NCBI RefSeq assembly: GCF_000243255.1
Contig: NZ_CM001436.1
Span: 1,276,077 to 1,340,076, forward strand
Direction of reading: 5' to 3'
Source: Methanoplanus limicola DSM 2279
Lineage (GTDB): Archaea; Halobacteriota; Methanomicrobia; Methanomicrobiales; Methanomicrobiaceae
DNA length: 64,000 nt
Positions within the stretch are counted from its first letter, which is position 1, and each line of letters begins with the position of its first letter. Positions 1 to 64,000 of the stretch are shown here, in pieces. The notes beneath the pieces were generated by a model. The model had not been told where the DNA came from. It saw nothing but the letters and a program-made list of their open reading frames with translations, and ran no database searches. Both the position numbers and the translations under genes were made by a program.

Positions 1-578
1 GCAGACTCCCAGTCACACATTCTTCCATAAAAATTTCTGTATATATTCTCCATTCCCCCCAGTTTCTCAATTTTGGACTCTTCAAAAGGTCTGACATCAG
101 CACATACCGCCGCAATAGAATCATCAGAAACCAAGCGTGAGATTAAAATTTCCAGGGTATTTTTTTCAAAAAATTTATTTGCGTCAGTTGTAACAATAAT
201 ATTGTTTCTGGTTTTAGTCAAAGCAAAATTATATGACTTGTTTGTTCCCTTTCTTTCAGCATTTGAAAATATTTTGTAATTTACTCCAGAACTATTTAGT
301 TTAGATTCTGCAAGAATTCTGGTGTTATCATCAGAATGATCATCTATGAAAATAAGTTCAAACTTATCTTTGGGATATCCGCTTTCTGCCAGATTATCAA
401 TTCTTTCTGAAATAATTTTCTCCTCATTGTATGCAGAAATAATTATAGATATTTCAGGAAATTCCTTCAATAATTTCACAGGGCGAGTTTTTTTTCCAAA
501 TTTCATCCCAAATAAATAATATATGTATGGAAATGCTGAAATTGAAATTAACATGACAGAAGCTACAAAAATAAACAT
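1..578 (-). CDS. Family 2 glycosyltransferase, C-terminus beyond window edge
   Basis: The reading frame is open from an ATG at 578 to the left edge, so only the first 192 residues are seen. A hydrophobic N-terminal segment (about residues 1-24) is followed by a GT-A nucleotide-sugar fold: EISIIISAYNEE (about 44-55), a FIDDHSDDNT motif whose Asp pair would bind nucleotide and metal, and VTTDANKFF as the likely second acidic motif. GAGGGA just upstream is a good ribosome-binding site. This organisation is typical of membrane-attached GT2 enzymes that transfer sugars onto lipid or polysaccharide acceptors; donor and acceptor cannot be told. It is AT-richer than tiaS next to it. The same-strand spacing to tiaS is only 7 bp, so it may be the second gene of that transcript. 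Confidence 0.85.
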   Translation of the reverse strand, partial: MFIFVASVMLISISAFPYIYYLFGMKFGKKTRPVKLLKEFPEISIIISAYNEEKIISERIDNLAESGYPKDKFELIFIDDHSDDNTRILAESKLNSSGVNYKIFSNAERKGTNKSYNFALTKTRNNIIVTTDANKFFEKNTLEILISRLVSDDSIAAVCADVRPFEESKIEKLGGMENIYRNFYGRMCDWES

Positions 579-585
579 ATTTCCC

Positions 586-1851
586 TCAAAAATTAGTATG
601 ATTTAATTCTGAAATCTTAACAATATCCCGGACAAGAGGTTTTGACAGATGCCTCCTGGCAACCGGCGGAACTTCGTACCACCCCGGACTGAGATCTCTT
701 TTAAGGTCCGAAATTTCGGGTACCATACTCTTCCCCGAACATCTCCGGCATTTATACCCCTTGCCTGAACCTGCGCTTGTCATCCTCTTCCCGCATACGC
801 ATACCGGAGGCTTTTCCTCAGTCAGCACCGCAGTTTCCATGACCTGAATCTTCTCAAGGTTTATGCTGCCACCCTTATAACTGCCGCATACAATGATCAG
901 GTCTCCCGGGATAAGCGCCCGGACAGTGTTTCTGAAATTCTTTGTCGGCTCGTACGCCATACACCTGACCGGAGAGCCACCCATTCCCTCAAGCATAAAG
1001 GAGACATGCCCGCCATGCCCTGATTCCGGAACTGAGAGGACTCTGCCGGGAACCCTGTAGGACTTTCCATCCTCAATGCTACCGGCATCTGCATCTGTGA
1101 GATGTGCATCAGTGCCCTGGTTTGTCCTGAAAACCGATCTTCTCTCAGGGACCTGGGATATAATATATGAATCAGCCCTCCTCACCCATTCCGGAGACTC
1201 GCCCCTGATTCCGTAAAGCACAGGGTCAGGAGTATGCGGCACACACACAACTGCGTTATTGACCATATCAACCGAATCCCAGGTATGGGGATATGTCTTT
1301 TCCTCGGCCTCAAAGAGACTCTCCCTGTCAACATACCGCAGACCCTTATCTTCCGGGTTCCTGTACACAAGAAGCTCATATGTGCAGTCGTCAGGTTCTG
1401 CTGAAACTGACGCGGCAGCACCGATCAGACCTCTTTTATTCTTCCATCCCCTGTACCTCACTTTCCCGTCCGGAATACTGTCCAGAAGCCTGACAGCTTC
1501 GTCAATTGTACAGAAGTCCCTGAGCGCCCGGAGATAGAACCCGGAATCAGGTCTTGCATCCTCTGCAACTACAACAACACCGGGATTTGTATTTTCACAG
1601 TCAAAATCTGAATATCTCTCAACCAGTACACAGGCTGTATCAAAGGCTGAATCCATATCCCCCACGCATATCAGGCAGGCAGCAGCATTGCCCCTTGTCT
1701 TAAATTTCACATTGGGATTTAGCCTGAGAAGAAGCATTTCATTAACAGCTATACCTTCACTTATGAGCTTATCAGAGATTACTGAGGCGAGATAAGTTGT
1801 ACACATCCCGTCAGGAGAATCAGTATCATCAAGTCCGAGTCTGAATATCAT
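586..1851 (-). CDS. tiaS: tRNA(Ile2) 2-agmatinylcytidine synthetase TiaS
   Basis: TiaS attaches agmatine to C34 of the CAU anticodon of tRNA-Ile2, so that it reads AUA in archaea. The protein is 421 aa from the ATG at 1851, which places the family hallmark GLDDTDSPDGMCTTYLA at its N-terminus; a longer frame starting at 1893 adds 14 residues that do not look like the family. The central ATP-binding region is followed by an OB-fold-like part (about 290-360) and a C-terminal zinc ribbon with CVCGKR and CRRC. The length fits the family. It diverges from the HTH regulator across 55 bp holding AT-rich promoter elements. Confidence 0.93.
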   Translation of the reverse strand: MIFRLGLDDTDSPDGMCTTYLASVISDKLISEGIAVNEMLLLRLNPNVKFKTRGNAAACLICVGDMDSAFDTACVLVERYSDFDCENTNPGVVVVAEDARPDSGFYLRALRDFCTIDEAVRLLDSIPDGKVRYRGWKNKRGLIGAAASVSAEPDDCTYELLVYRNPEDKGLRYVDRESLFEAEEKTYPHTWDSVDMVNNAVVCVPHTPDPVLYGIRGESPEWVRRADSYIISQVPERRSVFRTNQGTDAHLTDADAGSIEDGKSYRVPGRVLSVPESGHGGHVSFMLEGMGGSPVRCMAYEPTKNFRNTVRALIPGDLIIVCGSYKGGSINLEKIQVMETAVLTEEKPPVCVCGKRMTSAGSGKGYKCRRCSGKSMVPEISDLKRDLSPGWYEVPPVARRHLSKPLVRDIVKISELNHTNF

Positions 1852-1906
1852 GGCAAATACAGTATTAATATATATCCTCCGGATACTAATCAAACTGTAT
1901 AGTGCA

Positions 1907-2824
1907 ATGACGCATGAGAGACTGCTTCAGACTGTAATCAGTATCCTTCTTATGGCGGGCTACAATATCTCGGAGAGATGTGGCATACGCCCCAGAAGCT
2001 TTGATCTTATCGCAAGAAAGAGAGAGAATATTCTCGTAATAAAGGTCGTGCCTCATATAGACAGTGTAGGTGAGGATAGTGCAAGCGATCTTCATATTAT
2101 TGCAACACACCTCAGAGGTAAACCAATAATAGTTGGTGAAAAGGCCAGAGATTCTGACCTTGAAAGAGGCGCCGTTTATCTCAGATATGGCATCATCGCC
2201 ACAAGTGCAACAACCCTCTATGATTTTTTTGTTGATGAGGTTCCACCCCTGGTCTATGCCCAGCCAGGCGGCCTTTATGTAAATATCAACGGAAACAGAC
2301 TAAGAAATCTGCGTGAAGATCAAAACCTCTCCCTGGGCGACCTTGCAGCCATACTGGGTGTCTCAAGGCGGACGATATCCAAATATGAAGGCGGTATGAG
2401 TACAACGCTCGATATAGCCATTAAACTTGAGGAGATGTTTGACAGTGCAATTGTTGAGGCAATAGATCTCCTCTCGCATAAAACACCCGAGACCAGACAG
2501 AAGGAAAAAACTTCAAACGAGAAAATTCCGGCAGACTTCGAGAGGCTCGGACTTGAAACCCACATTATGCAGAGAGCACCTTTTGAGGCGCTGGTTGTAT
2601 TTGAGAAGGAGACCGTCCTCACCGGATACGGGACAACTCAGAAAACAATCAGGCGCGCTGCCCTCATAGGAAATATATCTGACATCACAGATTCAAAGGC
2701 GGTGTGCGTCCTTACCGATTATAAAAAGAAGAAAAAGATAGGCAAAACACTGATTATTGGCGAATCAGAACTCTCAGACCTGAGTTCCGGAACCGACTTC
2801 ATTGAGATGATCGACCACCAGTAA
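1907..2824 (+). CDS. Archaeal XRE-type HTH transcriptional regulator
   Basis: This 305-aa protein belongs to the archaeal family of putative HTH-type regulators (MTH967-like) often found in methanogens. It starts at [14 protein letters not shown]; the frame is open further upstream but that part lies in the divergent promoter. The N-terminal ~110 residues look like a nuclease-fold-like domain ([17 protein letters not shown]). Then comes an XRE helix-turn-helix at about 130-185 ([29 protein letters not shown]), and a C-terminal domain of unknown role. The thermosome gene begins 55 bp downstream in the same direction, but it has its own TATA box. The regulated genes are not known. Confidence 0.85.
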
Positions 2825-2826
2825 AG

Positions 2827-2872
2827 TATATATAGAACCACTAACCACATTTTTAGGAAATAATATAGGTGA
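2827..2872 (+). promoter_or_regulatory. Thermosome promoter and ribosome-binding site
   Basis: A strong TATA box (TATATATA, 2827-2834) begins two bases after the stop codon of the HTH gene. A start site about 25 bp further would give a leader of roughly 20 nt carrying AGGTGATT (2867 onward) before the ATG at 2880. This is a classic euryarchaeal promoter for a highly expressed gene. Confidence 0.65.
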
Positions 2873-2879
2873 TTATACT

Positions 2880-4532
2880 ATGGTAGCAAATCTTGGTGGT
2901 CAGCCAATCTTTATTCTTAAAGAAGGAAGCACCCGCACACGCGGTCGCGACGCACAGAGCGGAAACATTGCAGCAGCAAAGGCAGTTGCAGGCGCAGTAA
3001 GGACAACACTCGGACCAAAAGGCATGGACAAGATGCTCGTTGACACAATCGGTGATGTAGTAATCACAAACGATGGTGTCACAATCCTCAAAGAGATGGA
3101 TATCGAGCACCCGGCCGCAAAGATGATGGTCGAAGTTGCAAAGACACAGGACGATGAAGTCGGAGACGGTACAACAACAGCAGTTGTCGTTGCAGGCGAA
3201 CTTTTAAAGCGTGCAGAAGATCTCCTCGAACAGGATGTCCACCCAACAGTAATTGCACACGGTTACCGCCTTGCAGCAGACAAAGCACAGGCACTGCTAA
3301 AAGAGATGGCAATCGAGATTAAAGCAGATGACATCGAGATGCTCAAAAAGATTGCCGACACAGCAATGACCGGCAAAGGTGCAGAAGCAGCAAAGGATAA
3401 ACTCAATGAGCTCGTCGTAAAGGCAATCACAATGATCGCTGATGAGGACGGCACAGTTGACACAGACTTTGTAAAGGTCGAGAAGAAGGTCGGCGGCACA
3501 ATTGAGGACTCCGAGATTATCGAAGGTGTTGTAATCGACAAAGAGCGTGTACACCCTGCTATGCCAAAGAAGGTAGAGGCAGCAAAGATCCTTCTCCTCA
3601 ACGCTGCGGTAGAGTACAAAAAGACCGAAGTTGATGCAGAGATCTCAATCACATCACCGGACCAGCTCCAGATGTTCCTTGATGAAGAAGAGAAGATGAT
3701 CAAAGGCCTCGTCAACAAGATCATCGAATCAGGCGCAAATGTCCTCGTCTGCCAGAAAGGAATTGACGACATCGCACAGCACTACCTTGCAAAGGCAGGA
3801 ATCCTTGCAGTACGCCGTGTAAAGAAGTCAGACTTAACAAAACTTGCACGTGCAACAGGCGCTTCAGTCATCTCATCAATTGACGCAATTGATACAGGTG
3901 AACTTGGAAAGGCAGGAATGGTAGAGGAGAAGAAGGTCGGCGGCGAAGATATGATCTTTGTCACAGACTGTGAGAATCCAAAGTCATGCACACTCATCGT
4001 CCGTGGCGGTACAGAGCACGTAGTAGATGAACTTGACCGTGCACTTGAAGACGCACTCCGCGTTGTATCAGTTGCAGTCGAAGACGGAAAGTTTGTCGCA
4101 GGCGGCGGTGCACCTGAAGTTGAACTTTCACTCAGACTCCGTGAATACGCAGCATCACAGGAAGGACGCTCACAGCTTGCAATCGAAGCATTCGCAACAG
4201 CTCTTGAGATCATCCCACGCACACTTGCAGAGAATGCAGGACTTGACCCAATCGACATGCTTGTAGAACTCCGCTCAGAGCACGAGGCAGGAAACAAAAC
4301 AACTGGTCTCAATGTATTCGATGCAAAGCCGGAAGACATGCTTGCAGCAGGTGTAATCGAGCCACTGCGCGTAAAGACACAGGCAATTGCATCAGCAGCA
4401 GAAGCAGCAGTAATGATCCTTCGCATTGATGACGTCATTGCATCATCAGGCTCAGGCGGACCAAGCCCTGAAGAGATGGCTGCAATGGGCGGCGGAATGG
4501 GTGGAATGGGCGGCATGCCTCCCATGATGTAA
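2880..4532 (+). CDS. ths: Thermosome subunit (group II chaperonin)
   Basis: ATP-dependent double-ring chaperonin that folds cytosolic proteins. It is 550 aa, the normal length. The N-terminus contains [12 protein letters not shown] and the ATPase signatures GDGTTT (about 93-98) and NDGVTIL. The apical domain lies in the middle, and [17 protein letters not shown] marks the second equatorial half. The C-terminus is the Gly-Met-rich tail [14 protein letters not shown] that lines the cavity floor. Codon use is strongly biased toward GCA, ACA and CTC/CTT, as expected for an abundant protein. The gene stands alone between its own TATA promoter and a T-rich terminator. Other thermosome subunits would be elsewhere. 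Confidence 0.98.
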
Positions 4533-4844
4533 TAACATCAGCCAAAACCCAATCAAAATAAATTTTAAATTATATTCTTTTTTTCTGACACCGATAACAG
4601 AACCGGACTTTTACCAGACATCCGGCTGAAATAATGGTCCGGATTGTAGTCTAACAAAACTTTCACGAATTCTCAGGAAAGTCTGCCTAAGACCTTGTAG
4701 TGCGATCAGAATGCATAGCAGATATCGCAATGCAGTCAATTTACAGACAGACATACTTTTATTGAATCAGGAAAAATTATAATACAATAAAATAATTCTG
4801 AATAATTTTATTCCGGGGAAAAGAGGTATCGGACAGGAAATGAT
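4533..4844. other. Intergenic region with terminator tract and kinase promoter
   Basis: This 312-bp gap contains TTCTTTTTTTCTG about 40 bp after the thermosome stop, a likely archaeal poly-U terminator. A weak CCGGA/TCCGG inverted repeat lies near 4603-4625. AT-rich DNA (near 4777-4815) should hold the promoter of the histidine kinase. No coding frame or RNA gene is supported in the middle part. Confidence 0.4.
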
Positions 4845-6734
4845 ATGAGTATAAAGAAGATGACAGGCATAGGTAGCCATTCATATTCAACATATATCCT
4901 GCTGCTCTGCATTGTTATTATAGTGCCCTTTGTAATCTCCCTTTCATTATTACATTATACTCAGCTTTCGGACGAACTTACTGAGAACAGCATTCAGCTC
5001 CAGAAAAATACCGAAAGCAGCATGATAGAACTGACATATGTCATAAACAAAGGCCTTGAGATCTATGACCGAAGTCTTGATGGAAAACTGAAATCTGCAT
5101 TTGAAATATACCTGGCAGAGTACAGTTCATCCGGCGGAGAACTGTCTGACAGTGACCTCATTGATATAAAATACCGGCTTGGTGAACGGTATAACCTGTA
5201 TATATTCAATGAGAGCAATGTCATCACCAAAACTACATTTAAACCGGATTTAGGGCTGGATTTAGGTAAAATAAAATTTTTCTCTGATTACCTTGACAAT
5301 ATCAGAAACAGTGATTCATATCATGGAGACAGGGTTGTAACAAGCATTCTGGACAATTCAGTCACAAAAAAATATGGTTACATGCCATCACCGGACCATA
5401 CAGAAATTCTTGAGATCTCATATGATATTGAAGAGAACGATGCAAGAAGTTATTTAAAATATGGTGATACCGCAGGGAAAATTCAGGAACTCAACCCAAA
5501 TCTCATCGGAGTCAGATTTTTTGACGTCTTCTCTGATGCAATAGGAACTTCCGGATATAAATTTCCGGGCGAGGAAGAAACAGTAAGCCGGATCATAAGT
5601 TCCAAAAGTGATTATACCTACGTGGATTCCAAAAACCTGACGACAGTAAACTATCGCTATATTGACCTTTACAATCAGGAATATGCATCAGATATCTCAA
5701 TTGTAGCAGCCTTTGAGTATGATGACTCAATCCTGAAAGGAAATCTTACAAGCCTACTGATATCGCAGATTGCTACGCTTCTGCTTATGCTGACCCTGAT
5801 AATAATCTCGATATACCTGGCATCGGTTATTATGACACGACCGGTCAGGGCGATTGTCAGAGATGTTGATATAATTGCCTCAGGTGAGCTTAAGCATCAG
5901 ATAAGTGCCAATAACGGAGGCCGCGAATTCATTCAGCTTGAGAAGAGTATCAGAAATATGGTTGAAACCCTCAATGAGATGATATTCCGGCTGAAAAATT
6001 CAGAAGAGATAATAAAAGAGCAGAATGAAAACCTTGAAAATCTCGTTGAAAAGAGAACATCTGAACTGAAAGAGGCAAATGAGGAAGCCAACTTCTATCT
6101 GGACCTGATGACGCATGACATAAACAATGCAAATATGGCAGCACTCGGTTATGCTGAAATGCTCAGTGAAGAGACGGAAGGTTTTGAAGCGGAATGTTCC
6201 GGAAAGGTAAAAAATGCCGTAAAACAGAGCATAAGGATAATAAACAATGTCTCAATGATAAGAAAGATCAGGGACTACAATAAGGCATTAAAACCGGTCA
6301 GCCTCTCAAAAACCATTGATGAAGCTCTGGACCATATATCCGGCATAAGTCCCGAATATGAAAAAACAGATATCAAAGTCCTTGCAGATGAACTTTTAAC
6401 AGAAGTTTTTGTAAATCTGATAGAGAACTCAAAAAAATATTCGGAAGAAAAAGAGTGCAGAATAAAAATTACAGCTGAACCAAAAGGGGAAAAAGTACTT
6501 ATCTGCATCGAAGACAACGGCCCCGGAATGCCGGATAAACTCAAAGCCAGATGTTTTGAGAGAACAGTAAGGGGTGAGGGGGCTGAAAAACTTAAATCAG
6601 GCAGAGGTCTTGGCTTATACATAGTCAGGACTCTTATTGAAGAGAGGTACGGAGGAGTCATTTACGCTGCCGACAGAGTATCAGGCAGTGAAAAAGAGGG
6701 CCTGAAAATCTGCTTCTCACTGAAAAAAGCATAA
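4845..6734 (+). CDS. Membrane sensor histidine kinase (extracytoplasmic sensor, HAMP, HisKA, HATPase)
   Basis: The 629-aa protein has TM1 at about 16-38, an extracytoplasmic sensor of about 260 residues, TM2 at about 300-330, then a HAMP domain (about 330-385). A coiled coil with QNENLENLVEKRTSELKEAN precedes the dimerisation domain with the phospho-acceptor His in LMTHDINNAN (about residue 424). The ATPase domain shows the N box VNLIENSKKYS (about 523), IEDNGPGMPD and GRGLGLYIV. It should phosphorylate a response regulator, but none is adjacent; the nearest REC protein genes are 40 kb away. The sensed ligand cannot be told. It ends facing the chemoreceptor-like gene (convergent). Confidence 0.93.
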   Translation: MSIKKMTGIGSHSYSTYILLLCIVIIVPFVISLSLLHYTQLSDELTENSIQLQKNTESSMIELTYVINKGLEIYDRSLDGKLKSAFEIYLAEYSSSGGELSDSDLIDIKYRLGERYNLYIFNESNVITKTTFKPDLGLDLGKIKFFSDYLDNIRNSDSYHGDRVVTSILDNSVTKKYGYMPSPDHTEILEISYDIEENDARSYLKYGDTAGKIQELNPNLIGVRFFDVFSDAIGTSGYKFPGEEETVSRIISSKSDYTYVDSKNLTTVNYRYIDLYNQEYASDISIVAAFEYDDSILKGNLTSLLISQIATLLLMLTLIIISIYLASVIMTRPVRAIVRDVDIIASGELKHQISANNGGREFIQLEKSIRNMVETLNEMIFRLKNSEEIIKEQNENLENLVEKRTSELKEANEEANFYLDLMTHDINNANMAALGYAEMLSEETEGFEAECSGKVKNAVKQSIRIINNVSMIRKIRDYNKALKPVSLSKTIDEALDHISGISPEYEKTDIKVLADELLTEVFVNLIENSKKYSEEKECRIKITAEPKGEKVLICIEDNGPGMPDKLKARCFERTVRGEGAEKLKSGRGLGLYIVRTLIEERYGGVIYAADRVSGSEKEGLKICFSLKKA

Positions 6735-6818
6735 ATTAGCCAGAAAATAAAATACTACCAGATAAGGCCTCTTTGTGGTGAATAGGAGTGAAAAATAAAT
6801 TCCTGAATATTTCATAAT

Positions 6819-8774
6819 TCAGCAGCGGAATCTGAACGTATGAATCAGGGCATTCAGTTCTCCTGACATTGCCGCAACCTCCTCAGTGCTCTCTGAGATC
6901 TCTTCCGCTGACATCAGCACCTCCTCACTGGATGCAGCTACATCCTCAATTCTGCTAAGATTTTCTTTTGTTAAAACATTCGCCTCCTCCATAAGAGACA
7001 TCACCTTATTTGTTGAATGTGCCTGAATCTCCGTAGTCCCTGAGATCTCAATTATGCCGTACGATGCCTGATCAGCACTGACGACAATTTCATTCAGGAC
7101 CTCAAGAGTCCGTCTGACACTGTCAATTCCCTCCCCAATCTCCTCATATGCATTATTCATTGAGAGAACCGTATCTGCAGACTCTTTCTGAATCTCAGAG
7201 ATCAGCTTTTCAATATCAGCCGTAGCTTTCTTTGACTCACCGGCAAGGCTCTTTACCTCCCTTGCAACGACAGCAAAACCTCGTCCGTGTTCACCCGCTC
7301 TCGCAGCTTCTATTGCGGCATTCAGAGCCAGAAGATTTGTCTGCCCTGAGATTTCATTGATGAGCTTCACAATATCATTTATCTCATGCATTCTTCCGTT
7401 AAGTCCGGAGATCCTCTCAACACTCTCTCTGGCAACCGATTCAACAGACTTCATCTTATCGGAGGCTTCCTCACCCATCCCTCTGGCTTTTCCTCCACTC
7501 TCTATTACGCGGGATGCAATCTCTTTAACCTCGTAAGACTGGCTGGCTATCTCCTCTATGGACGCTGAGAGATCAGTGACCGCCATTGCAACATTATCTA
7601 TCGAATCAAGCTGTTTTCCGGAATCCATAGAGAGCTCCTGGGTGTTCTCCGCAACTTTTTCTATGGCCTTCTGAACTTCCTTAATGCTCTCTGATGTCCC
7701 TGCCGAGTAATCAGCCAGTTCATTTACAGCAGTGTTTACCTCATTCATTGCCTGACCGATATCTACACCAACAGAGTTCAGGGCAGACTTAAGAGCCTGA
7801 AAATCCCCTCTGACATCAATCTTTTCAGAAAAACGGGTACCAAAATTTTTGCAGGAATATGCATTGGCAACTCTTACTGTCTCTGAGACCGGACCCGAAA
7901 CATAGTCCAGTGCCCTGTTAATACCACTGATAACCCTCCCAAAATCACCAGGATGTTTTGACTCATCAACCCTGTAAGAGAGGTCTCCCATTACGGCCGC
8001 CTCAGTCAGATGAACAGAGTCGTCTAAAAGGAGATCAATCTCCCCTTTTGCAAGCCTTAGCTGATCATTCATACCTGCAAACTTCTTTTCCAGTCTCCCG
8101 GTATATTCATTGCCTTCAGGGAGTGAGTAATCAAAAGCCGTACTTCCGGCAGAGAGGAGTTCAAGGTTAAAGATCATCTTCTCAATACAGCCGTCAGTAT
8201 AGATATACCGGGATATGATCTTCGTCTGATCAATATAAGTGCCAAATATAAACTCTATTTCACCTGAACTGCCAGATATCGGAGTCAGCCTCTGGTCTAT
8301 AAATTTCTCTCCTGTGGGAAGGGAGACATTCTGGTATGATTTGACCGCACTCCTTCTCTCAAGGCATGCCTTAAATCCGGCACCCTCATCTGAGACAGCT
8401 TTAAAGTCCCTGATATTCATTGAACGCAGTTTATCTTCAGAATAGCCGCTCATATCAATAAATGCCCGGTTAAGGTCCACAATATTCCCGCCGGGATCGT
8501 ATAGAAGCATGGGCACGGGGTTACTGTGAACCGCTTCCAGTGCCAGCCGGCCCAGTTTATTCTGCTCTATATAACTTCCAAACGCCCGTTTAATGGCAGA
8601 TAAAAGCCTTAAGGAAAGATCTGAGGATAAACTCAGTTCCAGCGCCTTAAAATCTCTGCCTTCAGAGATTCTCTCCAGAACACCAGCCAGAGAATCCACT
8701 TCGGATGGCAGCATATTACCATCCGGAAAATTATCCGTGGTTATTGATTCAGAGTTAAATGATGCAATGTCCAT
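6819..8774 (-). CDS. Soluble PAS-containing methyl-accepting chemotaxis protein
   Basis: From the ATG at 8774 (GGGTG ten bases before it) the protein is 651 aa; an upstream TTG at 8852 would add 26 residues. No membrane segment is seen, so it should be a cytoplasmic receptor. A PAS domain lies at about 80-190 ([18 protein letters not shown]). A linker follows, then the long antiparallel signalling coiled coil. The hairpin tip is [20 protein letters not shown] near residue 470, where CheA and CheW bind, and [15 protein letters not shown] follows. C-terminal methylation-type Glu/Ser-rich helices are present. No che genes are in the window, so partners must be encoded elsewhere. Confidence 0.92.
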
Positions 8775-8902
8775 AAATACACCCGGAGCAGAAGAAATCC
8801 AGGTACGGATTTGCACCTGTAATTCTGCCAATGAGAATAATTTACGGCCCAAAAATAAATACTCTGTCGAAATAAAATATATTAGGGATATGATCTATAT
8901 AT

Positions 8903-9781
8903 TTAGTCCTGACCAGAGACTGAAAGACCAAGAATCTCTTTTTTGCCGGAGAAGACATCAGAAGCAATCATTGACAGTCCGTCTGATGCCGCCCATTCAT
9001 CATACACAAATACTTCCTCATCCAGCAGGGATGAAACAATTGCTGAAACATCTTCTGCCATTGAACCGGCAAGGGCAACAGGTGCATCACGGTTTAAAAG
9101 TTTAAGAGAGGCACATTCCATCGCAGCAAACATTGCAAGGGTATCCCTCCTGTATTCAGGAGGAACATTCTCATCAATGCCGGCATGGAGAAATGCCTCG
9201 TTTGCAGTCCATTCACCGCTGTCAATCTTTCTTATTCCGTCAACATCAATAGCCCCGTGCTTTGTTCCGGGTGCGAAGATGCAGGCATCAAATGCACCGG
9301 TGATATGACCGCCGGTCACAAGAAGACTGACTGTATTTGAACTGATATCCGAAACTATGAAATTACTGCCGAGGTCCTGATAAACCTGGTAGGCAATGCC
9401 AATCTTCTCAGGGCTTGTCTGGTGAGAATATACCTTAAATCTGGGATCTGTTGGCGAACCACGGTGTATGCCGGGAATTACAACCGCAGGAATGCCGCTC
9501 TTTTCAATCTCGTCATAGACCTTTGTCCCGCCGCCGATATGCTCACCGGCACCTTCCCTTGTGACAATACCCCTGTTTTTGACTTTACTTATCGGGGTAA
9601 TTTCAGTAATCGCATCGCCCATCGAGTAGCAGACAGCAATGCCCTCTATACATTCCAGAGGACAGAGCCGGTTTAAATCACCATAGCTGAAATTAACTGC
9701 ATCCTTTCTGGATATTTTAAATTTATCCTCACCTGAGGAGAACCTGATCGCAGAGGTACCGTGATCAATGCCAATATACAT
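8903..9781 (-). CDS. Methanogenesis marker protein 12
   Basis: A 292-aa protein starting MYIGIDHGTSAIRFSS, the N-terminal signature of the family named methanogenesis marker 12, conserved in methanogens and of unresolved function. The opening motif resembles the phosphate-1 loop of the ASKHA (sugar kinase/Hsp70) fold, and ISSNTVSLLVTGGHITGAFD fits the phosphate-2 region, so ATP-dependent activity is possible but unproven. It diverges from the CPBP protease over 116 bp. Confidence is high for the family and low for any biochemical role. Confidence 0.85.
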   Translation of the reverse strand: MYIGIDHGTSAIRFSSGEDKFKISRKDAVNFSYGDLNRLCPLECIEGIAVCYSMGDAITEITPISKVKNRGIVTREGAGEHIGGGTKVYDEIEKSGIPAVVIPGIHRGSPTDPRFKVYSHQTSPEKIGIAYQVYQDLGSNFIVSDISSNTVSLLVTGGHITGAFDACIFAPGTKHGAIDVDGIRKIDSGEWTANEAFLHAGIDENVPPEYRRDTLAMFAAMECASLKLLNRDAPVALAGSMAEDVSAIVSSLLDEEVFVYDEWAASDGLSMIASDVFSGKKEILGLSVSGQD

Positions 9782-9897
9782 TAAATAACTCCGTCTGATT
9801 AATTTGCCTTCAATAACTAAAATAAGAATAACATTGGTTCATCCAAAAGAGATTAAAGGATTCAATAGGACAATAATATAACAATACTGATGAATAA

Positions 9898-11052
9898 ATG
9901 ACTAATGAAGAATATTTTGACAAAAACGGGGTAATAGCACTTGTACTTTTTTTCGCAGTATTCTCCCTCTTTGCACTGATACAATGGCCCGGAGGTGAGG
10001 TGAACGCCTTTGCAACCGCATCACTTGAGGTCTCACCCTTTGTCCTTGCAGCAGTACTTGCATATCTGGCAGATTCCGGCAAAATACCAAAACCTCTGGC
10101 AGCACTGTACGTTATCGCATTAATTGCAGGCATAGCCCTCATATCTGTATTTGTGGGTATAATGGGGGTAATGCCCGCAAATCTTCTGACAACCGGAAAT
10201 ATCAATGCAATACCGGACTCTGTGGATACCGGAAAGATCATACAGTCACTTGAGATAATTCTCCTCTCATTTCTTGGGTTTATTATAGCCTGCCTCTGTT
10301 ATCTGAGGCCGTTACGCAGGTACCTCTCCCGCTGCATTCCAATCGACCCTGAATCATTCCTTCATGCATCCGGGCTTGCAGTTGTCCTGTCAGTGGTGCT
10401 GATTCTGATAATACCGGTAACAGTAACAGGTGAACCTCCTTTCCTCTCAGAGATTATATTGAGTTCAGTGGTATCAGATCCTGAATTTTTTTCCGGCACA
10501 GTGGGAACTGACATATACGGCCTGATATGGATGACAATAGGATCGTTTGCCGCTGCCGGACTATTCCTGAAGAGAGATCTAAAAGGCGTACTTAAGAGAA
10601 TCGGGCTTGAAAGGCCAACGGTCAGGCAGGTGCTGGCGGCACTGGCAGCCGGAGCAGTTCTGGTTCTCCTCTTCACAGCTCTTGACGATATAGTCACCGC
10701 AATATGGAGTTTTTTCGGTTGGAATATTACAGACACCGATAAATTTGAATTCCTCCTATCACCATACCTCACAATTCCGGGCATAATCGCAGCGTCTGTA
10801 TCAGCAGGCTTTGGTGAGGAGATTGCAGTCAGGGGAGTTCTTCAGCCAAGATACGGAATAATACTCTCGGCCATGTTCTTTGCCGCCCTACACGCCTTTC
10901 AGTACAACTGGGATGGCATAATTACGGTTTTCATCGCCGGAATTCTCTTTGGACTCTTAAGAACACGCTACAATACAACATTCTGTGCAGTGACCCACAG
11001 TACATATGACTTCATCCTGTTCTTACTATTAATGCTTGGAGTATCACTATAG
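9898..11052 (+). CDS. CPBP-family intramembrane metalloprotease
   Basis: A 384-aa multi-spanning membrane protein (about 8-9 hydrophobic helices). The C-terminal third carries the catalytic motifs of the CAAX-protease/bacteriocin-processing (CPBP) family: EEIAVRG (about 307-313), LHAFQYNW (His about 331) and THSTYDF near the end, which together bind the metal and activate water in the membrane. Its substrate is unknown; in archaea these proteins may process prenylated or membrane proteins. The N-terminal ~150 residues form extra helices outside the core. TATA-like AATATAAC lies about 25 bp before the ATG, which suggests a short leader. Confidence 0.88.
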   Translation: MTNEEYFDKNGVIALVLFFAVFSLFALIQWPGGEVNAFATASLEVSPFVLAAVLAYLADSGKIPKPLAALYVIALIAGIALISVFVGIMGVMPANLLTTGNINAIPDSVDTGKIIQSLEIILLSFLGFIIACLCYLRPLRRYLSRCIPIDPESFLHASGLAVVLSVVLILIIPVTVTGEPPFLSEIILSSVVSDPEFFSGTVGTDIYGLIWMTIGSFAAAGLFLKRDLKGVLKRIGLERPTVRQVLAALAAGAVLVLLFTALDDIVTAIWSFFGWNITDTDKFEFLLSPYLTIPGIIAASVSAGFGEEIAVRGVLQPRYGIILSAMFFAALHAFQYNWDGIITVFIAGILFGLLRTRYNTTFCAVTHSTYDFILFLLLMLGVSL

Positions 11053-11630
11053 TAAATAGGTTTAATTAATTCATTAACCGTAATTCATACAAAATTGAGT
11101 AAAGTTCATAACACATGACTATAATATTACTATTGTAGAACTGCCCGCCGGACAATTACCTGACCCGTCCGGCCGGCAGTCTGCAATACCAAAAGCACCA
11201 GAAAGTGAACCTGATTAAGGTATATGACATAATATCCATTAAAATCAGGTAAAAACAGACGTCAGTAACCTTAAGTCTGTGCCAGAACTGAAATAAAGTA
11301 TTCCGTATCAAAACCCGGGATTAACGACCGTTCCGGGTAAGATAATAAACCAGAACATCTGTCCATAACATAAACCAGAATATGAGCACGAGACCGGAAA
11401 AATCCTGTAAACTTAAATTTATCCGGTAAAACGGCTTTTATCAGGTGAACTGCCGTCAGTTCAGGCAGGCAAAATTTTCGCCTGGAAAATTAAAAATTCT
11501 TCTTTTCTGTAATAAAAGCCTGGTTCTTATTCCTGTACTTCCGGCTGAACTGTCAGAAGATCAAAGAATCAGAAAAAATATTCATTCTCCGCCGGATCCA
11601 GACATTACAGTTAAAAAAAAGGTAAAATGT
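11053..11630. other. 578-bp intergenic region rich in inverted repeats
   Basis: There is no convincing gene: a 108-codon frame at 11445-11771 runs into the DUF368 gene on the other strand and has no family-like sequence. The region holds one strong GC-rich hairpin (listed separately) and weaker inverted repeats: CCTGATT/AATCAGG near 11209-11250, CAGAC/GTCTG near 11257-11280 and CCCGG/CCGGG near 11315-11338. It could hold terminators for both convergent genes or a structured RNA. Confidence 0.4.
11141..11179. other. Strong GC-rich hairpin downstream of the CPBP protease gene
   Basis: The arms CTGCCCGCCGGAC (11141-11153) and GTCCGGCCGGCAG (11167-11179) pair over 13 positions with one C-C mismatch around a 13-nt loop. 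The site starts 89 bp after the CPBP stop, in otherwise AT-rich DNA. No T-tract follows, so it is not a standard archaeal terminator. A structured RNA or a protein-binding palindrome are alternatives. Confidence 0.55.
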
Positions 11631-12503
11631 TCAGTTTTCAAGACATCCACTACCGCATCGCCTTCTGATAAATTCAATCAGCGCAATGACAAATATTCCA
11701 AGGAGAAGGAAGAGATAAATGCCCCCATCAAAACCGCCATCCTCCATAATCTTTCCATACAGCATCCTTGATGAACCCAGCATAAATCCGGTGAGGACAG
11801 CCAGCATGAGAGCATGATAGTGGCTTATCAGATATTTAAGCGCTTTTGTAAAGAGAAGAATACCTATAACAGCACCGCCCATATACGCCGCAATATCAAT
11901 CACCGAGAGTGTCTTTATGGCATGGAGCATGTACTCATACTGATTCATTATCATTGTAATGTATGCACCGGAAATTCCCGGAAGAACCATTGCACATATC
12001 GCAAATGCCCCGGTGATGAACAGAACAGGCAGACTATGACCCGGATCAAAGGCACTCAGGCCGGATACAATAAGACCGATTAAAATTCCGGCTATAAGCC
12101 CTGAGACGGTCTTTACTGAGACAGGACCTGACCCTGCGTAGATCACAACAGCAGATGCAGCAATTAAACCTAAAAAGAATGAATAAGTCTCTGCCGAATA
12201 GTCATTCAGAAGAATAAGTATTACATTTGACATCAGGATAAAAGATGTCCCTATTCCGGCAGCAAGAACAATCAGGAATAAGAGATCAATTCTCTTAAGC
12301 TCCTCCAGAAATCCGTCCCAGTCCCTCTTCAGGAAAGTTATCAGAATATCTGGCTCAATATTGCCGACAGCCCTGATCAGCCTCTCATAAATCCCTGTAA
12401 TGAGGGCCATTGTTCCGCCGGATACACCCGGAATTATATCACAGACACCCATAAGAATGCCTTTGATGTACACCGGAAGAAAGCTCGATAATTTATCATT
12501 CAT
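11631..12503 (-). CDS. DUF368 polytopic membrane protein, likely polyprenyl-phosphate translocase
   Basis: A 290-aa protein with 8-9 hydrophobic helices. The family motifs GILMGVCDIIPGVSGGTMAL (about 14-33) and VLPGISGAYITMIMNQYE in the second half show the internal repeat of DUF368. Bacterial members recycle undecaprenyl phosphate across the membrane (PopT); an archaeal dolichyl-phosphate role is inference. The start is at MNDKLSSFLPVYIKG (ATG 12503); the frame is open upstream but would overlap upp. It begins 25 bp after upp on the same strand, so it is probably the last gene of the uracil permease-upp transcript. Confidence 0.88.
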   Translation of the reverse strand: MNDKLSSFLPVYIKGILMGVCDIIPGVSGGTMALITGIYERLIRAVGNIEPDILITFLKRDWDGFLEELKRIDLLFLIVLAAGIGTSFILMSNVILILLNDYSAETYSFFLGLIAASAVVIYAGSGPVSVKTVSGLIAGILIGLIVSGLSAFDPGHSLPVLFITGAFAICAMVLPGISGAYITMIMNQYEYMLHAIKTLSVIDIAAYMGGAVIGILLFTKALKYLISHYHALMLAVLTGFMLGSSRMLYGKIMEDGGFDGGIYLFLLLGIFVIALIEFIRRRCGSGCLEN

Positions 12504-12528
12504 AATAATCAGAAAAAAACTAAAATAT

Positions 12529-13158
12529 TTATCTGGTTCCAAAGAGGCGGTCTCCCGCATCTCCAAGTCCCGGTACGATGTACCCGTTCTCATCCAGCTT
12601 AGTGTCTATAACTGCCGGAATTATGACTACATCAGGATGCTCCTTCTCCATCCTCTCAATTCCCTCAGGCGCTGCAATGACACAGAGCACCTTAATCTTC
12701 CCGCAGCCGGCCTCCTTCAGGAGAGTACATACAGCCGAGGTTGTTCCACCGGTTGCAAGCATCGGGTCAAGGATATATACAGTTCTCTCGCTGATACCAT
12801 CTGCTAGCTTTGCGTAATATTTCATCGGCTGAAGGGTCTCATGATCCCTGTAATAGCCAATATAACTGATTCTGGCAGTAGGAAATACTTTCATAAATCC
12901 CTCCTGCATCCCGATTCCCGCCCTGAAGACAGGGATTATTGAAGGATCCTTCTCCAGGTACTTCTCAACCTCAACAGGTTTACCCTCCCATCCGGTTATG
13001 AAATCCTTTGAAAGTTCAAGATCTTTTGTAGCCTCATAGGTGAGAAGCATGGTGAGTTCAGTGACGATATCCCTGAAGTCCTTGGAATTTGTCTTCATAT
13101 CTCTCAGAAGGCTGACCTTATGCGCCACAAGCGGGTGCGAAAAAGAGTGAACAGACAT
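12529..13158 (-). CDS. upp: Uracil phosphoribosyltransferase
   Basis: Converts uracil and PRPP to UMP in pyrimidine salvage. The 209-aa length is normal. PVFRAGIGMQEGF and the PRPP loop DPMLATGGTTSAV (about 127-139) are diagnostic, and the C-terminal GDAGDRLFGTR completes the uracil-binding region. It lies 2 bp after the permease gene, which fits coupled translation of uptake and salvage. Confidence 0.97.
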   Translation of the reverse strand: MSVHSFSHPLVAHKVSLLRDMKTNSKDFRDIVTELTMLLTYEATKDLELSKDFITGWEGKPVEVEKYLEKDPSIIPVFRAGIGMQEGFMKVFPTARISYIGYYRDHETLQPMKYYAKLADGISERTVYILDPMLATGGTTSAVCTLLKEAGCGKIKVLCVIAAPEGIERMEKEHPDVVIIPAVIDTKLDENGYIVPGLGDAGDRLFGTR

Positions 13159-13160
13159 AA

Positions 13161-14408
13161 TTAATTATTCGCCTCCCCACTACTTTTAACATCCTCCGGA
13201 AGAACAAGGTTCAGGAAGACACCGATTATTGCTGCAAGGCCGATGCCTGCAAGCTTAAATTCGCCGACAGGAATAAAAAGTCCCCCTATTCCGGTGACGA
13301 GAATTAATGAGAGTATTACAATATTCTTCTGATTCGAGAGGTCAACCCTGTTCTTAATCAGCTGATCAATTCCAAGGCTTGCAATAAGGCCGAAGAGAAG
13401 TATCATAACACCACCCATAACCGGCCCGGGAATGGTCTGTAAAAATGCTCCAATCTTTCCGATAAATGAGAATATAATTGCAATGACGGCAGCTGCTGTC
13501 ATGATCCAGGGATTAAAAACCTTTGTGAGTGCCACTGCACCTGTGACCTCAGAATACGTCGTATTGGGAGGTCCGCCAACAAATGATGCGAAGAATGTGG
13601 CTATACCGTCCCCAAGCATTGTCCGGTTTACACCCGGATCTTTGAGGTAATTCTTCCCCGTAACTGACCCTATCGCCAAAATATCACCGAAATGCTCTAT
13701 CGCAGGTGCAATAGCAACCGGAACTATAAAGAGAATGGCTGCAAGGTTCCATTCCGGAAATACGAAATCCGGCAGGCCAATCCACCCTGCTTTGCCGACA
13801 GTCGTGAAGTCAACAAGGCCAAACCAGAGGGAGACCAGATATCCTGTTGTAATTCCAAAGAGAATAGGCACAAGCTTAAGCCAGCCTTTTGTGAACATGA
13901 ATATCGCAAGAGTTGTGATGAGAGATATTCCTGCCACTATAAGAGCCGTCTCAACAGGTATTACCTGAAGATCTCCGGATTTGCCAAGTGCCATTCCGAC
14001 TGCAACAGGTGCAAGTGAGAGACCAATCACCGAGATTACAGGGCCGACAACAATCGGAGGGAATATGCGGGTTATTACTTCTATGCCAAAGATCGTGATG
14101 ATTATACTTAAAAAGACGTAAAAGAGACCTGCGGCGGCAAGGCCGCACATAGTTGACGGAATGCCCCATGTCGCCACACCGTATGTTATAGCCGGAATAA
14201 AGGCAAAGGAGGATGCCAGAAAGATTGGGACCTTCATCTTCGTAATCAGCTGAAATATCAGTGTGCCGGCCCCGGCGGTGAAGAGCGCCACATTGGGAGC
14301 AAGGCCGGTAAGAAGGGGAACAAGGACAAGTGCACCGAATGCAACAAAAAGAATCTGAAGTCCCTGAAAGCCTCTCTTAACTATAGTTATGGGATTTATT
14401 CCTTCCAT
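13161..14408 (-). CDS. Uracil/xanthine permease (NCS2 family)
   Basis: A nucleobase:cation symporter of about 415 aa with some 12-14 membrane helices. Family features include PPIVVGPVISVIGLSLAP (about 118-135), AIEHFGDILAIGSVTGKNY (acidic residue in the substrate region) and GPPNTTYSEVTGAVALTKVF. The linkage to upp makes uracil the likely substrate. I chose the ATG at 14408, since AGGTG lies 10-14 bases before it and the upstream GTG at 14420 overlaps that site. First gene of the permease-upp-DUF368 operon. Confidence 0.94.
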   Translation of the reverse strand: MEGINPITIVKRGFQGLQILFVAFGALVLVPLLTGLAPNVALFTAGAGTLIFQLITKMKVPIFLASSFAFIPAITYGVATWGIPSTMCGLAAAGLFYVFLSIIITIFGIEVITRIFPPIVVGPVISVIGLSLAPVAVGMALGKSGDLQVIPVETALIVAGISLITTLAIFMFTKGWLKLVPILFGITTGYLVSLWFGLVDFTTVGKAGWIGLPDFVFPEWNLAAILFIVPVAIAPAIEHFGDILAIGSVTGKNYLKDPGVNRTMLGDGIATFFASFVGGPPNTTYSEVTGAVALTKVFNPWIMTAAAVIAIIFSFIGKIGAFLQTIPGPVMGGVMILLFGLIASLGIDQLIKNRVDLSNQKNIVILSLILVTGIGGLFIPVGEFKLAGIGLAAIIGVFLNLVLPEDVKSSGEANN

Positions 14409-14780
14409 ATCAGAACACACCTTGGAAATTAAGAGCGGTTTATTGCTAATACCATATAGAAGCCATCCGTGTATCTTAAATGAGCCAGCAGAATGGAGAT
14501 CATAATAATTTTGAGGAGACTTTCAGATATAATGATCTTTTTAGCCCTCGGAATGAGTGCCGGACTCAATAATATACCCGATCAATCAGACAATATTTAA
14601 AAATATTGTAATTAAGTAAAAGTAATTTGAACTAAAAATTGAATAGAGTAACATTTTTAACAATATATTTCATAACAAACAGAGGGAGTTCAGACAGGAA
14701 CAAATTAAAATTTAAAGAAATCACCCATAATATAAAAATGCCTCTAAAAAAGAAGAAAATAACCTCCGGGAGATTATGAA
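14409..14780. other. Intergenic region with a 35-codon hydrophobic frame
   Basis: AT-rich DNA between divergent genes. One short frame, 14493-14600 (+), would encode a 35-aa hydrophobic peptide beginning MEIIIILRRLSDIMIF. There is no clear ribosome-binding site, and it may be the remnant of a transporter N-terminus. The rest should hold the promoters of the permease and the Gate-domain gene. Confidence 0.35.
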
Positions 14781-15737
14781 TTGATAACACTGGATTTTCT
14801 CAAAGAGACGCTGATACAGTTCCTAAATCTTTCTCTCCAGACGATTCCTTTTATGATTCCGGGAGTGATATTTGCAGAATTTCTGATTGCAAAGAAGATT
14901 ACCGGAAAAATTGCAAAATGGACAAAACCTCTGACCGGATTTGCAAATCTGAATGATATATGCGGAACCTCATTTCTCCTGGCTTTTATATCCCCGAAAG
15001 CTGCAAACACCATGCTTGTAAATTATAAAGATAAGGAGCTGATCTCAGAAAAAGAGATGATTGTAGCTTCTGTCATGAACTCCTTTCCAACCGTAGTTAT
15101 GCACTGGCGTTATCTTCTCCCTGTTTATATCCCACTCCTTGGATTTACAGGGCTTCTCTATTTCCTGATACTTATGGCAGTGGGATTTGGAAAGACCGGA
15201 GTGGTCATGCTATATGGAAGATTTAAATTCAGGGAGAGGGAGTATATCCCTGAAGAGGAGAGAGGAAGTGTAGAGTTCATAACCTCGAAAGCTGCGTTAA
15301 AAACAGCTATTGAAAGTTCAAAAAAACCTCTCATAAAAATTCTCTCAATCACCATCCCAACACTGCTTATTGTATCAGTTCTTATAAATCTGGGAATATT
15401 TGACCATCTTGGAAACGGAATGAAAAACCTGAGTTTCCTCTTCCCAATACCAACAGCCGCACTTGCGATTATTGCAGCACAGTTTGGATCGTTTATCGCA
15501 GGCGCAGGTGTTGCTTCTGCTCTCTTAAACGGAGGTGAGTTAACTCCGGCAGATATTGTAACAACACTGCTCATAGGAAATATACTGACGAGTGTTACAA
15601 GAAACATAAAATGGTACGGCTCATCGTACGCAGCAATTTTTGGCCCTAAGACCGGAGCATACATTATGATAATCTCAACAGCCCTCAGAAACGGGATGAT
15701 GCTCATTGCAGTAATCATAATCCTGATACTATTCTGA
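14781..15737 (+). CDS. Nucleoside-recognition (Gate) domain membrane protein
   Basis: A 318-aa polytopic membrane protein with two Gate-like halves. One is around TIPFMIPGVIFAEFLIAKK (about 18-36) and FISPKAANTML; the other is FGSFIAGAGVASALLNGGEL to NILTSVTRNIKWYGSSYAA. Gate domains occur in nucleoside transporters and spore-maturation-like proteins; the cargo here is unknown. The start is the TTG at 14781 with GGGAG eight bases upstream; no in-frame ATG gives the first helix. Transcription is away from the uracil permease gene, with which it shares a possible nucleobase theme. Confidence 0.8.
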   Translation: MITLDFLKETLIQFLNLSLQTIPFMIPGVIFAEFLIAKKITGKIAKWTKPLTGFANLNDICGTSFLLAFISPKAANTMLVNYKDKELISEKEMIVASVMNSFPTVVMHWRYLLPVYIPLLGFTGLLYFLILMAVGFGKTGVVMLYGRFKFREREYIPEEERGSVEFITSKAALKTAIESSKKPLIKILSITIPTLLIVSVLINLGIFDHLGNGMKNLSFLFPIPTAALAIIAAQFGSFIAGAGVASALLNGGELTPADIVTTLLIGNILTSVTRNIKWYGSSYAAIFGPKTGAYIMIISTALRNGMMLIAVIIILILF

Positions 15738-15809
15738 ACCGGACAATATCTCCTCCATCTCCGGCATAAGCAGAAATAAAAAATTATAAGCAGTGCATAT
15801 ATTCCAGTA

Positions 15810-16757
15810 ATGTATTCAGTAATCACAGGCGGGGCCGGGTTCATCGGGTCGCACCTTACAGATGCCCTTGTGAAAAAAGGGGATAAAATCCTAATAATTG
15901 ACAATTTAAGCTCAGGAAACCTGGATAATATAAAAGCTTATATAAAGAGCGGAAGAGTTGAGTTTTTAGAGGCCGATCTTCTCTCAGACGGCTGGCAGGA
16001 TTCATTTGCCGGTGCTGACCGCGTGTACCATATAGCCGCCGATCCGGATGTCAGGGCAAGCGCAGTAACTCCGGCACCTATTTTTGACAACAATGTGGCC
16101 GCAACCGAGAATGTCCTTGAGGCCATGAGAATTCACAATGTCGGAGAGATAGTATTCACCTCAACGTCAACTGTGTATGGTGAGGCGACTGTAATACCCA
16201 CACCTGAGGATTATTCACCAATGATACCAATATCAATCTACGGTGCCACCAAGATGGCCTGTGAGGCCATGATAGCCTCCTATGCACACTCCTTTAACAT
16301 GAAGGCATGGGTATTCCGGTTTGCAAACATAATCGGTGAGAGGAGCAACCACGGAGTCATATGGGACTTCATACATAAGTTAAAGGAGAACCCAACAGAG
16401 CTTGAAATTCTCGGAGACGGAAAGCAGGTAAAATCATACCTTTCAGTCACAGGATGCGTAAATGCAGTCCTTTTTGCGGTTGAGAACTCAGACGAAACCT
16501 TCAACTTCTATAATATCGGTTCTGAGGACTGGATAAGCGTCACTGATATAGGTGAGATAATCACCGAAGAGATGAATCTCAAAGGCGTGCCATTCCACTA
16601 TACCGGCGGAGACCGTGGATGGGTCGGCGATGTCCCAAAGATGCAGCTCTCGGTTGAGAAGATGAAAAGTATAGGCTGGATTCCGGAAGAGACCTCAAAA
16701 GGGGCTGTCAGGGCGGCATGCAGGTCCTCGATAAAAGAGATCTGCGGGGAAAACTGA
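15810..16757 (+). CDS. NAD-dependent nucleotide-sugar epimerase/dehydratase
   Basis: A 315-aa extended SDR enzyme. The Rossmann motif TGGAGFIGSHL (about 7-17) binds NAD; the catalytic set is Ser/Thr in STSTVYGEA (about 115-123) and YGATK (Tyr/Lys, about 146-150). The family interconverts UDP- or GDP-sugars, and UDP-glucose 4-epimerase-like activity is the usual assignment for archaeal members of this size, though not provable here. It may supply surface glycans. apgM starts 9 bp downstream, so the two are probably co-transcribed. Confidence 0.92.
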   Translation: MYSVITGGAGFIGSHLTDALVKKGDKILIIDNLSSGNLDNIKAYIKSGRVEFLEADLLSDGWQDSFAGADRVYHIAADPDVRASAVTPAPIFDNNVAATENVLEAMRIHNVGEIVFTSTSTVYGEATVIPTPEDYSPMIPISIYGATKMACEAMIASYAHSFNMKAWVFRFANIIGERSNHGVIWDFIHKLKENPTELEILGDGKQVKSYLSVTGCVNAVLFAVENSDETFNFYNIGSEDWISVTDIGEIITEEMNLKGVPFHYTGGDRGWVGDVPKMQLSVEKMKSIGWIPEETSKGAVRAACRSSIKEICGEN

Positions 16758-16766
16758 GATAAAATT

Positions 16767-17930
16767 ATGAAATATATTCTAATCCTCGGGGACGGAATGG
16801 CAGATGAACCCCTTGAGGAACTTGGCGGAAAAACCCCCCTTGAATCTGCAAAAACCCCGAATATGGACCGAATTGCAAGAGAAGGCAGATGCGGCATGCT
16901 CAAAACCGTACCTGAAGGCTACGAACCGGGTAGTGACATAGCAAACCTCTCCGTTCTCGGTTACAGGCCTGAGGAGTGCTACACAGGCAGAGGCCCCCTT
17001 GAAGCGATAAGCATGGGAGTGGACCTCGGAGAGAATGACATCGCCTACAGATGCAATCTCGTAACCATCAGAGACGGAATTATGGAGGACTTCTCAGCCG
17101 GACATATCTCCGGTGAAGAAGGAAAAGAGCTTATCGAATCCTTAAACGAAAAAATCCGGGAAGCAAAAGGCTATCCCGGAGTTAGCTACAGAAACCTCCT
17201 TGTTGTACCGGGCGGAGAAGGGTGCAGCACAACCCCGCCGCATGACATAGTGGACCGGGAGATTGCATCATACCTCCCAAAAGGCGGGGACAGCGAAGTG
17301 CTTCTCAGGTGCATGGAGGAGAGCAGAGAGGTATTTAAGGAACACCTGGTAAATGCCGAACGGCTGAAAGCCGGAAAAAGGCCTGCAACATCCATATGGC
17401 CATGGAGCGGAGGTAAGAAACCTGCAATGGAGAATTTTGAGGATAAGTTCGGCTTTAGGGGTGCAATGATCTCGGCAGTTGACCTCCTCAAAGGCATAGC
17501 CCTCTGCGCAGGGATGGACACAATTGAAGTGCCGGGTGCTACAGGATATCTCGATACCGACTATATGGCAAAGGCAGAATATGCAGTCTCCGCACTCAGA
17601 GATTATGACTTCGTATATCTCCATATCGAGGCACCTGATGAAGCCGGACATCTCGGCAGCACTGAAGAGAAGATAAAGGCAATCGAGAGTGTCGATGAGG
17701 TCACAGGCTATATACTTGATAATACAGAAGATACCATCATTGCAGTCCTTCCTGACCATCCGACACCAATCAGGATTAAGACGCATACCTCAGAACCTGT
17801 ACCCTTCGCAGTACTCGGCAGGGGGAATGACGATGCGGAATGCTACAGTGAGAGAGAGATTGCAGAGAAAGGCGGATTCGGACTGAGGAGATCTGAAGAT
17901 CTGATGAAGATAATTTTCGGGGAGATCTGA
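16767..17930 (+). CDS. apgM: Cofactor-independent phosphoglycerate mutase, archaeal type
   Basis: Interconverts 3- and 2-phosphoglycerate in glycolysis and gluconeogenesis. The 387-aa size matches archaeal ApgM. ILGDGMADEPLEELGGKTPL at the N-terminus holds the metal-binding Asp, SDIANLSVLGY carries the family nucleophile Ser, and HIEAPDEAGHLG (about 291-302) and LPDHPTP supply the second metal-binding set. It belongs to the alkaline phosphatase superfamily. It follows the epimerase gene closely and is the last chromosomal protein gene before the integrated element. Confidence 0.96.
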   Translation: MKYILILGDGMADEPLEELGGKTPLESAKTPNMDRIAREGRCGMLKTVPEGYEPGSDIANLSVLGYRPEECYTGRGPLEAISMGVDLGENDIAYRCNLVTIRDGIMEDFSAGHISGEEGKELIESLNEKIREAKGYPGVSYRNLLVVPGGEGCSTTPPHDIVDREIASYLPKGGDSEVLLRCMEESREVFKEHLVNAERLKAGKRPATSIWPWSGGKKPAMENFEDKFGFRGAMISAVDLLKGIALCAGMDTIEVPGATGYLDTDYMAKAEYAVSALRDYDFVYLHIEAPDEAGHLGSTEEKIKAIESVDEVTGYILDNTEDTIIAVLPDHPTPIRIKTHTSEPVPFAVLGRGNDDAECYSEREIAEKGGFGLRRSEDLMKIIFGEI

Positions 17931-18048
17931 TATCATAACCTGAATGAAGCAGAAAGATTCTAAGGAGACAATGCCGCTTTTAGTGGAAAAATTCCTGAGA
18001 ATACCGGATATAAAAAATAATTCAGAAAAATGTTCTCTGAACATTTAG

Positions 18049-18122
18049 ACCGGCATCAGATCCCTGCTTCTTCATACGGAGAAAATCTCCGTCAGTGGGG
18101 GTAACTTTCATCATCTGCCGAT
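18049..18122 (-). ncRNA. C/D box guide sRNA whose 5' end is the attachment site
   Basis: Read on the minus strand the parts occur in order. Box C is ATGATGA (18108-18114), followed by a 12-nt guide (18096-18107, AAGTTACCCCCA). Box D' is CTGA (18092-18095), then a 6-7 bp hairpin (18076-18092) acts as spacer. A slightly degenerate box C' is ATGAAGA (18069-18075), then a 9-nt guide (18060-18068) and box D CTGA (18056-18059). The ends pair: CGGCA with TGCCG plus a G-U and an A-U pair give a 7-bp terminal stem. This matches archaeal C/D sRNAs that guide 2'-O-methylation. The D' guide would target UGGGGGUAACUU, possibly 23S rRNA. The 20-bp attachment repeat covers the stem, box C and 7 guide bases. 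Confidence 0.72.
18101..18120. repeat. Left attachment site (attL), 20-bp direct repeat
   Basis: GTAACTTTCATCATCTGCCG occurs here and again at 35271-35290 in the same orientation. Flanking bases differ on both sides (G versus A before, A versus G after), so the identity is exactly 20 bp. It lies 46 bp before the integrase ATG and forms the 5' part of a C/D box sRNA on the minus strand. Confidence 0.9.
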
Positions 18123-18135
18123 ATTACCAGCAGAT

Positions 18136-18147
18136 ACTATATATTTT
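18136..18147. promoter_or_regulatory. TATA element shared by integrase and sRNA
   Basis: TATATATTTT-type DNA (18136-18147) is centred about 26 bp before the integrase ATG at 18167, which would make that mRNA leaderless. On the other strand it is centred about 20-25 bp before the sRNA 5' end. One AT-rich element could serve both directions. It lies inside the element. Confidence 0.5.
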
Positions 18148-18166
18148 CTTAAACCTATTTTACTGT

Positions 18167-19360
18167 ATGCCATATGCAGAGATCAATATCAAATCATATC
18201 TGACAGGCCAGGCCACAGACGGCCACATCTGTCCGGACGATGCCGATCTTATCCAGGAGTTTATTGAAGAGCGCAAGGCAACCTGCGGCCTTGCGGATTC
18301 AACCAGTATAGCTACGGCAAAAGCAATATGTAAATTTGTAGCCATAACAACAGAAAGAGGAGAACAGATATTGTCTCCGCTCAGAGATTGCAAGACATCC
18401 GATGTGTATCAGGCTCTGAATGTAGTCAGCAAAATATGGAAACAGAACACCCGGCGGCTGAGAGTGCACTATCTGAAAATATTCCTGCTGTGGCTAATCG
18501 AAGAAGGCCAGAACCCTAATTTAGATCCCAAAAAAATAGAATCAATAAAAACACCAAAAGCTGACAAGGCTACAAAAACAGCGTCTCAGATGATTTCTCC
18601 GGAAGATATGAACCGGATGATCATGGGGTGTAAAAACTCCCGCGACCGCGCAATGATCTCACTGATGTACGAGGGTGCACTAAGACCAATTGAAATACGT
18701 GAGGCCACCTGGTCACAGGTAAAATTTGATGAATATGGCGCGGTATTCACAACCTCAAAAAAGACAGGGAAACCCAGGTACATCAGGATCATTACATACG
18801 CTCATTACCTGGCACAATGGCAGGCAGATTATTTCAGAGGAAACCCGGACGAGAATATGCCGATCTTTATTACCCGGCGCGGCAACATTTTGTCCCGGCA
18901 ATATTTTGATGAGATTATATCCAAGGCAGCAGAGGCAGCAGGGATTGAAAAAATATTCCCATATATTTTACGACACAGCAGGATTACAAATATGAATGCT
19001 GACGGTATTCCGGAAAGCGTGATTAAACTTCAGGCATGGGGGAGCCTCAGTACTCCGATGATGGCTACATACTGTCATCTCAGCAATGACCAGTTAGATT
19101 CAATTCTCCTGGAGAAAAATGGTGTTGTCAAAAAAGCAGGCCGGCCAAAAGGCCCGACAATAAAACCCGTACAGTGCCCTTCATGCAGCACCATAAACGT
19201 ACCGGGTGCAAGGTTGTGTCACCAGTGCGGATCTCCTCTTACCGATGATGCCCGACATTCCCTGATTTCGCTCAAAGATAAGATAAAAGAAAACGATGGA
19301 ATATCAGAAGAGATGTTTACACGGATGCTGTTGAAGGCAAAAGAGAAAGGGATTATCTGA
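18167..19360 (+). CDS. Tyrosine integrase with C-terminal zinc ribbon
   Basis: Site-specific recombinase expected to integrate and excise the element. The 397-aa protein starts at MPYAEINIKSYL; the upstream frame runs through the attachment site and is unlikely. An N-terminal SAM-like core-binding domain (about 20-130) precedes the catalytic domain. This has Arg in EGALRPIEIRE (about 175), Lys in SKKTGKPRYI, the H-x-x-R box in LRHSRITN (about 268-275), Trp in AWGSLS in the His/Trp position, and the Tyr nucleophile in MMATYCHLS. The C-terminus adds a zinc ribbon (CPSC, CHQC), common in archaeal integrases and probably used for DNA contact. A hairpin terminator follows. Confidence 0.95.
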   Translation: MPYAEINIKSYLTGQATDGHICPDDADLIQEFIEERKATCGLADSTSIATAKAICKFVAITTERGEQILSPLRDCKTSDVYQALNVVSKIWKQNTRRLRVHYLKIFLLWLIEEGQNPNLDPKKIESIKTPKADKATKTASQMISPEDMNRMIMGCKNSRDRAMISLMYEGALRPIEIREATWSQVKFDEYGAVFTTSKKTGKPRYIRIITYAHYLAQWQADYFRGNPDENMPIFITRRGNILSRQYFDEIISKAAEAAGIEKIFPYILRHSRITNMNADGIPESVIKLQAWGSLSTPMMATYCHLSNDQLDSILLEKNGVVKKAGRPKGPTIKPVQCPSCSTINVPGARLCHQCGSPLTDDARHSLISLKDKIKENDGISEEMFTRMLLKAKEKGII

Positions 19361-19946
19361 CTTCCAGAATCGGAGGCAGGATAAATGAGGTTCTCGAAAT
19401 GGGGATTTTAATCCCCAATAGTTTTTTAGTGGCTGAATACAAGTATGAATGCTAAGATTTTTGCAATGTCAAGAATTACTGAAATTACATTGTCTAAGCA
19501 TACATCAATTGATAAACGAATTGACATCCCTGTTTTACCTCCTTTTGTGGATTTTTTATTTGCCTTCTACAGGGCTTCCACGCCCCTCCGGCAATAAAGT
19601 TTTAAGACTACCCCTATATAAAAGAAAGTCAGGACTTCAGGTTCGTTCAGTAATTTTATTAACTATTACCACATAAGAAATATTGTCAACTCGTAAAGAT
19701 GTTGCGTCATTCAAATCTCTGTGGCTGAATGTTACATTGATTGAATTGATGTTTTGTATCTTCTTGAGGTGGATTTTTTGCTTTGGGACCCTTCCACTTT
19801 AGGTCTCAAAGATTTTCCTTAACTCAAACAATTTGAGATAATATTATTATAATTCCAAGTTACAATATGTAACTGTGCCGCCAAAATTCAAAACAGTCCG
19901 GGAAAGGTAGATTAAATACGGATGATATCTTACTATCATATACTGA
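19361..19946. other. 586-bp gap after the integrase
   Basis: After the terminator, no frame looks like a real protein; a 75-codon frame at 19449-19676 lacks a ribosome-binding site and family-like sequence. Two small palindromes lie near the right end: CTCAAA/TTTGAG (19823-19837) and AGTTAC/GTAACT (19858-19874). TTAAATAC (19912-19919), about 30 bp before the next start, is the likely TATA box, so the second palindrome could be an operator just upstream. Confidence 0.35.
19400..19427 (+). terminator. Hairpin plus T-tract terminator of the integrase gene
   Basis: TGGGGATT (19400-19407) pairs perfectly with AATCCCCA (19410-19417) and is followed by a six-T run, 40 bp after the integrase stop. 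Confidence 0.75.
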
Positions 19947-20168
19947 ATGTCTATGATATCAGAGTTCCTGCCAGAATACCATGAATGTTTCTTATGTTGT
20001 TCAATTGGGGTATCTGCCTTTTTATTTGGATATATTTCTAATATTTTAGTGCTTCTGATTACAGGGTTAATATTAACCTCTTTAGGTTCATATACTGAAA
20101 CCATTAAAACCTTAAATTCACTTGGTGATTATTTTGAAAGCAGAGAGAAAAATTCCGGGAAGACCTAA
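19947..20168 (+). CDS. Small two-helix membrane protein
   Basis: A 73-aa protein of unknown function with two hydrophobic segments (about 15-35 and 36-55), ending in a polar tail. Its second helix and the following GSYTETIKTLNSL resemble the same region of the next protein (GVTTETIYRTMEYY), which suggests a duplicated gene pair. No ribosome-binding site is seen; a TATA-like element about 30 bp upstream suggests a leaderless mRNA. Confidence 0.5.
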   Translation: MSMISEFLPEYHECFLCCSIGVSAFLFGYISNILVLLITGLILTSLGSYTETIKTLNSLGDYFESREKNSGKT

Positions 20169-20340
20169 TTACCTTAAATCATTTATCCTGACAATCACAG
20201 GCATTTTAGTTACTGCTCTTGGGATTGGGGCAAATTCACTGGCAATTGCAATTTTTGGGACTATTGTCCTTGTTATGGGAGTTACGACAGAAACAATCTA
20301 CAGGACTATGGAGTATTACCTTTGCAATACCACACAATAA
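20134..20340 (+). CDS. Small two-helix membrane protein, paralogue of the preceding one
   Basis: I place the start at the TTG at 20134, five bases after GGTGA, giving 68 aa and a 35-bp overlap with the gene before; an upstream TTG at 20122 is possible. Two hydrophobic helices (about 15-35 and 36-55) are followed by TETIYRTMEYYL. Its 3' end overlaps the converging gene at 20306-20560 by 35 bp. Function is unknown; small paired membrane proteins in archaeal viruses may act in lysis, immunity or virion membranes. Confidence 0.5.
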   Translation: MKAERKIPGRPNYLKSFILTITGILVTALGIGANSLAIAIFGTIVLVMGVTTETIYRTMEYYLCNTTQ

Positions 20341-20560
20341 CACCAAGAATGGCAAAACCAATAATTGAACCTATAATACCTTCAGATAAGAAGGGAATTC
20401 CCTGGATGATCCCAATAAACCAGATTATGGAGTTCAAAAGAGTTTGAAGCCCATTTAACGCCAAACTGAATCCAAGAAGAGTGAATAAACCGGCAAAACC
20501 TGAAATTATTGGATGTTTAATACATTTATCAGCAAGATTATAAAAGAAGCGTGCTATCAT
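20306..20560 (-). CDS. Small membrane protein, function unknown
   Basis: 84 aa with two or three hydrophobic segments (about 18-35, 38-55, 62-80), the last ending in WYCKGNTP. Not recognised. Last of four consecutive minus-strand genes (21,627 to 20,306); its ATG lies two bases after the stop of the gene before, so translation is coupled. The convergent overlap with the plus-strand gene is unusual but short. Confidence 0.55.
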   Translation of the reverse strand: MIARFFYNLADKCIKHPIISGFAGLFTLLGFSLALNGLQTLLNSIIWFIGIIQGIPFLSEGIIGSIIGFAILGVIVWYCKGNTP

Positions 20561-20562
20561 AA

Positions 20563-20733
20563 TTAAAAACCATTCTTTCCTTTCCCTCTATCATAAAACC
20601 CAGAAACCTTCTCCGGATTGTTCCGGTAATATTCCTTTGTCTCTTTCTCAAAAGATTTCAGCCAGTTTTCCGTATCATTTCCACTTTCTAAAGCCTGAGC
20701 TTTATCTTTAAATTTCCCCAGTATTCCCCACAT
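20563..20733 (-). CDS. 56-aa charged protein
   Basis: This short frame starts MWGILGKFKDKAQALESG and ends YDRGKGKNGF. It is hydrophilic and helical with many Lys, Glu and Asn residues, and has no membrane segment. It is supported by tight packing between two minus-strand genes and by codon use like theirs. Function unknown. Confidence 0.55.
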   Translation of the reverse strand: MWGILGKFKDKAQALESGNDTENWLKSFEKETKEYYRNNPEKVSGFYDRGKGKNGF

Positions 20734-20768
20734 TTTAAAATCCCCATAAAATCAATAATTTGTCAGTA

Positions 20769-21251
20769 TTACCTTTTCATGAATGGCGTGATAATTATCC
20801 CCAGCAGTCCAACGATAGCAACAACACTCCCAATAATTTTCATAAATGCGTATTGTGCATATTCACTATTGTACATATGGAGAAGAGAATGCATCAACTG
20901 GTATTTGCTGCTCATATAATCTCCATAAATGTAGATGGCTACACCAATGATAAGAAATGTAACACTTACCAATATTCCTGCAATTGGAGAGCCTGATTTT
21001 TGCTCACCAGACTTAGAAGAATTATCTTTCTTTATTACTTCAGGCCTGGTTACTGGTCTCTCATAATAATCATCCTCATCCCCTTTTGTAAAATGAAGTA
21101 TGGCTGCTATAATCAGCCCTGCTATGAACACTACAAAAAATATATACCCTACGAAAAATATTCCATTATTTTTGGTAATTGCTCCAAAAAAGAACATTAA
21201 GATACTGACGAATAATGACCCCAATATTATCAATTTACTACTATCTTCCAT
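20769..21251 (-). CDS. 160-aa membrane protein, four predicted helices
   Basis: Hydrophobic segments lie at about 7-25, 30-52, 88-110 and 135-155, with a charged cytoplasmic-type loop (DEDDYYERPVTRPEVIKKDN) between the second and third. Not recognised. It follows the RHH regulator gene on the minus strand (about 67 bp gap) and precedes two more small genes; together they look like one transcript running opposite to the large operon. Confidence 0.6.
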   Translation of the reverse strand: MEDSSKLIILGSLFVSILMFFFGAITKNNGIFFVGYIFFVVFIAGLIIAAILHFTKGDEDDYYERPVTRPEVIKKDNSSKSGEQKSGSPIAGILVSVTFLIIGVAIYIYGDYMSSKYQLMHSLLHMYNSEYAQYAFMKIIGSVVAIVGLLGIIITPFMKR

Positions 21252-21318
21252 TTACGCACCCCATCAAAAAAGTAAGTTTTTATTTTCCTTTAACCTCAAA
21301 CCCTGCCGCGCCTCCACT

Positions 21319-21627
21319 CTATTCATCCGGCTCAGGCATAACTGAAAGAATCAGTTTCTTAATTTCAGCAATCTCATTTTTCATCTCAACCATACCGCGC
21401 TCACACTCTGCAAGCCTTTGTGCTTCTTCTTCGGTCATAGGTTGAGAAGTTAAATTTGATTCATTCTCTAAATTATCCAAATGTTCCCTGATAATTTCTA
21501 AGATGAGTCTATTTTTAGATAATTTCCTTTTTGCCCTTAAATTCTCTAATTTATCATAAAGTGGAATATCATCTTCCTCCACAAAGTAAACTGAAATTTT
21601 TGGAGGGTTTGCACTTTTCTTAGCCAT
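21319..21627 (-). CDS. Ribbon-helix-helix-like regulator with coiled-coil tail
   Basis: About 102 aa from the ATG at 21627 (a longer frame starts at 21648). PPKISVYFVEEDDIPLYDKL followed by RKLSKNRLILEIIREHLDNL has the strand-helix-helix pattern of RHH/CopG repressors. The C-terminal half (MTEEEAQRLAECERGMVEMK) should form a coiled coil. A TATA-like CATATAATAAA on the minus strand near 21653-21663 fits a near-leaderless start at 21627. It diverges from another small RHH-like gene across a large palindrome, the layout of a viral regulatory switch. DNA binding is inferred from pattern only. Confidence 0.6.
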   Translation of the reverse strand: MAKKSANPPKISVYFVEEDDIPLYDKLENLRAKRKLSKNRLILEIIREHLDNLENESNLTSQPMTEEEAQRLAECERGMVEMKNEIAEIKKLILSVMPEPDE

Positions 21628-21680
21628 CTTAGAATTAAACATTATCATTCATTTATTATATGTATTCATGACTCACACAT

Positions 21681-21716
21681 GCTCATGAGGAGTTAAATTT
21701 ATAACTCATGGTGAGC
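21681..21716. promoter_or_regulatory. 36-bp imperfect palindrome in the divergent promoter
   Basis: GCTCA (21681-21685) mirrors TGAGC (21712-21716), and GAGTTA mirrors TAACTC around the AT-rich centre AATTTA. The centre contains the TATA-like element (about 21692-21703) that lies 26 bp before the ATG at 21728, so a bound dimer would block the start of the long operon. Extra CTCA/TGAG half sites lie nearby. Confidence 0.6.
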
Positions 21717-21727
21717 AATTAATCTCT

Positions 21728-21922
21728 ATGGCAGAAGATGTTACTAAGAAATGTCGCCTGCAGGTAATGATCGTAAGCGATAGAGAACCTGCATTGATGA
21801 ATGCAATTCAGAATTTAAGAAAGAGGTACACAGATGCAGAACTTCTTAAAGAAGGTCTCCGATGCCTTGCCAAACGTGAAGGACTTTTGACCATTGCAAA
21901 TTCAGAGGAGGCAACAGCATGA
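21728..21922 (+). CDS. Small RHH-like protein, first gene of the long operon
   Basis: 64 aa. KCRLQVMIVSDREPALMNAI followed by KRYTDAELLKEGLRCLAKRE has a strand then two helices, compatible with a ribbon-helix-helix DNA-binding protein, though short and unproven. The start sits about 26 bp after a TATA-like element within the palindrome, so the message is probably leaderless. The stop overlaps the next ATG (ATGA). Confidence 0.55.
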   Translation: MAEDVTKKCRLQVMIVSDREPALMNAIQNLRKRYTDAELLKEGLRCLAKREGLLTIANSEEATA

Positions 21923-21978
21923 GAACAGTAACCGAAAACCGAACCACCACGAACGAATTAAAAAGAGGCCAATTATGA
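21919..21978 (+). CDS. Possible 19-codon leader-type frame
   Basis: ATGA overlap with the gene before and an overlap with the ATG at 21975 bracket a frame of 19 codons. It contains RTTTNEL, a peptide that recurs near the start of the 86-aa protein at 22710 because the DNA itself is repeated. It could be a coupling peptide or the remnant of a decayed gene. Weak evidence. Confidence 0.25.
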   Translation: MRTVTENRTTTNELKRGQL

Positions 21979-22136
21979 CTGCAAATATTGTAATGAGAGA
22001 AGATGAGTATGCTGCGCTGATGAAAGACCCAATAGCCAAAGAGTATGTTATAATAGGTCTTGAAATTGGCGAGATTGAAGTGATTGACAGCAACGGTAAA
22101 AAAGTCAATGTAAACACTGCCGAGGCAACAGCATGA
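21975..22136 (+). CDS. 53-aa protein, function unknown
   Basis: Starts MTANIVMREDEYAALMKDP, with GAGG 6-9 bases upstream; the frame is open further upstream but that segment overlaps the preceding frame. Acidic, with a mixed helix/strand pattern and no membrane segment. It ends TAEATA, and the 16 bp over its stop (GAGGCAACAGCATGAG) are identical to those over the stop of the gene at 21728. Confidence 0.5.
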   Translation: MTANIVMREDEYAALMKDPIAKEYVIIGLEIGEIEVIDSNGKKVNVNTAEATA

Positions 22137-22354
22137 GTGAATCAAAAAAAGAGTTTAAGGGATCTGTCCTGAATTGCGATAAACTCGGTTTCATTGCAGG
22201 TTTAGGAACAGGGTTTTTAACATTCGCTCTTGTAACCTGGATAAATCCTGACCAGTTGAATGATATTATTTCTGTAGGTCTTGTACTTGGTATTTTCTTA
22301 ATGGTTTTTGGAGTATTTCTTAATAGAAAAGGAAATTCAGGTGATGAGGCATGA
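22133..22354 (+). CDS. Small two-helix membrane protein
   Basis: 73 aa with hydrophobic segments at about 18-36 (LGFIAGLGTGFLTFALV) and 45-64 (ISVGLVLGIFLMVFGVFL), and charged ends. ATGA overlaps on both sides show translational coupling. Function unknown. Confidence 0.6.
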   Translation: MSESKKEFKGSVLNCDKLGFIAGLGTGFLTFALVTWINPDQLNDIISVGLVLGIFLMVFGVFLNRKGNSGDEA

Positions 22355-22713
22355 AAAAGATACTTGCCGGAAATTCGATCCAGAAGCAGCTTCAGACATT
22401 CATTGAGGAACTGAAGGGTGCTTTTGAGAAGATACAGGAGGAATGCAATAAACAGGACCAGAAGATCTCAGAACTGTCAGCCCTGGTTGAAAAGCAGGGG
22501 CAGGAGATAGAGGTTCAGAGCAGACTTCTCCATACGGCATTTGAAAGAATAACAGGCCTGGAGGACAATGTAAAAGAGCTGAAAGAAGATTCTGAATTAT
22601 TTGAAAGATATGCCAGGACTGCGATTGAAAACACAAAGTATCAGGTCAGGAAACTTGACGTACAGAACATACTGAATGAAAGTAAACAAGAGGAAAAGAG
22701 CGTGATTTTATGA
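22351..22713 (+). CDS. Coiled-coil protein
   Basis: 120 aa, almost entirely helical, with a heptad pattern across QLQTFIEELKGAFEKIQEE and SELSALVEKQGQEIEVQSRL. No membrane segment or enzyme motif. Coupled to neighbours by ATGA overlaps. It could be a scaffold or a regulator; function unknown. Confidence 0.6.
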   Translation: MKKILAGNSIQKQLQTFIEELKGAFEKIQEECNKQDQKISELSALVEKQGQEIEVQSRLLHTAFERITGLEDNVKELKEDSELFERYARTAIENTKYQVRKLDVQNILNESKQEEKSVIL

Positions 22714-22970
22714 TAATAAATCATAATGGCGAACCCCGACTAAAACGAACCACCACGAACGAGTTATTTGAGGCCGCCAGAAATAAATTTGATTTCTCAG
22801 GCAATATAAATTGCCCATCTGACAGTGAGCAGACAGACAGCAGCATTATTGATGCTGAAGATTATGATAGTTTCCCTCCGGAATTTCAGGAGAATTCACT
22901 TTTTACCAGGGCAATTCTAAACCGCCCGGACAATGAAGATTCATTAAGGGGGATTGGTTTGAATGCTTAA
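22710..22970 (+). CDS. 86-aa acidic protein, function unknown
   Basis: Contains RTTTNELFEAARNKFDFSG near the N-terminus, whose DNA is a near copy (20 of 21 bases) of 21940-21960. The remainder is acidic and Asp/Ser-rich, and looks disordered. It overlaps both neighbours by 4-8 bp. Confidence 0.5.
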   Translation: MIINHNGEPRLKRTTTNELFEAARNKFDFSGNINCPSDSEQTDSSIIDAEDYDSFPPEFQENSLFTRAILNRPDNEDSLRGIGLNA

Positions 22971-23325
22971 TTGCCTTACTTTCATTAAATATCACAGATC
23001 TAACACCCCATCAAGTGTTGTAATCAGCAAAAATCATGTTGAAGGTTTCTATACCTCACTAAATTGTATTGGGATTAGATCACCTTTTGGAAGTGAAATA
23101 TTTTGGTATGATGAAAATATCACAAAAGTAAGTTATATAGACAGATTACTGAAAATTCTGATTGACGAAATCCAAAAGTGGATTATAGCAGAATCTGAAG
23201 CACGAAGAGAACTAATAAATAATGACCATGATCATTTAGCGAGGAGCACTTCATATCTGAATATCTCTGAACTTGCAGAGGAATTGCATCAGAAGTTACT
23301 TGATGAGATAGGCGGTGATGCCTGA
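22963..23325 (+). CDS. 120-aa protein, function unknown
   Basis: Soluble. A strand-rich N-terminal half (SSVVISKNHVEGFYTSLN) is followed by helices (YIDRLLKILIDEIQKWIIAE) and a His/Asp-rich turn NNDHDHLAR. No family recognised. Its stop overlaps the next ATG, preceded by GGCGGTGATG, a ribosome-binding site inside the coding end that recurs in this operon. Confidence 0.5.
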   Translation: MLNCLTFIKYHRSNTPSSVVISKNHVEGFYTSLNCIGIRSPFGSEIFWYDENITKVSYIDRLLKILIDEIQKWIIAESEARRELINNDHDHLARSTSYLNISELAEELHQKLLDEIGGDA

Positions 23326-23588
23326 TGCACGGTTCTGTCTTCCTCCTTAACTACCTGAATAAACTCTGTGAGAATTCCGGACTTGAAACAATTTCCGGAA
23401 GGCTTCTGAAATTAGACAGGATTGTCAGTAATCATCAGTGCCGGAGAGCAGCCCGATATCAGAGAAAGGCCTTCAGCAGATCTTTTCGGGGGAGCTGCCG
23501 GGAAAAGAAACTGGCTTTCTGGATGTGGGATCATGCTATCAATTCCCCTCCTCCCCAGCTGAAAACTATTCTGAAAGGAGGGATCTGA
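23325..23588 (+). CDS. 87-aa protein, reading frame uncertain in its second half
   Basis: The N-terminal half (MHGSVFLLNYLNKLCENSGL) looks normal. The second half becomes very Arg-rich, while the +2 frame over the same DNA (from about 23438) reads as an ordinary acidic protein running into the next gene's frame. Either this is a small basic protein or an ancient frameshift split a longer one. The next gene has its own strong ribosome-binding site (AAGGAGGGA), so I end the feature here. Confidence 0.4.
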   Translation: MHGSVFLLNYLNKLCENSGLETISGRLLKLDRIVSNHQCRRAARYQRKAFSRSFRGSCREKKLAFWMWDHAINSPPPQLKTILKGGI

Positions 23589-23590
23589 GA

Positions 23591-23917
23591 ATGGCTTTTG
23601 ATGTTACAATCTTCACCGGAAAAGACGGTAAGGAAGGTATCAGAACCTTTCAGAACGTCCACCTTTTAATCCCTCAGTGGAATGGGGATTCCGAAGAGGT
23701 ACCACAACAGAAGTGGATTACCCTTCTTGAAAAATCCGGAGATATGACAACTCTGAATTTCCGCTCCTGGTCTGTTACTGAGAAGATGCCGGATAAGGTA
23801 AAGGTCCGGAAAAGAGACGGGAAAGTCATTGATGACGGTTACAGAGTGACCGGGGACTTTGACAGGATGACGATTTACCGCCGGAATTCCGGGAAGAAAT
23901 CAGGCGGTGATGAGTGA
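23591..23917 (+). CDS. 108-aa protein, beta-rich, function unknown
   Basis: The start ATG at 23591 is seven bases after AAGGAGGGA, the best ribosome-binding site in this operon. The sequence (FDVTIFTGKDGKEGIRTFQN, KWITLLEKSGDMTTLNFRSW) suggests a beta-strand-rich fold with a charged end. No family recognised. Confidence 0.55.
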   Translation: MAFDVTIFTGKDGKEGIRTFQNVHLLIPQWNGDSEEVPQQKWITLLEKSGDMTTLNFRSWSVTEKMPDKVKVRKRDGKVIDDGYRVTGDFDRMTIYRRNSGKKSGGDE

Positions 23918-24072
23918 TGCTGCTCTTCATCTTAGCACTTGGTTTTCTGGCTGTTCTCAGTGCGTCACTATTTCTCTGGGGATATCATGAAGGGAAATCA
24001 GCCGGAATCAGGCAGTACAGGAAGGAATGTTCTGAATGTGCCTTATCTCATGGGAGGCAGCAGCATGATTGA
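23917..24072 (+). CDS. 51-aa single-helix membrane protein
   Basis: Starts MLLFILALGFLAVLSASLFL, one membrane helix (about 2-21), then a polar tail with CSECA, a possible metal-binding or lipid-facing Cys pair. ATG overlaps the preceding stop by one base. Topology would put the Cys tail in the cytoplasm. Function unknown. Confidence 0.5.
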   Translation: MLLFILALGFLAVLSASLFLWGYHEGKSAGIRQYRKECSECALSHGRQQHD

Positions 24073-24292
24073 AAGTATTCAGCCGGATGCACCCTGGAGA
24101 AGTATTCTGCATAAGCTTTCGGATACTCAGGTTATTTGTGATGCTGTAGGAATAATTCCCTGTATTGAGGTTTTTGTTCATAAATGCCTGATAGGATGTC
24201 GTAAATATGACAATGGGGAATGTGAAGGCTGCATTTTCCAGACTTGCGAGAATAAGCATCTTATTCTGATCAGGGAGGCTGATGCCCTATGA
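24065..24292 (+). CDS. 75-aa cysteine-rich protein
   Basis: Starts MIESIQPDAPWRSIL after GGGAGG; the frame is open upstream but overlaps the membrane peptide gene. Six Cys residues in the C-terminal half (CLIGCRKYDNGECEGCIFQT, then C) could bind zinc or an iron-sulfur cluster. Overlaps the next gene by ATGA. Confidence 0.5.
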   Translation: MIESIQPDAPWRSILHKLSDTQVICDAVGIIPCIEVFVHKCLIGCRKYDNGECEGCIFQTCENKHLILIREADAL

Positions 24293-24564
24293 CAGAAATC
24301 ATTCCTGTAACCTGTCCCTTCTGTTATGATGGAGGCCTGGAGAACTTAGAGAATCTCATTGTCATTGTTCAGGGCTGGCCGGTCATGGGGTGGCGGTGCA
24401 GCTGCTGCAGGAAGAGCTTCTCTATACTTCATCCGCATGTTCAGGCAGTCATCAGAAAAACCCTGAATGAAGAATTCCGGAAGAGAAGAGTCAGGAAGAA
24501 CAGAAAGGTATCTTATCATATTCTTAAAGGTGAAGGGAATGTCGGCCTTGGGGTGATGGCATAA
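24289..24564 (+). CDS. Zinc-ribbon protein
   Basis: 91 aa. CPFC (about 9-12) and CSCC (about 38-41) form two zinc knuckles about 25 residues apart. The basic region EEFRKRRVRKNRKV downstream suggests nucleic-acid binding. Zinc-ribbon mini-proteins are common in archaeal viruses. Confidence 0.6.
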   Translation: MTEIIPVTCPFCYDGGLENLENLIVIVQGWPVMGWRCSCCRKSFSILHPHVQAVIRKTLNEEFRKRRVRKNRKVSYHILKGEGNVGLGVMA

Positions 24565-24812
24565 TGCCGGCATCACTGTTCAGAAAGTCATCTTACAGGA
24601 TATATGTCATTTTGAAGGATGATGATGGTAATCTGACAGAATATCCAGTCAGGTTAAGCTGTAGGATTTCCAGTAGTCATGAAAAAATTTTAGAGACAAT
24701 ATCAGTTCTGGAAAGACTGTTTGAAGATTCTGAAAATTTTGTAAGAGTTAAAACGGTGAAATACTATCCACCTGTTGATGTTCAGGTTGCTTTAGCTGAG
24801 GTGTCAGAATGA
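24564..24812 (+). CDS. 82-aa protein, function unknown
   Basis: Soluble, with RIYVILKDDDGNLTEYPVRL as a beta hairpin-like start and a helix over EKILETISVLERLFED. ATGA-type overlaps on both sides. Not recognised. Confidence 0.45.
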   Translation: MPASLFRKSSYRIYVILKDDDGNLTEYPVRLSCRISSSHEKILETISVLERLFEDSENFVRVKTVKYYPPVDVQVALAEVSE

Positions 24813-25144
24813 AGCCCATTCTGGCCAATTTTTTTTCAAAAGTACAGACTGCTGTCAGAAGGTACTATACAAAAACCTGTATGCCGGAGAAGGTGCGACC
24901 TGACAGAATCCCTGAATCTTTGGATAAAATCAAAAAATCACGTCAAAAAGACGTTTATTTTACAAATCACGCAAAAAAGTATCAAGGTATTCTACGACTT
25001 AAAGATATATATTATTTACCTCAGAATTTCTGGTTCTTCGGACCAGGGGGTCTTTCCTGTAAGGTCAAAAAGTACAGACTGCTGTCAGATGTCAGTGCCT
25101 TGTTAGAGTATTCTTCCAGGTCTTCTAATGGAGGTGTTCTCTGA
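24809..25144 (+). CDS. 111-aa basic protein, function unknown
   Basis: Very basic N-terminal half (KVQTAVRRYYTKT, KKSRQKDVYFTNHAKKYQG). A perfect 22-bp direct repeat (24838-24859 and 25068-25089) lies within it, read in two different frames, so the gene may have been altered by a repeat-mediated insertion. AT content near 24,920-25,020 is higher than around it. It still starts and ends with ATGA-type overlaps. Confidence 0.4.
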   Translation: MKPILANFFSKVQTAVRRYYTKTCMPEKVRPDRIPESLDKIKKSRQKDVYFTNHAKKYQGILRLKDIYYLPQNFWFFGPGGLSCKVKKYRLLSDVSALLEYSSRSSNGGVL

Positions 25145-25620
25145 TGGATTCTGAAAGGTTTAAAACAGCAGTTTATCTCAGACCAGATCAGGCTATCATT
25201 CAACAGTTATATCCTCAGAAGTTCTCTCAGCTGGTCAGATATCTGGCTGATGCTCTCATAATGGGTACTGAACTTGGAGAACTACCTCCGGAAATTGCTG
25301 AAGAGGTTGTTTATGTCCGGAGATCCTCTCAGATGAGACAGGAATATCTGAAGAAAAAGAATCAGCTGAAGGAAGATTTCTTCTCATTTCTTGATAATCA
25401 GAACTATCCTATCTTTCTGGCCAGATACAGCAAGAGGAAAGCCAAAAAGATAGGAAAAGAGCTTGCAGGAAAATACAGGGCAGGCGGGAATATCTTACCG
25501 GAATCTTATGTTCTCCCCTTCCTGAATGAATATCTGGAACACGCTGAATACTCCGGGAAGATGCTGCATGCCTGGACTCCCATACAAGAGAACCTTTTCA
25601 GAGAGGAGGGAAGGACATGA
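25144..25620 (+). CDS. 158-aa helical protein, function unknown
   Basis: The N-terminus (FKTAVYLRPDQAIIQQLYPQ) followed by FSQLVRYLADALIMGTELG resembles a small strand-helix-helix unit. The rest is helical and charged (KRKAKKIGKELAGKYRAGG). No membrane segment. Coupled to the HNH nuclease gene that follows by a 4-bp overlap. Confidence 0.5.
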   Translation: MDSERFKTAVYLRPDQAIIQQLYPQKFSQLVRYLADALIMGTELGELPPEIAEEVVYVRRSSQMRQEYLKKKNQLKEDFFSFLDNQNYPIFLARYSKRKAKKIGKELAGKYRAGGNILPESYVLPFLNEYLEHAEYSGKMLHAWTPIQENLFREEGRT

Positions 25621-26147
25621 AATTCATTCCCTGCCACAACTGCGGAAAGGAAATTCCGGAAAACATGAAATGGAAGGATCATGCTGGTCATACATATTGC
25701 AGCAAGGAATGCAAGTGGGAAGGTATCTATACATGGGATTGCTCCCGGAAGGGTGAACGACCCAGAGTTCCGGGGTCGTGGGACTGGGTAATCAACCAGG
25801 TCTTTAAGAGAGATAATTACTGCTGCCGGTTATGCGGGAAAACCCATAAAGATCTTTACTGGGAAAAGAATTCTGAGAGTGTCGCACCTGAGAGAATAAA
25901 AAATATTCTGAAATGTAATCCTTCAGTTTTCCATTATCTCTTTGAATTTCATCATAATCTTCCGATTGCTATAGGTGGAAATTCCCTTCCGGAAAATGTT
26001 ATTACACTTTGTCATGACTGTCATGTCCTGGTGCATTCAAGCTTAAGGAAAAAATCAGATCAGGAACCGGGAATTTCAGATTCTTCAGAACTCCATCAGA
26101 CTTCCCTGATAAGATTCATGGATGCAGTGATTCAGGAGAGGTGCTGA
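25617..26147 (+). CDS. HNH endonuclease with N-terminal zinc finger
   Basis: 176 aa. The N-terminus binds zinc with CHNCGKE and CSKECKW (about 5-8 and 27-31). The HNH core follows: FKRDNYCCRLCGK (first Cys pair), FEFHHNLPIAIGG (HH, catalytic His), Asn in NVITLCHDCHVLVH with the second Cys pair and final His. Such enzymes nick or cut DNA. In viruses they serve packaging or replication, or act as homing nucleases; this one has no intron or intein context, so a replication or packaging role is inference. Confidence 0.85.
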   Translation: MKFIPCHNCGKEIPENMKWKDHAGHTYCSKECKWEGIYTWDCSRKGERPRVPGSWDWVINQVFKRDNYCCRLCGKTHKDLYWEKNSESVAPERIKNILKCNPSVFHYLFEFHHNLPIAIGGNSLPENVITLCHDCHVLVHSSLRKKSDQEPGISDSSELHQTSLIRFMDAVIQERC

Positions 26148-26148
26148 T

Positions 26149-26430
26149 ATGGCCACTATCAACATATCAAAAGCCTATGCTGACCTGGAGAAAGCTAAAA
26201 AACCGGAGACAAAGGCCGCAATAAAGCGATACATCAACCAGGCAAGAAAATTCCGGTTTGAATACGGCTATGAGCTTGAGAAATGGCCGAGGGATATTTT
26301 ACGGCAGCTGATGCACACCGCAGCAGCTGCTTATGATCTCATTAAGGATGAGGAACAGGACCGGAAAGCCTTTGAGAGAATTCAGAAGGCTGCGGCTAAT
26401 GAAGGAATTTCATTGGCGGATTTTATGTGA
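26149..26430 (+). CDS. 93-aa helical protein
   Basis: All-helical and charged (AYADLEKAKKPETKAAIKRY, RKAFERIQKAAANEGISLAD). It starts one base after the HNH stop, so it may work with the nuclease, for example as a small-terminase-like partner; that is speculation. No motif recognised. Confidence 0.5.
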   Translation: MATINISKAYADLEKAKKPETKAAIKRYINQARKFRFEYGYELEKWPRDILRQLMHTAAAAYDLIKDEEQDRKAFERIQKAAANEGISLADFM

Positions 26431-26450
26431 ATTTTAAAGAGGTGAATTTT

Positions 26451-26648
26451 ATGATAACAGATGGAAATGAAACAATAACAATCAACAAATATGAAATGTA
26501 TCTGCTCAAAAAGGCACTTACCCGGTTCCGAGACCTTGCCGACTCGCTGGACTGTGTATGTGATCCAGAGTATGGATATGAATGTCCTATCCACGAGGAC
26601 CGGAGGTTAGCCAGGACAGCTTTAGAGATCCTGGAGGGTGATGCTTGA
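26451..26648 (+). CDS. 65-aa protein, function unknown
   Basis: I choose ATG 26451 because AGAGGTGA lies 7-8 bases upstream; a GTG at 26427 is in frame. Contains CVCDPEYGYECPIHEDRR, a Cys-Cys-Cys-His group that could bind zinc, after a helix (EMYLLKKALTRFRDLADSL). Stop overlaps the next ATG. Confidence 0.5.
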   Translation: MITDGNETITINKYEMYLLKKALTRFRDLADSLDCVCDPEYGYECPIHEDRRLARTALEILEGDA

Positions 26649-27118
26649 TGTCGGAAGAATGGCTTTGTCCGATATGTGGGAGGCTGAATCTATCAGGGTC
26701 CGGACCTATGGGTACAGCACCAATCTGTCATAGTTGTAAGTTCTCCTGGGGATACATCCGGGAACTGGAAGATCTCAGACGGCAGTTGGACTCATACCGG
26801 GACGATGAACTATATATTTCCAGACGGGTTGTAAATATCCAGGATGAAATCTCATCTATAAAAGTAGCAATCAACCTTAAGCCTGAAATTAAGGCCGATT
26901 TTGATGATGTTCTACTCAGTCTGGAAAAAGAAGAATCTGACGCTCTTGCAGATGCTGAAAAGAATGAAGCAGCCATTCAGAGTATTCGTAAGGAAATTCA
27001 TAAATTGGCAGAGATTGACGCTAAGATTGAAGCTGCTCCTTTAGTGGAAAAGCCTGATGTTTTTCCCCGGAATCATCATCCGGATTTTGGGCAATCATCC
27101 CTGGGGGCATATCTATGA
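26648..27118 (+). CDS. Zinc-ribbon plus coiled-coil protein
   Basis: 156 aa. CPICGR (about 7-12) and CHSCKF (about 27-32) form a zinc ribbon. A long charged coiled coil follows (about 40-130, including LLSLEKEESDALADAEKNEA). The end is Pro/His-rich. A DNA- or RNA-binding structural role is plausible. Confidence 0.55.
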   Translation: MSEEWLCPICGRLNLSGSGPMGTAPICHSCKFSWGYIRELEDLRRQLDSYRDDELYISRRVVNIQDEISSIKVAINLKPEIKADFDDVLLSLEKEESDALADAEKNEAAIQSIRKEIHKLAEIDAKIEAAPLVEKPDVFPRNHHPDFGQSSLGAYL

Positions 27119-27333
27119 ATCAGGATCTCGGCGGCCTTGCTGCACTGACTCAGGCAATTGTCAATATGACAATTGTCATGGAAGGGATTAACTCACAATT
27201 GTATCTTCTCCGGGAAGAGATGGTCCGGAACAGAATGAACCAGGAAGATATCATTGACAATGATGTTACCTTCAAAACTCTTGTAGCGGATGAAATATCT
27301 CACATTTTACATGGTGAGTGTGATGTCAGATAA
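27115..27333 (+). CDS. 72-aa helical protein
   Basis: Two amphipathic helices (LAALTQAIVNMTIVMEGINS and QLYLLREEMVRNRMNQED), then an acidic end. It overlaps the next gene by 11 bp; GGTGAG within its 3' end serves as that gene's ribosome-binding site. Not recognised. Confidence 0.5.
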   Translation: MNQDLGGLAALTQAIVNMTIVMEGINSQLYLLREEMVRNRMNQEDIIDNDVTFKTLVADEISHILHGECDVR

Positions 27334-27673
27334 CAACATCAACGAGAAGGGGTCTGTATTGGCAGATCTCCCTTCACCCCGTACTAAACATCCTCTGAAA
27401 ATATCAGAATCAATCGACAGATGCCGAAAACTTAAGAGTAAGTTTCATCCCGTCAAAACCCCGGCGGTCATCCTCGGAATGTCAGGTGCAGCACTGGTGG
27501 CAGTTCCGGCAGCAGCTGCACACTTGGCAGGGTTCACCTGCTGGATTATTGCTAATGGTCTTTGGGTCTGGCATGGGACAAAAGTTAAGGACTTTTACAT
27601 TATGCTGCTATTTGTGTTTTATCTGGTAACGGCTTTCATGGGGATCATGGGTCTGCTGCCGGAGGTGATCTAA
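27323..27673 (+). CDS. 116-aa membrane protein
   Basis: ATG 27323 follows GGTGAG; an upstream in-frame ATG at 27290 is less likely. A soluble N-terminal third is followed by hydrophobic segments at about 48-65 (VILGMSGAALVAVPAAAAHL), 68-80 and 90-112 (FYIMLLFVFYLVTAFMGIMG). Function unknown. Confidence 0.55.
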   Translation: MSDNNINEKGSVLADLPSPRTKHPLKISESIDRCRKLKSKFHPVKTPAVILGMSGAALVAVPAAAAHLAGFTCWIIANGLWVWHGTKVKDFYIMLLFVFYLVTAFMGIMGLLPEVI

Positions 27674-27674
27674 A

Positions 27675-27878
27675 ATGCAGGTAAAAACTAATTTTTATGA
27701 AGGGATTCCCTCCGGTTGGTTAAAAAAAGGATGCTACTGTAAAGAATGCAATGCCTATTATACATATAGGCAATGGGATAATCTCAAAACGGAGTTAGTT
27801 TATCCTGATACAAATTTGCAAGCAGTGAATACAATTTGCTCTAACTGTGGTAATCATCTTTGGTGGGTTAGAGGATAA
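27675..27878 (+). CDS. Zinc-ribbon mini-protein, last gene of the operon
   Basis: 67 aa with CYCKEC (about 20-25) and CSNCGNH (about 55-61), a rubredoxin-like zinc ribbon. The AT-rich coding sequence differs from the neighbouring genes. Overlaps end here; the second recombinase has its own promoter. Confidence 0.55.
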   Translation: MQVKTNFYEGIPSGWLKKGCYCKECNAYYTYRQWDNLKTELVYPDTNLQAVNTICSNCGNHLWWVRG

Positions 27879-27975
27879 CTCCTCTTCTTTCTCCGTTGCC
27901 GATAACCTGCAATTATGGCACTTTTTTAAAATATCAACATAATTTCTTTATAAGCAAAAGCCTAACATTACCGAC

Positions 27976-28548
27976 ATGGAACACAAGTCGGCAATCAGTT
28001 ACGGCGGCCTGCATACTGTCATTACTTCCGGAGAGCAGGCACTTACCAGGCAGGAGTATGATGCAGTCCTTGCAGCCTGCGAATGCCAGGAAGATCGGGT
28101 GCTCATAATGCTTGGAGTCTCCCTCGGCCTGAGAAGAGCTGACCTGGTATCAATCAAAATATCTGATATTGATCTCAACTCAGCAACTATGTCATATGCA
28201 GAAAAGAAGAAAGGCAGCCGGATAAGAACAGTTCCAATATCTCCGAAACTTCTCCAGGAGATCAAAATACTTCTAAAAACAATCCCAAAGAAACAAAAAA
28301 CACTCTTCAGCTTCAAAGAACGGCAGGCATACAACCGCTTTCAAAAATTATGTAATCGTGCCGGAGTCCCCGGAAGACCCATCCACGCACTCCGGGCAAC
28401 ATGCGTAAAGTTTTGCCAGGCTGCCGGCTGGACTCCTGAACAGGTCTCCAGGCTTACCGGAGATACAATCCGGGTGATCCAGCTGCATTATGCAACCCCT
28501 TCAGCCGGAGAAATGGCGGATGTAGTAAAGGACAGAGAAATACTTTGA
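27976..28548 (+). CDS. Short tyrosine recombinase, catalytic domain only
   Basis: 190 aa, with no separate N-terminal core-binding domain. Catalytic Arg in SLGLRRADLVS, Lys in AEKKKGSRIRT, the H-x-x-R box in HALRATCVK (about 136-144), and Tyr in IQLHYATPS (about 175). The usual GH before the Tyr motif is replaced by GD (LTGDTIRV), so the His/Trp position is missing. TTTATAAG about 26 bp before the ATG indicates a leaderless mRNA. It could be a resolvase, an inversion enzyme, or the original integrase of an inner virus-like module. Confidence 0.85.
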   Translation: MEHKSAISYGGLHTVITSGEQALTRQEYDAVLAACECQEDRVLIMLGVSLGLRRADLVSIKISDIDLNSATMSYAEKKKGSRIRTVPISPKLLQEIKILLKTIPKKQKTLFSFKERQAYNRFQKLCNRAGVPGRPIHALRATCVKFCQAAGWTPEQVSRLTGDTIRVIQLHYATPSAGEMADVVKDREIL

Positions 28549-28554
28549 CATTTT

Positions 28555-28800
28555 TTAGATTAAATCATGCACCTGCAACCACACGGCCAGGCCTTTATTG
28601 ATATCATCCGAAAGTGCACCACCGAAGGATCCATTATTCTTCCTGGGCTGATTTTTTTCATAATGCTCCAGAAGCTCAACATCAATATACACAGTCAGCT
28701 TCTTTCTGGAATGACTTTGCCGATATAAGGATCTCCTGAATACTCTCCCTATCAGACTGTCATTTGTTAATTCTACCTTTCCAAGGTTCAGTTCCGGCAT
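28555..28800 (-). CDS. CopG-type ribbon-helix-helix regulator
   Basis: 81 aa. RKKLTVYIDVELLEHYEKNQ is the strand-then-helix start of an RHH protein; the second helix follows GALSDDINKGLAVWLQVHDL. It is transcribed away from the virion cassette, with an inverted repeat over the shared promoter region, so it probably controls that cassette and itself. Confidence 0.65.
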   Translation of the reverse strand: MPELNLGKVELTNDSLIGRVFRRSLYRQSHSRKKLTVYIDVELLEHYEKNQPRKNNGSFGGALSDDINKGLAVWLQVHDLI

Positions 28801-28819
28801 GGGTGGTTCGCTTTCTTTT

Positions 28820-28928
28820 TTACTTTCTATGTATGTAAGTAATAAAAAAGGTCGTCCTCTCGGCGTAGTGTTTGAGACCTATATTATAACCCCTGACCTA
28901 TACTGCCAATAACGAGGTGAAAACTCCG
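28820..28928. promoter_or_regulatory. Divergent promoter of RHH gene and virion cassette
   Basis: TTACTT (28820-28825) and AAGTAA (28837-28842) form an inverted repeat about 26 bp upstream of the RHH start, a likely operator. CTATATTAT (about 28879-28887) is the TATA box for the cassette, and GAGGTGA (28914-28920) is the strong ribosome-binding site of its first gene. Confidence 0.5.
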
Positions 28929-29090
28929 ATGGCAATCAACCTTACTCCAATCGCAGAGATCCTTGATGGGGTCGTCTCATTCGTACCAAATCTTGTGGAT
29001 CTTGTGGTCAATCTAATCCCGCTCAGTATCGCAATTGCAATCTCGGCATTTATCGGTGGCATCTTTGCCGCGATTCTCGCAAAGTTCTGA
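28929..29090 (+). CDS. 53-aa hydrophobic protein, candidate major coat protein
   Basis: The frame starts MAINLTPIAEILDGVVSFVP and ends GGIFAAILAKF. An amphipathic first half with two Asp and one Glu leads into a long membrane-spanning helix (about 26-50) with a Lys at the very end. Size, charge layout (acidic front, hydrophobic middle, basic end) and position at the head of the cassette fit a mature filamentous-virus major coat protein; no signal peptide is evident. The ribosome-binding site GAGGTGA is eight bases upstream. The role is inferred from these features and the neighbours. A pleomorphic-virus membrane protein is the main alternative. Confidence 0.6.
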   Translation: MAINLTPIAEILDGVVSFVPNLVDLVVNLIPLSIAIAISAFIGGIFAAILAKF

Positions 29091-29101
29091 GGTGTGAAAA
29101 G

Positions 29102-29467
29102 ATGAAAATTTCAACTTTTCCAATCCTCCTTTTAGTAGCCTTCTTTTCAGTTCTCATCCTCGCAGCTGTTCCGGCATCAGCAGAGGAAGACACAAGGATA
29201 TCAGTTCAGTTTCAGGACCTCGGCCTTACTACTCAGGACATAACAGTCTTTGATTCTTCCGGGGATGACATCATCCACAGCAACACCAGTTCTGTTGTCC
29301 GGCTTGACTACAACGAATCTACATTTTTCACAGTGCAGCTTCAGCCTGGAGCAGTAAACATTCAGCCGGAAACGATGTACCAGAAATTTCTGAATTTCGT
29401 CCTGAATAACTGGATTGCCGTATTTCTGATTCTTGTCGTGATATTCATGCTGGCGAAGAAACGCTAA
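29102..29467 (+). CDS. Secreted, C-terminally anchored small protein
   Basis: 121 aa: signal peptide (about 1-27, ending PASAEED), an ectodomain of about 65 residues rich in Ser, Thr and Asp, then a membrane helix (about 98-117) ending AKKR. The topology matches minor virion proteins exposed outside and anchored by the C-terminus. GAGGTG precedes the ATG. Not recognised by family. Confidence 0.6.
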   Translation: MKISTFPILLLVAFFSVLILAAVPASAEEDTRISVQFQDLGLTTQDITVFDSSGDDIIHSNTSSVVRLDYNESTFFTVQLQPGAVNIQPETMYQKFLNFVLNNWIAVFLILVVIFMLAKKR

Positions 29468-29495
29468 GTTCTGGCAGAAGGTGAGGTGATTAGAA

Positions 29496-29840
29496 ATGAA
29501 TGAATTAACTAAACCAAAAACGGAAAACAATGAAAAAAATGAGATTCTGAAAGATATTTCAAATATCATTAAAAGTGACAGGAAAAAAGAGAAAAAAAAG
29601 AGTAACCAGAGTTTTGAATATATCGTTGGTGCTTTCTCATTGATATTTGGAATTATCTTCCTAGTATTCTTCACAATGCACTGCACTGTAGGTAATCTTT
29701 TCCTTGCCATTCAGGATGGCATACTGGGGATTTTTTTCTTCCTTGTAGGTACAGGAATATCTCTCAAACTTCAGATAAGGAAATCAGAAAAAAGATTAGA
29801 AAAGAAAATCCGGAAGCTGCTAAAGGAGGCCACCCCATGA
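29496..29840 (+). CDS. Small membrane protein with charged ends
   Basis: 114 aa: a highly charged N-terminus (DRKKEKKKS), two membrane helices (about 43-65 and 69-90), and a basic C-terminal coiled segment (RKSEKRLEKKIRKLLKE). GAGGTGA precedes the ATG, and ATGA couples it to the spike-like gene. Probably an assembly or minor virion membrane protein. Confidence 0.55.
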   Translation: MNELTKPKTENNEKNEILKDISNIIKSDRKKEKKKSNQSFEYIVGAFSLIFGIIFLVFFTMHCTVGNLFLAIQDGILGIFFFLVGTGISLKLQIRKSEKRLEKKIRKLLKEATP

Positions 29841-31342
29841 ACGGAAGAAAGGCCCTCCCATTCCTGATGATAGTGGGGCTTGCGGTTCTGCTGATTTGCA
29901 GTCCGGTGAGTGCCTATGAAGAAACATTTTCGGAAGAAGGTATAGAATTAGGTCAATATTCTGGCACTGGTACTGGTACGCAACATAAGGGTTATGGTTA
30001 TGTATTTAACCAATTGTATTTACCTGATACTCAAGATAAATATGGTGGAACATATTTTTGGACATATGAAGGAACTGGCTTGGGTATAAATGCCGAAGAT
30101 GATAATGGTAATTCACCCATATATATATCAGACGAAAATGTAGGTACTTTATATTGGCAGATATACAGGAATGCTGGCGGTTCGGTTACAAATTATAGGT
30201 TATGGGCTTATTTTACTAAGGATTTAGCCAGTGGGTCAAATACTATAACACTTACAGGGATTTATTTTGATGTTCCATATTTTAAATATACAGGATATAA
30301 TACCTCAAGTAATTCTGAAGTCGGAAGAATATTTCTGGCTTCAGGGGGATATGTAGCCGAAGGTAATTACCAAAGTGTAAGAAATATGGCATGGGAAAAC
30401 ACGCTTACAATTAGTGAGAGTTACCCTTATCAAATATCATTAAACCGAGATGGTTATTTTTCTACATATTCCCGATATACTAATGACATTATTACAGTAA
30501 CTGATATATCAGACAATGATATAAATGACGTAGTATCAACAAATGATTTTAGCATCGTAATAACATCCTTAGCCGGTAATAATTATACTTATACAAACGA
30601 TAATGAAGCAGCCCCATCAAACGAAGTCTCAATAATAACCCGCGTAAAATCCCTCTCCGACAACTCCCTCATAGCCGGCTCAAAAGCCTATTATCGTGCA
30701 CTGGACGGCAGCGACCTTGTCAATCAAACCCTCCCCTCCGGCACAGGTGAATTCCTCCTGCAAAAAGGCCTAAGATATGAATACTGGGCTGAGGCTTCCG
30801 GATATGAAAATCAGACATCCATACCGGATCAGGCTGCATTCTATGCCGACTCATCCAATGAAATCAGACTAACGCCGACCTATGGAGATGAACCGGGGGA
30901 AGGAATGGGAGTCTATAATTTTTATATCTCAGAACAGACCAATGCAGCCGGAGACACAGCCCCACTGACAAGCCCGGCAGCAGTCACCCTTAACTGGCAG
31001 ACCAAGCTTACAACATCTTCCGGTTATGTCAGTTTCCAGGTCAACAAATCGGCACAAGTATCTTACACAATCCGGAAGGACGGCTATGTAACAGTATCCC
31101 GAATATATACTCCTTCATGGACGGGAGACACAATCAATGAGTATATAGCCATCAGGCCGGAAGGGCAGGTTCTCCCCGGAGATCCTACAGCAGCACCAAC
31201 CCCCGACCACAGGACATCTGAAGCAAAAGCCGAATCCGCTCTCAACATAATTTTTGATAATATAGAAGCAATTGCAACTCTAAGTGTGGTGGTGGTTATC
31301 CTGGCCATGTGCGATTGGATGACTCCTAAAAGGAGAAGATGA
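29837..31342 (+). CDS. Spike/adsorption-like surface protein
   Basis: 501 aa: signal peptide (about 1-26, ending PVSAYEE), a large ectodomain rich in Tyr, Gly, Asn, Ser and Thr, a Pro/Thr-rich stalk (GDPTAAPTPDHRT), and a C-terminal membrane helix (about 478-495) ending PKRRR. This is the layout of a pIII-like or pleolipovirus-spike-like attachment protein. The middle-to-late ectodomain (about 275-430) shows two PEGA/carboxypeptidase-regulatory-like beta units (ALDGSDLVNQTLPSGTGEFL; LTTSSGYVSFQVNKSAQVSY). The first ~265 codons are distinctly AT-rich compared with the rest, which suggests an exchanged receptor-binding region. Confidence 0.7.
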   Translation: MNGRKALPFLMIVGLAVLLICSPVSAYEETFSEEGIELGQYSGTGTGTQHKGYGYVFNQLYLPDTQDKYGGTYFWTYEGTGLGINAEDDNGNSPIYISDENVGTLYWQIYRNAGGSVTNYRLWAYFTKDLASGSNTITLTGIYFDVPYFKYTGYNTSSNSEVGRIFLASGGYVAEGNYQSVRNMAWENTLTISESYPYQISLNRDGYFSTYSRYTNDIITVTDISDNDINDVVSTNDFSIVITSLAGNNYTYTNDNEAAPSNEVSIITRVKSLSDNSLIAGSKAYYRALDGSDLVNQTLPSGTGEFLLQKGLRYEYWAEASGYENQTSIPDQAAFYADSSNEIRLTPTYGDEPGEGMGVYNFYISEQTNAAGDTAPLTSPAAVTLNWQTKLTTSSGYVSFQVNKSAQVSYTIRKDGYVTVSRIYTPSWTGDTINEYIAIRPEGQVLPGDPTAAPTPDHRTSEAKAESALNIIFDNIEAIATLSVVVVILAMCDWMTPKRRR

Positions 31343-31355
31343 GGGAGGAATACAG

Positions 31356-32267
31356 ATGAAGAAGATCCTCCTTCCCTTCCTGTTATTAGTCCTGGCATTG
31401 TTCATAATTCCTGCATCAGCTGGGAATTATTCAACTTTGGGAGCAGATTACTTAAATACTGATGTAACTATTTTTGATAGTGTTACCAGTGTAAACTATG
31501 ACGTATCTGGTGGCTCAGGTGATGATTTAGGATCATTAGCTATAACTAAAATTGAAATTTATGGCTTATCATCTGCAAAAATTGTAAATTTCACACTCAC
31601 ACAATGGAATGGTGTAGAGCATACCGGACAAATCAATTATACTGCATATAAACTTGGTGATGTAGGTTATAGCTATTATTCATTAGAATTAGACGGAGAA
31701 TCAAAGGCATGGGAAGGACTGGATGTAACACCAGAGAAAGTATTCCTGACATCATATGTCAAAGAGGAAGACACTCAAAAAAAAGGTCTTCTCATTTCAG
31801 AAGTGTCTTTTATCAATTATATATTGAGAGATGACAAATGCGTATTTTCAGAAGCTTCCGACATTGACAGATATCCACTTAAAAAAATCACATTAGCAAG
31901 TACCAGCCCCGTTAATGTTGGAATTACTTACGCTGATACGGAAGTTGTTCTGGATTCTATGGACAATGAGAATATAGATGTCCTTGCCTGGATAGGAAAT
32001 ATTCTCAGTTTCGCAGGCAGTGTAGGAACAATAATTTTCGGCCTGATTTATGTCTTTAAGCTCCTTTTTGTGGATCATCTTCTGAGTATCATTGTCCTGT
32101 ATGAATCGGTCTGCATGGCCTATTCAGCATCACAGAGCAGAGATATCATCTCATTCCTGAGGAAGTTTATCAGATATAACCGTGCCCTGGTGGAAGCCCT
32201 GATAGGATTCATCAGTGTAGTCATATCCATATTCCACAAAATCATTGACGCAATCAAACCGTTTTGA
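31356..32267 (+). CDS. Secreted protein with C-terminal membrane domain
   Basis: 303 aa: signal peptide (about 1-23, ending ASAGNY), an ectodomain of about 185 residues, then a membrane domain with helices at about 210-240 (LAWIGNILSFAGSVGTIIFG), 245-258, and 276-296. The layout recalls a minor virion protein that caps or anchors the particle. The N-terminal ectodomain DNA is AT-rich, as in the spike gene before it, while the membrane part is not. No family recognised. Confidence 0.55.
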   Translation: MKKILLPFLLLVLALFIIPASAGNYSTLGADYLNTDVTIFDSVTSVNYDVSGGSGDDLGSLAITKIEIYGLSSAKIVNFTLTQWNGVEHTGQINYTAYKLGDVGYSYYSLELDGESKAWEGLDVTPEKVFLTSYVKEEDTQKKGLLISEVSFINYILRDDKCVFSEASDIDRYPLKKITLASTSPVNVGITYADTEVVLDSMDNENIDVLAWIGNILSFAGSVGTIIFGLIYVFKLLFVDHLLSIIVLYESVCMAYSASQSRDIISFLRKFIRYNRALVEALIGFISVVISIFHKIIDAIKPF

Positions 32268-32274
32268 GGTGAAT

Positions 32275-32421
32275 ATGTCAGCAAAACAATGGAAAACAGA
32301 ATACAGCTATTACGGAACCCGGATAGCAAAAGGCCTTGGAGCTTCCCCGGAGGAGGCAGACCAGGACGCAAGAAGACAGCTTGAAGACAAAAAGATTCTG
32401 AAAAAGAGGTGTAACAGATAA
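32275..32421 (+). CDS. 48-aa protein inside the cassette
   Basis: This short frame starts MSAKQWKTEYSYYGTRIAKG and ends LKKRCNR; it is charged, helical and soluble. GAGGTGA lies three bases before the ATG, and its TAATG stop overlaps the next start, so it is well supported despite its size. Function unknown. Confidence 0.6.
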   Translation: MSAKQWKTEYSYYGTRIAKGLGASPEEADQDARRQLEDKKILKKRCNR

Positions 32422-32966
32422 TGGCATGGAATATCAAATCATGGAATCCAATCAAATTTGTAAAGAGAACAGAACAGGTCAGATGTCTGCTCATAGGAAA
32501 AAACGGAGGCCAGTATAAATTCCCGACTCTCCTTAAGGAAGGTGACTTTGTCAGGGATGTAGGAAAAGACCGGGTTTATGGTCCAATGAGGTTAAGGCCT
32601 CTCTTCGACCTGAAGGGAAAACCTGCTTATCTCTTTAACGAGGAGACCGGAGCACCACTTCAGGCAGTGGTTGAAAGGATGCCTGTAGAAGTCGATCCCC
32701 TGGACGGATGGACTGCAACCCCGATATATGACGAAGACGGAAACAAGGTTCATGTATTCGATGAAGAGACCGGCAGACCGGCAAGAATCGTAATAGATGA
32801 AACAGTCATCCGGATGAAAACAGACCCCGACCTTATGGGAGTCCTGACATCAAAAACGATGTTAAGCAATGCACTTAACCGGCAGCCTGCAATTGCTATG
32901 CTCGCCCTGGTCGGTCTTGCAACCCTCTTCCTCGGAATACTCATAGGCCAGGCAATGGCGGGATGA
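32421..32966 (+). CDS. Tail-anchored 181-aa cytoplasmic protein
   Basis: The soluble part has two similar beta-hairpin units (FDLKGKPAYLFNEETGAPLQ and YDEDGNKVHVFDEETGRPAR), an internal duplication. The C-terminal membrane helix (about 157-178) anchors it with the bulk inside the cell. Such an internal protein could link coat or genome to the assembly ATPase; this is inference. Confidence 0.55.
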   Translation: MAWNIKSWNPIKFVKRTEQVRCLLIGKNGGQYKFPTLLKEGDFVRDVGKDRVYGPMRLRPLFDLKGKPAYLFNEETGAPLQAVVERMPVEVDPLDGWTATPIYDEDGNKVHVFDEETGRPARIVIDETVIRMKTDPDLMGVLTSKTMLSNALNRQPAIAMLALVGLATLFLGILIGQAMAG

Positions 32967-32970
32967 TCTT

Positions 32971-33432
32971 ATGACTCAGAGTGCAGCAACAAATCAGGGC
33001 GATCTTATGGCTCAGGTGAGGAATGCAGCAGTAAACCAGAGCAGCCTTCTTCCGGATGACATCCGGCAGAAAATCCAGACCGACATCTCAGGCAACGATC
33101 CCCTGATGAGAAGGCTTGACATGGTGCAGGTGCTTGGAAGAGATCCGGAGAACACCCTCACCGAACTGTCATATGATGAAGCAATAGACTTTGCAATACT
33201 CCAGGCTCTTCATGACAGCGGAGTCATCCGGTTAGATGGAGTAATAGATTTCATCACCATCCTGAAAAGAAACAGGGTTCCGCTTGACAGAAAAGGCATT
33301 GATGAATACCTGAAGGGAGTCATAGGGCAGATAAACGGCCAGATACAGCCACAGGCATATTATGGATCACCTGGAACAGTAGATCCTGAGAAGACCAGCT
33401 TAATGGATAGAATTGCATTCTGGAGGAACTAA
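32971..33432 (+). CDS. 153-aa soluble protein, function unknown
   Basis: Mainly helical (DDIRQKIQTDISGNDPLMRR, DEAIDFAILQALHDSGVIRL), with a Gln-rich end. No membrane segment. Four bases separate it from the previous stop and none from the next start. Likely an assembly factor by position only. Confidence 0.5.
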   Translation: MTQSAATNQGDLMAQVRNAAVNQSSLLPDDIRQKIQTDISGNDPLMRRLDMVQVLGRDPENTLTELSYDEAIDFAILQALHDSGVIRLDGVIDFITILKRNRVPLDRKGIDEYLKGVIGQINGQIQPQAYYGSPGTVDPEKTSLMDRIAFWRN

Positions 33433-33855
33433 ATGAACAGGAGGCAGAATAATATCCTATCTCCAATGAGCTATCATCTGTTTTACTCTCTGCTTAAGCT
33501 CATAGAATCCGGAGGAAATACCCTTCGCTTCCGGATGAATATAATCTCAGAGATAGTAACAGACCTTGAAGCAAAGAAAAACGGTCTGAAGTCAGAAGGC
33601 AAGGAAGTAAAAGATCTCAGTGCAAGAATCGAAACCCTGAAAGCTGACTTCAGACTTTTAAGGCAGGGATATCAGCCACTCATGGAGAATCAGCTCTACA
33701 ATTATGGCAAAATGGGAACATATGAGTCAGCTTATGATGCAATCCTGGCTGAGGCTAAAAGCATCATTGAAGAATTCAACATCCTTGACCGGGAACTGAT
33801 AAAAGAGATCGCCCTTCCGGGTGCAGCTCATGCAAAGATGATGGAGGAAGAATAA
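33433..33855 (+). CDS. 140-aa coiled-coil protein
   Basis: Helical throughout, with a central coiled coil (SEIVTDLEAKKNGLKSEGKE to ARIETLKADFRLLRQGYQ). Basic N-terminus MNRRQNN. Start abuts the preceding stop, and its own stop overlaps the next ATG. Function unknown. Confidence 0.5.
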   Translation: MNRRQNNILSPMSYHLFYSLLKLIESGGNTLRFRMNIISEIVTDLEAKKNGLKSEGKEVKDLSARIETLKADFRLLRQGYQPLMENQLYNYGKMGTYESAYDAILAEAKSIIEEFNILDRELIKEIALPGAAHAKMMEEE

Positions 33856-34055
33856 TGAATCTATCTTCTGCACTCTCTGCCTCCGCTCCGGGAACTGACT
33901 GCATACTTATCCCGGCAGGATCTTTCTTCTGTCCTTACTGGATGCTGGATCTTGCTATCATTCTGATATTCTGGCTTGGATTAATAATCGGTTTTGGAAG
34001 TGCTTTCGGATGGAAACAGTTGTATTTCAGGATAATGACGAAGATATTCTGTTAG
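33855..34055 (+). CDS. 66-aa membrane protein overlapping the ATPase gene
   Basis: One or two hydrophobic segments (about 22-50, YWMLDLAIILIFWLGLIIGF) with an aromatic-basic end. Its last 46 bp overlap the start of the ATPase gene in another frame. It may be the membrane anchor or partner of that ATPase. Confidence 0.5.
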   Translation: MNLSSALSASAPGTDCILIPAGSFFCPYWMLDLAIILIFWLGLIIGFGSAFGWKQLYFRIMTKIFC

Positions 34056-34975
34056 ATAATCAGGAGACTGTCGATAAAATACTGAAGTTTTTTATCACCC
34101 GGTTTGTTAAGAACCCAGGGCAGCACCTTTTAGAACTCGGCAGCACCGGAACAGGTAAAACCAATTTCCTGTACTGGTTAATTGATCTCTTCAAAGAGTA
34201 CGCACCCAGGGAAGCCCTGGTCTGGTTTGATATCGGGAAGGCTCAGTATAACCAATATACCGGAGAATCCGGAAACGAGATCCTAACCCTCCTGTATTAC
34301 TTCGGAGCAGTCCGGATAATTACCCTGACTGGCTGCGATGTAAAAATAATATCAGATCAGGATTATGACATTGAATATGTCCATGTAGATAACCCTAAGA
34401 TGATATGGAAATACTGCAAGCCTGACCGGCTCAATATCGTAAGCATAGACCCCTTCATACTTGACGATGTAACGCACGCTTCAGTCCTTGCAGTCATCTT
34501 TGAACGTCTGGTCTGGCTTGCTAACAGGGGTTGGATTCACAGGCCTCTGGCAGTCATCTATGATGAAATTCACAACGTCTGTCCTTCTCAGGGACATGGC
34601 ATTTATGAAGACCGGAAAGCAGCTGCAATTCAGAAGAAGACTAACAACCAGTTTAAGAAGAATCTTCAGAAGCTAAGAAGCACCGGCATCCGCTTCATAT
34701 CAACAACCCACCAGTGGACGCAATTATACAAACCTGTCAGGCTTTCCTTTGAATGGCTTGTTCCAAGACGCCGCACACTCTTCACAAATGACGCACCAGA
34801 CCTTGCCAGGTTTAACCCCAGGTGGAAAAAGATGAAGACGCACCAGGCATATATCGTAATTCCGGAAGGCGACCACTTAGGCCCTTTCAGATGCCTGCAC
34901 TACAGGATCCCCAATAACCTTGGAAGTGTAGAGTATGATGGAATCTACACGAAGGAGGACAAAGATAATAAATAA
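34010..34975 (+). CDS. P-loop ATPase, FtsK/HerA/Zot-like assembly or packaging motor
   Basis: 321 aa. Walker A is ELGSTGTGKTNFL (Lys about 50), Walker B is LAVIYDEIHNV (about 180-190), and FISTTHQWTQ fits the sensor motif of the HerA/FtsK clade. No membrane helix is within the protein; a small membrane protein gene overlaps its 5' end. Homologous roles are extrusion of filamentous virions (Zot/pI), DNA packaging, or the NTPase of pleomorphic viruses. Position as the last gene of the cassette, with a terminator just after, fits each. Assignment to the P-loop clade is firm; the role is inferred. Confidence 0.85.
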   Translation: METVVFQDNDEDILLDNQETVDKILKFFITRFVKNPGQHLLELGSTGTGKTNFLYWLIDLFKEYAPREALVWFDIGKAQYNQYTGESGNEILTLLYYFGAVRIITLTGCDVKIISDQDYDIEYVHVDNPKMIWKYCKPDRLNIVSIDPFILDDVTHASVLAVIFERLVWLANRGWIHRPLAVIYDEIHNVCPSQGHGIYEDRKAAAIQKKTNNQFKKNLQKLRSTGIRFISTTHQWTQLYKPVRLSFEWLVPRRRTLFTNDAPDLARFNPRWKKMKTHQAYIVIPEGDHLGPFRCLHYRIPNNLGSVEYDGIYTKEDKDNK

Positions 34976-34978
34976 AAT

Positions 34979-35014
34979 AATCTCAGTATATTATTTGGTA
35001 GGTTGAGATTTTTT
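34979..35014 (+). terminator. Hairpin and T-tract after the ATPase gene
   Basis: AATCTCA (34979-34985) pairs with TGAGATT (35004-35010), followed by TTTT and further T-runs near 35023-35031. It ends the virion cassette transcript. Confidence 0.6.
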
Positions 35015-35033
35015 AATCCAACTTTTTCTTTTG

Positions 35034-35210
35034 TCTCCCGTGGAGTTAATCTTCCGGGAGATCATGTTTACCCAGATTTTTAAATACTAACTCCCAAAAA
35101 AGTTAGAATAAACCATCAGAGGAATTGAACCTGCGCTAACACTGGTAATCTATACTATAAAACGAATCTAACTTTATAATCCTGAAAGGACAATATCCAT
35201 ATGCGCAGGT
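35034..35210. other. Cluster of inverted repeats in the non-coding right end of the element
   Basis: No protein frame is present between 34976 and 35270. The inverted repeats are TCTCCCG/CGGGAGA (35034-35061), CTAACT/AGTTAG (35087-35106), AAGTTAGA/TCTAACTT (35100-35174) and ACCTGCGC/GCGCAGGT (35129-35210). The last two interlock. Such clusters suit a replication origin or packaging signal; that is inference. Confidence 0.45.
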
Positions 35211-35270
35211 GAGTGATTCTGCAAAATCTCAAAAATAAAAATACTTAGTTACTCCCAGAAACTTTATGCA

Positions 35271-35290
35271 GTAACTTTCATCATCTGCCG
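35271..35290. repeat. Right attachment site (attR), 20-bp direct repeat
   Basis: Exact copy of 18101-18120. On the minus strand it is the orphaned 5' part of the C/D box sRNA (terminal stem, box C, part of the guide) without D', C' or D boxes after it. The chromosomal DNA to its right holds AT-rich TAATTATTATTT (35308-35319), where the original sRNA promoter would be expected. Confidence 0.88.
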
Positions 35291-35496
35291 GCCTTCAGAC
35301 AGAACAGTAATTATTATTTCATCCAGGTAATACAAATAGTACACCATTCAGCCAAAAGATACCGTAAAAAAGGTCTCCTGAAAAAGATGCATTAACGGGG
35401 GCTGACAGATAAAAAAATACCGGATACAATCCGCGCCCGAAGAGAGAAAAAAGAAAGGCAGGCCAGATAAGCAGAAAAAATCTCCGGATACAAAAT

Positions 35497-36078
35497 ATGC
35501 CAGATAAAAAGAAACTCAGAATTGGAGTGACTGTAAACCTTGAGAATTACGAGAATCTCAGGATAGAGGTAGAAGGAGATATCTCCGGGGATGAAAGTCC
35601 GGACGAACTCATAAATTATCTCGACATGGTCCTCGGAAAATTCGGCAGTAATGATCCGGATACAAAAAAGAGGGTGGACAGTTACAGAAGAAGGGTAACC
35701 GGTCAGAGAGGAGAGGAATGCAGGAAATCAGAGCAGACCAAAAAGAGAGAAGAGGAGAGTCTGAAGGCCTTCTCACCCGGAGAAACGGAGATAAAAGGGA
35801 AAAAAAGGAAAAAATACTGGAGTAAAGGCACAACACCGGGTTCAGATTTAAAGAGTACGGATATTTCCGGTGAAAAAGAGAATTATCCGGAGAGGGTTTC
35901 AGAGAGTCCGGAAGGGATTATCCGGTATAAAGAGAATAATAAAATTATAAATAAAACCACCATCTGTGAAATCTGCGGTTCTGCTGTGACTCCACAGACA
36001 GAGCATGCCTCAAAGGTCATTGCCGGAAGGGTGCTCTGCCGGAGATGCCTTGAGGGGATGAAAAGAGATGAACAGTGA
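35497..36078 (+). CDS. Protein with C-terminal zinc ribbon, upstream of orc1/cdc6
   Basis: 193 aa. The conserved-looking N-terminal domain (about 1-65, LRIGVTVNLENYENLRIEVE) is followed by a long charged, probably disordered linker rich in Lys, Glu and Gly. A zinc ribbon ends the protein (CEICGS and CRRCLEG, about 157-186). It is the first chromosomal gene to the right of the element and lies 35 bp upstream of orc1/cdc6, so a link to replication or DNA binding is possible. Function not known. The 206 bp between attR and this gene hold no frame. Confidence 0.65.
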   Translation: MPDKKKLRIGVTVNLENYENLRIEVEGDISGDESPDELINYLDMVLGKFGSNDPDTKKRVDSYRRRVTGQRGEECRKSEQTKKREEESLKAFSPGETEIKGKKRKKYWSKGTTPGSDLKSTDISGEKENYPERVSESPEGIIRYKENNKIINKTTICEICGSAVTPQTEHASKVIAGRVLCRRCLEGMKRDEQ

Positions 36079-36113
36079 TAATATCCGGTAGTCAGATAAC
36101 TGAGAGATAAGCC

Positions 36114-37253
36114 ATGACTAAAGATCTTCTGATGTGGGATGAGACAATCTTCCGGGACCCGGAGGTATTTGAGACGGATTTTATTCCGGAGCAGTTCAAT
36201 TTCAGAGAGAATCAGATCAAAGAACTGGCTTTTAAGATCAAACCCGGACTTTCAGGTTCAAGGCCCCTGAATACAATATGCAGGGGACTTCCCGGTACAG
36301 GCAAAACAACAACAATAAAGAAACTTTTCAGTGAGATTGAGGCACACACGCAGAGACTTATTCCGGTGCACATCAACTGCCAGATCGATAATACAAAATT
36401 TGCCATATTTGCCCAGATATACCACAAACTCTCGGGCAATAGTATTCCCTCATCAGGTACATCCTTTAAGACAGTCTTTGATATGATATGCAGGATAGCC
36501 CTGGAGAGAAATATTGTCCTTTTAATCTGTCTTGATGATGCGAATTATCTCCTTTATGAGAAAGAGATCAATAAAATACTATATACACTCCTCCGCGCCC
36601 ATGAGGCTGTAAAAGGAGTGAGAGTAGGGATAATTACGGTTATTTCGGATATGGACATAAACCTGATGGATGAAGTAGATATGAGAGTATCATCCGTCTT
36701 CAGGCCTGACGAGATCTATTTTCCGCCGTACACCATTGATGAAATGAAGGAGATTCTTCTCCAGAGAGTGTACCAGGGATTTTATCCAAATGTCATAAAA
36801 TCCGATCTTCTTGACATTGTTGTCGAGCAGACGATGAAGGCCGGAGATCTCAGGGTTGGAATTGACCTCTTAAAGAGGGCCGGAATTAATGCAGAGATGG
36901 ATGCAAGAAAAACAATTGAGATCGATGACATATGCCGCGCATATGACGTCTCAAAGAATATCCACCTGAAAAATACCCTCAAGACACTGAAAGGTGATGA
37001 GAAGGAGATCCTCAGACTGATCTCAGAGCTTTCAACGGAAAATAATGAGATAACTACTGCTGATCTATTCATTACTGTTAAGGACAGACTGAAGATGGGT
37101 TATACAAGATTCACCGAGACAGTAAAAAAACTGGACTCACTCAGAATCATCAACATCAATTATAAAGGCATACGGGGAAGGTCAAGAATTATCACTCTGA
37201 GGTATGAACCGGACAAGGTAAAAGAGAATCTCCGTAAAGAAAACACCAAATGA
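36114..37253 (+). CDS. cdc6: Orc1/Cdc6 replication initiator
   Basis: 379 aa, normal for archaeal Orc1/Cdc6, which binds origin repeats and loads the MCM helicase. The AAA+ core has Walker A CRGLPGTGKTTTIKK (about 59-73) and Walker B ICLDDANYLL (about 138-147; the usual DE is DD here), then RVGIITVISD as sensor 1. The C-terminal winged helix (about 290-370) recognises DNA. GDLRVGIDLLKRAGINAE is the typical lid motif. Several paralogues usually exist per genome; this may mark an origin, though I did not find convincing origin-recognition repeats around it. Confidence 0.93.
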   Translation: MTKDLLMWDETIFRDPEVFETDFIPEQFNFRENQIKELAFKIKPGLSGSRPLNTICRGLPGTGKTTTIKKLFSEIEAHTQRLIPVHINCQIDNTKFAIFAQIYHKLSGNSIPSSGTSFKTVFDMICRIALERNIVLLICLDDANYLLYEKEINKILYTLLRAHEAVKGVRVGIITVISDMDINLMDEVDMRVSSVFRPDEIYFPPYTIDEMKEILLQRVYQGFYPNVIKSDLLDIVVEQTMKAGDLRVGIDLLKRAGINAEMDARKTIEIDDICRAYDVSKNIHLKNTLKTLKGDEKEILRLISELSTENNEITTADLFITVKDRLKMGYTRFTETVKKLDSLRIININYKGIRGRSRIITLRYEPDKVKENLRKENTK

Positions 37254-37310
37254 ATTTGACAAATATTATCTATTTTGTTTGATCAATGTATGAATCAGGA
37301 GGTTTAACTC

Positions 37311-38258
37311 TTGATTAGTGTAAATGAGCTTGCTCTGGACATATTTGAGGGACTCGCAGAGTTTCCGGAAGATTATAACGTTGAATTCCACCAGATGGAC
37401 AACGGCGCACGGTTTGTAGACTGTGGAGTAAATACAAAAGGCGGCTACTCAGCAGGTAGAATTTTTACAGAGATCTGCATGGGCGGACTTGGAGAGGTAA
37501 CTTTCCGCAACGGACAGATTAACGGCGTACCGATGCCGTTTATTGACGTAAACACAGATTTCCCTTCAATATCATGCCTTGGCGCACAGAAGGCCGGATG
37601 GACAGTAAAGGCCGGCAAATTCTTCGCAATGGGAAGCGGACCGGCACGTGCACTCTCACTCATGCCAAAGCACACATACGAAGTCATCGAATATGAGGAC
37701 GAATCAGACTATGCAGTAATATGCCTTGAATCAGACACACTCCCTGATGAGGCTGTAATGGAGCATATTGCAGAGAAATGCGGTGTGGATGTTGCAAATG
37801 TATGCGCACTTGTCGCACCTACAGCATCAATTGTCGGTTCAATTCAGGTCGCAGGACGCTGTGTTGAAACAGCAATCTACAAGCTCAATGAACTTGGGTT
37901 TGACACAAAGAAGATCGAGTCTGCAATGGGTACTGCACCGATTCCACCTGTCAAGAAGGATTCAACAAAGGCAATGGGATGCACAAATGACGCAACTATC
38001 TACCACGGTCAGATCTATCTTACAATGAGAGCACCTGAGATAACCGACTATCTCGAAAAGATTCCATCCAACAAGTCCTCGTCATACGGCGAACCGTTCT
38101 ATGACACATTCAAGAAGGCAAACTTTGACTTCTACCAGATTGATACATCCCTCTTCTCACCGGCAGAGGTCATAATCAATGAACTTACAGAAGGAGAGAC
38201 ATACCGCGTGGGTGCAGTCAATCCTGAAGTCACATTAAAGTCCTTTGGATTGTTATAA
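37311..38258 (+). CDS. mch: Methenyltetrahydromethanopterin cyclohydrolase
   Basis: Catalyses reversible hydrolysis of N5,N10-methenyl-H4MPT to N5-formyl-H4MPT, the third step of CO2 reduction to methane. The 315-aa length and landmark sequences (GGYSAGRIFTEICMGGLGEV, MGSGPARALSL, APTASIVGSIQVAGR, GCTNDATIYHGQ) match the family. The TTG start is seven bases after AGGAGGT, a very strong ribosome-binding site. Codon bias resembles the thermosome's, as expected for an abundant enzyme. Single gene; T-rich sequence follows the stop. Confidence 0.98.
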   Translation: MISVNELALDIFEGLAEFPEDYNVEFHQMDNGARFVDCGVNTKGGYSAGRIFTEICMGGLGEVTFRNGQINGVPMPFIDVNTDFPSISCLGAQKAGWTVKAGKFFAMGSGPARALSLMPKHTYEVIEYEDESDYAVICLESDTLPDEAVMEHIAEKCGVDVANVCALVAPTASIVGSIQVAGRCVETAIYKLNELGFDTKKIESAMGTAPIPPVKKDSTKAMGCTNDATIYHGQIYLTMRAPEITDYLEKIPSNKSSSYGEPFYDTFKKANFDFYQIDTSLFSPAEVIINELTEGETYRVGAVNPEVTLKSFGLL

Positions 38259-38509
38259 TCCAAAAATAACAATTTAATCTTTTTTTATACGGAAATTACG
38301 GTTATAGTGCACTGCATAATGTTTCCGTATAATTGGAATGCAGCGGAGATTATTCCAAAATATCCACTTATACAGCACACAATAGTAATATGCAAACTTT
38401 CCGGACCATTCCGGAAAGTTCTGCATTATATTATTCGATTGTGCCTTTCCGCTTATTTTGTACCGGAATTTCCATTAAATATCGGTTTCGCCAAAAGAGA
38501 GATGGTTAT

Positions 38510-39337
38510 TCAGAGATTTTCCAGGATGTCCTGGTAACTGCTGACGGTCTTTTCATAACTGCCCATAATTTTGGCTGCGACCGCCGGATATACAAGGGGA
38601 TCGATCTCAACAGCCTTCTGGTATGCCTCTACCGCCTTTCTGTGTGACTCAAACGATGATATATCCATTCTCTTAACAGAAGAATCCCTCTCTGAAGGTA
38701 TTTTTCCAAGTTCTTTGTACATATCCTTAAGCTGTCCCTGATCATATAGGGACTTGAACAGATAGGCGTCCCCAAGACCGATCCAGGCCTTTGAATCTGA
38801 AGGATTTGCCTCAATTACTGAGTTATAACAGGCAATCGCCTCATCATATCTCTGAAGTTTTAAAAGCACGGAACCTTTTTCATAATATGAACAGGATACC
38901 CCATCCGCCCCGGATGTAACCGCATCCGCAGACGGGAGATCATACATGGAAACGATCACCTCATAGGCCTCCACACATTCAGCGAGGTTCCCTGACTTTA
39001 AATCTAATTCAGCAAGTTTGTACAGATCACTCTTATCTGTTGAGGCACCCTTGTCTGCAATAATATATTTCTGCATCTCTGATGCCAGTTCATACTCTTC
39101 AAGACCGGAGAGTGCGTCAACCTTCAGCTCACGCGCCTCAAGATTTGAAGAATCAGCTTCCAAAACCCAGTCTGTTGTCATAACCGCAAGGTCATACTTC
39201 TTCTGCTCAATCAGATTTCCGGCCAGCGAATTCCCGATACCTGATCTAAGGTCAGTATTTTCAGAGACTGCGGGAGGAATTACAATGCATGCAAACGCAA
39301 TTACGGCAATGATAATTAAAAGGGTCTTGACTTTCAT
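38510..39337 (-). CDS. Secreted or membrane-anchored TPR protein
   Basis: 275 aa from MKVKTLLIIIAVIAFACIV, a signal peptide or anchor (about 1-24). TPR units follow, clear in YEKGSVLLKLQRYDEAIACY and NSVIEANPSDSKAWIGLGDA, and in AVEAYQKAVEIDPLVYPAVA. It probably mediates protein interactions outside the membrane. The frame extends eight codons upstream to 39361, without a ribosome-binding site. The 251-bp gap between it and mch holds only weak frames. Confidence 0.8.
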   Translation of the reverse strand: MKVKTLLIIIAVIAFACIVIPPAVSENTDLRSGIGNSLAGNLIEQKKYDLAVMTTDWVLEADSSNLEARELKVDALSGLEEYELASEMQKYIIADKGASTDKSDLYKLAELDLKSGNLAECVEAYEVIVSMYDLPSADAVTSGADGVSCSYYEKGSVLLKLQRYDEAIACYNSVIEANPSDSKAWIGLGDAYLFKSLYDQGQLKDMYKELGKIPSERDSSVKRMDISSFESHRKAVEAYQKAVEIDPLVYPAVAAKIMGSYEKTVSSYQDILENL

Positions 39338-39480
39338 TATATTACAGAACTGTCTGAACAATATGATATTTAAAAGTTTAGATCAATACTGATGTGCGTA
39401 ACAAAGAAAGCATATTACAAGCACATCTGAAGAAATCAGGGAGAAATTAACGGCATTCGCTGAGGTAAGAAAAAGGATGT

Positions 39481-39613
39481 ATTCAGCCACATACATTCAG
39501 CCACATACATTCAGCCACATACATTCAGCCACATACATTCAGCCACATACATTCAGCCACATACATTCAGCCACATACATTCAGCCACATACATTTAGCT
39601 ACATACATTCAGC
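39481..39613. repeat. 14-bp tandem repeat, about 9.5 copies
   Basis: ATTCAGCCACATAC is repeated eight times without a mismatch (39481-39592). A ninth unit has two C-to-T changes (39593-39606), and a 7-bp partial unit follows (39607-39613). The period is not a multiple of three and no frame covers it. It lies between the divergent TPR and pilin-like genes, about 70 bp before the latter. Confidence 0.97.
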
Positions 39614-39686
39614 ATGCTACCCCGGTTAATAAGACCGGATTTTGTCAAATATTAAATATCTCCCAACCGACTATTAGAATATCAAT

Positions 39687-40328
39687 ATGCACTCAGACAC
39701 GGAAGGTATGACCGTACTTGAACTGCTGATCCTTACAGGCTTATTCCTGATATTTATCGGCCTATTCGGCAGTACAATATTCAGCGCATTTTTTGGTTCA
39801 GATGCGCAGATGACAGGTGGAATAGTATCAGAAAGTGTCAGGGATGAAACTACAGTCATCTATACTGAAGGCAGCATTTCCGGTTATGAAGATATATGCG
39901 GAACATTTGACGGAGTGGAACTCTATACAGAAAAACCCGACAGCAGAAAACTCGGAAGCATACTCCTGCCGGTTAAAACAACCATATCATCATACACAAA
40001 AAATCCTGTTGATGTCAGAAGTTTCACAGTTACGATATATTACAGTGCCAGCAGTGAAACTCTTCCCTATTCAGAGAAAAATCCGCTTGAAAAACCGTCA
40101 TGGACAGTTGCAGAGAAATCAGGTTATATCCCTCTTCAGGATGCAGATGACGATTACCTGATCGAACCAAACGAAATATTTGATATACTGGTTTATCCCG
40201 GAAGTTCACTCTCTTCAGGAGCAAACTTCGGAGTTGAGATTTCATCAGGGACAGGAATGTCATTAAAAGAGAAACTGACAGTCCCCCCGCAGATAAATTC
40301 CCAAAAGGTGGTAATCTTAAAACCCTGA
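39687..40328 (+). CDS. Archaeal pilin-like secreted protein
   Basis: 213 aa. The N-terminus MHSDTEGMTVLELLILTGLF has a short charged leader, a Gly and an uninterrupted hydrophobic stretch, like class III (type IV pilin) signal peptides processed after the Gly. The rest is an extracytoplasmic beta-rich domain (FTVTIYYSASSETLPYSEKN; IFDILVYPGSSLSSGANFGV), as in archaeal DUF1628-type pilins and archaellin-like proteins. Processing by a class III peptidase is inferred. No pilus assembly genes are adjacent. Confidence 0.65.
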   Translation: MHSDTEGMTVLELLILTGLFLIFIGLFGSTIFSAFFGSDAQMTGGIVSESVRDETTVIYTEGSISGYEDICGTFDGVELYTEKPDSRKLGSILLPVKTTISSYTKNPVDVRSFTVTIYYSASSETLPYSEKNPLEKPSWTVAEKSGYIPLQDADDDYLIEPNEIFDILVYPGSSLSSGANFGVEISSGTGMSLKEKLTVPPQINSQKVVILKP

Positions 40329-40450
40329 GAAGAATCAGTAAATTTTGCAACACAGTTTATCCACCGCATTGATCATTAACTGCCAGGAAAAGCCCCCGTA
40401 AAAAAAAGAAATTCTGACAGAAGAAGAGAGATTAAGGAAAAAGTACAATC

Positions 40451-40828
40451 ATGTTATTTGAGAGAGAAGAGAAGACGGCCCTAATTATACTTTTCGCAGT
40501 AATTATCATACTCTTTTCAGCACATATTATTATCTCAGGTATTGACAAAGCTGAATTTGCGCAGACCTATTCAAACGAGTCAGAGAGGGGCAGTATGGTT
40601 ATCTTAAACGGGGGGATAAACTCAATAGAAAGGACAAAATCCGGCGGGCATATAATCCTTGATGTCGCTGGTGTAAAAGTATTCATTCCGGGAGGGGAGG
40701 AATACAATCTCTCACTTCAGAGAGACGATATTGTTGAAATAATTGGAAATGTTGACCTTTACAACGGTGAGAGAGAGATAGTCGTGGATAGCAGGGACGG
40801 CATCAGAATCAGAGACGATAAAGGCTGA
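40451..40828 (+). CDS. Membrane-anchored OB-fold protein
   Basis: 125 aa. A membrane helix at about 10-32 is followed by an OB-fold of the nucleic-acid-binding type (about 48-118): GSMVILNGGINSIERTKSGG, IILDVAGVKVFIPGG, DIVEIIGNVDLYNGEREIVV. The predicted topology puts the OB domain outside, where it may bind oligosaccharide, metal or extracellular DNA rather than cytosolic nucleic acid. Partner unknown. Confidence 0.65.
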   Translation: MLFEREEKTALIILFAVIIILFSAHIIISGIDKAEFAQTYSNESERGSMVILNGGINSIERTKSGGHIILDVAGVKVFIPGGEEYNLSLQRDDIVEIIGNVDLYNGEREIVVDSRDGIRIRDDKG

Positions 40829-40948
40829 ACAGTCACATATCCACCTGACAGCTCATATCTGTATCACCCCTGAAACTTCCGCCGCCCTGCTCAGGAAACC
40901 AAAAACCCGAAGAAATAAAATATTCAGATTAAATATTCTGAATAATAA

Positions 40949-41824
40949 TTAAACACTGAAGAGATCGTCATCATCCCGGTCAAATATTGAGGATTTCTTA
41001 ACCTTTTTCTCATGGACGGACTCTTCAGTATAACCTCTTTCAGACAAAGGAGAATTTTCAGCCTTATTTTCAGGCTCAGACATTTCAGTCTCTTCTGAGA
41101 TGTAATCTCTGCTCTCATCTTCCAAAAATCCCTTTTCAGGACTTATATCCTCAAAGATTTCATCATCCCTCCGAATGAAATTTATCTCTTCCTTTACCTC
41201 TTTATGAGCGGACTTCTCCGGAATTTCAGGTAAATCCTCTCTCTTCAAAGGTTCATTTTCACTGTGTCTGACATTGTCATCCTCCCTCTGATTTGTATAG
41301 CCAAAACCTGTATAAAATGGGTCATCCTCGGGACTTTTTTTCTTCCTGCCTGGACCTGAAGTTGACACTGTGTGCACATCATCAGAGAAATCCCTGCCAG
41401 CCTCCACATTCTCCTCCTCAAAACTCCCTGATTTTCTCCTCTCTCCGGCAGATCTACCACCTGAGATCTCCTTTGAGCCAAAACCGTCAGAAAATATATC
41501 AGAAGATCTCTCTTTTGCGGATCTCTCTGAGTAATATCCTTTTTTCTCCTGTCTGGACTCACCAAAACCCGTATAAAACGGGTCTTCGGAGTTAATTCTT
41601 GAGCCTGAACTCTTCTTCACCTGAGGTTTGCCGGTATGCCCAAATCCTGTATCCATAGGGTCTTTACCTTCAGAATCATGTCTTTCCTTTGAGGATAACT
41701 TATTCTTATTTTTTCCCTCAACACCTGCCCCCTCAAGTCCGCCCGATATAAACTTCTCTCTTCTCATATACCTAACAACTATAGAATCCACATATAATAA
41801 TAATGATGCGATTAAGGAAAACAA
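40949..41824 (-). CDS. Disordered, charged protein with TGFG repeats
   Basis: 291 aa from a TTG at 41824, or 272 aa from the ATG at 41767; only the longer form has the hydrophobic N-terminus (about 1-18). Almost all the rest is Ser, Glu, Lys, Asp and Arg, without globular character. Four related motifs recur: DPMDTGFG (55-62), DPFYTGFG (81-88), DIFSDGFG (109-116) and DPFYTGFG (168-175), with a closing FDRDDDDLFSV. Repeated short aromatic motifs in a disordered chain usually dock a partner domain. No family recognised. Confidence 0.6.
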   Translation of the reverse strand: MFSLIASLLLYVDSIVVRYMRREKFISGGLEGAGVEGKNKNKLSSKERHDSEGKDPMDTGFGHTGKPQVKKSSGSRINSEDPFYTGFGESRQEKKGYYSERSAKERSSDIFSDGFGSKEISGGRSAGERRKSGSFEEENVEAGRDFSDDVHTVSTSGPGRKKKSPEDDPFYTGFGYTNQREDDNVRHSENEPLKREDLPEIPEKSAHKEVKEEINFIRRDDEIFEDISPEKGFLEDESRDYISEETEMSEPENKAENSPLSERGYTEESVHEKKVKKSSIFDRDDDDLFSV

Positions 41825-41988
41825 AGGGAAAATATAGCGTACACAGTTAAAAAAGACAATAATGCCACCGGTTAGGCAAATTGACAGATTAAAAGGATAT
41901 TTTACAACAGTAAGATCAAACCCGACAAAATTCAGATGCTACATCAGCCTTTAAAAAAATTAAAACCGGGGTATTTATTTAAGCACAC

Positions 41989-43515
41989 TCAGACACCTGT
42001 CACGGGTTCAAGCGCCCATACAGGAACATCCGGAGTGAGTCCAAGCACCCACGTAATCACAGTGAGCATAAAGAGTGCAACAACAAAAATTCCAATCATA
42101 TTCAGTATCCATCCGGTTCTCATCATATCACGCATTGTCACATAACCTGAACCATAGGCAACAGCATTCGGAGGGGTTGCAACGGGCAGCATAAACGCCA
42201 TTGAACATGCAAATGCCGCCGTAAGCATGAGATAGTAAGGATGAACACCCATACTTACTGAAGTGACCGCCATAATAGGCATCATAACCGACGCCATTGC
42301 AGTATTTGATGTAACCTCAGTCAGGAGTGAAACTATTATGCCAACAATCAGAATTGCAATTATTATATGCAGTCCGTGAAGGAATGTCATATGCTCCATA
42401 ATTACACCTGCAAGCCCGCTCTTAATAAAGGCCTTTGAGAGGCATATACCACCGCCAAACAGAATAAGAATGCCCCAGGGAATTTTCTTTGCCCATTCCC
42501 AGTTCATCGTATATATTCCTTCTTCCCGGTCAACAGGCAGGAGGAAGAGCATTATTGCACCGGCTATAGCTATTGTGGAATCATCGACAAATGGAAGATA
42601 TGTGCTTATACCCGGAATCACAATATCCCCGATATGCTTCTCAGTTCTCATAATCCAGGCAATGGCAGTGGAGACAAAGATGACAAGCGTCCATTTTTCA
42701 CCTCTGCTCATCTCACCAAGACCCTTTAACTTATCCTGAATGACGTCTTTTCCGGACGAAATTTTATCCGGCATATTCCTATAAGGCCCATATACGAGCC
42801 ACAGCCATGCCAGAGGCATAAGCACACATGTCATCGGAAGTGCAAACTTCATCCATGTAAAGAAATCAATAGAGGGTGAATCGGGGAATATTGCATCGAG
42901 CTGTGCGACAAATATACCGTTTGGAGGTGTTCCAATTATGGTTGCCAGACCACCTATGGTTGCAGCATATGCAATTGAGATCACGAGGCATTCTGAAAAA
43001 TCACGCTGCGTCTCGCTCATCTCATCAAGGTTTAAATCAGATTTTGGTAATATGGTTGCAATAATTGCAATCGCAATCGGCACCATCATCATCGCAGTCG
43101 CAGTATTTGAGATCCACATTGATAAAAAACCGGTTGCGATCATAAAACCAAGAACAAGCATCCTGGGTGAACTGCCCACCTTACTTATTATATGCAGGGC
43201 AATCCGTTCGTGAAGACCCCATCTCTGCATTGACATCGCAATGATAAAACCACCCATAAAGAGAAAAATTATCTTGTCAGCATAAGGTGCACAGGCCTCA
43301 GCGGCGGTTAGAACACCAAGAAGAGGGAAAAGCACTATAGGAATAAGGGCAGTCGCCTGAATAGGTATTGCCTCAGTCACCCACCAGATCACCATGAGTG
43401 TTGTGGCAGCAGCGACATATTTCGCCAGTACAGGAAAGACAGCAGGGTCGACAGGAAATATAAGTATAAGAATAAAAACTATTATCCCGAGATACCGGCC
43501 CAATCTCTTTTTCAT
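41989..43515 (-). CDS. DASS-family sodium/anion symporter
   Basis: 508 aa with about 11-12 membrane segments. The family has two SNT motifs that bind sodium and substrate: ISNTATAMMMVPI (about 134-146) and VTSNTAMASVMMPI (about 404-417), both present, along with WWVTEAIPIQATALIP at the start. Substrates of the family are sulfate, phosphate, or C4-dicarboxylates and citrate; which one applies is open. Single gene. Confidence 0.93.
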   Translation of the reverse strand: MKKRLGRYLGIIVFILILIFPVDPAVFPVLAKYVAAATTLMVIWWVTEAIPIQATALIPIVLFPLLGVLTAAEACAPYADKIIFLFMGGFIIAMSMQRWGLHERIALHIISKVGSSPRMLVLGFMIATGFLSMWISNTATAMMMVPIAIAIIATILPKSDLNLDEMSETQRDFSECLVISIAYAATIGGLATIIGTPPNGIFVAQLDAIFPDSPSIDFFTWMKFALPMTCVLMPLAWLWLVYGPYRNMPDKISSGKDVIQDKLKGLGEMSRGEKWTLVIFVSTAIAWIMRTEKHIGDIVIPGISTYLPFVDDSTIAIAGAIMLFLLPVDREEGIYTMNWEWAKKIPWGILILFGGGICLSKAFIKSGLAGVIMEHMTFLHGLHIIIAILIVGIIVSLLTEVTSNTAMASVMMPIMAVTSVSMGVHPYYLMLTAAFACSMAFMLPVATPPNAVAYGSGYVTMRDMMRTGWILNMIGIFVVALFMLTVITWVLGLTPDVPVWALEPVTGV

Positions 43516-43888
43516 AACAGAGTGTTTTTAGCCTTATTTCTATTTTTAAGTTGCTCTTTTGAAATAGAGACTTATTAAACCACAAATCCAATATAAATTG
43601 ATAAATAACCGTTAAATTCACTAAAACAAAAAATAAAGAGCTAAAATTTAAACAAAGCCCCAAATAGACCCTTAATCCGGATAAAAACGATAAAATATCT
43701 TTTTTAAAAAAAGTCATAGAGAGTCTAATAAAAATCGGGCATTCTCCCGACATTTACACGAACCAAAATATATAACCAGAAATATACCCACATATATACC
43801 GCAAACTGCCACAATATTATTTCATTTAAAAACTAAATTTATCCAGACAGCTCATGACCGGAGTGAACTTCAGCAGGTTATAACGAAC
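43516..43888. other. AT-rich intergenic region
   Basis: 373 bp between divergent genes. A small TCGGG/CCCGA hairpin lies near 43736-43752 and several AT-rich stretches could hold promoters. No RNA or protein gene is supported. Confidence 0.4.
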
Positions 43889-44638
43889 ATGAATTTTGAA
43901 GAAATCGTAAATATATCACAGGGCCCGCTTGCAATAATGAACCCTGTAGATCCAGAAAATATACTGAAATTGTGCGAACTTGCAGGCATATCAGAAGATT
44001 CCTCTGTAATTGACGCAGGGTGCGGGAATGGTACAGTAATTACATCAATATCAGCCGCATTCGGTGCCCGGTGCTCAGGCATAGATATCCGTGAGGAAGG
44101 ATGTTTAAATGCTGTTTCAGCCGTTAAAGAAGCAGGTCTGGAAGAACTTATAAACATCTACTTTGCAGATGCATCGGAATACACACCCGAACCGGACGAG
44201 GATTATGACCTTGCAATATCCCTTGGCAGTTCACAGATCTGGGGCGGTATCGAAGAGACAGTCTCAGGGCTTAAAAATATCATCAAAAAAGACGGAAAAA
44301 TAATAATCGGTGAGAGGTACTGGAGATGCAGCACTCTCTCTCCGGAATTCTCAAGAGAATGGCCGGAAATACTTACCGAGTACGAAATTCTTCAGATATG
44401 CAGAGAAAACGGATATGAAATACATGCTGTGATTCATTCAGCGGAGAGGGAATGGGACCGTTATGAATCAGCCATATGGGCCAACTGCCTGAAATGGCTT
44501 TCAGATAACCCCGGACATCCTCAGGCTGATGATGTAAAAAATTATTTCAGCAGAATCCAGGAGGAGTATTTTGCATATGCACGTGAATATATCGGTTGGG
44601 CCATGTACCTCCTGACTCCGTCAGAAAAATATCAATAA
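43889..44638 (+). CDS. Class I SAM-dependent methyltransferase
   Basis: 249 aa. Motif I VIDAGCGNGTVITSIS (about 41-56) with GIDIREEG as the acidic motif II, and LAISLGSSQIWGG in the motif IV region. The C-terminal helices (GWAMYLLTPSEKYQ) resemble methyltransferases acting on small molecules; the substrate is unknown. The next gene starts 19 bp downstream, so the two may be co-transcribed. Confidence 0.88.
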   Translation: MNFEEIVNISQGPLAIMNPVDPENILKLCELAGISEDSSVIDAGCGNGTVITSISAAFGARCSGIDIREEGCLNAVSAVKEAGLEELINIYFADASEYTPEPDEDYDLAISLGSSQIWGGIEETVSGLKNIIKKDGKIIIGERYWRCSTLSPEFSREWPEILTEYEILQICRENGYEIHAVIHSAEREWDRYESAIWANCLKWLSDNPGHPQADDVKNYFSRIQEEYFAYAREYIGWAMYLLTPSEKYQ

Positions 44639-44656
44639 TAAATATCAGGTGAAATT

Positions 44657-46165
44657 TTGAACCGGTACTCCTTTGTATCCCAGGTCAGTGAAGGACCAAA
44701 ATCGCTGAAAACAGCAGCAGAGATCATAACCGAACTTAACGGTAATATAAACAGAATCCACTACGACCGGCATATTGATCCAAATACCGCTTTTTTTGAA
44801 GTTACATGCACCGAAGATGAATATGGACAGATTAGAATAAAACTATCTGAGATAGGTTACCTCAGGACATCGATAAAAAGCCCGCCTTATCTGTGTTTTG
44901 ATGTAAAACTTCCGCACAGAAGCGGAGCGCTGCTCGAATTTCTGGAATATACCAATAGTGAGAGAGCGATGATTGGATCTATTGACTTTGATGACTCGGG
45001 GAGCATTCCTGACAGGGTAACTGTCAGCATGAATCTTGAGGATACAGAGAGGACAGAGATTCTCCTGAATAAACTTAAGGCCATATATCCGATTGAGATT
45101 CTTGATTATAATGATACAGGCGATGAACTGGACAGAACTGTCTTTTATGTCAGATTTGCACATAAAATCAGACAATATCTTACAGATGATTCAGACGAAC
45201 TCCTGTTAGATTTTATTAAAGATATAAATCACAATGTCCAGGAGCTGAAAAAACACGGTGAAGATCCGGACAAAGTCTTTGAATATTATCTCAGATGTGG
45301 TGAGTATCTAAACTCAACCACAGGACCGGGATTTTATGCAGATGTACAGGAGATTGAGATCGACAGAGATGTCACCCTCTTCTGCTTCCAGCTTCCGGCA
45401 GGTGGCAGCATATTCCTCTTTGACACTCCGGAAGAGATTGTCATGATAGATACCGGTTACGGAATATATGCCGGAGATGTCAGGAAGATGTTTGAATATT
45501 ATGGTCTGGACCTCCGGAATAAACTGAAATATATCATCACAACCCATGCTGATGCAGATCACTGCGGTGCAGGAGGTGCTTATGATGTGCCGGCATATAT
45601 GCACCCTGCAACGATGAAAATAATTGAATGCGGCAACAGAGCATGGGGATCAAAGAATGAAGACTGGGTGCTTGAAAGAATCTACACTACGATGATTGCA
45701 CTCTTCTCAGGATGGAACCCTCCTGAGAAGAAGAATATTGTACTATATCCGGAAGGTTCAGACAAAAAGAGATCTGTCTTTGATATTATTTCAGTTATTG
45801 AAATAGGCGGCATTAAATTTGAAGTTCTTGTGGGCAAAGGAGGGCATCAGTACGGCCAGCTGATAATATATTCAGATGAAAAAGGAATAATCTTCACCGC
45901 CGACACACTCATGAACTTCTCAAGTTTATCAGAAGAGAGAAAGAGATACAATTCAATTGCCGATTTCCTGATAACATCGGTCAATGTTGACAGTGACCTC
46001 GCAAAAATAGAGAGAAAGGCAATCTCTGAGATAGCCGCTGATTACTTCAAGAGAACAGATGAGAGATGCATCATATGCGGAGGTCACGGCGCAGTATCAT
46101 ATCCGGATGAAAACGGGAAACTGAAGATATACGGAGAAACAGAGCACTATACACATAATATATAG
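44657..46165 (+). CDS. ACT-like regulatory domains fused to a metallo-beta-lactamase-fold hydrolase
   Basis: 502 aa from a TTG with AGGTGA four bases before it. Two ACT-like units come first (about 10-75 and 80-155: PKSLKTAAEIITELNGNINR; PHRSGALLEFLEYTNSERAM). A linker helix follows, then the MBL domain with ITTHADADHCGAGG (about 296-309), the metal-binding HxHxDH variant HADADH, and a later His in GKGGHQYGQ. The Asp in FTADTLM would bridge the metals. ACT units suggest allosteric control by an amino acid. The reaction is not known. Confidence 0.8.
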   Translation: MNRYSFVSQVSEGPKSLKTAAEIITELNGNINRIHYDRHIDPNTAFFEVTCTEDEYGQIRIKLSEIGYLRTSIKSPPYLCFDVKLPHRSGALLEFLEYTNSERAMIGSIDFDDSGSIPDRVTVSMNLEDTERTEILLNKLKAIYPIEILDYNDTGDELDRTVFYVRFAHKIRQYLTDDSDELLLDFIKDINHNVQELKKHGEDPDKVFEYYLRCGEYLNSTTGPGFYADVQEIEIDRDVTLFCFQLPAGGSIFLFDTPEEIVMIDTGYGIYAGDVRKMFEYYGLDLRNKLKYIITTHADADHCGAGGAYDVPAYMHPATMKIIECGNRAWGSKNEDWVLERIYTTMIALFSGWNPPEKKNIVLYPEGSDKKRSVFDIISVIEIGGIKFEVLVGKGGHQYGQLIIYSDEKGIIFTADTLMNFSSLSEERKRYNSIADFLITSVNVDSDLAKIERKAISEIAADYFKRTDERCIICGGHGAVSYPDENGKLKIYGETEHYTHNI

Positions 46166-46273
46166 GTATGGGCATGATCCACCGTCAGCACAATCAAACA
46201 CACACAGTAAAAAAGTCAGATAATATCCGGGGAGATAAACAATACTGCCAATTAGGATAATTACGGATAAAAA

Positions 46274-46364
46274 GCATTATATCCCCCTGATATAATGCCT
46301 TATCTCCTATGAAAAACTTATATTTTTCATCTATCGTCTGTGAGCCGTTGCTCATGAGTGACTT
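46274..46364. terminator. Three tandem hairpins between convergent genes
   Basis: GCATTATAT/ATATAATGC (46274-46298, perfect 9 bp), ATGAAAAA/TTTTTCAT (46309-46330, perfect 8 bp) and TGAGC/GCTCA (46341-46354) followed by a T-run (46363 on). They sit between the MBL-fold gene and the oppositely oriented response regulator gene and can terminate both. Confidence 0.6.
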
Positions 46365-46366
46365 TT

Positions 46367-46996
46367 TTATTCTATATCTGAATAAATAGATTTAAATGCA
46401 TTTATGGCAGATCTCCGCTCATTAATCATATTATCTACCTGAGCCATACCAGCCAGAAATTCCTCATCATATTCTCCGGAATCCTCTAAAGGAAAATGAA
46501 TTTTAAATATCATATCCCTTAATTCCAGAATAACTCCATACTCCTTTAAATTCCTCATAAACAGGTCTATTTCCCGTTTTTCTACCCCGGATTTTTCAGC
46601 AGAGGTTCTTAATCCGGATGACTCCTTTTTTTTCCGGTCGGCAATATCAATAAGATCAATAAGTTCTATCGGTTTTACCGGTTTCATAACATAACCATCT
46701 ATAAGAGTACCATAACTGATGATATCACCGGGTACAATTGATTTTGCGGTCATCATTATAACCGCAGTATCCAGGAATCTCTCATCTTCCCTGATCTTCA
46801 GAAGGGTTTCCCATCCGTCAACAGGCTCCATCACAATATCAAGCAGGATCAGATCAGGAACTATCTCCTCCAGAAGAGTGAGGCACTCCCTGCTGCTGTA
46901 TGCAGCAACCGAACCATATCCGGATTTTTTTAAGAAATTGCAGTACAGATTTGCAAGAACCTTTGTGTCATCCACCACCATAATGATATTATTCAT
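46367..46996 (-). CDS. Response regulator (REC) with helical C-terminus
   Basis: 209 aa. The REC domain (about 1-120) has the acidic pair in VVDDTKVLANL, phospho-acceptor Asp in ILLDIVMEPVDGWE (about 55), Thr/Ala in MMTAKS and Lys in VMKPVKP (about 105). The remaining ~85 residues are helical without a DNA-binding motif. The gene overlaps the PAS sensor gene by 8 bp, so the two form a coupled pair; the sensor lacks a catalytic domain, so the phosphate must come from another kinase. Confidence 0.88.
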   Translation of the reverse strand: MNNIIMVVDDTKVLANLYCNFLKKSGYGSVAAYSSRECLTLLEEIVPDLILLDIVMEPVDGWETLLKIREDERFLDTAVIMMTAKSIVPGDIISYGTLIDGYVMKPVKPIELIDLIDIADRKKKESSGLRTSAEKSGVEKREIDLFMRNLKEYGVILELRDMIFKIHFPLEDSGEYDEEFLAGMAQVDNMINERRSAINAFKSIYSDIE

Positions 46997-47942
46997 CTTT
47001 GACGCTCACCCTCTCAAAACTGAAATTATAGTGTTTTATCAGATATTCCCTTATTTTAGATGATTCAAGCCATTTAATATCAAGTTCTGCGACAAGACCG
47101 TTTATAATATCTGCCTGCCTGATAATAATCTCAGACTCTTCACTGTCCAAAAAATCTGCTGTACCTACAATAATTGCCAGAGGATTTCTTATCTCATCGT
47201 TAAGTATCGCAAACTGATTCAGATTATTCTCTATCTGTATAAGGGCCTCCTCATGCTGTTTTTTAGCTTCAGCCAGCTCGGAGATGTCCCTCCCTACGTA
47301 CTGGACTGCACCTGAATCTCCCTTATTATCAACTGCTGAAAGACTGAATTCAATCAGGGCTTCAGTGCCGTCAGACCTGCCAATCCTCAGAAGGAAGGTA
47401 TCATTCCCAACATTGTGAATATTATTCACAATATCTGTTATATTATTACCTGATTTCGGAGATACCAGAGATAAAAAATCCCTCCCTGTAATCTCTTCAG
47501 GAGAATATCCAAGAATTTTTTCCACCGCAGGGTTGACATATTCAATATCACGCCCCCCGGATGTAAGCAGAATAAGATCCTGACTGCTCTCCGCAAGACT
47601 TCTGAACTTCTCCTCACTATGTTTCAGATCATCTTCAGCAGCCTCTTTCCCTTTGATATGAAGCGAGATCAGAAAACCGCCGAGGATACAGAATGAAAGG
47701 AAAATAAACCTCACAAATATGCTGTACGCCGATGCAGTGAAAAGCATTGAATCTGCTACAGATTCCGGAACCTTATTTATCATAAAATGAAGATTCGACG
47801 AGAAGAAGTAATACTGGAAAAAACTGTCAGCTATCCAGAATAAAACACCCAGCAGAATAAAATATAAAAATATCTTTGCAGAGGCTCTCAGGGCAGGTCT
47901 CCTGATTATTCCTGATTTACTGACATCTTTTTGAACAGCCAT
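46989..47942 (-). CDS. Membrane PAS protein with a degenerate, kinase-less HisKA helix
   Basis: 317 aa: TM1 (about 22-46), short loop, TM2 (about 72-95), a PAS domain (about 105-220, ending VQYVGRDISELAEAKKQHEE), then a HisKA-like helix LNDEIRNPLAIIVGTADFL (about 246-264). The usual phospho-His is replaced by Asp (NDEIRNP for SHEIRNP), and no ATPase domain follows: only about 50 residues remain. It therefore cannot autophosphorylate in the normal way. Paired by overlap with the response regulator gene, it may act as a docking or phosphatase-type partner. Confidence 0.8.
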   Translation of the reverse strand: MAVQKDVSKSGIIRRPALRASAKIFLYFILLGVLFWIADSFFQYYFFSSNLHFMINKVPESVADSMLFTASAYSIFVRFIFLSFCILGGFLISLHIKGKEAAEDDLKHSEEKFRSLAESSQDLILLTSGGRDIEYVNPAVEKILGYSPEEITGRDFLSLVSPKSGNNITDIVNNIHNVGNDTFLLRIGRSDGTEALIEFSLSAVDNKGDSGAVQYVGRDISELAEAKKQHEEALIQIENNLNQFAILNDEIRNPLAIIVGTADFLDSEESEIIIRQADIINGLVAELDIKWLESSKIREYLIKHYNFSFERVSVKDE

Positions 47943-48149
47943 TTTAAACTCCTCCAGACCACTTTATCAATACTCTGCTGCACAGGAGAACCCCAATACC
48001 CCTATCTCCCCATTTCCGGATTTAGGATGCTGAGCATATATAATGGTTCTCAATAATCTTCAGGCATGCAGGCCCGATTCATCATATAATTTATAATAAT
48101 ATACAAAGGAATATATCTGCGGGTGCAAAAATACGCCACAAAGATAAGA

Positions 48150-48938
48150 TCATCTCTCCTCTTCAAAAAAAATACAGTACAGTGATTTTTTATTATCAAT
48201 TTCTTTAACAGAGATATAATAATCTTTATCAGACTCATCCCCATTGACAGAAGCTGAGATATCTTTGTTTAAATACCGGCAAGCTGCACCGGAAATGAGA
48301 TGATTTTTAAGATCCTCACCTGCAAATTTCAAAACCTCATCCACCTCACCACCAGCAAGTTCCTCCGGATTTCTGCCCGCTATCCGGCAGAATGATCTGT
48401 TTACCTCAATTATCCTCCCGCAGTCATCGTTTTCAGCACTGAATATGAGCAGAGGAATACTGATATTGTTGAATATCTTCCTGTACTTCTCCTCACTGTC
48501 AAGCCTTTCCTTCTCCGCCTTTACAGCTTTATGTTTATGAAGAACAGTCTCAATTGTTGTGTATATCTCTCTTGGCCTTGCAGGTTTTGTTAGATAACCA
48601 TACGGTCTTGTTCCGATGGCCCTCTTTAAGATCTCATCTCCGCTGTATGAAGTCAGATAAACAAAAGGAATATCACCAATCTCCCTGAGCCTTTCAGCAA
48701 CATCAATACCGTCAATCTCATCCTCAAGGTTAATGTCAATCAGGGCGATATCCGGCATTAGTTCCTCTGCAATCCGGATTGCATCAGAACCTTTGGTAGC
48801 AAGGGCGACAACATCGTACCCAAAAGAGCCAAGAGACCTCTCAAGACTTAATGCAACGATAATCTCATCTTCAACTATGAGAACCCTGTATGCCGGAATT
48901 TCCTCTTCATCCACACTGCTGACAACCAGAAAGATCAA
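48150..48938 (-). CDS. REC-PAS two-domain signalling protein
   Basis: 262 aa. REC domain at about 17-130: LIVEDEIIVALSLERS, phospho-acceptor Asp in IALIDINLEDEIDG, YLTSYS and YLTKPARP. A PAS domain follows (about 148-258, PLLIFSAENDDCGRIIEVNR). No DNA-binding or enzymatic output is present, a common archaeal layout that works through protein contacts. The start is uncertain: a TTG at 48938 lies right against an AGGAG, and a GTG at 48914 would give a more typical N-terminus. Confidence 0.85.
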   Translation of the reverse strand: MIFLVVSSVDEEEIPAYRVLIVEDEIIVALSLERSLGSFGYDVVALATKGSDAIRIAEELMPDIALIDINLEDEIDGIDVAERLREIGDIPFVYLTSYSGDEILKRAIGTRPYGYLTKPARPREIYTTIETVLHKHKAVKAEKERLDSEEKYRKIFNNISIPLLIFSAENDDCGRIIEVNRSFCRIAGRNPEELAGGEVDEVLKFAGEDLKNHLISGAACRYLNKDISASVNGDESDKDYYISVKEIDNKKSLYCIFFEEER

Positions 48939-49177
48939 CTCCTTTCAGATCCGGTATAAATCTTTAAAATGGAATTATTTTTCTGAACTTTTCAACGCCT
49001 TAGCAGATACAAATCCCGCTTAATCGCTTAAAATCCAGAAAACAGGCCCATATACTTTATCCGGACAGCATAATCCATGGCCGTAGCCGGTATATGCCAC
49101 AATACAAATCCTTAAATTTCAGAATATATAAATTACCACGATTTGGTTCCACAGACTATGATATATTTGCAGAAAAA

Positions 49178-50368
49178 TCACCCGGTGTACAGAGTGTCAG
49201 AGGCTTTTACAAGTCCCGGAGGGACTTCAAATCCGATCTCTTCAGCAGTTTTCAGGTTGATTATAATTGATGAATCCCTCCTGTATTCGGTGCTTATATC
49301 TGAGACATTACAACCGTTTAATATCCTGGAAAATGCCTCTGCATAACGTTTCCCAAGATTATCATAATCCGGTTCAGCAAAACTCATCAGCACACCATAC
49401 CTGACCAGTTCAGGATCATCAATGGCAAAAGAAGGCACTCTGTGCTTTTTTATCGGTTTTAAAAACTCTTCTGCATTTATAGAACTTACTCCGTTCTGAG
49501 TTGTGATTATGACAGCGTCAGTTAAAGGTGCGAGGTATTCATAGGCATCATAGACACTCCTGCGGCTTATCTCAATATCCGGATGGTCATCCACTGTATA
49601 ATACTCCACGATCTCAACTCCGTAATCGTCAGAAAATCTCCTCAGATCATCAATATGGCTGTATGATCTGCTCTCAGGAGTTGAATTATCATATGCAATC
49701 CCGATTGTTTCAAACCGGAAGAAATAGTGGTACAGCCTGAACTGATCGTAGTAGAAATCCGGGTCATAGAGAGTGTAAATATTACCCGAAGAATCACCAG
49801 CAAAATCCGGAGCAATCCCTGTATCGGCGGGATTTACAGAACCCATGACAATCACCGGAATATCTGCACTAAGACTTTTGCAGTCAGTTCCCGCCCAGGT
49901 GCCAAGCGCGATTACAAGATCAATCTCTCCGGCCTCTGACTTACTTTTCAGCGCCTTCAGATTTTCAGACCTGAGTGTTTTATTCCATTCTGAAGAGAAA
50001 CGGTGCTCCTCTCTGAAGTTTAAATAATCACTCCGGCATTCTTCCGTGATATAATCAAGAACATCATATGTGCCGGTTAAATTTACCGTATCTTCCGTTA
50101 AATAGCCTTCAATCCACCCGTATTCTGCAATGCCGGCAGAAAAACTCTTCAAAAGCTCCGAATATGTCTGGTGATGCCCACCCTGTACAACAGCAATGTT
50201 CCAGACGGAATTATCATTCTTTTTTACAGGAGAAAGATTATTATCCGTGCAGTTATCCACAGCACAGAAGGATGGGAATATGGCTGTAAATATTATAACT
50301 GCTACTGAAATCAGGGCTGCAGCTAACACTGCAATAATCAATTTCTTCCGGAAATTCGCTACAGCCAT
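49178..50368 (-). CDS. ABC substrate-binding-like lipid- or membrane-anchored protein
   Basis: 396 aa. An N-terminal membrane segment (about 9-31) is followed by a periplasmic-binding-protein-like fold similar to the ABC_sub_bind group: VQGGHHQTYSELLKSFSAGI, VIALGTWAGTDCKSL, VIVMGSVNPADTG, IGIAYDNSTPESRS, SFAIDDPELVRYGVLMS. No transporter permease or ATPase is adjacent, so it may feed a distant transporter or act as a sensor. Ligand unknown. Confidence 0.75.
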   Translation of the reverse strand: MAVANFRKKLIIAVLAAALISVAVIIFTAIFPSFCAVDNCTDNNLSPVKKNDNSVWNIAVVQGGHHQTYSELLKSFSAGIAEYGWIEGYLTEDTVNLTGTYDVLDYITEECRSDYLNFREEHRFSSEWNKTLRSENLKALKSKSEAGEIDLVIALGTWAGTDCKSLSADIPVIVMGSVNPADTGIAPDFAGDSSGNIYTLYDPDFYYDQFRLYHYFFRFETIGIAYDNSTPESRSYSHIDDLRRFSDDYGVEIVEYYTVDDHPDIEISRRSVYDAYEYLAPLTDAVIITTQNGVSSINAEEFLKPIKKHRVPSFAIDDPELVRYGVLMSFAEPDYDNLGKRYAEAFSRILNGCNVSDISTEYRRDSSIIINLKTAEEIGFEVPPGLVKASDTLYTG

Positions 50369-50525
50369 AACCTAACACCGTTTTTTAATCTGAATCAGAT
50401 GAATCATCTATATAAATAATAATGATATTCCTACTGCTTCTGATTATAACCCTGATGATATTCAAACTATCCTGTTATAGCAAGAACTGAAAAACTTTTT
50501 TTCATCATGAAACAATCATTCAGTA

Positions 50526-50936
50526 ATGGACGATGATATAAAACCGGATATTCAGTTAAAGGATATTCACCTCTCAGGAATTACCACCAGAAAATTCTCA
50601 CTATCTGCTGATCTTGAAATAATCAACCCTTTTCCGGTGGGCGGCAATGTAAAATCAGTAGAATTCAAAATCTTTTTTGAAAAAAAGACTGGTGAACAGG
50701 TATATCTTGGCAGAGGCAGAAAAGAGAGTATAAAAATAGAGAAGAGCGGCAGCACACCAGTCTCAGTCCCTGTTGAGATAGAGAACATCTCCGCAATAAG
50801 TGCCCTCATCACAGCAATAACTGACAGGATTGAAATTGTTATCAGAGGCAGTGCAGAGCTTGACCTTAAAATTACATCATTAGCAATACCATTTGAGAGG
50901 AGGGAGAGGATAAATTCACTGACTGACCTTCTCTGA
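50526..50936 (+). CDS. LEA14-like protein
   Basis: 136 aa. IQLKDIHLSGITTRKFSLSA, then EIINPFPVGGNVKSVEFKIF and the repeating beta pattern match the LEA type 2 (water stress and hypersensitive response) domain, an Ig-like sandwich in archaeal and plant stress proteins. No signal peptide, so probably cytoplasmic. Role unknown beyond stress association of the family. Confidence 0.8.
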   Translation: MDDDIKPDIQLKDIHLSGITTRKFSLSADLEIINPFPVGGNVKSVEFKIFFEKKTGEQVYLGRGRKESIKIEKSGSTPVSVPVEIENISAISALITAITDRIEIVIRGSAELDLKITSLAIPFERRERINSLTDLL

Positions 50937-51007
50937 GCATCTCCCTTTACCTGTCAAAAACACAGGTCGTGAGCAGCTGCTCCAAAAAAAATAATCCTGC
51001 CCGGAGA

Positions 51008-52831
51008 CTACAGCAGTTCACTGCGCCTGTCAAAAAATATCCTGAGCCATATTTCCGAGCAGAAAAGCCTCCAGAAATCCTTTGAATAACCTGTTTTTCC
51101 GGAGAGGAACATATTATAATCCTTCAGAACATCTTCTGCGTCCCAGTACTTTCTTGAGGCAAATTCATCCGAATTAAAAACATCTCCGACAATTTCGGAG
51201 AGATCTTCACCAAACCAGACCTCATCAGGTGCAACAAAACCCATTTTGTCCATCCTGCACCTCACACACTCAGGGATCAGACCTTTTGTCATTTTTCTGA
51301 GACAGTATTTTGTAATTCCGCCCCTGATCTTCTGGTCCAGAGGTAGTGAGGCAATATATTCAACAAGCCGGTAATCAAGGAAAGGCACCCTTGATTCAAT
51401 AGAGAATGCCATCGAGTTTCTGTCCTCATAACGCAGGAGTGCCTGAAGGTTATTTCCGGACATTTCATTAGCCAGAACCTCGTCAAGTCTTCCGGCATAG
51501 CGGTCAGTAAACGGTACATCCCCCTTTAGGTATGCTCTCCTCTTTTTCCCGGCTTTAAGCTTAGCTGCGGCATCAATGAAAAATTTCCTGTGGTACTTCA
51601 TAATGCCCGCAATCTCTCTTATCAGTGCGGCAGGATGTGCTGAGAGGGATCTTATATGTGAAGCCTGATAACCAAGGTAACCTGCAAGCTGTTCATCCGC
51701 TCCCTGACCGTCAAGTACAACCTTTACGCTCTTCCCGGCAAGTTTCATCACACAGTACTGTGAATATATCGATAGCGAATCAAAAGGCTCCTCCTGAGTG
51801 GTTATAAGGTCATAAATTTCAGTTCTAAGGTCATCAACAGCCGGAAATATTCTGTACCCTGACGCCCCGGTCTTCCTGATAATCTCATCAACGAAAACTC
51901 TTTCATCGTACCTCTCATCCTCATAGCATGATGTAAATGTCTTCTGGCGGTTCCTGACGCTCAGAGGATTCTCATCCCTTATCAGATCGCTTATTATCGC
52001 AGTTATTGTGGATGAATCAAGCCCGCCGGAGAGACATGTTCCCACGGGGACATCACTTCTGAGCCTCAGGCTTACGGAATCACGGAGAAGTTCATATAAA
52101 CCATATGCAGCTTTATCATCAGTAATATTTCCGGCGGAGAACAACTTATCTGATACTGATAAATACCAGTACCGGACCGGATTTTCAGGTATTCCCCTCC
52201 TTACAGCCATATAATGCGCAGGCCTTAAACTGAATATCCCTTCAAACAGTGTCCTTTCGTCATTATCTGTTATGCCGCCTGAGAGATAGAGGAGCAGTTT
52301 TTCATCATCAGGAGCGGTGCCAAGTTCGGGGTTTTTAAGAAGAGCCTTAATTTCGGATGCAAAATAAAAGGAATTCCCGGATACAGAATAATAAAAAGGC
52401 TTTATCCCGAACCTGTCCCTTGCACAGAATAAGAGATCCTCCACTTTATCATAGAGTGCAAAGGCCCACATTCCGTTGAATCTCTTCAGACATTCAAAGC
52501 CCCATTCCTTATAGGCATGAATGATAACCTCGGTGTCGCTCTCCGAACGGAATGTATGCCCGGCCTCTTTCAGTTCGGATTTCAGCTCAATATAGTTGTA
52601 GATTTCACCGTTGTAAACGAGAATTATCTCAGAACTGTCGTCTGACATCGGCTGCGAGGCATTGTCAGTAATATCAATGATGGAGAGTCTGCGGTGCGCA
52701 AGCCCGATACTGTCACCATAATAAAATCCCTCACCGTCAGGTCCGCGGTGGGCAATTGCTGAGGACATCCTGCTGAGCATATCCTTTCCCACAGCCCCGT
52801 CCTGAGCATAAATTCCGGCAATTCCGCACAT
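51008..52831 (-). CDS. asnB: Asparagine synthase (glutamine-hydrolysing)
   Basis: 607 aa. The N-terminal class II glutaminase begins with nucleophile Cys2 (MCGIAGIYAQDG), with RLSIIDI and NGEIYNY following. The synthetase domain has the PP-loop SGGLDSS (about 270-276), which binds ATP. It transfers ammonia from glutamine to aspartate; relatives also act in surface polysaccharide modification, and the lone context leaves that possible. Confidence 0.93.
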   Translation of the reverse strand: MCGIAGIYAQDGAVGKDMLSRMSSAIAHRGPDGEGFYYGDSIGLAHRRLSIIDITDNASQPMSDDSSEIILVYNGEIYNYIELKSELKEAGHTFRSESDTEVIIHAYKEWGFECLKRFNGMWAFALYDKVEDLLFCARDRFGIKPFYYSVSGNSFYFASEIKALLKNPELGTAPDDEKLLLYLSGGITDNDERTLFEGIFSLRPAHYMAVRRGIPENPVRYWYLSVSDKLFSAGNITDDKAAYGLYELLRDSVSLRLRSDVPVGTCLSGGLDSSTITAIISDLIRDENPLSVRNRQKTFTSCYEDERYDERVFVDEIIRKTGASGYRIFPAVDDLRTEIYDLITTQEEPFDSLSIYSQYCVMKLAGKSVKVVLDGQGADEQLAGYLGYQASHIRSLSAHPAALIREIAGIMKYHRKFFIDAAAKLKAGKKRRAYLKGDVPFTDRYAGRLDEVLANEMSGNNLQALLRYEDRNSMAFSIESRVPFLDYRLVEYIASLPLDQKIRGGITKYCLRKMTKGLIPECVRCRMDKMGFVAPDEVWFGEDLSEIVGDVFNSDEFASRKYWDAEDVLKDYNMFLSGKTGYSKDFWRLFCSEIWLRIFFDRRSELL

Positions 52832-52993
52832 ATTACTGCATAAAAATCTGACTTATTATAATAAATAGCAATTCGTCGTATCCGAAAAAAAGTTTGTCTA
52901 CCGAAAAAATATCCCTGAAGCTCAGGGGAAGAGAGGAGAGGATTGAGAAATCTCTATGTAAAAAAAAGGGTTTCTCAAAATTTTACAGGACTA

Positions 52994-54643
52994 TCACCGC
53001 TTTTTATCATAAAAAAGAAATTTAACCAGCATTGCAATTCCAAGACCAAAGGCTATTACATAAACAACTATCGTAAAGTACAAAAGCCAGGACGAATATT
53101 CAATGTCTGCCGAAAAAATGACGATAGAAGCGCCAATTACAAGCGCAGAGGCTACAAGTCCGAGAACCATCTTGTCTGAAGCCTGTTCAATAGTGCGTGA
53201 GAGATCCTTTACATCATTTGCCACAATATCAACATGAATATTTCCGGTTGAGATATTGTTGAGCGTCCGGCTGATGATCTTTGGAAGTTTAAGCACCCCG
53301 TCTATTCCGTCCAGCATGGATGAAGTGGACCTCTTCAGCCTCTTTTTGGAGAGGTATCTGTGCTCAATAATCTCTCTTAGATACGGTCTTGACTCCTCAT
53401 AGAAGTTGAAGTCCGGAGAGAGTTTAATGCCTATATCAAGAACCATGACAATCACCTTCAGAAGTGACATCAGGGTGTCAGGTATCTTAATGTCATATCT
53501 GTTCAGAACTCTTGGAATATTCTCTATTGTTTCACCCGGATTTACACTGGAGAGGTCCACACTTTCGCTGTCAAACAGGGAATAGTAGATCTCATCCTTT
53601 ACATCCTCCATATTCTCTTCTCTGATAGTTACCCCGAGTTTCTGGAGAGTCTCTATGAGCATATCAACGTCATTGTCAACGATTGCCAGAAGAAGCCTTA
53701 TAAAGAGATCGCGCCTCTCAGGCCTGACAATCGCAACCGCACCGAGATCAAGAAAAGAGAGATCGCCGTATGGCGTCACCCGTAGATTTCCCGGGTGGGG
53801 ATCGAGATGAAAAAAGCCATCCTCAAATATCATCTTGAGATATGCTGAAAAACCCCTTGAAGCGATCTCCTTAGGATCATAGCCGTAAATTCTTATGCCG
53901 TCAGCGTTATCCACCCTGATGCCCTCAATATACTCCATTGTAAGCATCTTTGAGCCGGAATATTCCCAGTATATCTTTGGGAATTTTATATCTTTCCGGT
54001 CCTTAAAATTTCGCCGGAATATATCTGCATTCTTCCCTTCAGAGGCATAATCAAGCTCCTTCTTCATCATCCTGGTAAAGTCGCCGACAAGTCCGGTGAG
54101 ATTGTAGGCCCTTGCCATCGGATTGACTTTTTCAAGACGTGACGCCATATTTTCAAGAATAACCGTATCTGTGGCGATCTTGTCTTCTATATCGGGCCTC
54201 TGTATCTTAATTGCAACTATAGTTCCGTCATGAAGAACAGCTCTGTGAACCTGCCCTATTGATGCGGCAGCTATAGGCTTCTTTTCAAAATAGGCAAAAG
54301 CCTCCTCAACCGGACGCCCGGTATAACTCTCTATTGTGGGCCGGAGTTCTTCAAAGGGTACAGGTTTTACATGCTCATGGAGCTTTTTAAGCTCCCTAAT
54401 CATCTCAGGCGGAAGTTTATCAGACTGCGATGCAAGCATCTGTCCGAATTTTACAAATGTCGGACCCAGTTCTTCAAGTCCAAGCCGGATTCTCTCATAA
54501 ACGGATCTCTCGTCCGGTCTTGCCTTCTTGAAAAAAACCTTTCTTCGGGTCGCTTCCGGGTCAATTTCATCAAGGACAATCCCAAACCCGTAATTCATCA
54601 TGACATCGGCTATCTGTTTATACCTTGTCAGGCGGGTTACCAT
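52994..54643 (-). CDS. ABC1/UbiB-family atypical kinase
   Basis: 549 aa. KFGQMLASQSDKLP (KxGQ motif, about 64-77), AAASIGQVHRA (Ala-rich nucleotide loop), VAIKIQRP (Lys), HLDPHPGNLRV and FLDLGAVA give a complete UbiB kinase-like core. Two C-terminal membrane helices (about 490-512 and 518-540) anchor it. In bacteria and mitochondria it supports isoprenoid quinone synthesis; methanogens of this group lack quinones, so another isoprenoid lipid pathway is more likely. Confidence 0.92.
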   Translation of the reverse strand: MVTRLTRYKQIADVMMNYGFGIVLDEIDPEATRRKVFFKKARPDERSVYERIRLGLEELGPTFVKFGQMLASQSDKLPPEMIRELKKLHEHVKPVPFEELRPTIESYTGRPVEEAFAYFEKKPIAAASIGQVHRAVLHDGTIVAIKIQRPDIEDKIATDTVILENMASRLEKVNPMARAYNLTGLVGDFTRMMKKELDYASEGKNADIFRRNFKDRKDIKFPKIYWEYSGSKMLTMEYIEGIRVDNADGIRIYGYDPKEIASRGFSAYLKMIFEDGFFHLDPHPGNLRVTPYGDLSFLDLGAVAIVRPERRDLFIRLLLAIVDNDVDMLIETLQKLGVTIREENMEDVKDEIYYSLFDSESVDLSSVNPGETIENIPRVLNRYDIKIPDTLMSLLKVIVMVLDIGIKLSPDFNFYEESRPYLREIIEHRYLSKKRLKRSTSSMLDGIDGVLKLPKIISRTLNNISTGNIHVDIVANDVKDLSRTIEQASDKMVLGLVASALVIGASIVIFSADIEYSSWLLYFTIVVYVIAFGLGIAMLVKFLFYDKKR

Positions 54644-54779
54644 AAGGAAAATATTCCTGCTTAATACTAAAAAAAGATATAACCTGAAAACCGGTCATAA
54701 GTGGACAAATTTCCGGAAAATGTCATCTCCGGAATGAAAAAAAGGTCAACAGTCAGGGGAAAGTTCCCGCCCGGCTATG

Positions 54780-55808
54780 CTACAGGAGCCTTTTCCCGCA
54801 TATCAAGCATATCACTGACAGAGCTGCCGCAATAACCGGAATCACAGCAGATAGCGGAGACCGGGCTGTGGGCTGCCCCGCCTCCGGAGTTACATCTCCA
54901 TTTTCTGCTGCTAAAGGAGTCTGTACCGGAGTCTGTGCATATGTTACAGTATTCTCATCTTCACCCTGAGTATTGTCAGCAACATCTGTTATTGTAAGTG
55001 TCATCGTTGTCTTATATGAGCCGTCCGGCCTTCCAGTCTCAAACATATATTCGCCTGCCGGGTAATCCGATGCGTCAATTTCAACATTCCACAGGTTTAA
55101 GGGAGATGATCCGGTGACGTAAATATTTCCTGATGAGCCGCTCTCAGTTGTCCCTGAATCCTTTGAAGTAGGACCAAATTCAAGCGGCTGGAGTGAATAA
55201 AAGAGTTTTTCTCCGGCGGCGAAATTTGTGCTGCCGCTAAGTGATATAATTCCCCTCTCATATACATTCTCATCCGAATCATCCTCAATGAGGGGATCTT
55301 CAAGGATAAAGGAGGTATATGAATACATATCATCAATGTCATTTGAGTCGAGCATGCCCATAAGCGCCGCTGCGGCCTGCCGCCCCTGAAGACTGCCTGA
55401 ACCACCGATAATAAAGGAAGAACCTGCATCTGAAGTAACAACAGTCTGCCCCTGCGCACCGGTTGATGTATAAACATCAAACTTCCCGTTGTAGCCGGGA
55501 TGCTGAACAATCACATAATACTGCCCTGCGGAAAGTCCGGATGTCTCAGAAGGGGAAATCTCATAACTGTATTCACCTGAAGAACTTACTGAGATCGCAT
55601 TCCGGTCCCATAAGTTATTGCCAAATAACCATACAGCAACACCCTGGGACGGATTTCCGGCCGCAAAGCCCGAAATGGTTACAGCGTCACCCTTCGCATA
55701 GTAAAGCAGGTCACCGGCAGAATCTGAACCCGATACAGCTCCTGCGAAGAGAGCAGGAATTAAAAAAAGAGCAGATAATAAGATTACAAAAATTTTTGAT
55801 CTATTCAT
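54780..55808 (-). CDS. DUF3821-type surface protein
   Basis: 342 aa from MNRSKIFVILLSALFLIPAL, a signal peptide (about 1-28). The ectodomain is Ig-like (LLYYAKGDAVTISGFAAGNP; AVWLFGNNLWDRN; AGQYYVIVQHPGYNGKFDVY), as in DUF3821 proteins, abundant in Methanomicrobiales. A Pro/Thr-rich stalk and a C-terminal membrane helix (about 318-337) anchor it. Likely an envelope component; ligand unknown. Confidence 0.78.
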   Translation of the reverse strand: MNRSKIFVILLSALFLIPALFAGAVSGSDSAGDLLYYAKGDAVTISGFAAGNPSQGVAVWLFGNNLWDRNAISVSSSGEYSYEISPSETSGLSAGQYYVIVQHPGYNGKFDVYTSTGAQGQTVVTSDAGSSFIIGGSGSLQGRQAAAALMGMLDSNDIDDMYSYTSFILEDPLIEDDSDENVYERGIISLSGSTNFAAGEKLFYSLQPLEFGPTSKDSGTTESGSSGNIYVTGSSPLNLWNVEIDASDYPAGEYMFETGRPDGSYKTTMTLTITDVADNTQGEDENTVTYAQTPVQTPLAAENGDVTPEAGQPTARSPLSAVIPVIAAALSVICLICGKRLL

Positions 55809-56006
55809 AGTATCACAACCAAGAAAAATTCTGCCACATTTCATTAGAGAGAACAGGCAGAACTTTCACAGGTACAATTATACCGCGTTGTATCTGATAT
55901 TAGAAAAAATTGCCTGTGGGAGGAATATGCAGAAAGGAATATCGGATAATGCAGGATTTAACCGGAGTATACAAGTTTTACGGTAAAAAATTCTAAGGCC
56001 GGGTGT

Positions 56007-57719
56007 TTAACACACGGAATTACCTTTAAGGAGGATCTCAGACGCAGAGGATACCATAGCGGTAACATTTCCGTCATTGTCCTTTAAGAGAGTATTTTGC
56101 CATATAACCTCGATTTCCGTCCCGTCTCTTCTCATGAGAGTGCCCCTTTTATCCGGAGACGGTACAATTTTTCCGGAGATTATCTCCTCAAAGGTCTTTT
56201 TAGAACAATTCCTGATTTTTTCCGGAACAAAGAGTGAAAACCAGTCTTTACCCGATACTTCACTCTCCATGTAACCTGTCATTTGACAGCCTTTTTTATT
56301 GAGGCACTCAATTGTTCCGTCTCCCCTTATAACGGCTATCATAACACCTGCAACGTCAAGATAACCCTGAGCTATATCCCTCTGTCTGATCGTCTCCTCC
56401 TCTGTTTTTCTTATGGAAGTGATATCGTCAGCAATTGTCATTATGTATTCCAGAGCGCTGTCAGGCCCTTTCACCGGAGATTTCCTCACCCTCAATATGC
56501 GCTCACCCTTACCCGGGATCTCAACTCTTAAATCAGGCATCTCAACTGAATCTCCGGATCGTACAACTTCGCGATCTCCGGATATGAGATATTCTGTAAT
56601 TTTATCATGGAAAAGTTCACAACCCATCTTTCCGTTGGCCTTTTTCCGGTCAATACCAAAGAAGACCTCTGAAGCACGGTTAAAGAAGATATACCGGCCA
56701 TTTTTCATCTCCTTAACCATAACCATCGAGGGTATATTCTCAAATATTGAGTTGAGGAATGATTTCCACTTGAAGAGATCACGGTACGCCTTGTTACGCT
56801 CAGTAATATCCCTGCATACAACCCGAAATCCTATAAGATCTCCGAATTCATCAAATTTTGGGCATATGCTTGATTCAAGGGTTACGGCCTTTCCGGCATT
56901 GTTCAGCACAGAGCATTCAAATAATTCAGCACTTCCGCCATTGGTGCAGATTCCGGAGAAAAACTCCTCCATAACACCTCTCTTAACACTGTCCTCTACA
57001 AATTCAAGGATGGATTTACCAACGATTTCTCCGGATTCATGCCCGAGAATGTGGGATGTTCTTGGGCTGGCATATGTGATATTATAACTCTCATCAAGAT
57101 CCAGTATGGCATCATTTATCTCTTCTACAAGTGATCTGTAATTCCTCTCACTCGCCTTTAAGGCCTCCTCTGCCACCCTCTTATCAGTTACATCCTCAAG
57201 AATTATTGTAACCCCAGGAGAAGAATCGGACAGAACTGTAGGGATTATTCTTATTCTGTAAAAATTCTCTTCCCCACCTTTGACTATCCTTATCTCGTCC
57301 GTTGTCTCCTGCCCTTCAAGTGCAGACTGTATTTTATTATTTATGAGCGGATGATCAAATCCGACAAGTGCAGAATTTCTAATCTCCTCCCCAATCAGAT
57401 CTTCTTTTGCAATTCCGATCATGTCGCAGAGATGATCGTTTGCCTGGATAATTACCTGACCGCTGTCAAGAACAACAACCATATCCAGAGTAAAATTTAT
57501 TATTGTCGATATGGGTGCGCGCTGTGATATGAAAAAGACCTTTGCCTTACCATAATTTTTCATATCAACCTGTCCGGAGATTCTGAGCATGTCAAGATAT
57601 CTTGAGACAGTATTCCTGTTAAGTGAGAGATGAGCAGCTATATCTGAAACAGACATCCCACGAGGACTTGTTTTTAATACTGCAATTATTTTTTCAAGTT
57701 CTTCAGCATAGCAATCCAT
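56007..57719 (-). CDS. HTH regulator with four PAS domains
   Basis: 570 aa. A winged-helix N-terminus (about 1-65: VSDIAAHLSLNRNTVSRYLD) precedes PAS domains at about 78-185, 195-310, 318-435 and 450-560, ending after a typical PAS C-terminus. There is no kinase domain, so signals sensed by the PAS domains should act directly on DNA binding. Methanomicrobiales carry many such one-component regulators. Target and ligand unknown. Confidence 0.85.
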   Translation of the reverse strand: MDCYAEELEKIIAVLKTSPRGMSVSDIAAHLSLNRNTVSRYLDMLRISGQVDMKNYGKAKVFFISQRAPISTIINFTLDMVVVLDSGQVIIQANDHLCDMIGIAKEDLIGEEIRNSALVGFDHPLINNKIQSALEGQETTDEIRIVKGGEENFYRIRIIPTVLSDSSPGVTIILEDVTDKRVAEEALKASERNYRSLVEEINDAILDLDESYNITYASPRTSHILGHESGEIVGKSILEFVEDSVKRGVMEEFFSGICTNGGSAELFECSVLNNAGKAVTLESSICPKFDEFGDLIGFRVVCRDITERNKAYRDLFKWKSFLNSIFENIPSMVMVKEMKNGRYIFFNRASEVFFGIDRKKANGKMGCELFHDKITEYLISGDREVVRSGDSVEMPDLRVEIPGKGERILRVRKSPVKGPDSALEYIMTIADDITSIRKTEEETIRQRDIAQGYLDVAGVMIAVIRGDGTIECLNKKGCQMTGYMESEVSGKDWFSLFVPEKIRNCSKKTFEEIISGKIVPSPDKRGTLMRRDGTEIEVIWQNTLLKDNDGNVTAMVSSASEILLKGNSVC

Positions 57720-58371
57720 TCTGGTAAGATATGTACTACATCGCCTTACTTATTGATTTCGTTGCTGCACGACATAACGCCTCACTCAATGCAAAATACA
57801 ACGCCTGGCATTGAAAGATACATTTAAATAGTGAACCCTCAAACATAGTAAATGCATACCAGTGGCATTTTTTGAACACTGGAAAAACCAGATAAAATAA
57901 TAAAATCCGGTATCTGCGGAATATTGTCTGCAAAAATGGTTATAATTTAATCATTTGAAATCCTGCCTCCGGCAGTCTCAATGAAAAACACACAAAATTC
58001 CATAACTTAAGTTCCATCCGAAAATCCTCCCCATACCCAAGGAAAGATTAAGCTACCAGACTGATGGGAAAAACGTACCTCTCTAAAAGCAGTACAGTTT
58101 CCGCAGATACCACCATGCCCATAATAACAGCAACACACGTACCAAAACAGCCAAATTCACCCATAAACCAACCTTAAACCAAACATAACACTCCTTTTAA
58201 AGATCAAATAACTTTTATCTCACAGCATAATCTTTACATATCCCGGAAATATCTGAACACCGGATTATGCATTATAATACAGAACAGAACGAAATAATGT
58301 CTTAACCTGAACCTAATCAATTAACGGAGAAGATAAACCCTCCATTTTAAAAACAAAAAAAGACTAAAAAG
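57720..58371. other. 652-bp intergenic region
   Basis: AT-rich. CCAGT/ACTGG (near 57860-57883) and CTGCC/GGCAG (57963-57975) are small hairpins. A TATA-like ACATTTAAATAG (near 57821-57832) lacks a matching gene. No frame above 65 codons is convincing. It could hold the regulator's promoter or a small RNA, but I can support neither. Confidence 0.35.
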
Positions 58372-59529
58372 TTAAAGAGTGGCAGGTTCAGGCATCTTAA
58401 GGATGAATGACTCACCATCTCTGCCATATAAACAGTCCTTCTCTGCTATACCCGATATTACAAGACCACCGTCTGACGTTGGATGAACCGAGGTCAGTTT
58501 TGCATCGTAAAAAGTCTTCTCCCATACAAATTCACCAGAACTGTCCATCTTCACAATACGGTAGCCATTTTGCTTAAAAAGCCCAAAGGGAGTCAGGCCT
58601 GACATATAATAGCCATCTGTAGCTGAACCTGTGATATAATAGATAAATGAAAATTCTGACGCAGCACTCCTGACACCTACGGCAGCGCCGCTGTCATCAA
58701 GAAATGCAATTCGCGGGATATATGCCATCTCAGTGTAGCCATATTCATCATTTCTCAGGAAGACCGGATTTTCTTTTATCTCCAGAAGAGCTGCAATATA
58801 ACCTGAATCGTGCCGTGGGGCTATCGAATAAAAACTGCCTGAAAGAGGTCCGAAATACTGGTTTGCCCAGACCCTTCCCCCTGTATCATTAAATTTCATT
58901 ACAAGGCCCCTGTCATCCCCGGAAGAGATGAAGGATGATATTGCCCCAGATGCAACAAACCCGCCGCCGCGATCATTCTGGACAGATTCAAGGTCGATCA
59001 TACCGTTTGCAACACTGCCCATCGTCTTATTCCACTCTTCAATACCGTCAGAACCGACCTTATACAGGAACGAGTTCAGCCACGAACCGGAGAGAAGGAC
59101 ACCGCCTTCAGGAGTTACCTCAACCGAGTTAATTACACCCAGAGGCTGATGGTATGTCCACTCAGTTCCGCCGGATTCATTCATCTTAATCAGGTCTTCA
59201 CCATCACAGAAGAGAATATAACCGCCAAGAGGCGAGGCCTCCACAAACCGGACGCTTCCGTTCTCATCGCCGCCAGGAACATGCGAGGTCCAGAGAGTCT
59301 GGCCTGAAGAGTCAAGACCAAAGACTGCACGGCCATATTCATCGCTTCCGCCAGCGATATAACTTCCGTCGACATTCTGCCAGACGCTGTTAATCACAGT
59401 ATCAGTACCGGAAAAAGTCCTTAACCATTCATCCGGAGTGCATGCGCCTGAAACAGGAAGCACTGCCATAAGTACCAGAATTACCAATACAGCAGAAATT
59501 TTAACCCCTAAAGTCCTGCAAATAACCAT
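58372..59529 (-). CDS. Secreted beta-propeller-like protein
   Basis: 385 aa. The N-terminal signal peptide (about 12-28, ending PVSGACTPD) is followed by six to seven repeats of the kind DGSYIAGGSDEYG, GGYILFCDGEDLIKMNESGG, GGVLLSGSWLNSFLYKVGSD, and SDGGLVISGIAEKD. Each pairs a G-G-x-hydrophobic strand with a Lys/Leu-Asx-Ser turn, as in PQQ-like or WD-like propellers of archaeal surface proteins. Function unknown; likely outside the cell. Confidence 0.75.
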   Translation of the reverse strand: MVICRTLGVKISAVLVILVLMAVLPVSGACTPDEWLRTFSGTDTVINSVWQNVDGSYIAGGSDEYGRAVFGLDSSGQTLWTSHVPGGDENGSVRFVEASPLGGYILFCDGEDLIKMNESGGTEWTYHQPLGVINSVEVTPEGGVLLSGSWLNSFLYKVGSDGIEEWNKTMGSVANGMIDLESVQNDRGGGFVASGAISSFISSGDDRGLVMKFNDTGGRVWANQYFGPLSGSFYSIAPRHDSGYIAALLEIKENPVFLRNDEYGYTEMAYIPRIAFLDDSGAAVGVRSAASEFSFIYYITGSATDGYYMSGLTPFGLFKQNGYRIVKMDSSGEFVWEKTFYDAKLTSVHPTSDGGLVISGIAEKDCLYGRDGESFILKMPEPATL

Positions 59530-59570
59530 AATTAAAAATGGGGTTAATAATTAATAATCCTGTCCGATTG

Positions 59571-59637
59571 AAAGCAGTTCACAGGCAGTAAGAACGATTG
59601 CCCTGATTGCGTCGCATTCACCCGAACTGCTTTTTTT
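59571..59637 (+). ncRNA. Candidate small structured RNA with terminator
   Basis: AAAGCAGTTC (59571-59580) pairs perfectly with GAACTGCTTT (59624-59633), and a run of seven T follows from 59631. Inside lies CAGGCA/TGCC-type pairing (59582-59602) and a small TGCG/CGCA palindrome near 59607-59616. An AT-rich stretch (59544-59557) is near the expected TATA position. It lies between the divergent propeller and gap genes. It could be an independent sRNA or an upstream terminator for gap. Confidence 0.45.
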
Positions 59638-59726
59638 ACTCTGCCTCATATATTAGCAGAGACTTACAGACCGTGATTTTCAGAGATACCAGGTGAAAAT
59701 ATTTTATCTTAGCATAACCCTAACAG

Positions 59727-60755
59727 ATGGTAATGATTAAGGTTGCAGTAAACGGCTATGGAACGATCGGCAAGAGGGTTGCCGATGCTGTTTCAGCTCA
59801 GCCGGATATGGAAATTGTGGGTGTATCGAAGACAAAGCCAAGTGCAGAGGCTTTGATTGCCGGAAAAAAAGGATATCCGCTATATATAGCTGACATATCA
59901 AAGAAGGCCGACTTCGAGAAAAACGGAATACCTGTCGCCGGAAGCGTTGAGGAGATGGTGCAGACGGCAGATATTGTCGTTGATGCCACGCCCGGAGGTA
60001 TCGGTGCCAAAAACAGGCAATTATACGAAAAATACGGCAAAATGGCCATCTGGCAGGGTGGAGAGGACCATGATATCGCAGGTTTTTCATTCAGCTCGTC
60101 ATGCAATTTCGATGAAGCAAAAGGCAAAAAGTTTGCAAGGGTTGTATCCTGCAATACGACAGGTCTTTGCAGAATTATTAAGCTTGCAGATGACGCATTC
60201 GGTGTTGAAAAAGTCCGTGCGACGATGGTCAGAAGGGGTGCAGATCCCGGAGATGCAAAGAGAGGGCCTGTCGATGCCATTGTCTTAAATCCCGTTACAA
60301 TACCTTCGCACCACGGTCCTGATCTGCAGACCGTTCTTCCGGAGATAAACATTGTAACAACCGCCCTTGTGGTCCCGACAACATTCATGCATATGCATAT
60401 CCTCCAGATGGACCTGAAGGAGACCGGAGACCGGGATAAAATCCTTGAAATGATAAAGGACCACCCAAGAATCGGACTTATTAAAGGATTTACCGGGATA
60501 AAGAGCACAGCCGAACTGAAGGAGTATGCATCTGATCTCGGAAGGCCAAGATCTGATCTATGGGAATCATGCGTCTTTGAGGACTCAGTCTCAATAGTTG
60601 AAGGGAAAGAACTCTACCTCTTCCAGGCAATACACCAGGAAGCTGATGTAGTTGTTGAGAATGTGGACTGTATCCGTGCAATGGCAGGAGAGAACATCAC
60701 AGCCGCTGAATCAATAGCTCTTACAGATAGGTCAATGAATTTTGAAGCTATTTAA
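59727..60755 (+). CDS. gap: Archaeal (type II) glyceraldehyde-3-phosphate dehydrogenase
   Basis: Interconverts glyceraldehyde 3-phosphate and 1,3-bisphosphoglycerate, mainly for gluconeogenesis in methanogens. 342 aa. The Rossmann motif GYGTIGKRVADAV is at the N-terminus, and the catalytic Cys is in VVSCNTTGLCRI (about 142). RRGADPGDAKRGPVDAIVLN is a family landmark. TATA-like AATATTTTAT about 25 bp upstream suggests a leaderless mRNA starting at 59727; an internal ATG at 59733 is the alternative. CTCTGC/GCAGAG (59639-59661) lies just upstream of that promoter. Confidence 0.96.
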   Translation: MVMIKVAVNGYGTIGKRVADAVSAQPDMEIVGVSKTKPSAEALIAGKKGYPLYIADISKKADFEKNGIPVAGSVEEMVQTADIVVDATPGGIGAKNRQLYEKYGKMAIWQGGEDHDIAGFSFSSSCNFDEAKGKKFARVVSCNTTGLCRIIKLADDAFGVEKVRATMVRRGADPGDAKRGPVDAIVLNPVTIPSHHGPDLQTVLPEINIVTTALVVPTTFMHMHILQMDLKETGDRDKILEMIKDHPRIGLIKGFTGIKSTAELKEYASDLGRPRSDLWESCVFEDSVSIVEGKELYLFQAIHQEADVVVENVDCIRAMAGENITAAESIALTDRSMNFEAI

Positions 60756-60793
60756 AATTCAACCCCTTTTTTATACTAAAAAATGTAGAGAGA

Positions 60794-61621
60794 CTACTTG
60801 CGCCACGATATGAGCGCCTGTTTTGTCGTCTCCTTCATATAATAACTGCCTGACGATTCCTCAAGCAGATCGCTGTAGTATTTCTTTGCATATACCTTCT
60901 CATCGCCGGATATCACCTTATTCACAACAGCAGAAGATACAGCCTCCTCTATACTGTTATACTTATAGACCCATTCATTCTCAATAATTTTCACATCCGC
61001 AAATATGCCCATATCATGGAGGACATTTAACAGGCAGATATAATCAGGATAATGCGGCGATCTGATATACCGGACTCCCTTCTCTTCTGCAATATAAGCC
61101 CTTATCTTCTCTTTTATTCTTTCACCGGCAAACCAGAATATATACACATCCCTTCTGCTTGCCCTGTTCAGTTTGTCAAGCGCCCATTCGGCATCATAAT
61201 ATCCCATAGAGTAGGCCGAAATTACAACATCATGGAGGTCAAAGTCCCTTTTAAGGCATACATCCTCCCACCTCTTCTGAATACACCTGGCATTTTTAAG
61301 TCCGGCTTTAATCATATTCTGCCTGAGATAGTACAGCATTCTGGCAGACGGATCGACTGCCGTTACAAAACTGACCTTCTCTGCAATGGGAACTGTAAGC
61401 CTTCCTGTCCCTGCACCGACATCAAGAACAGTGTCACCTGAAGAGAGATTCAAAAGCTCCACCTCCTTTAAGGTATTGCTGTAATTGCCTTCCCCGGACT
61501 CAACATAGTTGTCCGCCCGCATGTCCCATACAGAACCCGGATCTGCCTCATCCTCAAAGAAGGACGGCCTTCTGCTCACCGAGAGTTTCCAGAGTTCATT
61601 GTAGTCAATGATCCTCCTCAT
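60794..61621 (-). CDS. Class I SAM-dependent methyltransferase
   Basis: 275 aa. Motif I TVLDVGAGTGRLTVPIAEKV (about 59-78), acidic motif II in AVDPSARMLYYLRQN, and VVISAYSMGYYDAE as motif IV. An N-terminal segment with SRRPSFFEDEADPGSVWDMR precedes the core. Such proteins neighbour corrinoid or metabolite genes in methanogens, but no such context is present; the substrate is unknown. Confidence 0.85.
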   Translation of the reverse strand: MRRIIDYNELWKLSVSRRPSFFEDEADPGSVWDMRADNYVESGEGNYSNTLKEVELLNLSSGDTVLDVGAGTGRLTVPIAEKVSFVTAVDPSARMLYYLRQNMIKAGLKNARCIQKRWEDVCLKRDFDLHDVVISAYSMGYYDAEWALDKLNRASRRDVYIFWFAGERIKEKIRAYIAEEKGVRYIRSPHYPDYICLLNVLHDMGIFADVKIIENEWVYKYNSIEEAVSSAVVNKVISGDEKVYAKKYYSDLLEESSGSYYMKETTKQALISWRK

Positions 61622-61884
61622 AACAGTTCATTATTGTTGCAGGTTAAAGATAATAATTCTTGAAAAAATCTTCATTTCAGGACGGAAAAATTCCCGGAAG
61701 AGCAGGCGCAGTACAGCAAATCAGAGTAGAGCATCAAAAATATCAATAAATTAAATACTAAAGCTTAAAATAAGGAAAAAATACGGATATTTTAATATCT
61801 GCGAAGCAGAACCGGGAACCTGAATTACTGTTGATAAAACACTTCCCTTCATTACAGACAGAAGATATAATATTATCTGATTTT

Positions 61885-62685
61885 ATGGACCCAGAGTATA
61901 TTTCCGGTCTGCTGGATAAAGTTCGGGCAGAAAAGCCACTTGTCCACCATATAACAAATTATGTGACTGTAAACGACTGCGCTAATATAACAATCTGCGC
62001 CGGAGCATCTCCTGTGATGGCCCATCATCCCGATGACGCAGAGGAGATGGCGGCGGTTGCGGGCGCTCTTGTTCTGAATATCGGAACACTCTCCCCCGAA
62101 CTTGTGGATGCAATGCTGATTGCAGGAAAGAGGGCAAATGAAGCAGGAGTGCCGGTGATCCTTGATCCTGTCGGCGCCGGGGCGACAAAGATCAGGACAG
62201 AGAGCACATTTAAAATATTAAAAGAGGTTGAAATTTCGGTTATAAAAGGCAATGCAGGGGAAATTTCGGTAATAGCCGGCACAGGAGGTGTTGTACGTGG
62301 TGTTGATTCAGGAGGGTCTGCGGGTGAGCCACTGGAAGCAGCCAGGGCATGCTCTGATCTTACCGGTGCGGCCGTGTTTATGACAGGTCAGGATGATATT
62401 CTGACTGACGGCAGGAGGTCATATCTGGTCTCAAACGGCCATCCGATGATGGGCAGCCTTTCAGGTACAGGATGTATGGCGGCATCACTCTGCGGCTCCT
62501 TTGCAGCTGCTGGCGATGAACTGCTCCTCTCATCACTCGCTGCGGCCGTAATATTCGGAATTTCCGGTGAGATCGCAGGCAGCTCATGCAAAGGCCCCTA
62601 CTCCTTCAGGAATGAACTCTTTGACACCCTCTTCAGGATTAAGAGAGAGACAATAGAGAGATATGCAGATTTCAGGATGATATAA
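61885..62685 (+). CDS. thiM: Hydroxyethylthiazole kinase
   Basis: Phosphorylates 4-methyl-5-(2-hydroxyethyl)thiazole in thiamine salvage. 266 aa from the ATG at 61885; a TTG at 61831 would add 18 atypical residues. HHITNYVTVNDCANI (about 21-35), GASPVMAHHPDD, PVILDPVGAGATKIRTES and the anion hole MGSLSGTGCM with its catalytic Cys are all present. The stop overlaps the thiE ATG by one base. Confidence 0.95.
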   Translation: MDPEYISGLLDKVRAEKPLVHHITNYVTVNDCANITICAGASPVMAHHPDDAEEMAAVAGALVLNIGTLSPELVDAMLIAGKRANEAGVPVILDPVGAGATKIRTESTFKILKEVEISVIKGNAGEISVIAGTGGVVRGVDSGGSAGEPLEAARACSDLTGAAVFMTGQDDILTDGRRSYLVSNGHPMMGSLSGTGCMAASLCGSFAAAGDELLLSSLAAAVIFGISGEIAGSSCKGPYSFRNELFDTLFRIKRETIERYADFRMI

Positions 62686-63314
62686 TGGCATACGGCCTGT
62701 ACATTGTAACTGACAGAGTTATCGGGAGGGGAATGACACACGCAGATATGGCTGCACTTGCTGTTGCAGGAGGGGCAGACGTCGTCCAGCTGAGGGACAA
62801 GGATATGCCGGCGGCAGATCTTACAGCCGAGGCGGTTAATATCAGGGAAATAACAGAAGATTCCGGCACGCTCTTCATAGTCAATGACAGGATTGATATC
62901 GCACTCGCCTCAGGGGCAGATGGTGTGCATCTGGGCCAGTCTGATATCCCGGCAGAATACGCTCGAAAAATAGTCCCTGATGACTTTATTATAGGGATCT
63001 CAGTCTCAACACCAGATGAGGCCCTAAAAGCCCGGAATTCCGGCGCGGACTATGTGTCACCCGGCCCTGTATTCACTACCGCAACAAAGAGCGATGCGGG
63101 TGATGCTCTGGGACTGGATACGGTCTTTACCATTTCAGCCGCAGTTGAAATTCCTGTGGTCCCTATCGGCGGAATATCCGGGAAAAACGCCGCGTCAGTT
63201 ATTGGTGCCGGGGCTGACGGGGTTGCTGTGATATCGGCAGTCTTTGGAAGAGAAGATGCGGTATCGGCTGCGGCAGATCTGAAAAAAATTATAGAGGGTG
63301 CAAAAACAGCCTGA
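62685..63314 (+). CDS. thiE: Thiamine phosphate synthase
   Basis: Joins HMP-pyrophosphate and thiazole phosphate to thiamine phosphate. 209 aa, a TIM barrel: LYIVTDRVIGRGMTHADMAA, DVVQLRDKDMPAADL (pyrophosphate-binding), FIVNDRIDIALASGADGVHL and VVPIGGISGKNAASV are family landmarks. Coupled to thiM by a 1-bp overlap, so the product pair acts in one pathway. Confidence 0.97.
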   Translation: MAYGLYIVTDRVIGRGMTHADMAALAVAGGADVVQLRDKDMPAADLTAEAVNIREITEDSGTLFIVNDRIDIALASGADGVHLGQSDIPAEYARKIVPDDFIIGISVSTPDEALKARNSGADYVSPGPVFTTATKSDAGDALGLDTVFTISAAVEIPVVPIGGISGKNAASVIGAGADGVAVISAVFGREDAVSAAADLKKIIEGAKTA

Positions 63315-63424
63315 ATTCCGGAATTATACCTGTCTTCAGATACTTCTGGAGGCCGGCTCCGGGTTCTGAGTCATTACTATTATCTCCTGCCGGAGAGTTC
63401 AGATATTCCGGCAGTAATTCTTTT

Positions 63425-64000
63425 TCACTTAGGGTTATCCAATGAATCTTTTATCCTCTCAATCAGCAATTCAATGATATCCCTTCTGCTGTTATCCTTA
63501 ATGCCGTCTGCATATCTCTCAAGAACCGGGATTACCCCAGGTCCCGACTCAGCAAGGAATCCGGCAGCAGTTTCAGATACTTCAGGGTCACCGCTCAGAA
63601 CAAGTCCGGCAAGTGCCGGCACAGACTCGTCACCCCCTATGGAGAATATGGTTTTTACAGCAGATGTCCGGTCAGGAGCATCCTCCTCACCTGCATAGGA
63701 GACCAGATATCTGACAGCATAACTGCCCGCCTTCTCAACCTCAGCCCAGTTATTACTCCCGATAAGGTCTACAATATTCTCCCTTCTGCTTATGAATTCA
63801 TATAAATCATTGATCTTCTGCTTTCTCTTCCCGGTCTGGGCATTATCTGCTGCTCTCCTGAGATATGGCAGTGACCTGCCCCCGGCCCGGATCATGAATT
63901 TGGATGCAGTCTCCAAGACCACAGGATCGTCATCAGCGCTCTCGACTGACAGTATCCGGAGTGCATCATCACCTCCGATATTTCCTATAATCCGGGCAGC
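63425..64000 (-). CDS. HEAT-repeat protein, N-terminus beyond window edge
   Basis: The frame is open from the right edge (reading AARIIGNIGGDDALRILSVE) to a stop at 63425, so at least 191 residues belong to it; a GTG at 63922 is not the true start. Repeating helical pairs with Ala/Gly/Asp-Asp turns (SIGGDESVPALAGLVLSGDP, ESGPGVIPVLERYADGIKDN) are HEAT/armadillo-like units used for protein binding, related to PBS-lyase-like repeats of archaea. Partner unknown. Confidence 0.8.
   Translation of the reverse strand, partial: AARIIGNIGGDDALRILSVESADDDPVVLETASKFMIRAGGRSLPYLRRAADNAQTGKRKQKINDLYEFISRRENIVDLIGSNNWAEVEKAGSYAVRYLVSYAGEEDAPDRTSAVKTIFSIGGDESVPALAGLVLSGDPEVSETAAGFLAESGPGVIPVLERYADGIKDNSRRDIIELLIERIKDSLDNPK

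Follow-up and report, generated by a model that had tools for sequence, protein, structure and literature searches.

Can an integrative element use the gene of a guide RNA as its landing site, and what becomes of that RNA afterwards? The question is raised by a locus of Methanoplanus limicola DSM 2279, lying in a 64,000-nucleotide stretch of DNA that was analysed as a whole (the window). A preliminary description, made from sequence alone, had proposed that an element has integrated there into a box C/D sRNA gene and rebuilt its 5′ end. Our main reading is that an integrase has driven insertion into a single-copy, conserved C/D sRNA gene with rebuilding of the 5′ end, which we consider very likely (probability about 0.92).

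A complete box C/D sRNA gene at attL

Read from 18122 to 18049 the minus strand gives ATCGGCA G ATGATGA AAGTTACCCCCA CTGA CGGAGATTTTCTCCGT ATGAAGA AGCAGGGAT CTGA TGCCGGT, with the following features:

18049..18122, minus strand: rebuilt box C/D sRNA gene at attL (71 bits, E 1.2e-17, covariance model R1)
18108..18114, minus strand: box C, ATGATGA (from the sequence; invariant or nearly so among relatives)
18096..18107, minus strand: D′ guide AAGTTACCCCCA, predicted guide for G1909 in helix 69 of 23S rRNA (E. coli numbering)
18092..18095, minus strand: box D′, CTGA (sequence and alignment of relatives)
18069..18075, minus strand: box C′, ATGAAGA, a variant of RTGATGA one change from the consensus
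18060..18068, minus strand: D guide AGCAGGGAT, forming 9 pairs (one G-U) with GTCCCTGCT of 16S rRNA
18056..18059, minus strand: box D, CTGA (sequence and alignment of relatives)

The C/D boxes, the stem and the repeat layout that the preliminary description had placed in this interval are all present, as confirmed by reading and by script. Boxes C, D′, C′ and D follow each other in order with short guides, as is expected of an archaeal box C/D sRNA; the C′ variant is common only to the window and the same-genus genome among the loci compared. A covariance search, also proposed in the preliminary description, was run with a model (R1) trained on 42 element-free native genes from which the same-genus sequence had been left out. 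The window gene scored 71.0 bits (E ~1e-17), practically as high as the intact same-genus gene (71.2 bits), and was the only strong match in the genome, where it is thus single copy. At gathering scores no Rfam family matched the sRNA, while weak sub-threshold matches to several C/D families spanned exactly 18049-18122. The core methylation proteins are encoded in the same genome, with genes for fibrillarin (8e-62) and Nop (4e-38). We conclude, without transcript data, that the interval holds a complete box C/D sRNA gene.

Conservation of the RNA

A search with ATGATGAAAGTTACCCCCACTGA, which represents the block from box C through the guide to D′, gave matches with up to three mismatches in 146 of the 199 genomes of the order, nearly always as a single copy. 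The reversed pattern, used as a control, had no match in the same 199 genomes. In the aligned relatives, including those without the element, the joined gene is conserved: AGTTACCCCC and box D (CTGA) are invariant, boxes C and C′ nearly so. The terminal stem shows a covariation of 0.314 compared with 0.129 for shuffled alignments, and none of 500 shuffles reached the observed value. Five of its eight pairs have changed on both sides, with 47 double-changed cells versus 20 in shuffles, and 84% of the cells are paired as opposed to 27-61% when the strands are slid against each other. A terminal stem adjoining boxes C and D, as in K-turn geometry, is therefore supported by covariation. Weaker homologues were found across the phylum. 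No match to the pattern was found in the examined members of genera g13, g20 and g35 and of family f2 of the order, where the sRNA may have been lost or may have diverged beyond detection.

One could argue that the attachment site mimics C/D boxes by chance and that no sRNA exists, and the lack of an Rfam family at gathering score would be in keeping with this. However, the order-wide conservation, the covariation, the model score and the phylum-wide homologues all but exclude such an explanation, and we rejected chance resemblance on the count of 146 of 199 genomes against zero for the reversed pattern.

The sRNA also has a characteristic neighbour. Of 101 fetched loci, among which a few contigs were fetched twice, 71 have it convergent with apgM and at most 600 bp away:

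16767..17930, plus strand: apgM (phosphoglycerate mutase), chromosomal gene convergent with the sRNA

Since apgM is both the usual neighbour of the sRNA and the left neighbour in the window, the gene occupies its native home.

Predicted targets of the guides

The D′ guide can form 10 contiguous Watson–Crick pairs with GGGGGUAACU of 23S rRNA; its target GGGGGTAACT lies in helix 69 and occurs once in the organism's own rRNA operon. Complementarity to 23S rRNA, which the preliminary description had named as a check, is thus borne out, although the 12-mer it had suggested, UGGGGGUAACUU, is itself absent from the rRNA. Applying the N+5 rule from D′ designates G1909 (E. coli numbering; the alignment takes U1911 as the U of GUAAC). 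In Haloarcula (H. marismortui) 23S rRNA the equivalent nucleotide has been measured as Gm1950 (=1909), and a C/D sRNA was predicted for it, with homologues in 25 archaeal genomes including Pyrococcus sR41 (Grosjean et al. 2008, PMC2584109). Guide complementarity with the N+5 position at a methylated nucleotide is consequently met on the strength of the H. marismortui datum. We predict that the D′ guide directs 2′-O-methylation of G1909; methylation in M. limicola itself is inferred.

The D guide would pair near E. coli positions 1379-1387 of 16S rRNA. Its GCAGGG is kept in 77 of 98 homologues. This target is less certain than that of the D′ guide, and the D-guide sequence is more variable.

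The integrated element and its attachment sites

The element and its ends are laid out as follows:

18101..18120, plus strand: attL core GTAACTTTCATCATCTGCCG, 20 bp
18121..35270, no strand: integrated element, 17.1 kb, missing from the corresponding region of same-genus genome G001
35271..35290, plus strand: attR core, an orphan sRNA 5′ end with stem strand, box C and 7 guide bases (16 bits)
18121..18166, no strand: divergent intergenic region of the element, 46 bp (sequence reading)
18167..19360, plus strand: tyrosine recombinase of 397 aa with a C-terminal zinc ribbon (Pfam Phage_integrase 2.5e-19), divergent from the sRNA
34010..34975, plus strand: P-loop ATPase, element cargo (weakly HerA/TrwB/terminase-like)

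Allowing up to three mismatches, GTAACTTTCATCATCTGCCG occurs exactly twice in the 3,200,946-bp genome. The core contributes most of the 5′ stem strand, box C and 7 of the 12 D′-guide bases. In G001 the sRNA gene is uninterrupted: the window flanks, which stop at 18120 and resume at 35292, map to neighbouring positions there (L065 9687/9689), and comparison with the 20-kb G001 stretch around the empty site turned up no part of the element. The locus has the direct-repeat attL and attR and the matching empty site expected of a site-specific integrative element. Three further points of the preliminary description hold. The left repeat does supply the terminal stem (most of its 5′ strand), box C and 7 of 12 guide bases; the stem retains 7 bp after integration versus 9 bp in the rejoined attB (−10.3 vs −17.3 kcal/mol); and attR keeps only an orphan 5′ part, scoring 16 bits as against 71. 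A tRNA target was rejected, the window being devoid of any tRNA.

In the integrase, R173, K199, R269, W291 and Y302 are invariant in five aligned sequences, with roles assigned by reading the alignment. This satisfies the catalytic signature of tyrosine recombinases, with Y266 at the position where H is usual. When attP is reconstructed, the core of the window element is bordered by inverted arm-like motifs (TAGTATCYGC and relatives) at 35246-35260 and 18127-18139, and that of the G053 element likewise (L088, about 17897-17907 and 5003-5015). The motifs could be integrase-binding sites. Inside the element, 27976-28548 encodes another tyrosine recombinase, a short one of 190 aa (Phage_integrase 3e-13). 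From 29102 to 33855 a run of secreted or membrane-like proteins without clear family matches precedes the P-loop ATPase, which itself had no match in the phage collection searched. The run possibly represents virion or transfer genes of an undescribed element.

The same gene is a recurrent target

The closest integrases in the order belong to Methanoregulaceae genomes and are 56-61% identical to that of the window (the next being 42%); each is 55-125 bp away from the sRNA, and the further loci with related integrases recovered from a scan of 84,980 species genomes likewise all adjoin it. Besides the window, seven occupied loci (L091-L097) are known, in at least seven other genomes; at L097 a contig end leaves just the N-terminus of the integrase, and L096, whose integrase is frameshifted near the N-terminus, is the same contig as L087. 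The sRNA-adjoining integrases form one clade with 100/100 support in a tree containing the window and six of the seven relatives. Among 25 more distant integrases a tRNA adjoins the integrase start in 15, by its 3′ end in 13 cases and by its 5′ end in two. These two, L041 and L047, adjoin tRNA-Arg (CCG) and tRNA-Thr (GGT); use of a 5′ end has likely arisen elsewhere in the order as well. A scan of the regions upstream of 15 more distant integrases found no other C/D genes, and IMG/VR contained no close relative of the window integrase.

Except for the integrase, comparison of the window element with what was fetched of the other elements detected no common protein. For just two elements are both ends on the contig; the second is that of G053, which measures 13 kb, has its own attL and attR and carries a different cargo including a terminase. 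A single sRNA-adjoining clade with otherwise different cargo points to a specialised integrase module carried by different elements. The tyrosine integrases of this lineage are thus specialised for the gene of a C/D guide RNA and are found on elements with different genes.

Traces of older events were also observed. In G168 (L142 2449-2819) a decayed, frameshifted integrase remnant lies beside an sRNA that keeps the element-type 5′ flank, which we regard as a fossil insertion. The element-free site of G151 (L143) has the element-type flank GTGCGCAA before box C, conceivably a scar of past integration and excision.

It might be objected that the true target is the intergenic DNA at the 3′ end of apgM and that the sRNA boxes merely happen to lie there. 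Every occupied locus does have the sRNA near apgM, so location and sRNA are partly confounded. On the other hand, the shared core consists of the 5′ stem, box C and guide of the sRNA itself, and does so in register at every occupied site; in the element copy, box C and the guide are unchanged and the stem matches the 3′ strand of the host; and the same RNA is conserved in relatives without apgM in the stretch. We therefore hold this alternative to be very improbable.

Rebuilding of the stem and inferred expression of the sRNA

At each occupied site the 5′ stem strand supplied by the element pairs with the 3′ strand of the host, and where the native flank is known (window and G053) the element strand differs from it. 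Summed over the sites, the actual element-host stems amount to −113 kcal/mol compared with −85 ± 7.5 for permuted combinations, and 3 of 20,000 permutations were as low. Relatedness among hosts and elements was not corrected for, so this result lends support without settling the matter. A bulge or small internal loop interrupts the stem in several or most Methanoregula element sites.

The fit of the stems could also have been inherited through recent common descent of attP and attB, without selection for RNA function. The Methanoregula elements and their hosts are related, and the GTGCGCAA flank of the elements is also present in native G151; the 5′ strands of the window and G053 elements, however, are unlike the native flank and still pair with the host 3′ strand. 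On balance we lean against inheritance, without being able to dismiss it.

Expression of the rebuilt sRNA is inferred from sequence alone. A TATA-like CTATATAT lies about 26 bp before the integrase ATG, a spacing that suggests a leaderless integrase mRNA. On the sRNA side a TATA-like TTTAAGAA is found about 25 bp upstream of the stem in the window and is not clearly conserved in other elements, and reading the sequence established no clear archaeal promoter on the element side. An A+T-rich, TATA-like stretch is present upstream of many native sRNA genes. Promoter use within the 46-bp region is inferred only.

This leaves room for the possibility that integration inactivates or rewires the sRNA, which in the absence of its native promoter would be silent or dependent on the element, as would helix-69 methylation. 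In its favour, the native upstream region is now 17 kb away, the integrase has a well-placed TATA-like box with none equally clear for the sRNA, and the attL stem is weaker than the native one. Against it, stem strand and box C are kept at all occupied sites, even beside the decayed G168 integrase, which suggests continued selection for function. We consider inactivation or rewiring unlikely.

A model for integration at the sRNA gene

According to the main reading, rebuilding by integrase-driven insertion, the 17-kb element's own tyrosine recombinase would insert it into the conserved box C/D sRNA gene beside apgM. Crossover would fall within the ~20-bp core (5′ stem strand, box C and first guide bases), a step shown by the two cores and the empty site. 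The gene at attL is thereby complete again, the element providing 5′ stem, box C and half of the guide and the chromosome D′, C′, D and the 3′ stem, with attR left as a dead 5′ stub. The rebuilt RNA is inferred to act with L7Ae, Nop5 and fibrillarin in 2′-O-methylation of G1909 in helix 69. Since the native promoter lies beyond attR, transcription of the sRNA would have to start in the 46-bp region shared with the integrase gene. Points against this reading are the lack of transcript data and of a clear element-side promoter, the shorter attL stem, the small number of complete elements and the less conserved D-guide target. A bolder version, in which the element takes over sRNA transcription through this shared divergent promoter region, seems improbable; if true, it would link helix-69 methylation to the state of the element (integrated, excised or induced).

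The guide sRNA gene is conserved, and a dedicated integrase lineage, whose cargo is interchangeable, uses it as a landing site. Some archaeal insertions classed as 'intergenic' may, by extension, lie in unannotated sRNA genes, and insertions that target sRNAs offer a handle for finding both elements and sRNAs. Occupied sites are also natural tests of the terminal stem and 5′ sequence needed by a C/D sRNA.

Comparison with known systems

The known Gm1909-guide sRNA (PMC2584109) agrees with the window sRNA in the kind of its boxes and in the nucleotide predicted as its target, and the two very likely share their function; it has been described solely as a guide RNA, and use as an integration site is absent from the relevant sections of that paper. 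Surveys of archaeal integration sites list tRNA genes, protein-coding genes and intergenic DNA (PMC8371274, PMC6563490), and in the open-access literature searched, subscription papers being outside its scope, we found no report of an sRNA gene in this role.

The closest parallel is provided by the pTN3-like elements (Cossu et al. 2017, reviewed in PMC8371274), whose attB falls within a tRNA gene, in its 5′ half. They share with the window element an attB in the first half of an RNA gene, the rebuilding of the 5′ end and the need that would follow for an element promoter; the target is a tRNA gene there and a methylation-guide sRNA gene here, so that the window site does not qualify as a tRNA attB. 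CalSub-E1 likewise rebuilds the 5′ end at a tRNA gene (PMC6563490). The tRNA/tmRNA genomic islands (Islander, PMC4383910) share with the window element a tyrosine integrase, a gene that is split and restored and a displaced fragment marking the far end, but they use another class of target gene and usually rebuild its 3′ end. The dusA-specific integrases, which target the 5′ end of dusA (PMC4482086), form a family that, like the window clade, is committed to a single conserved gene and its 5′ end; theirs is a bacterial protein-coding gene, unlike that of the window clade. The proposal of a new kind of safe-haven target is thus upheld in part: rebuilding of a 5′ end is known, whereas a C/D methylation-guide sRNA gene as the target of a whole integrase clade appears to be new.
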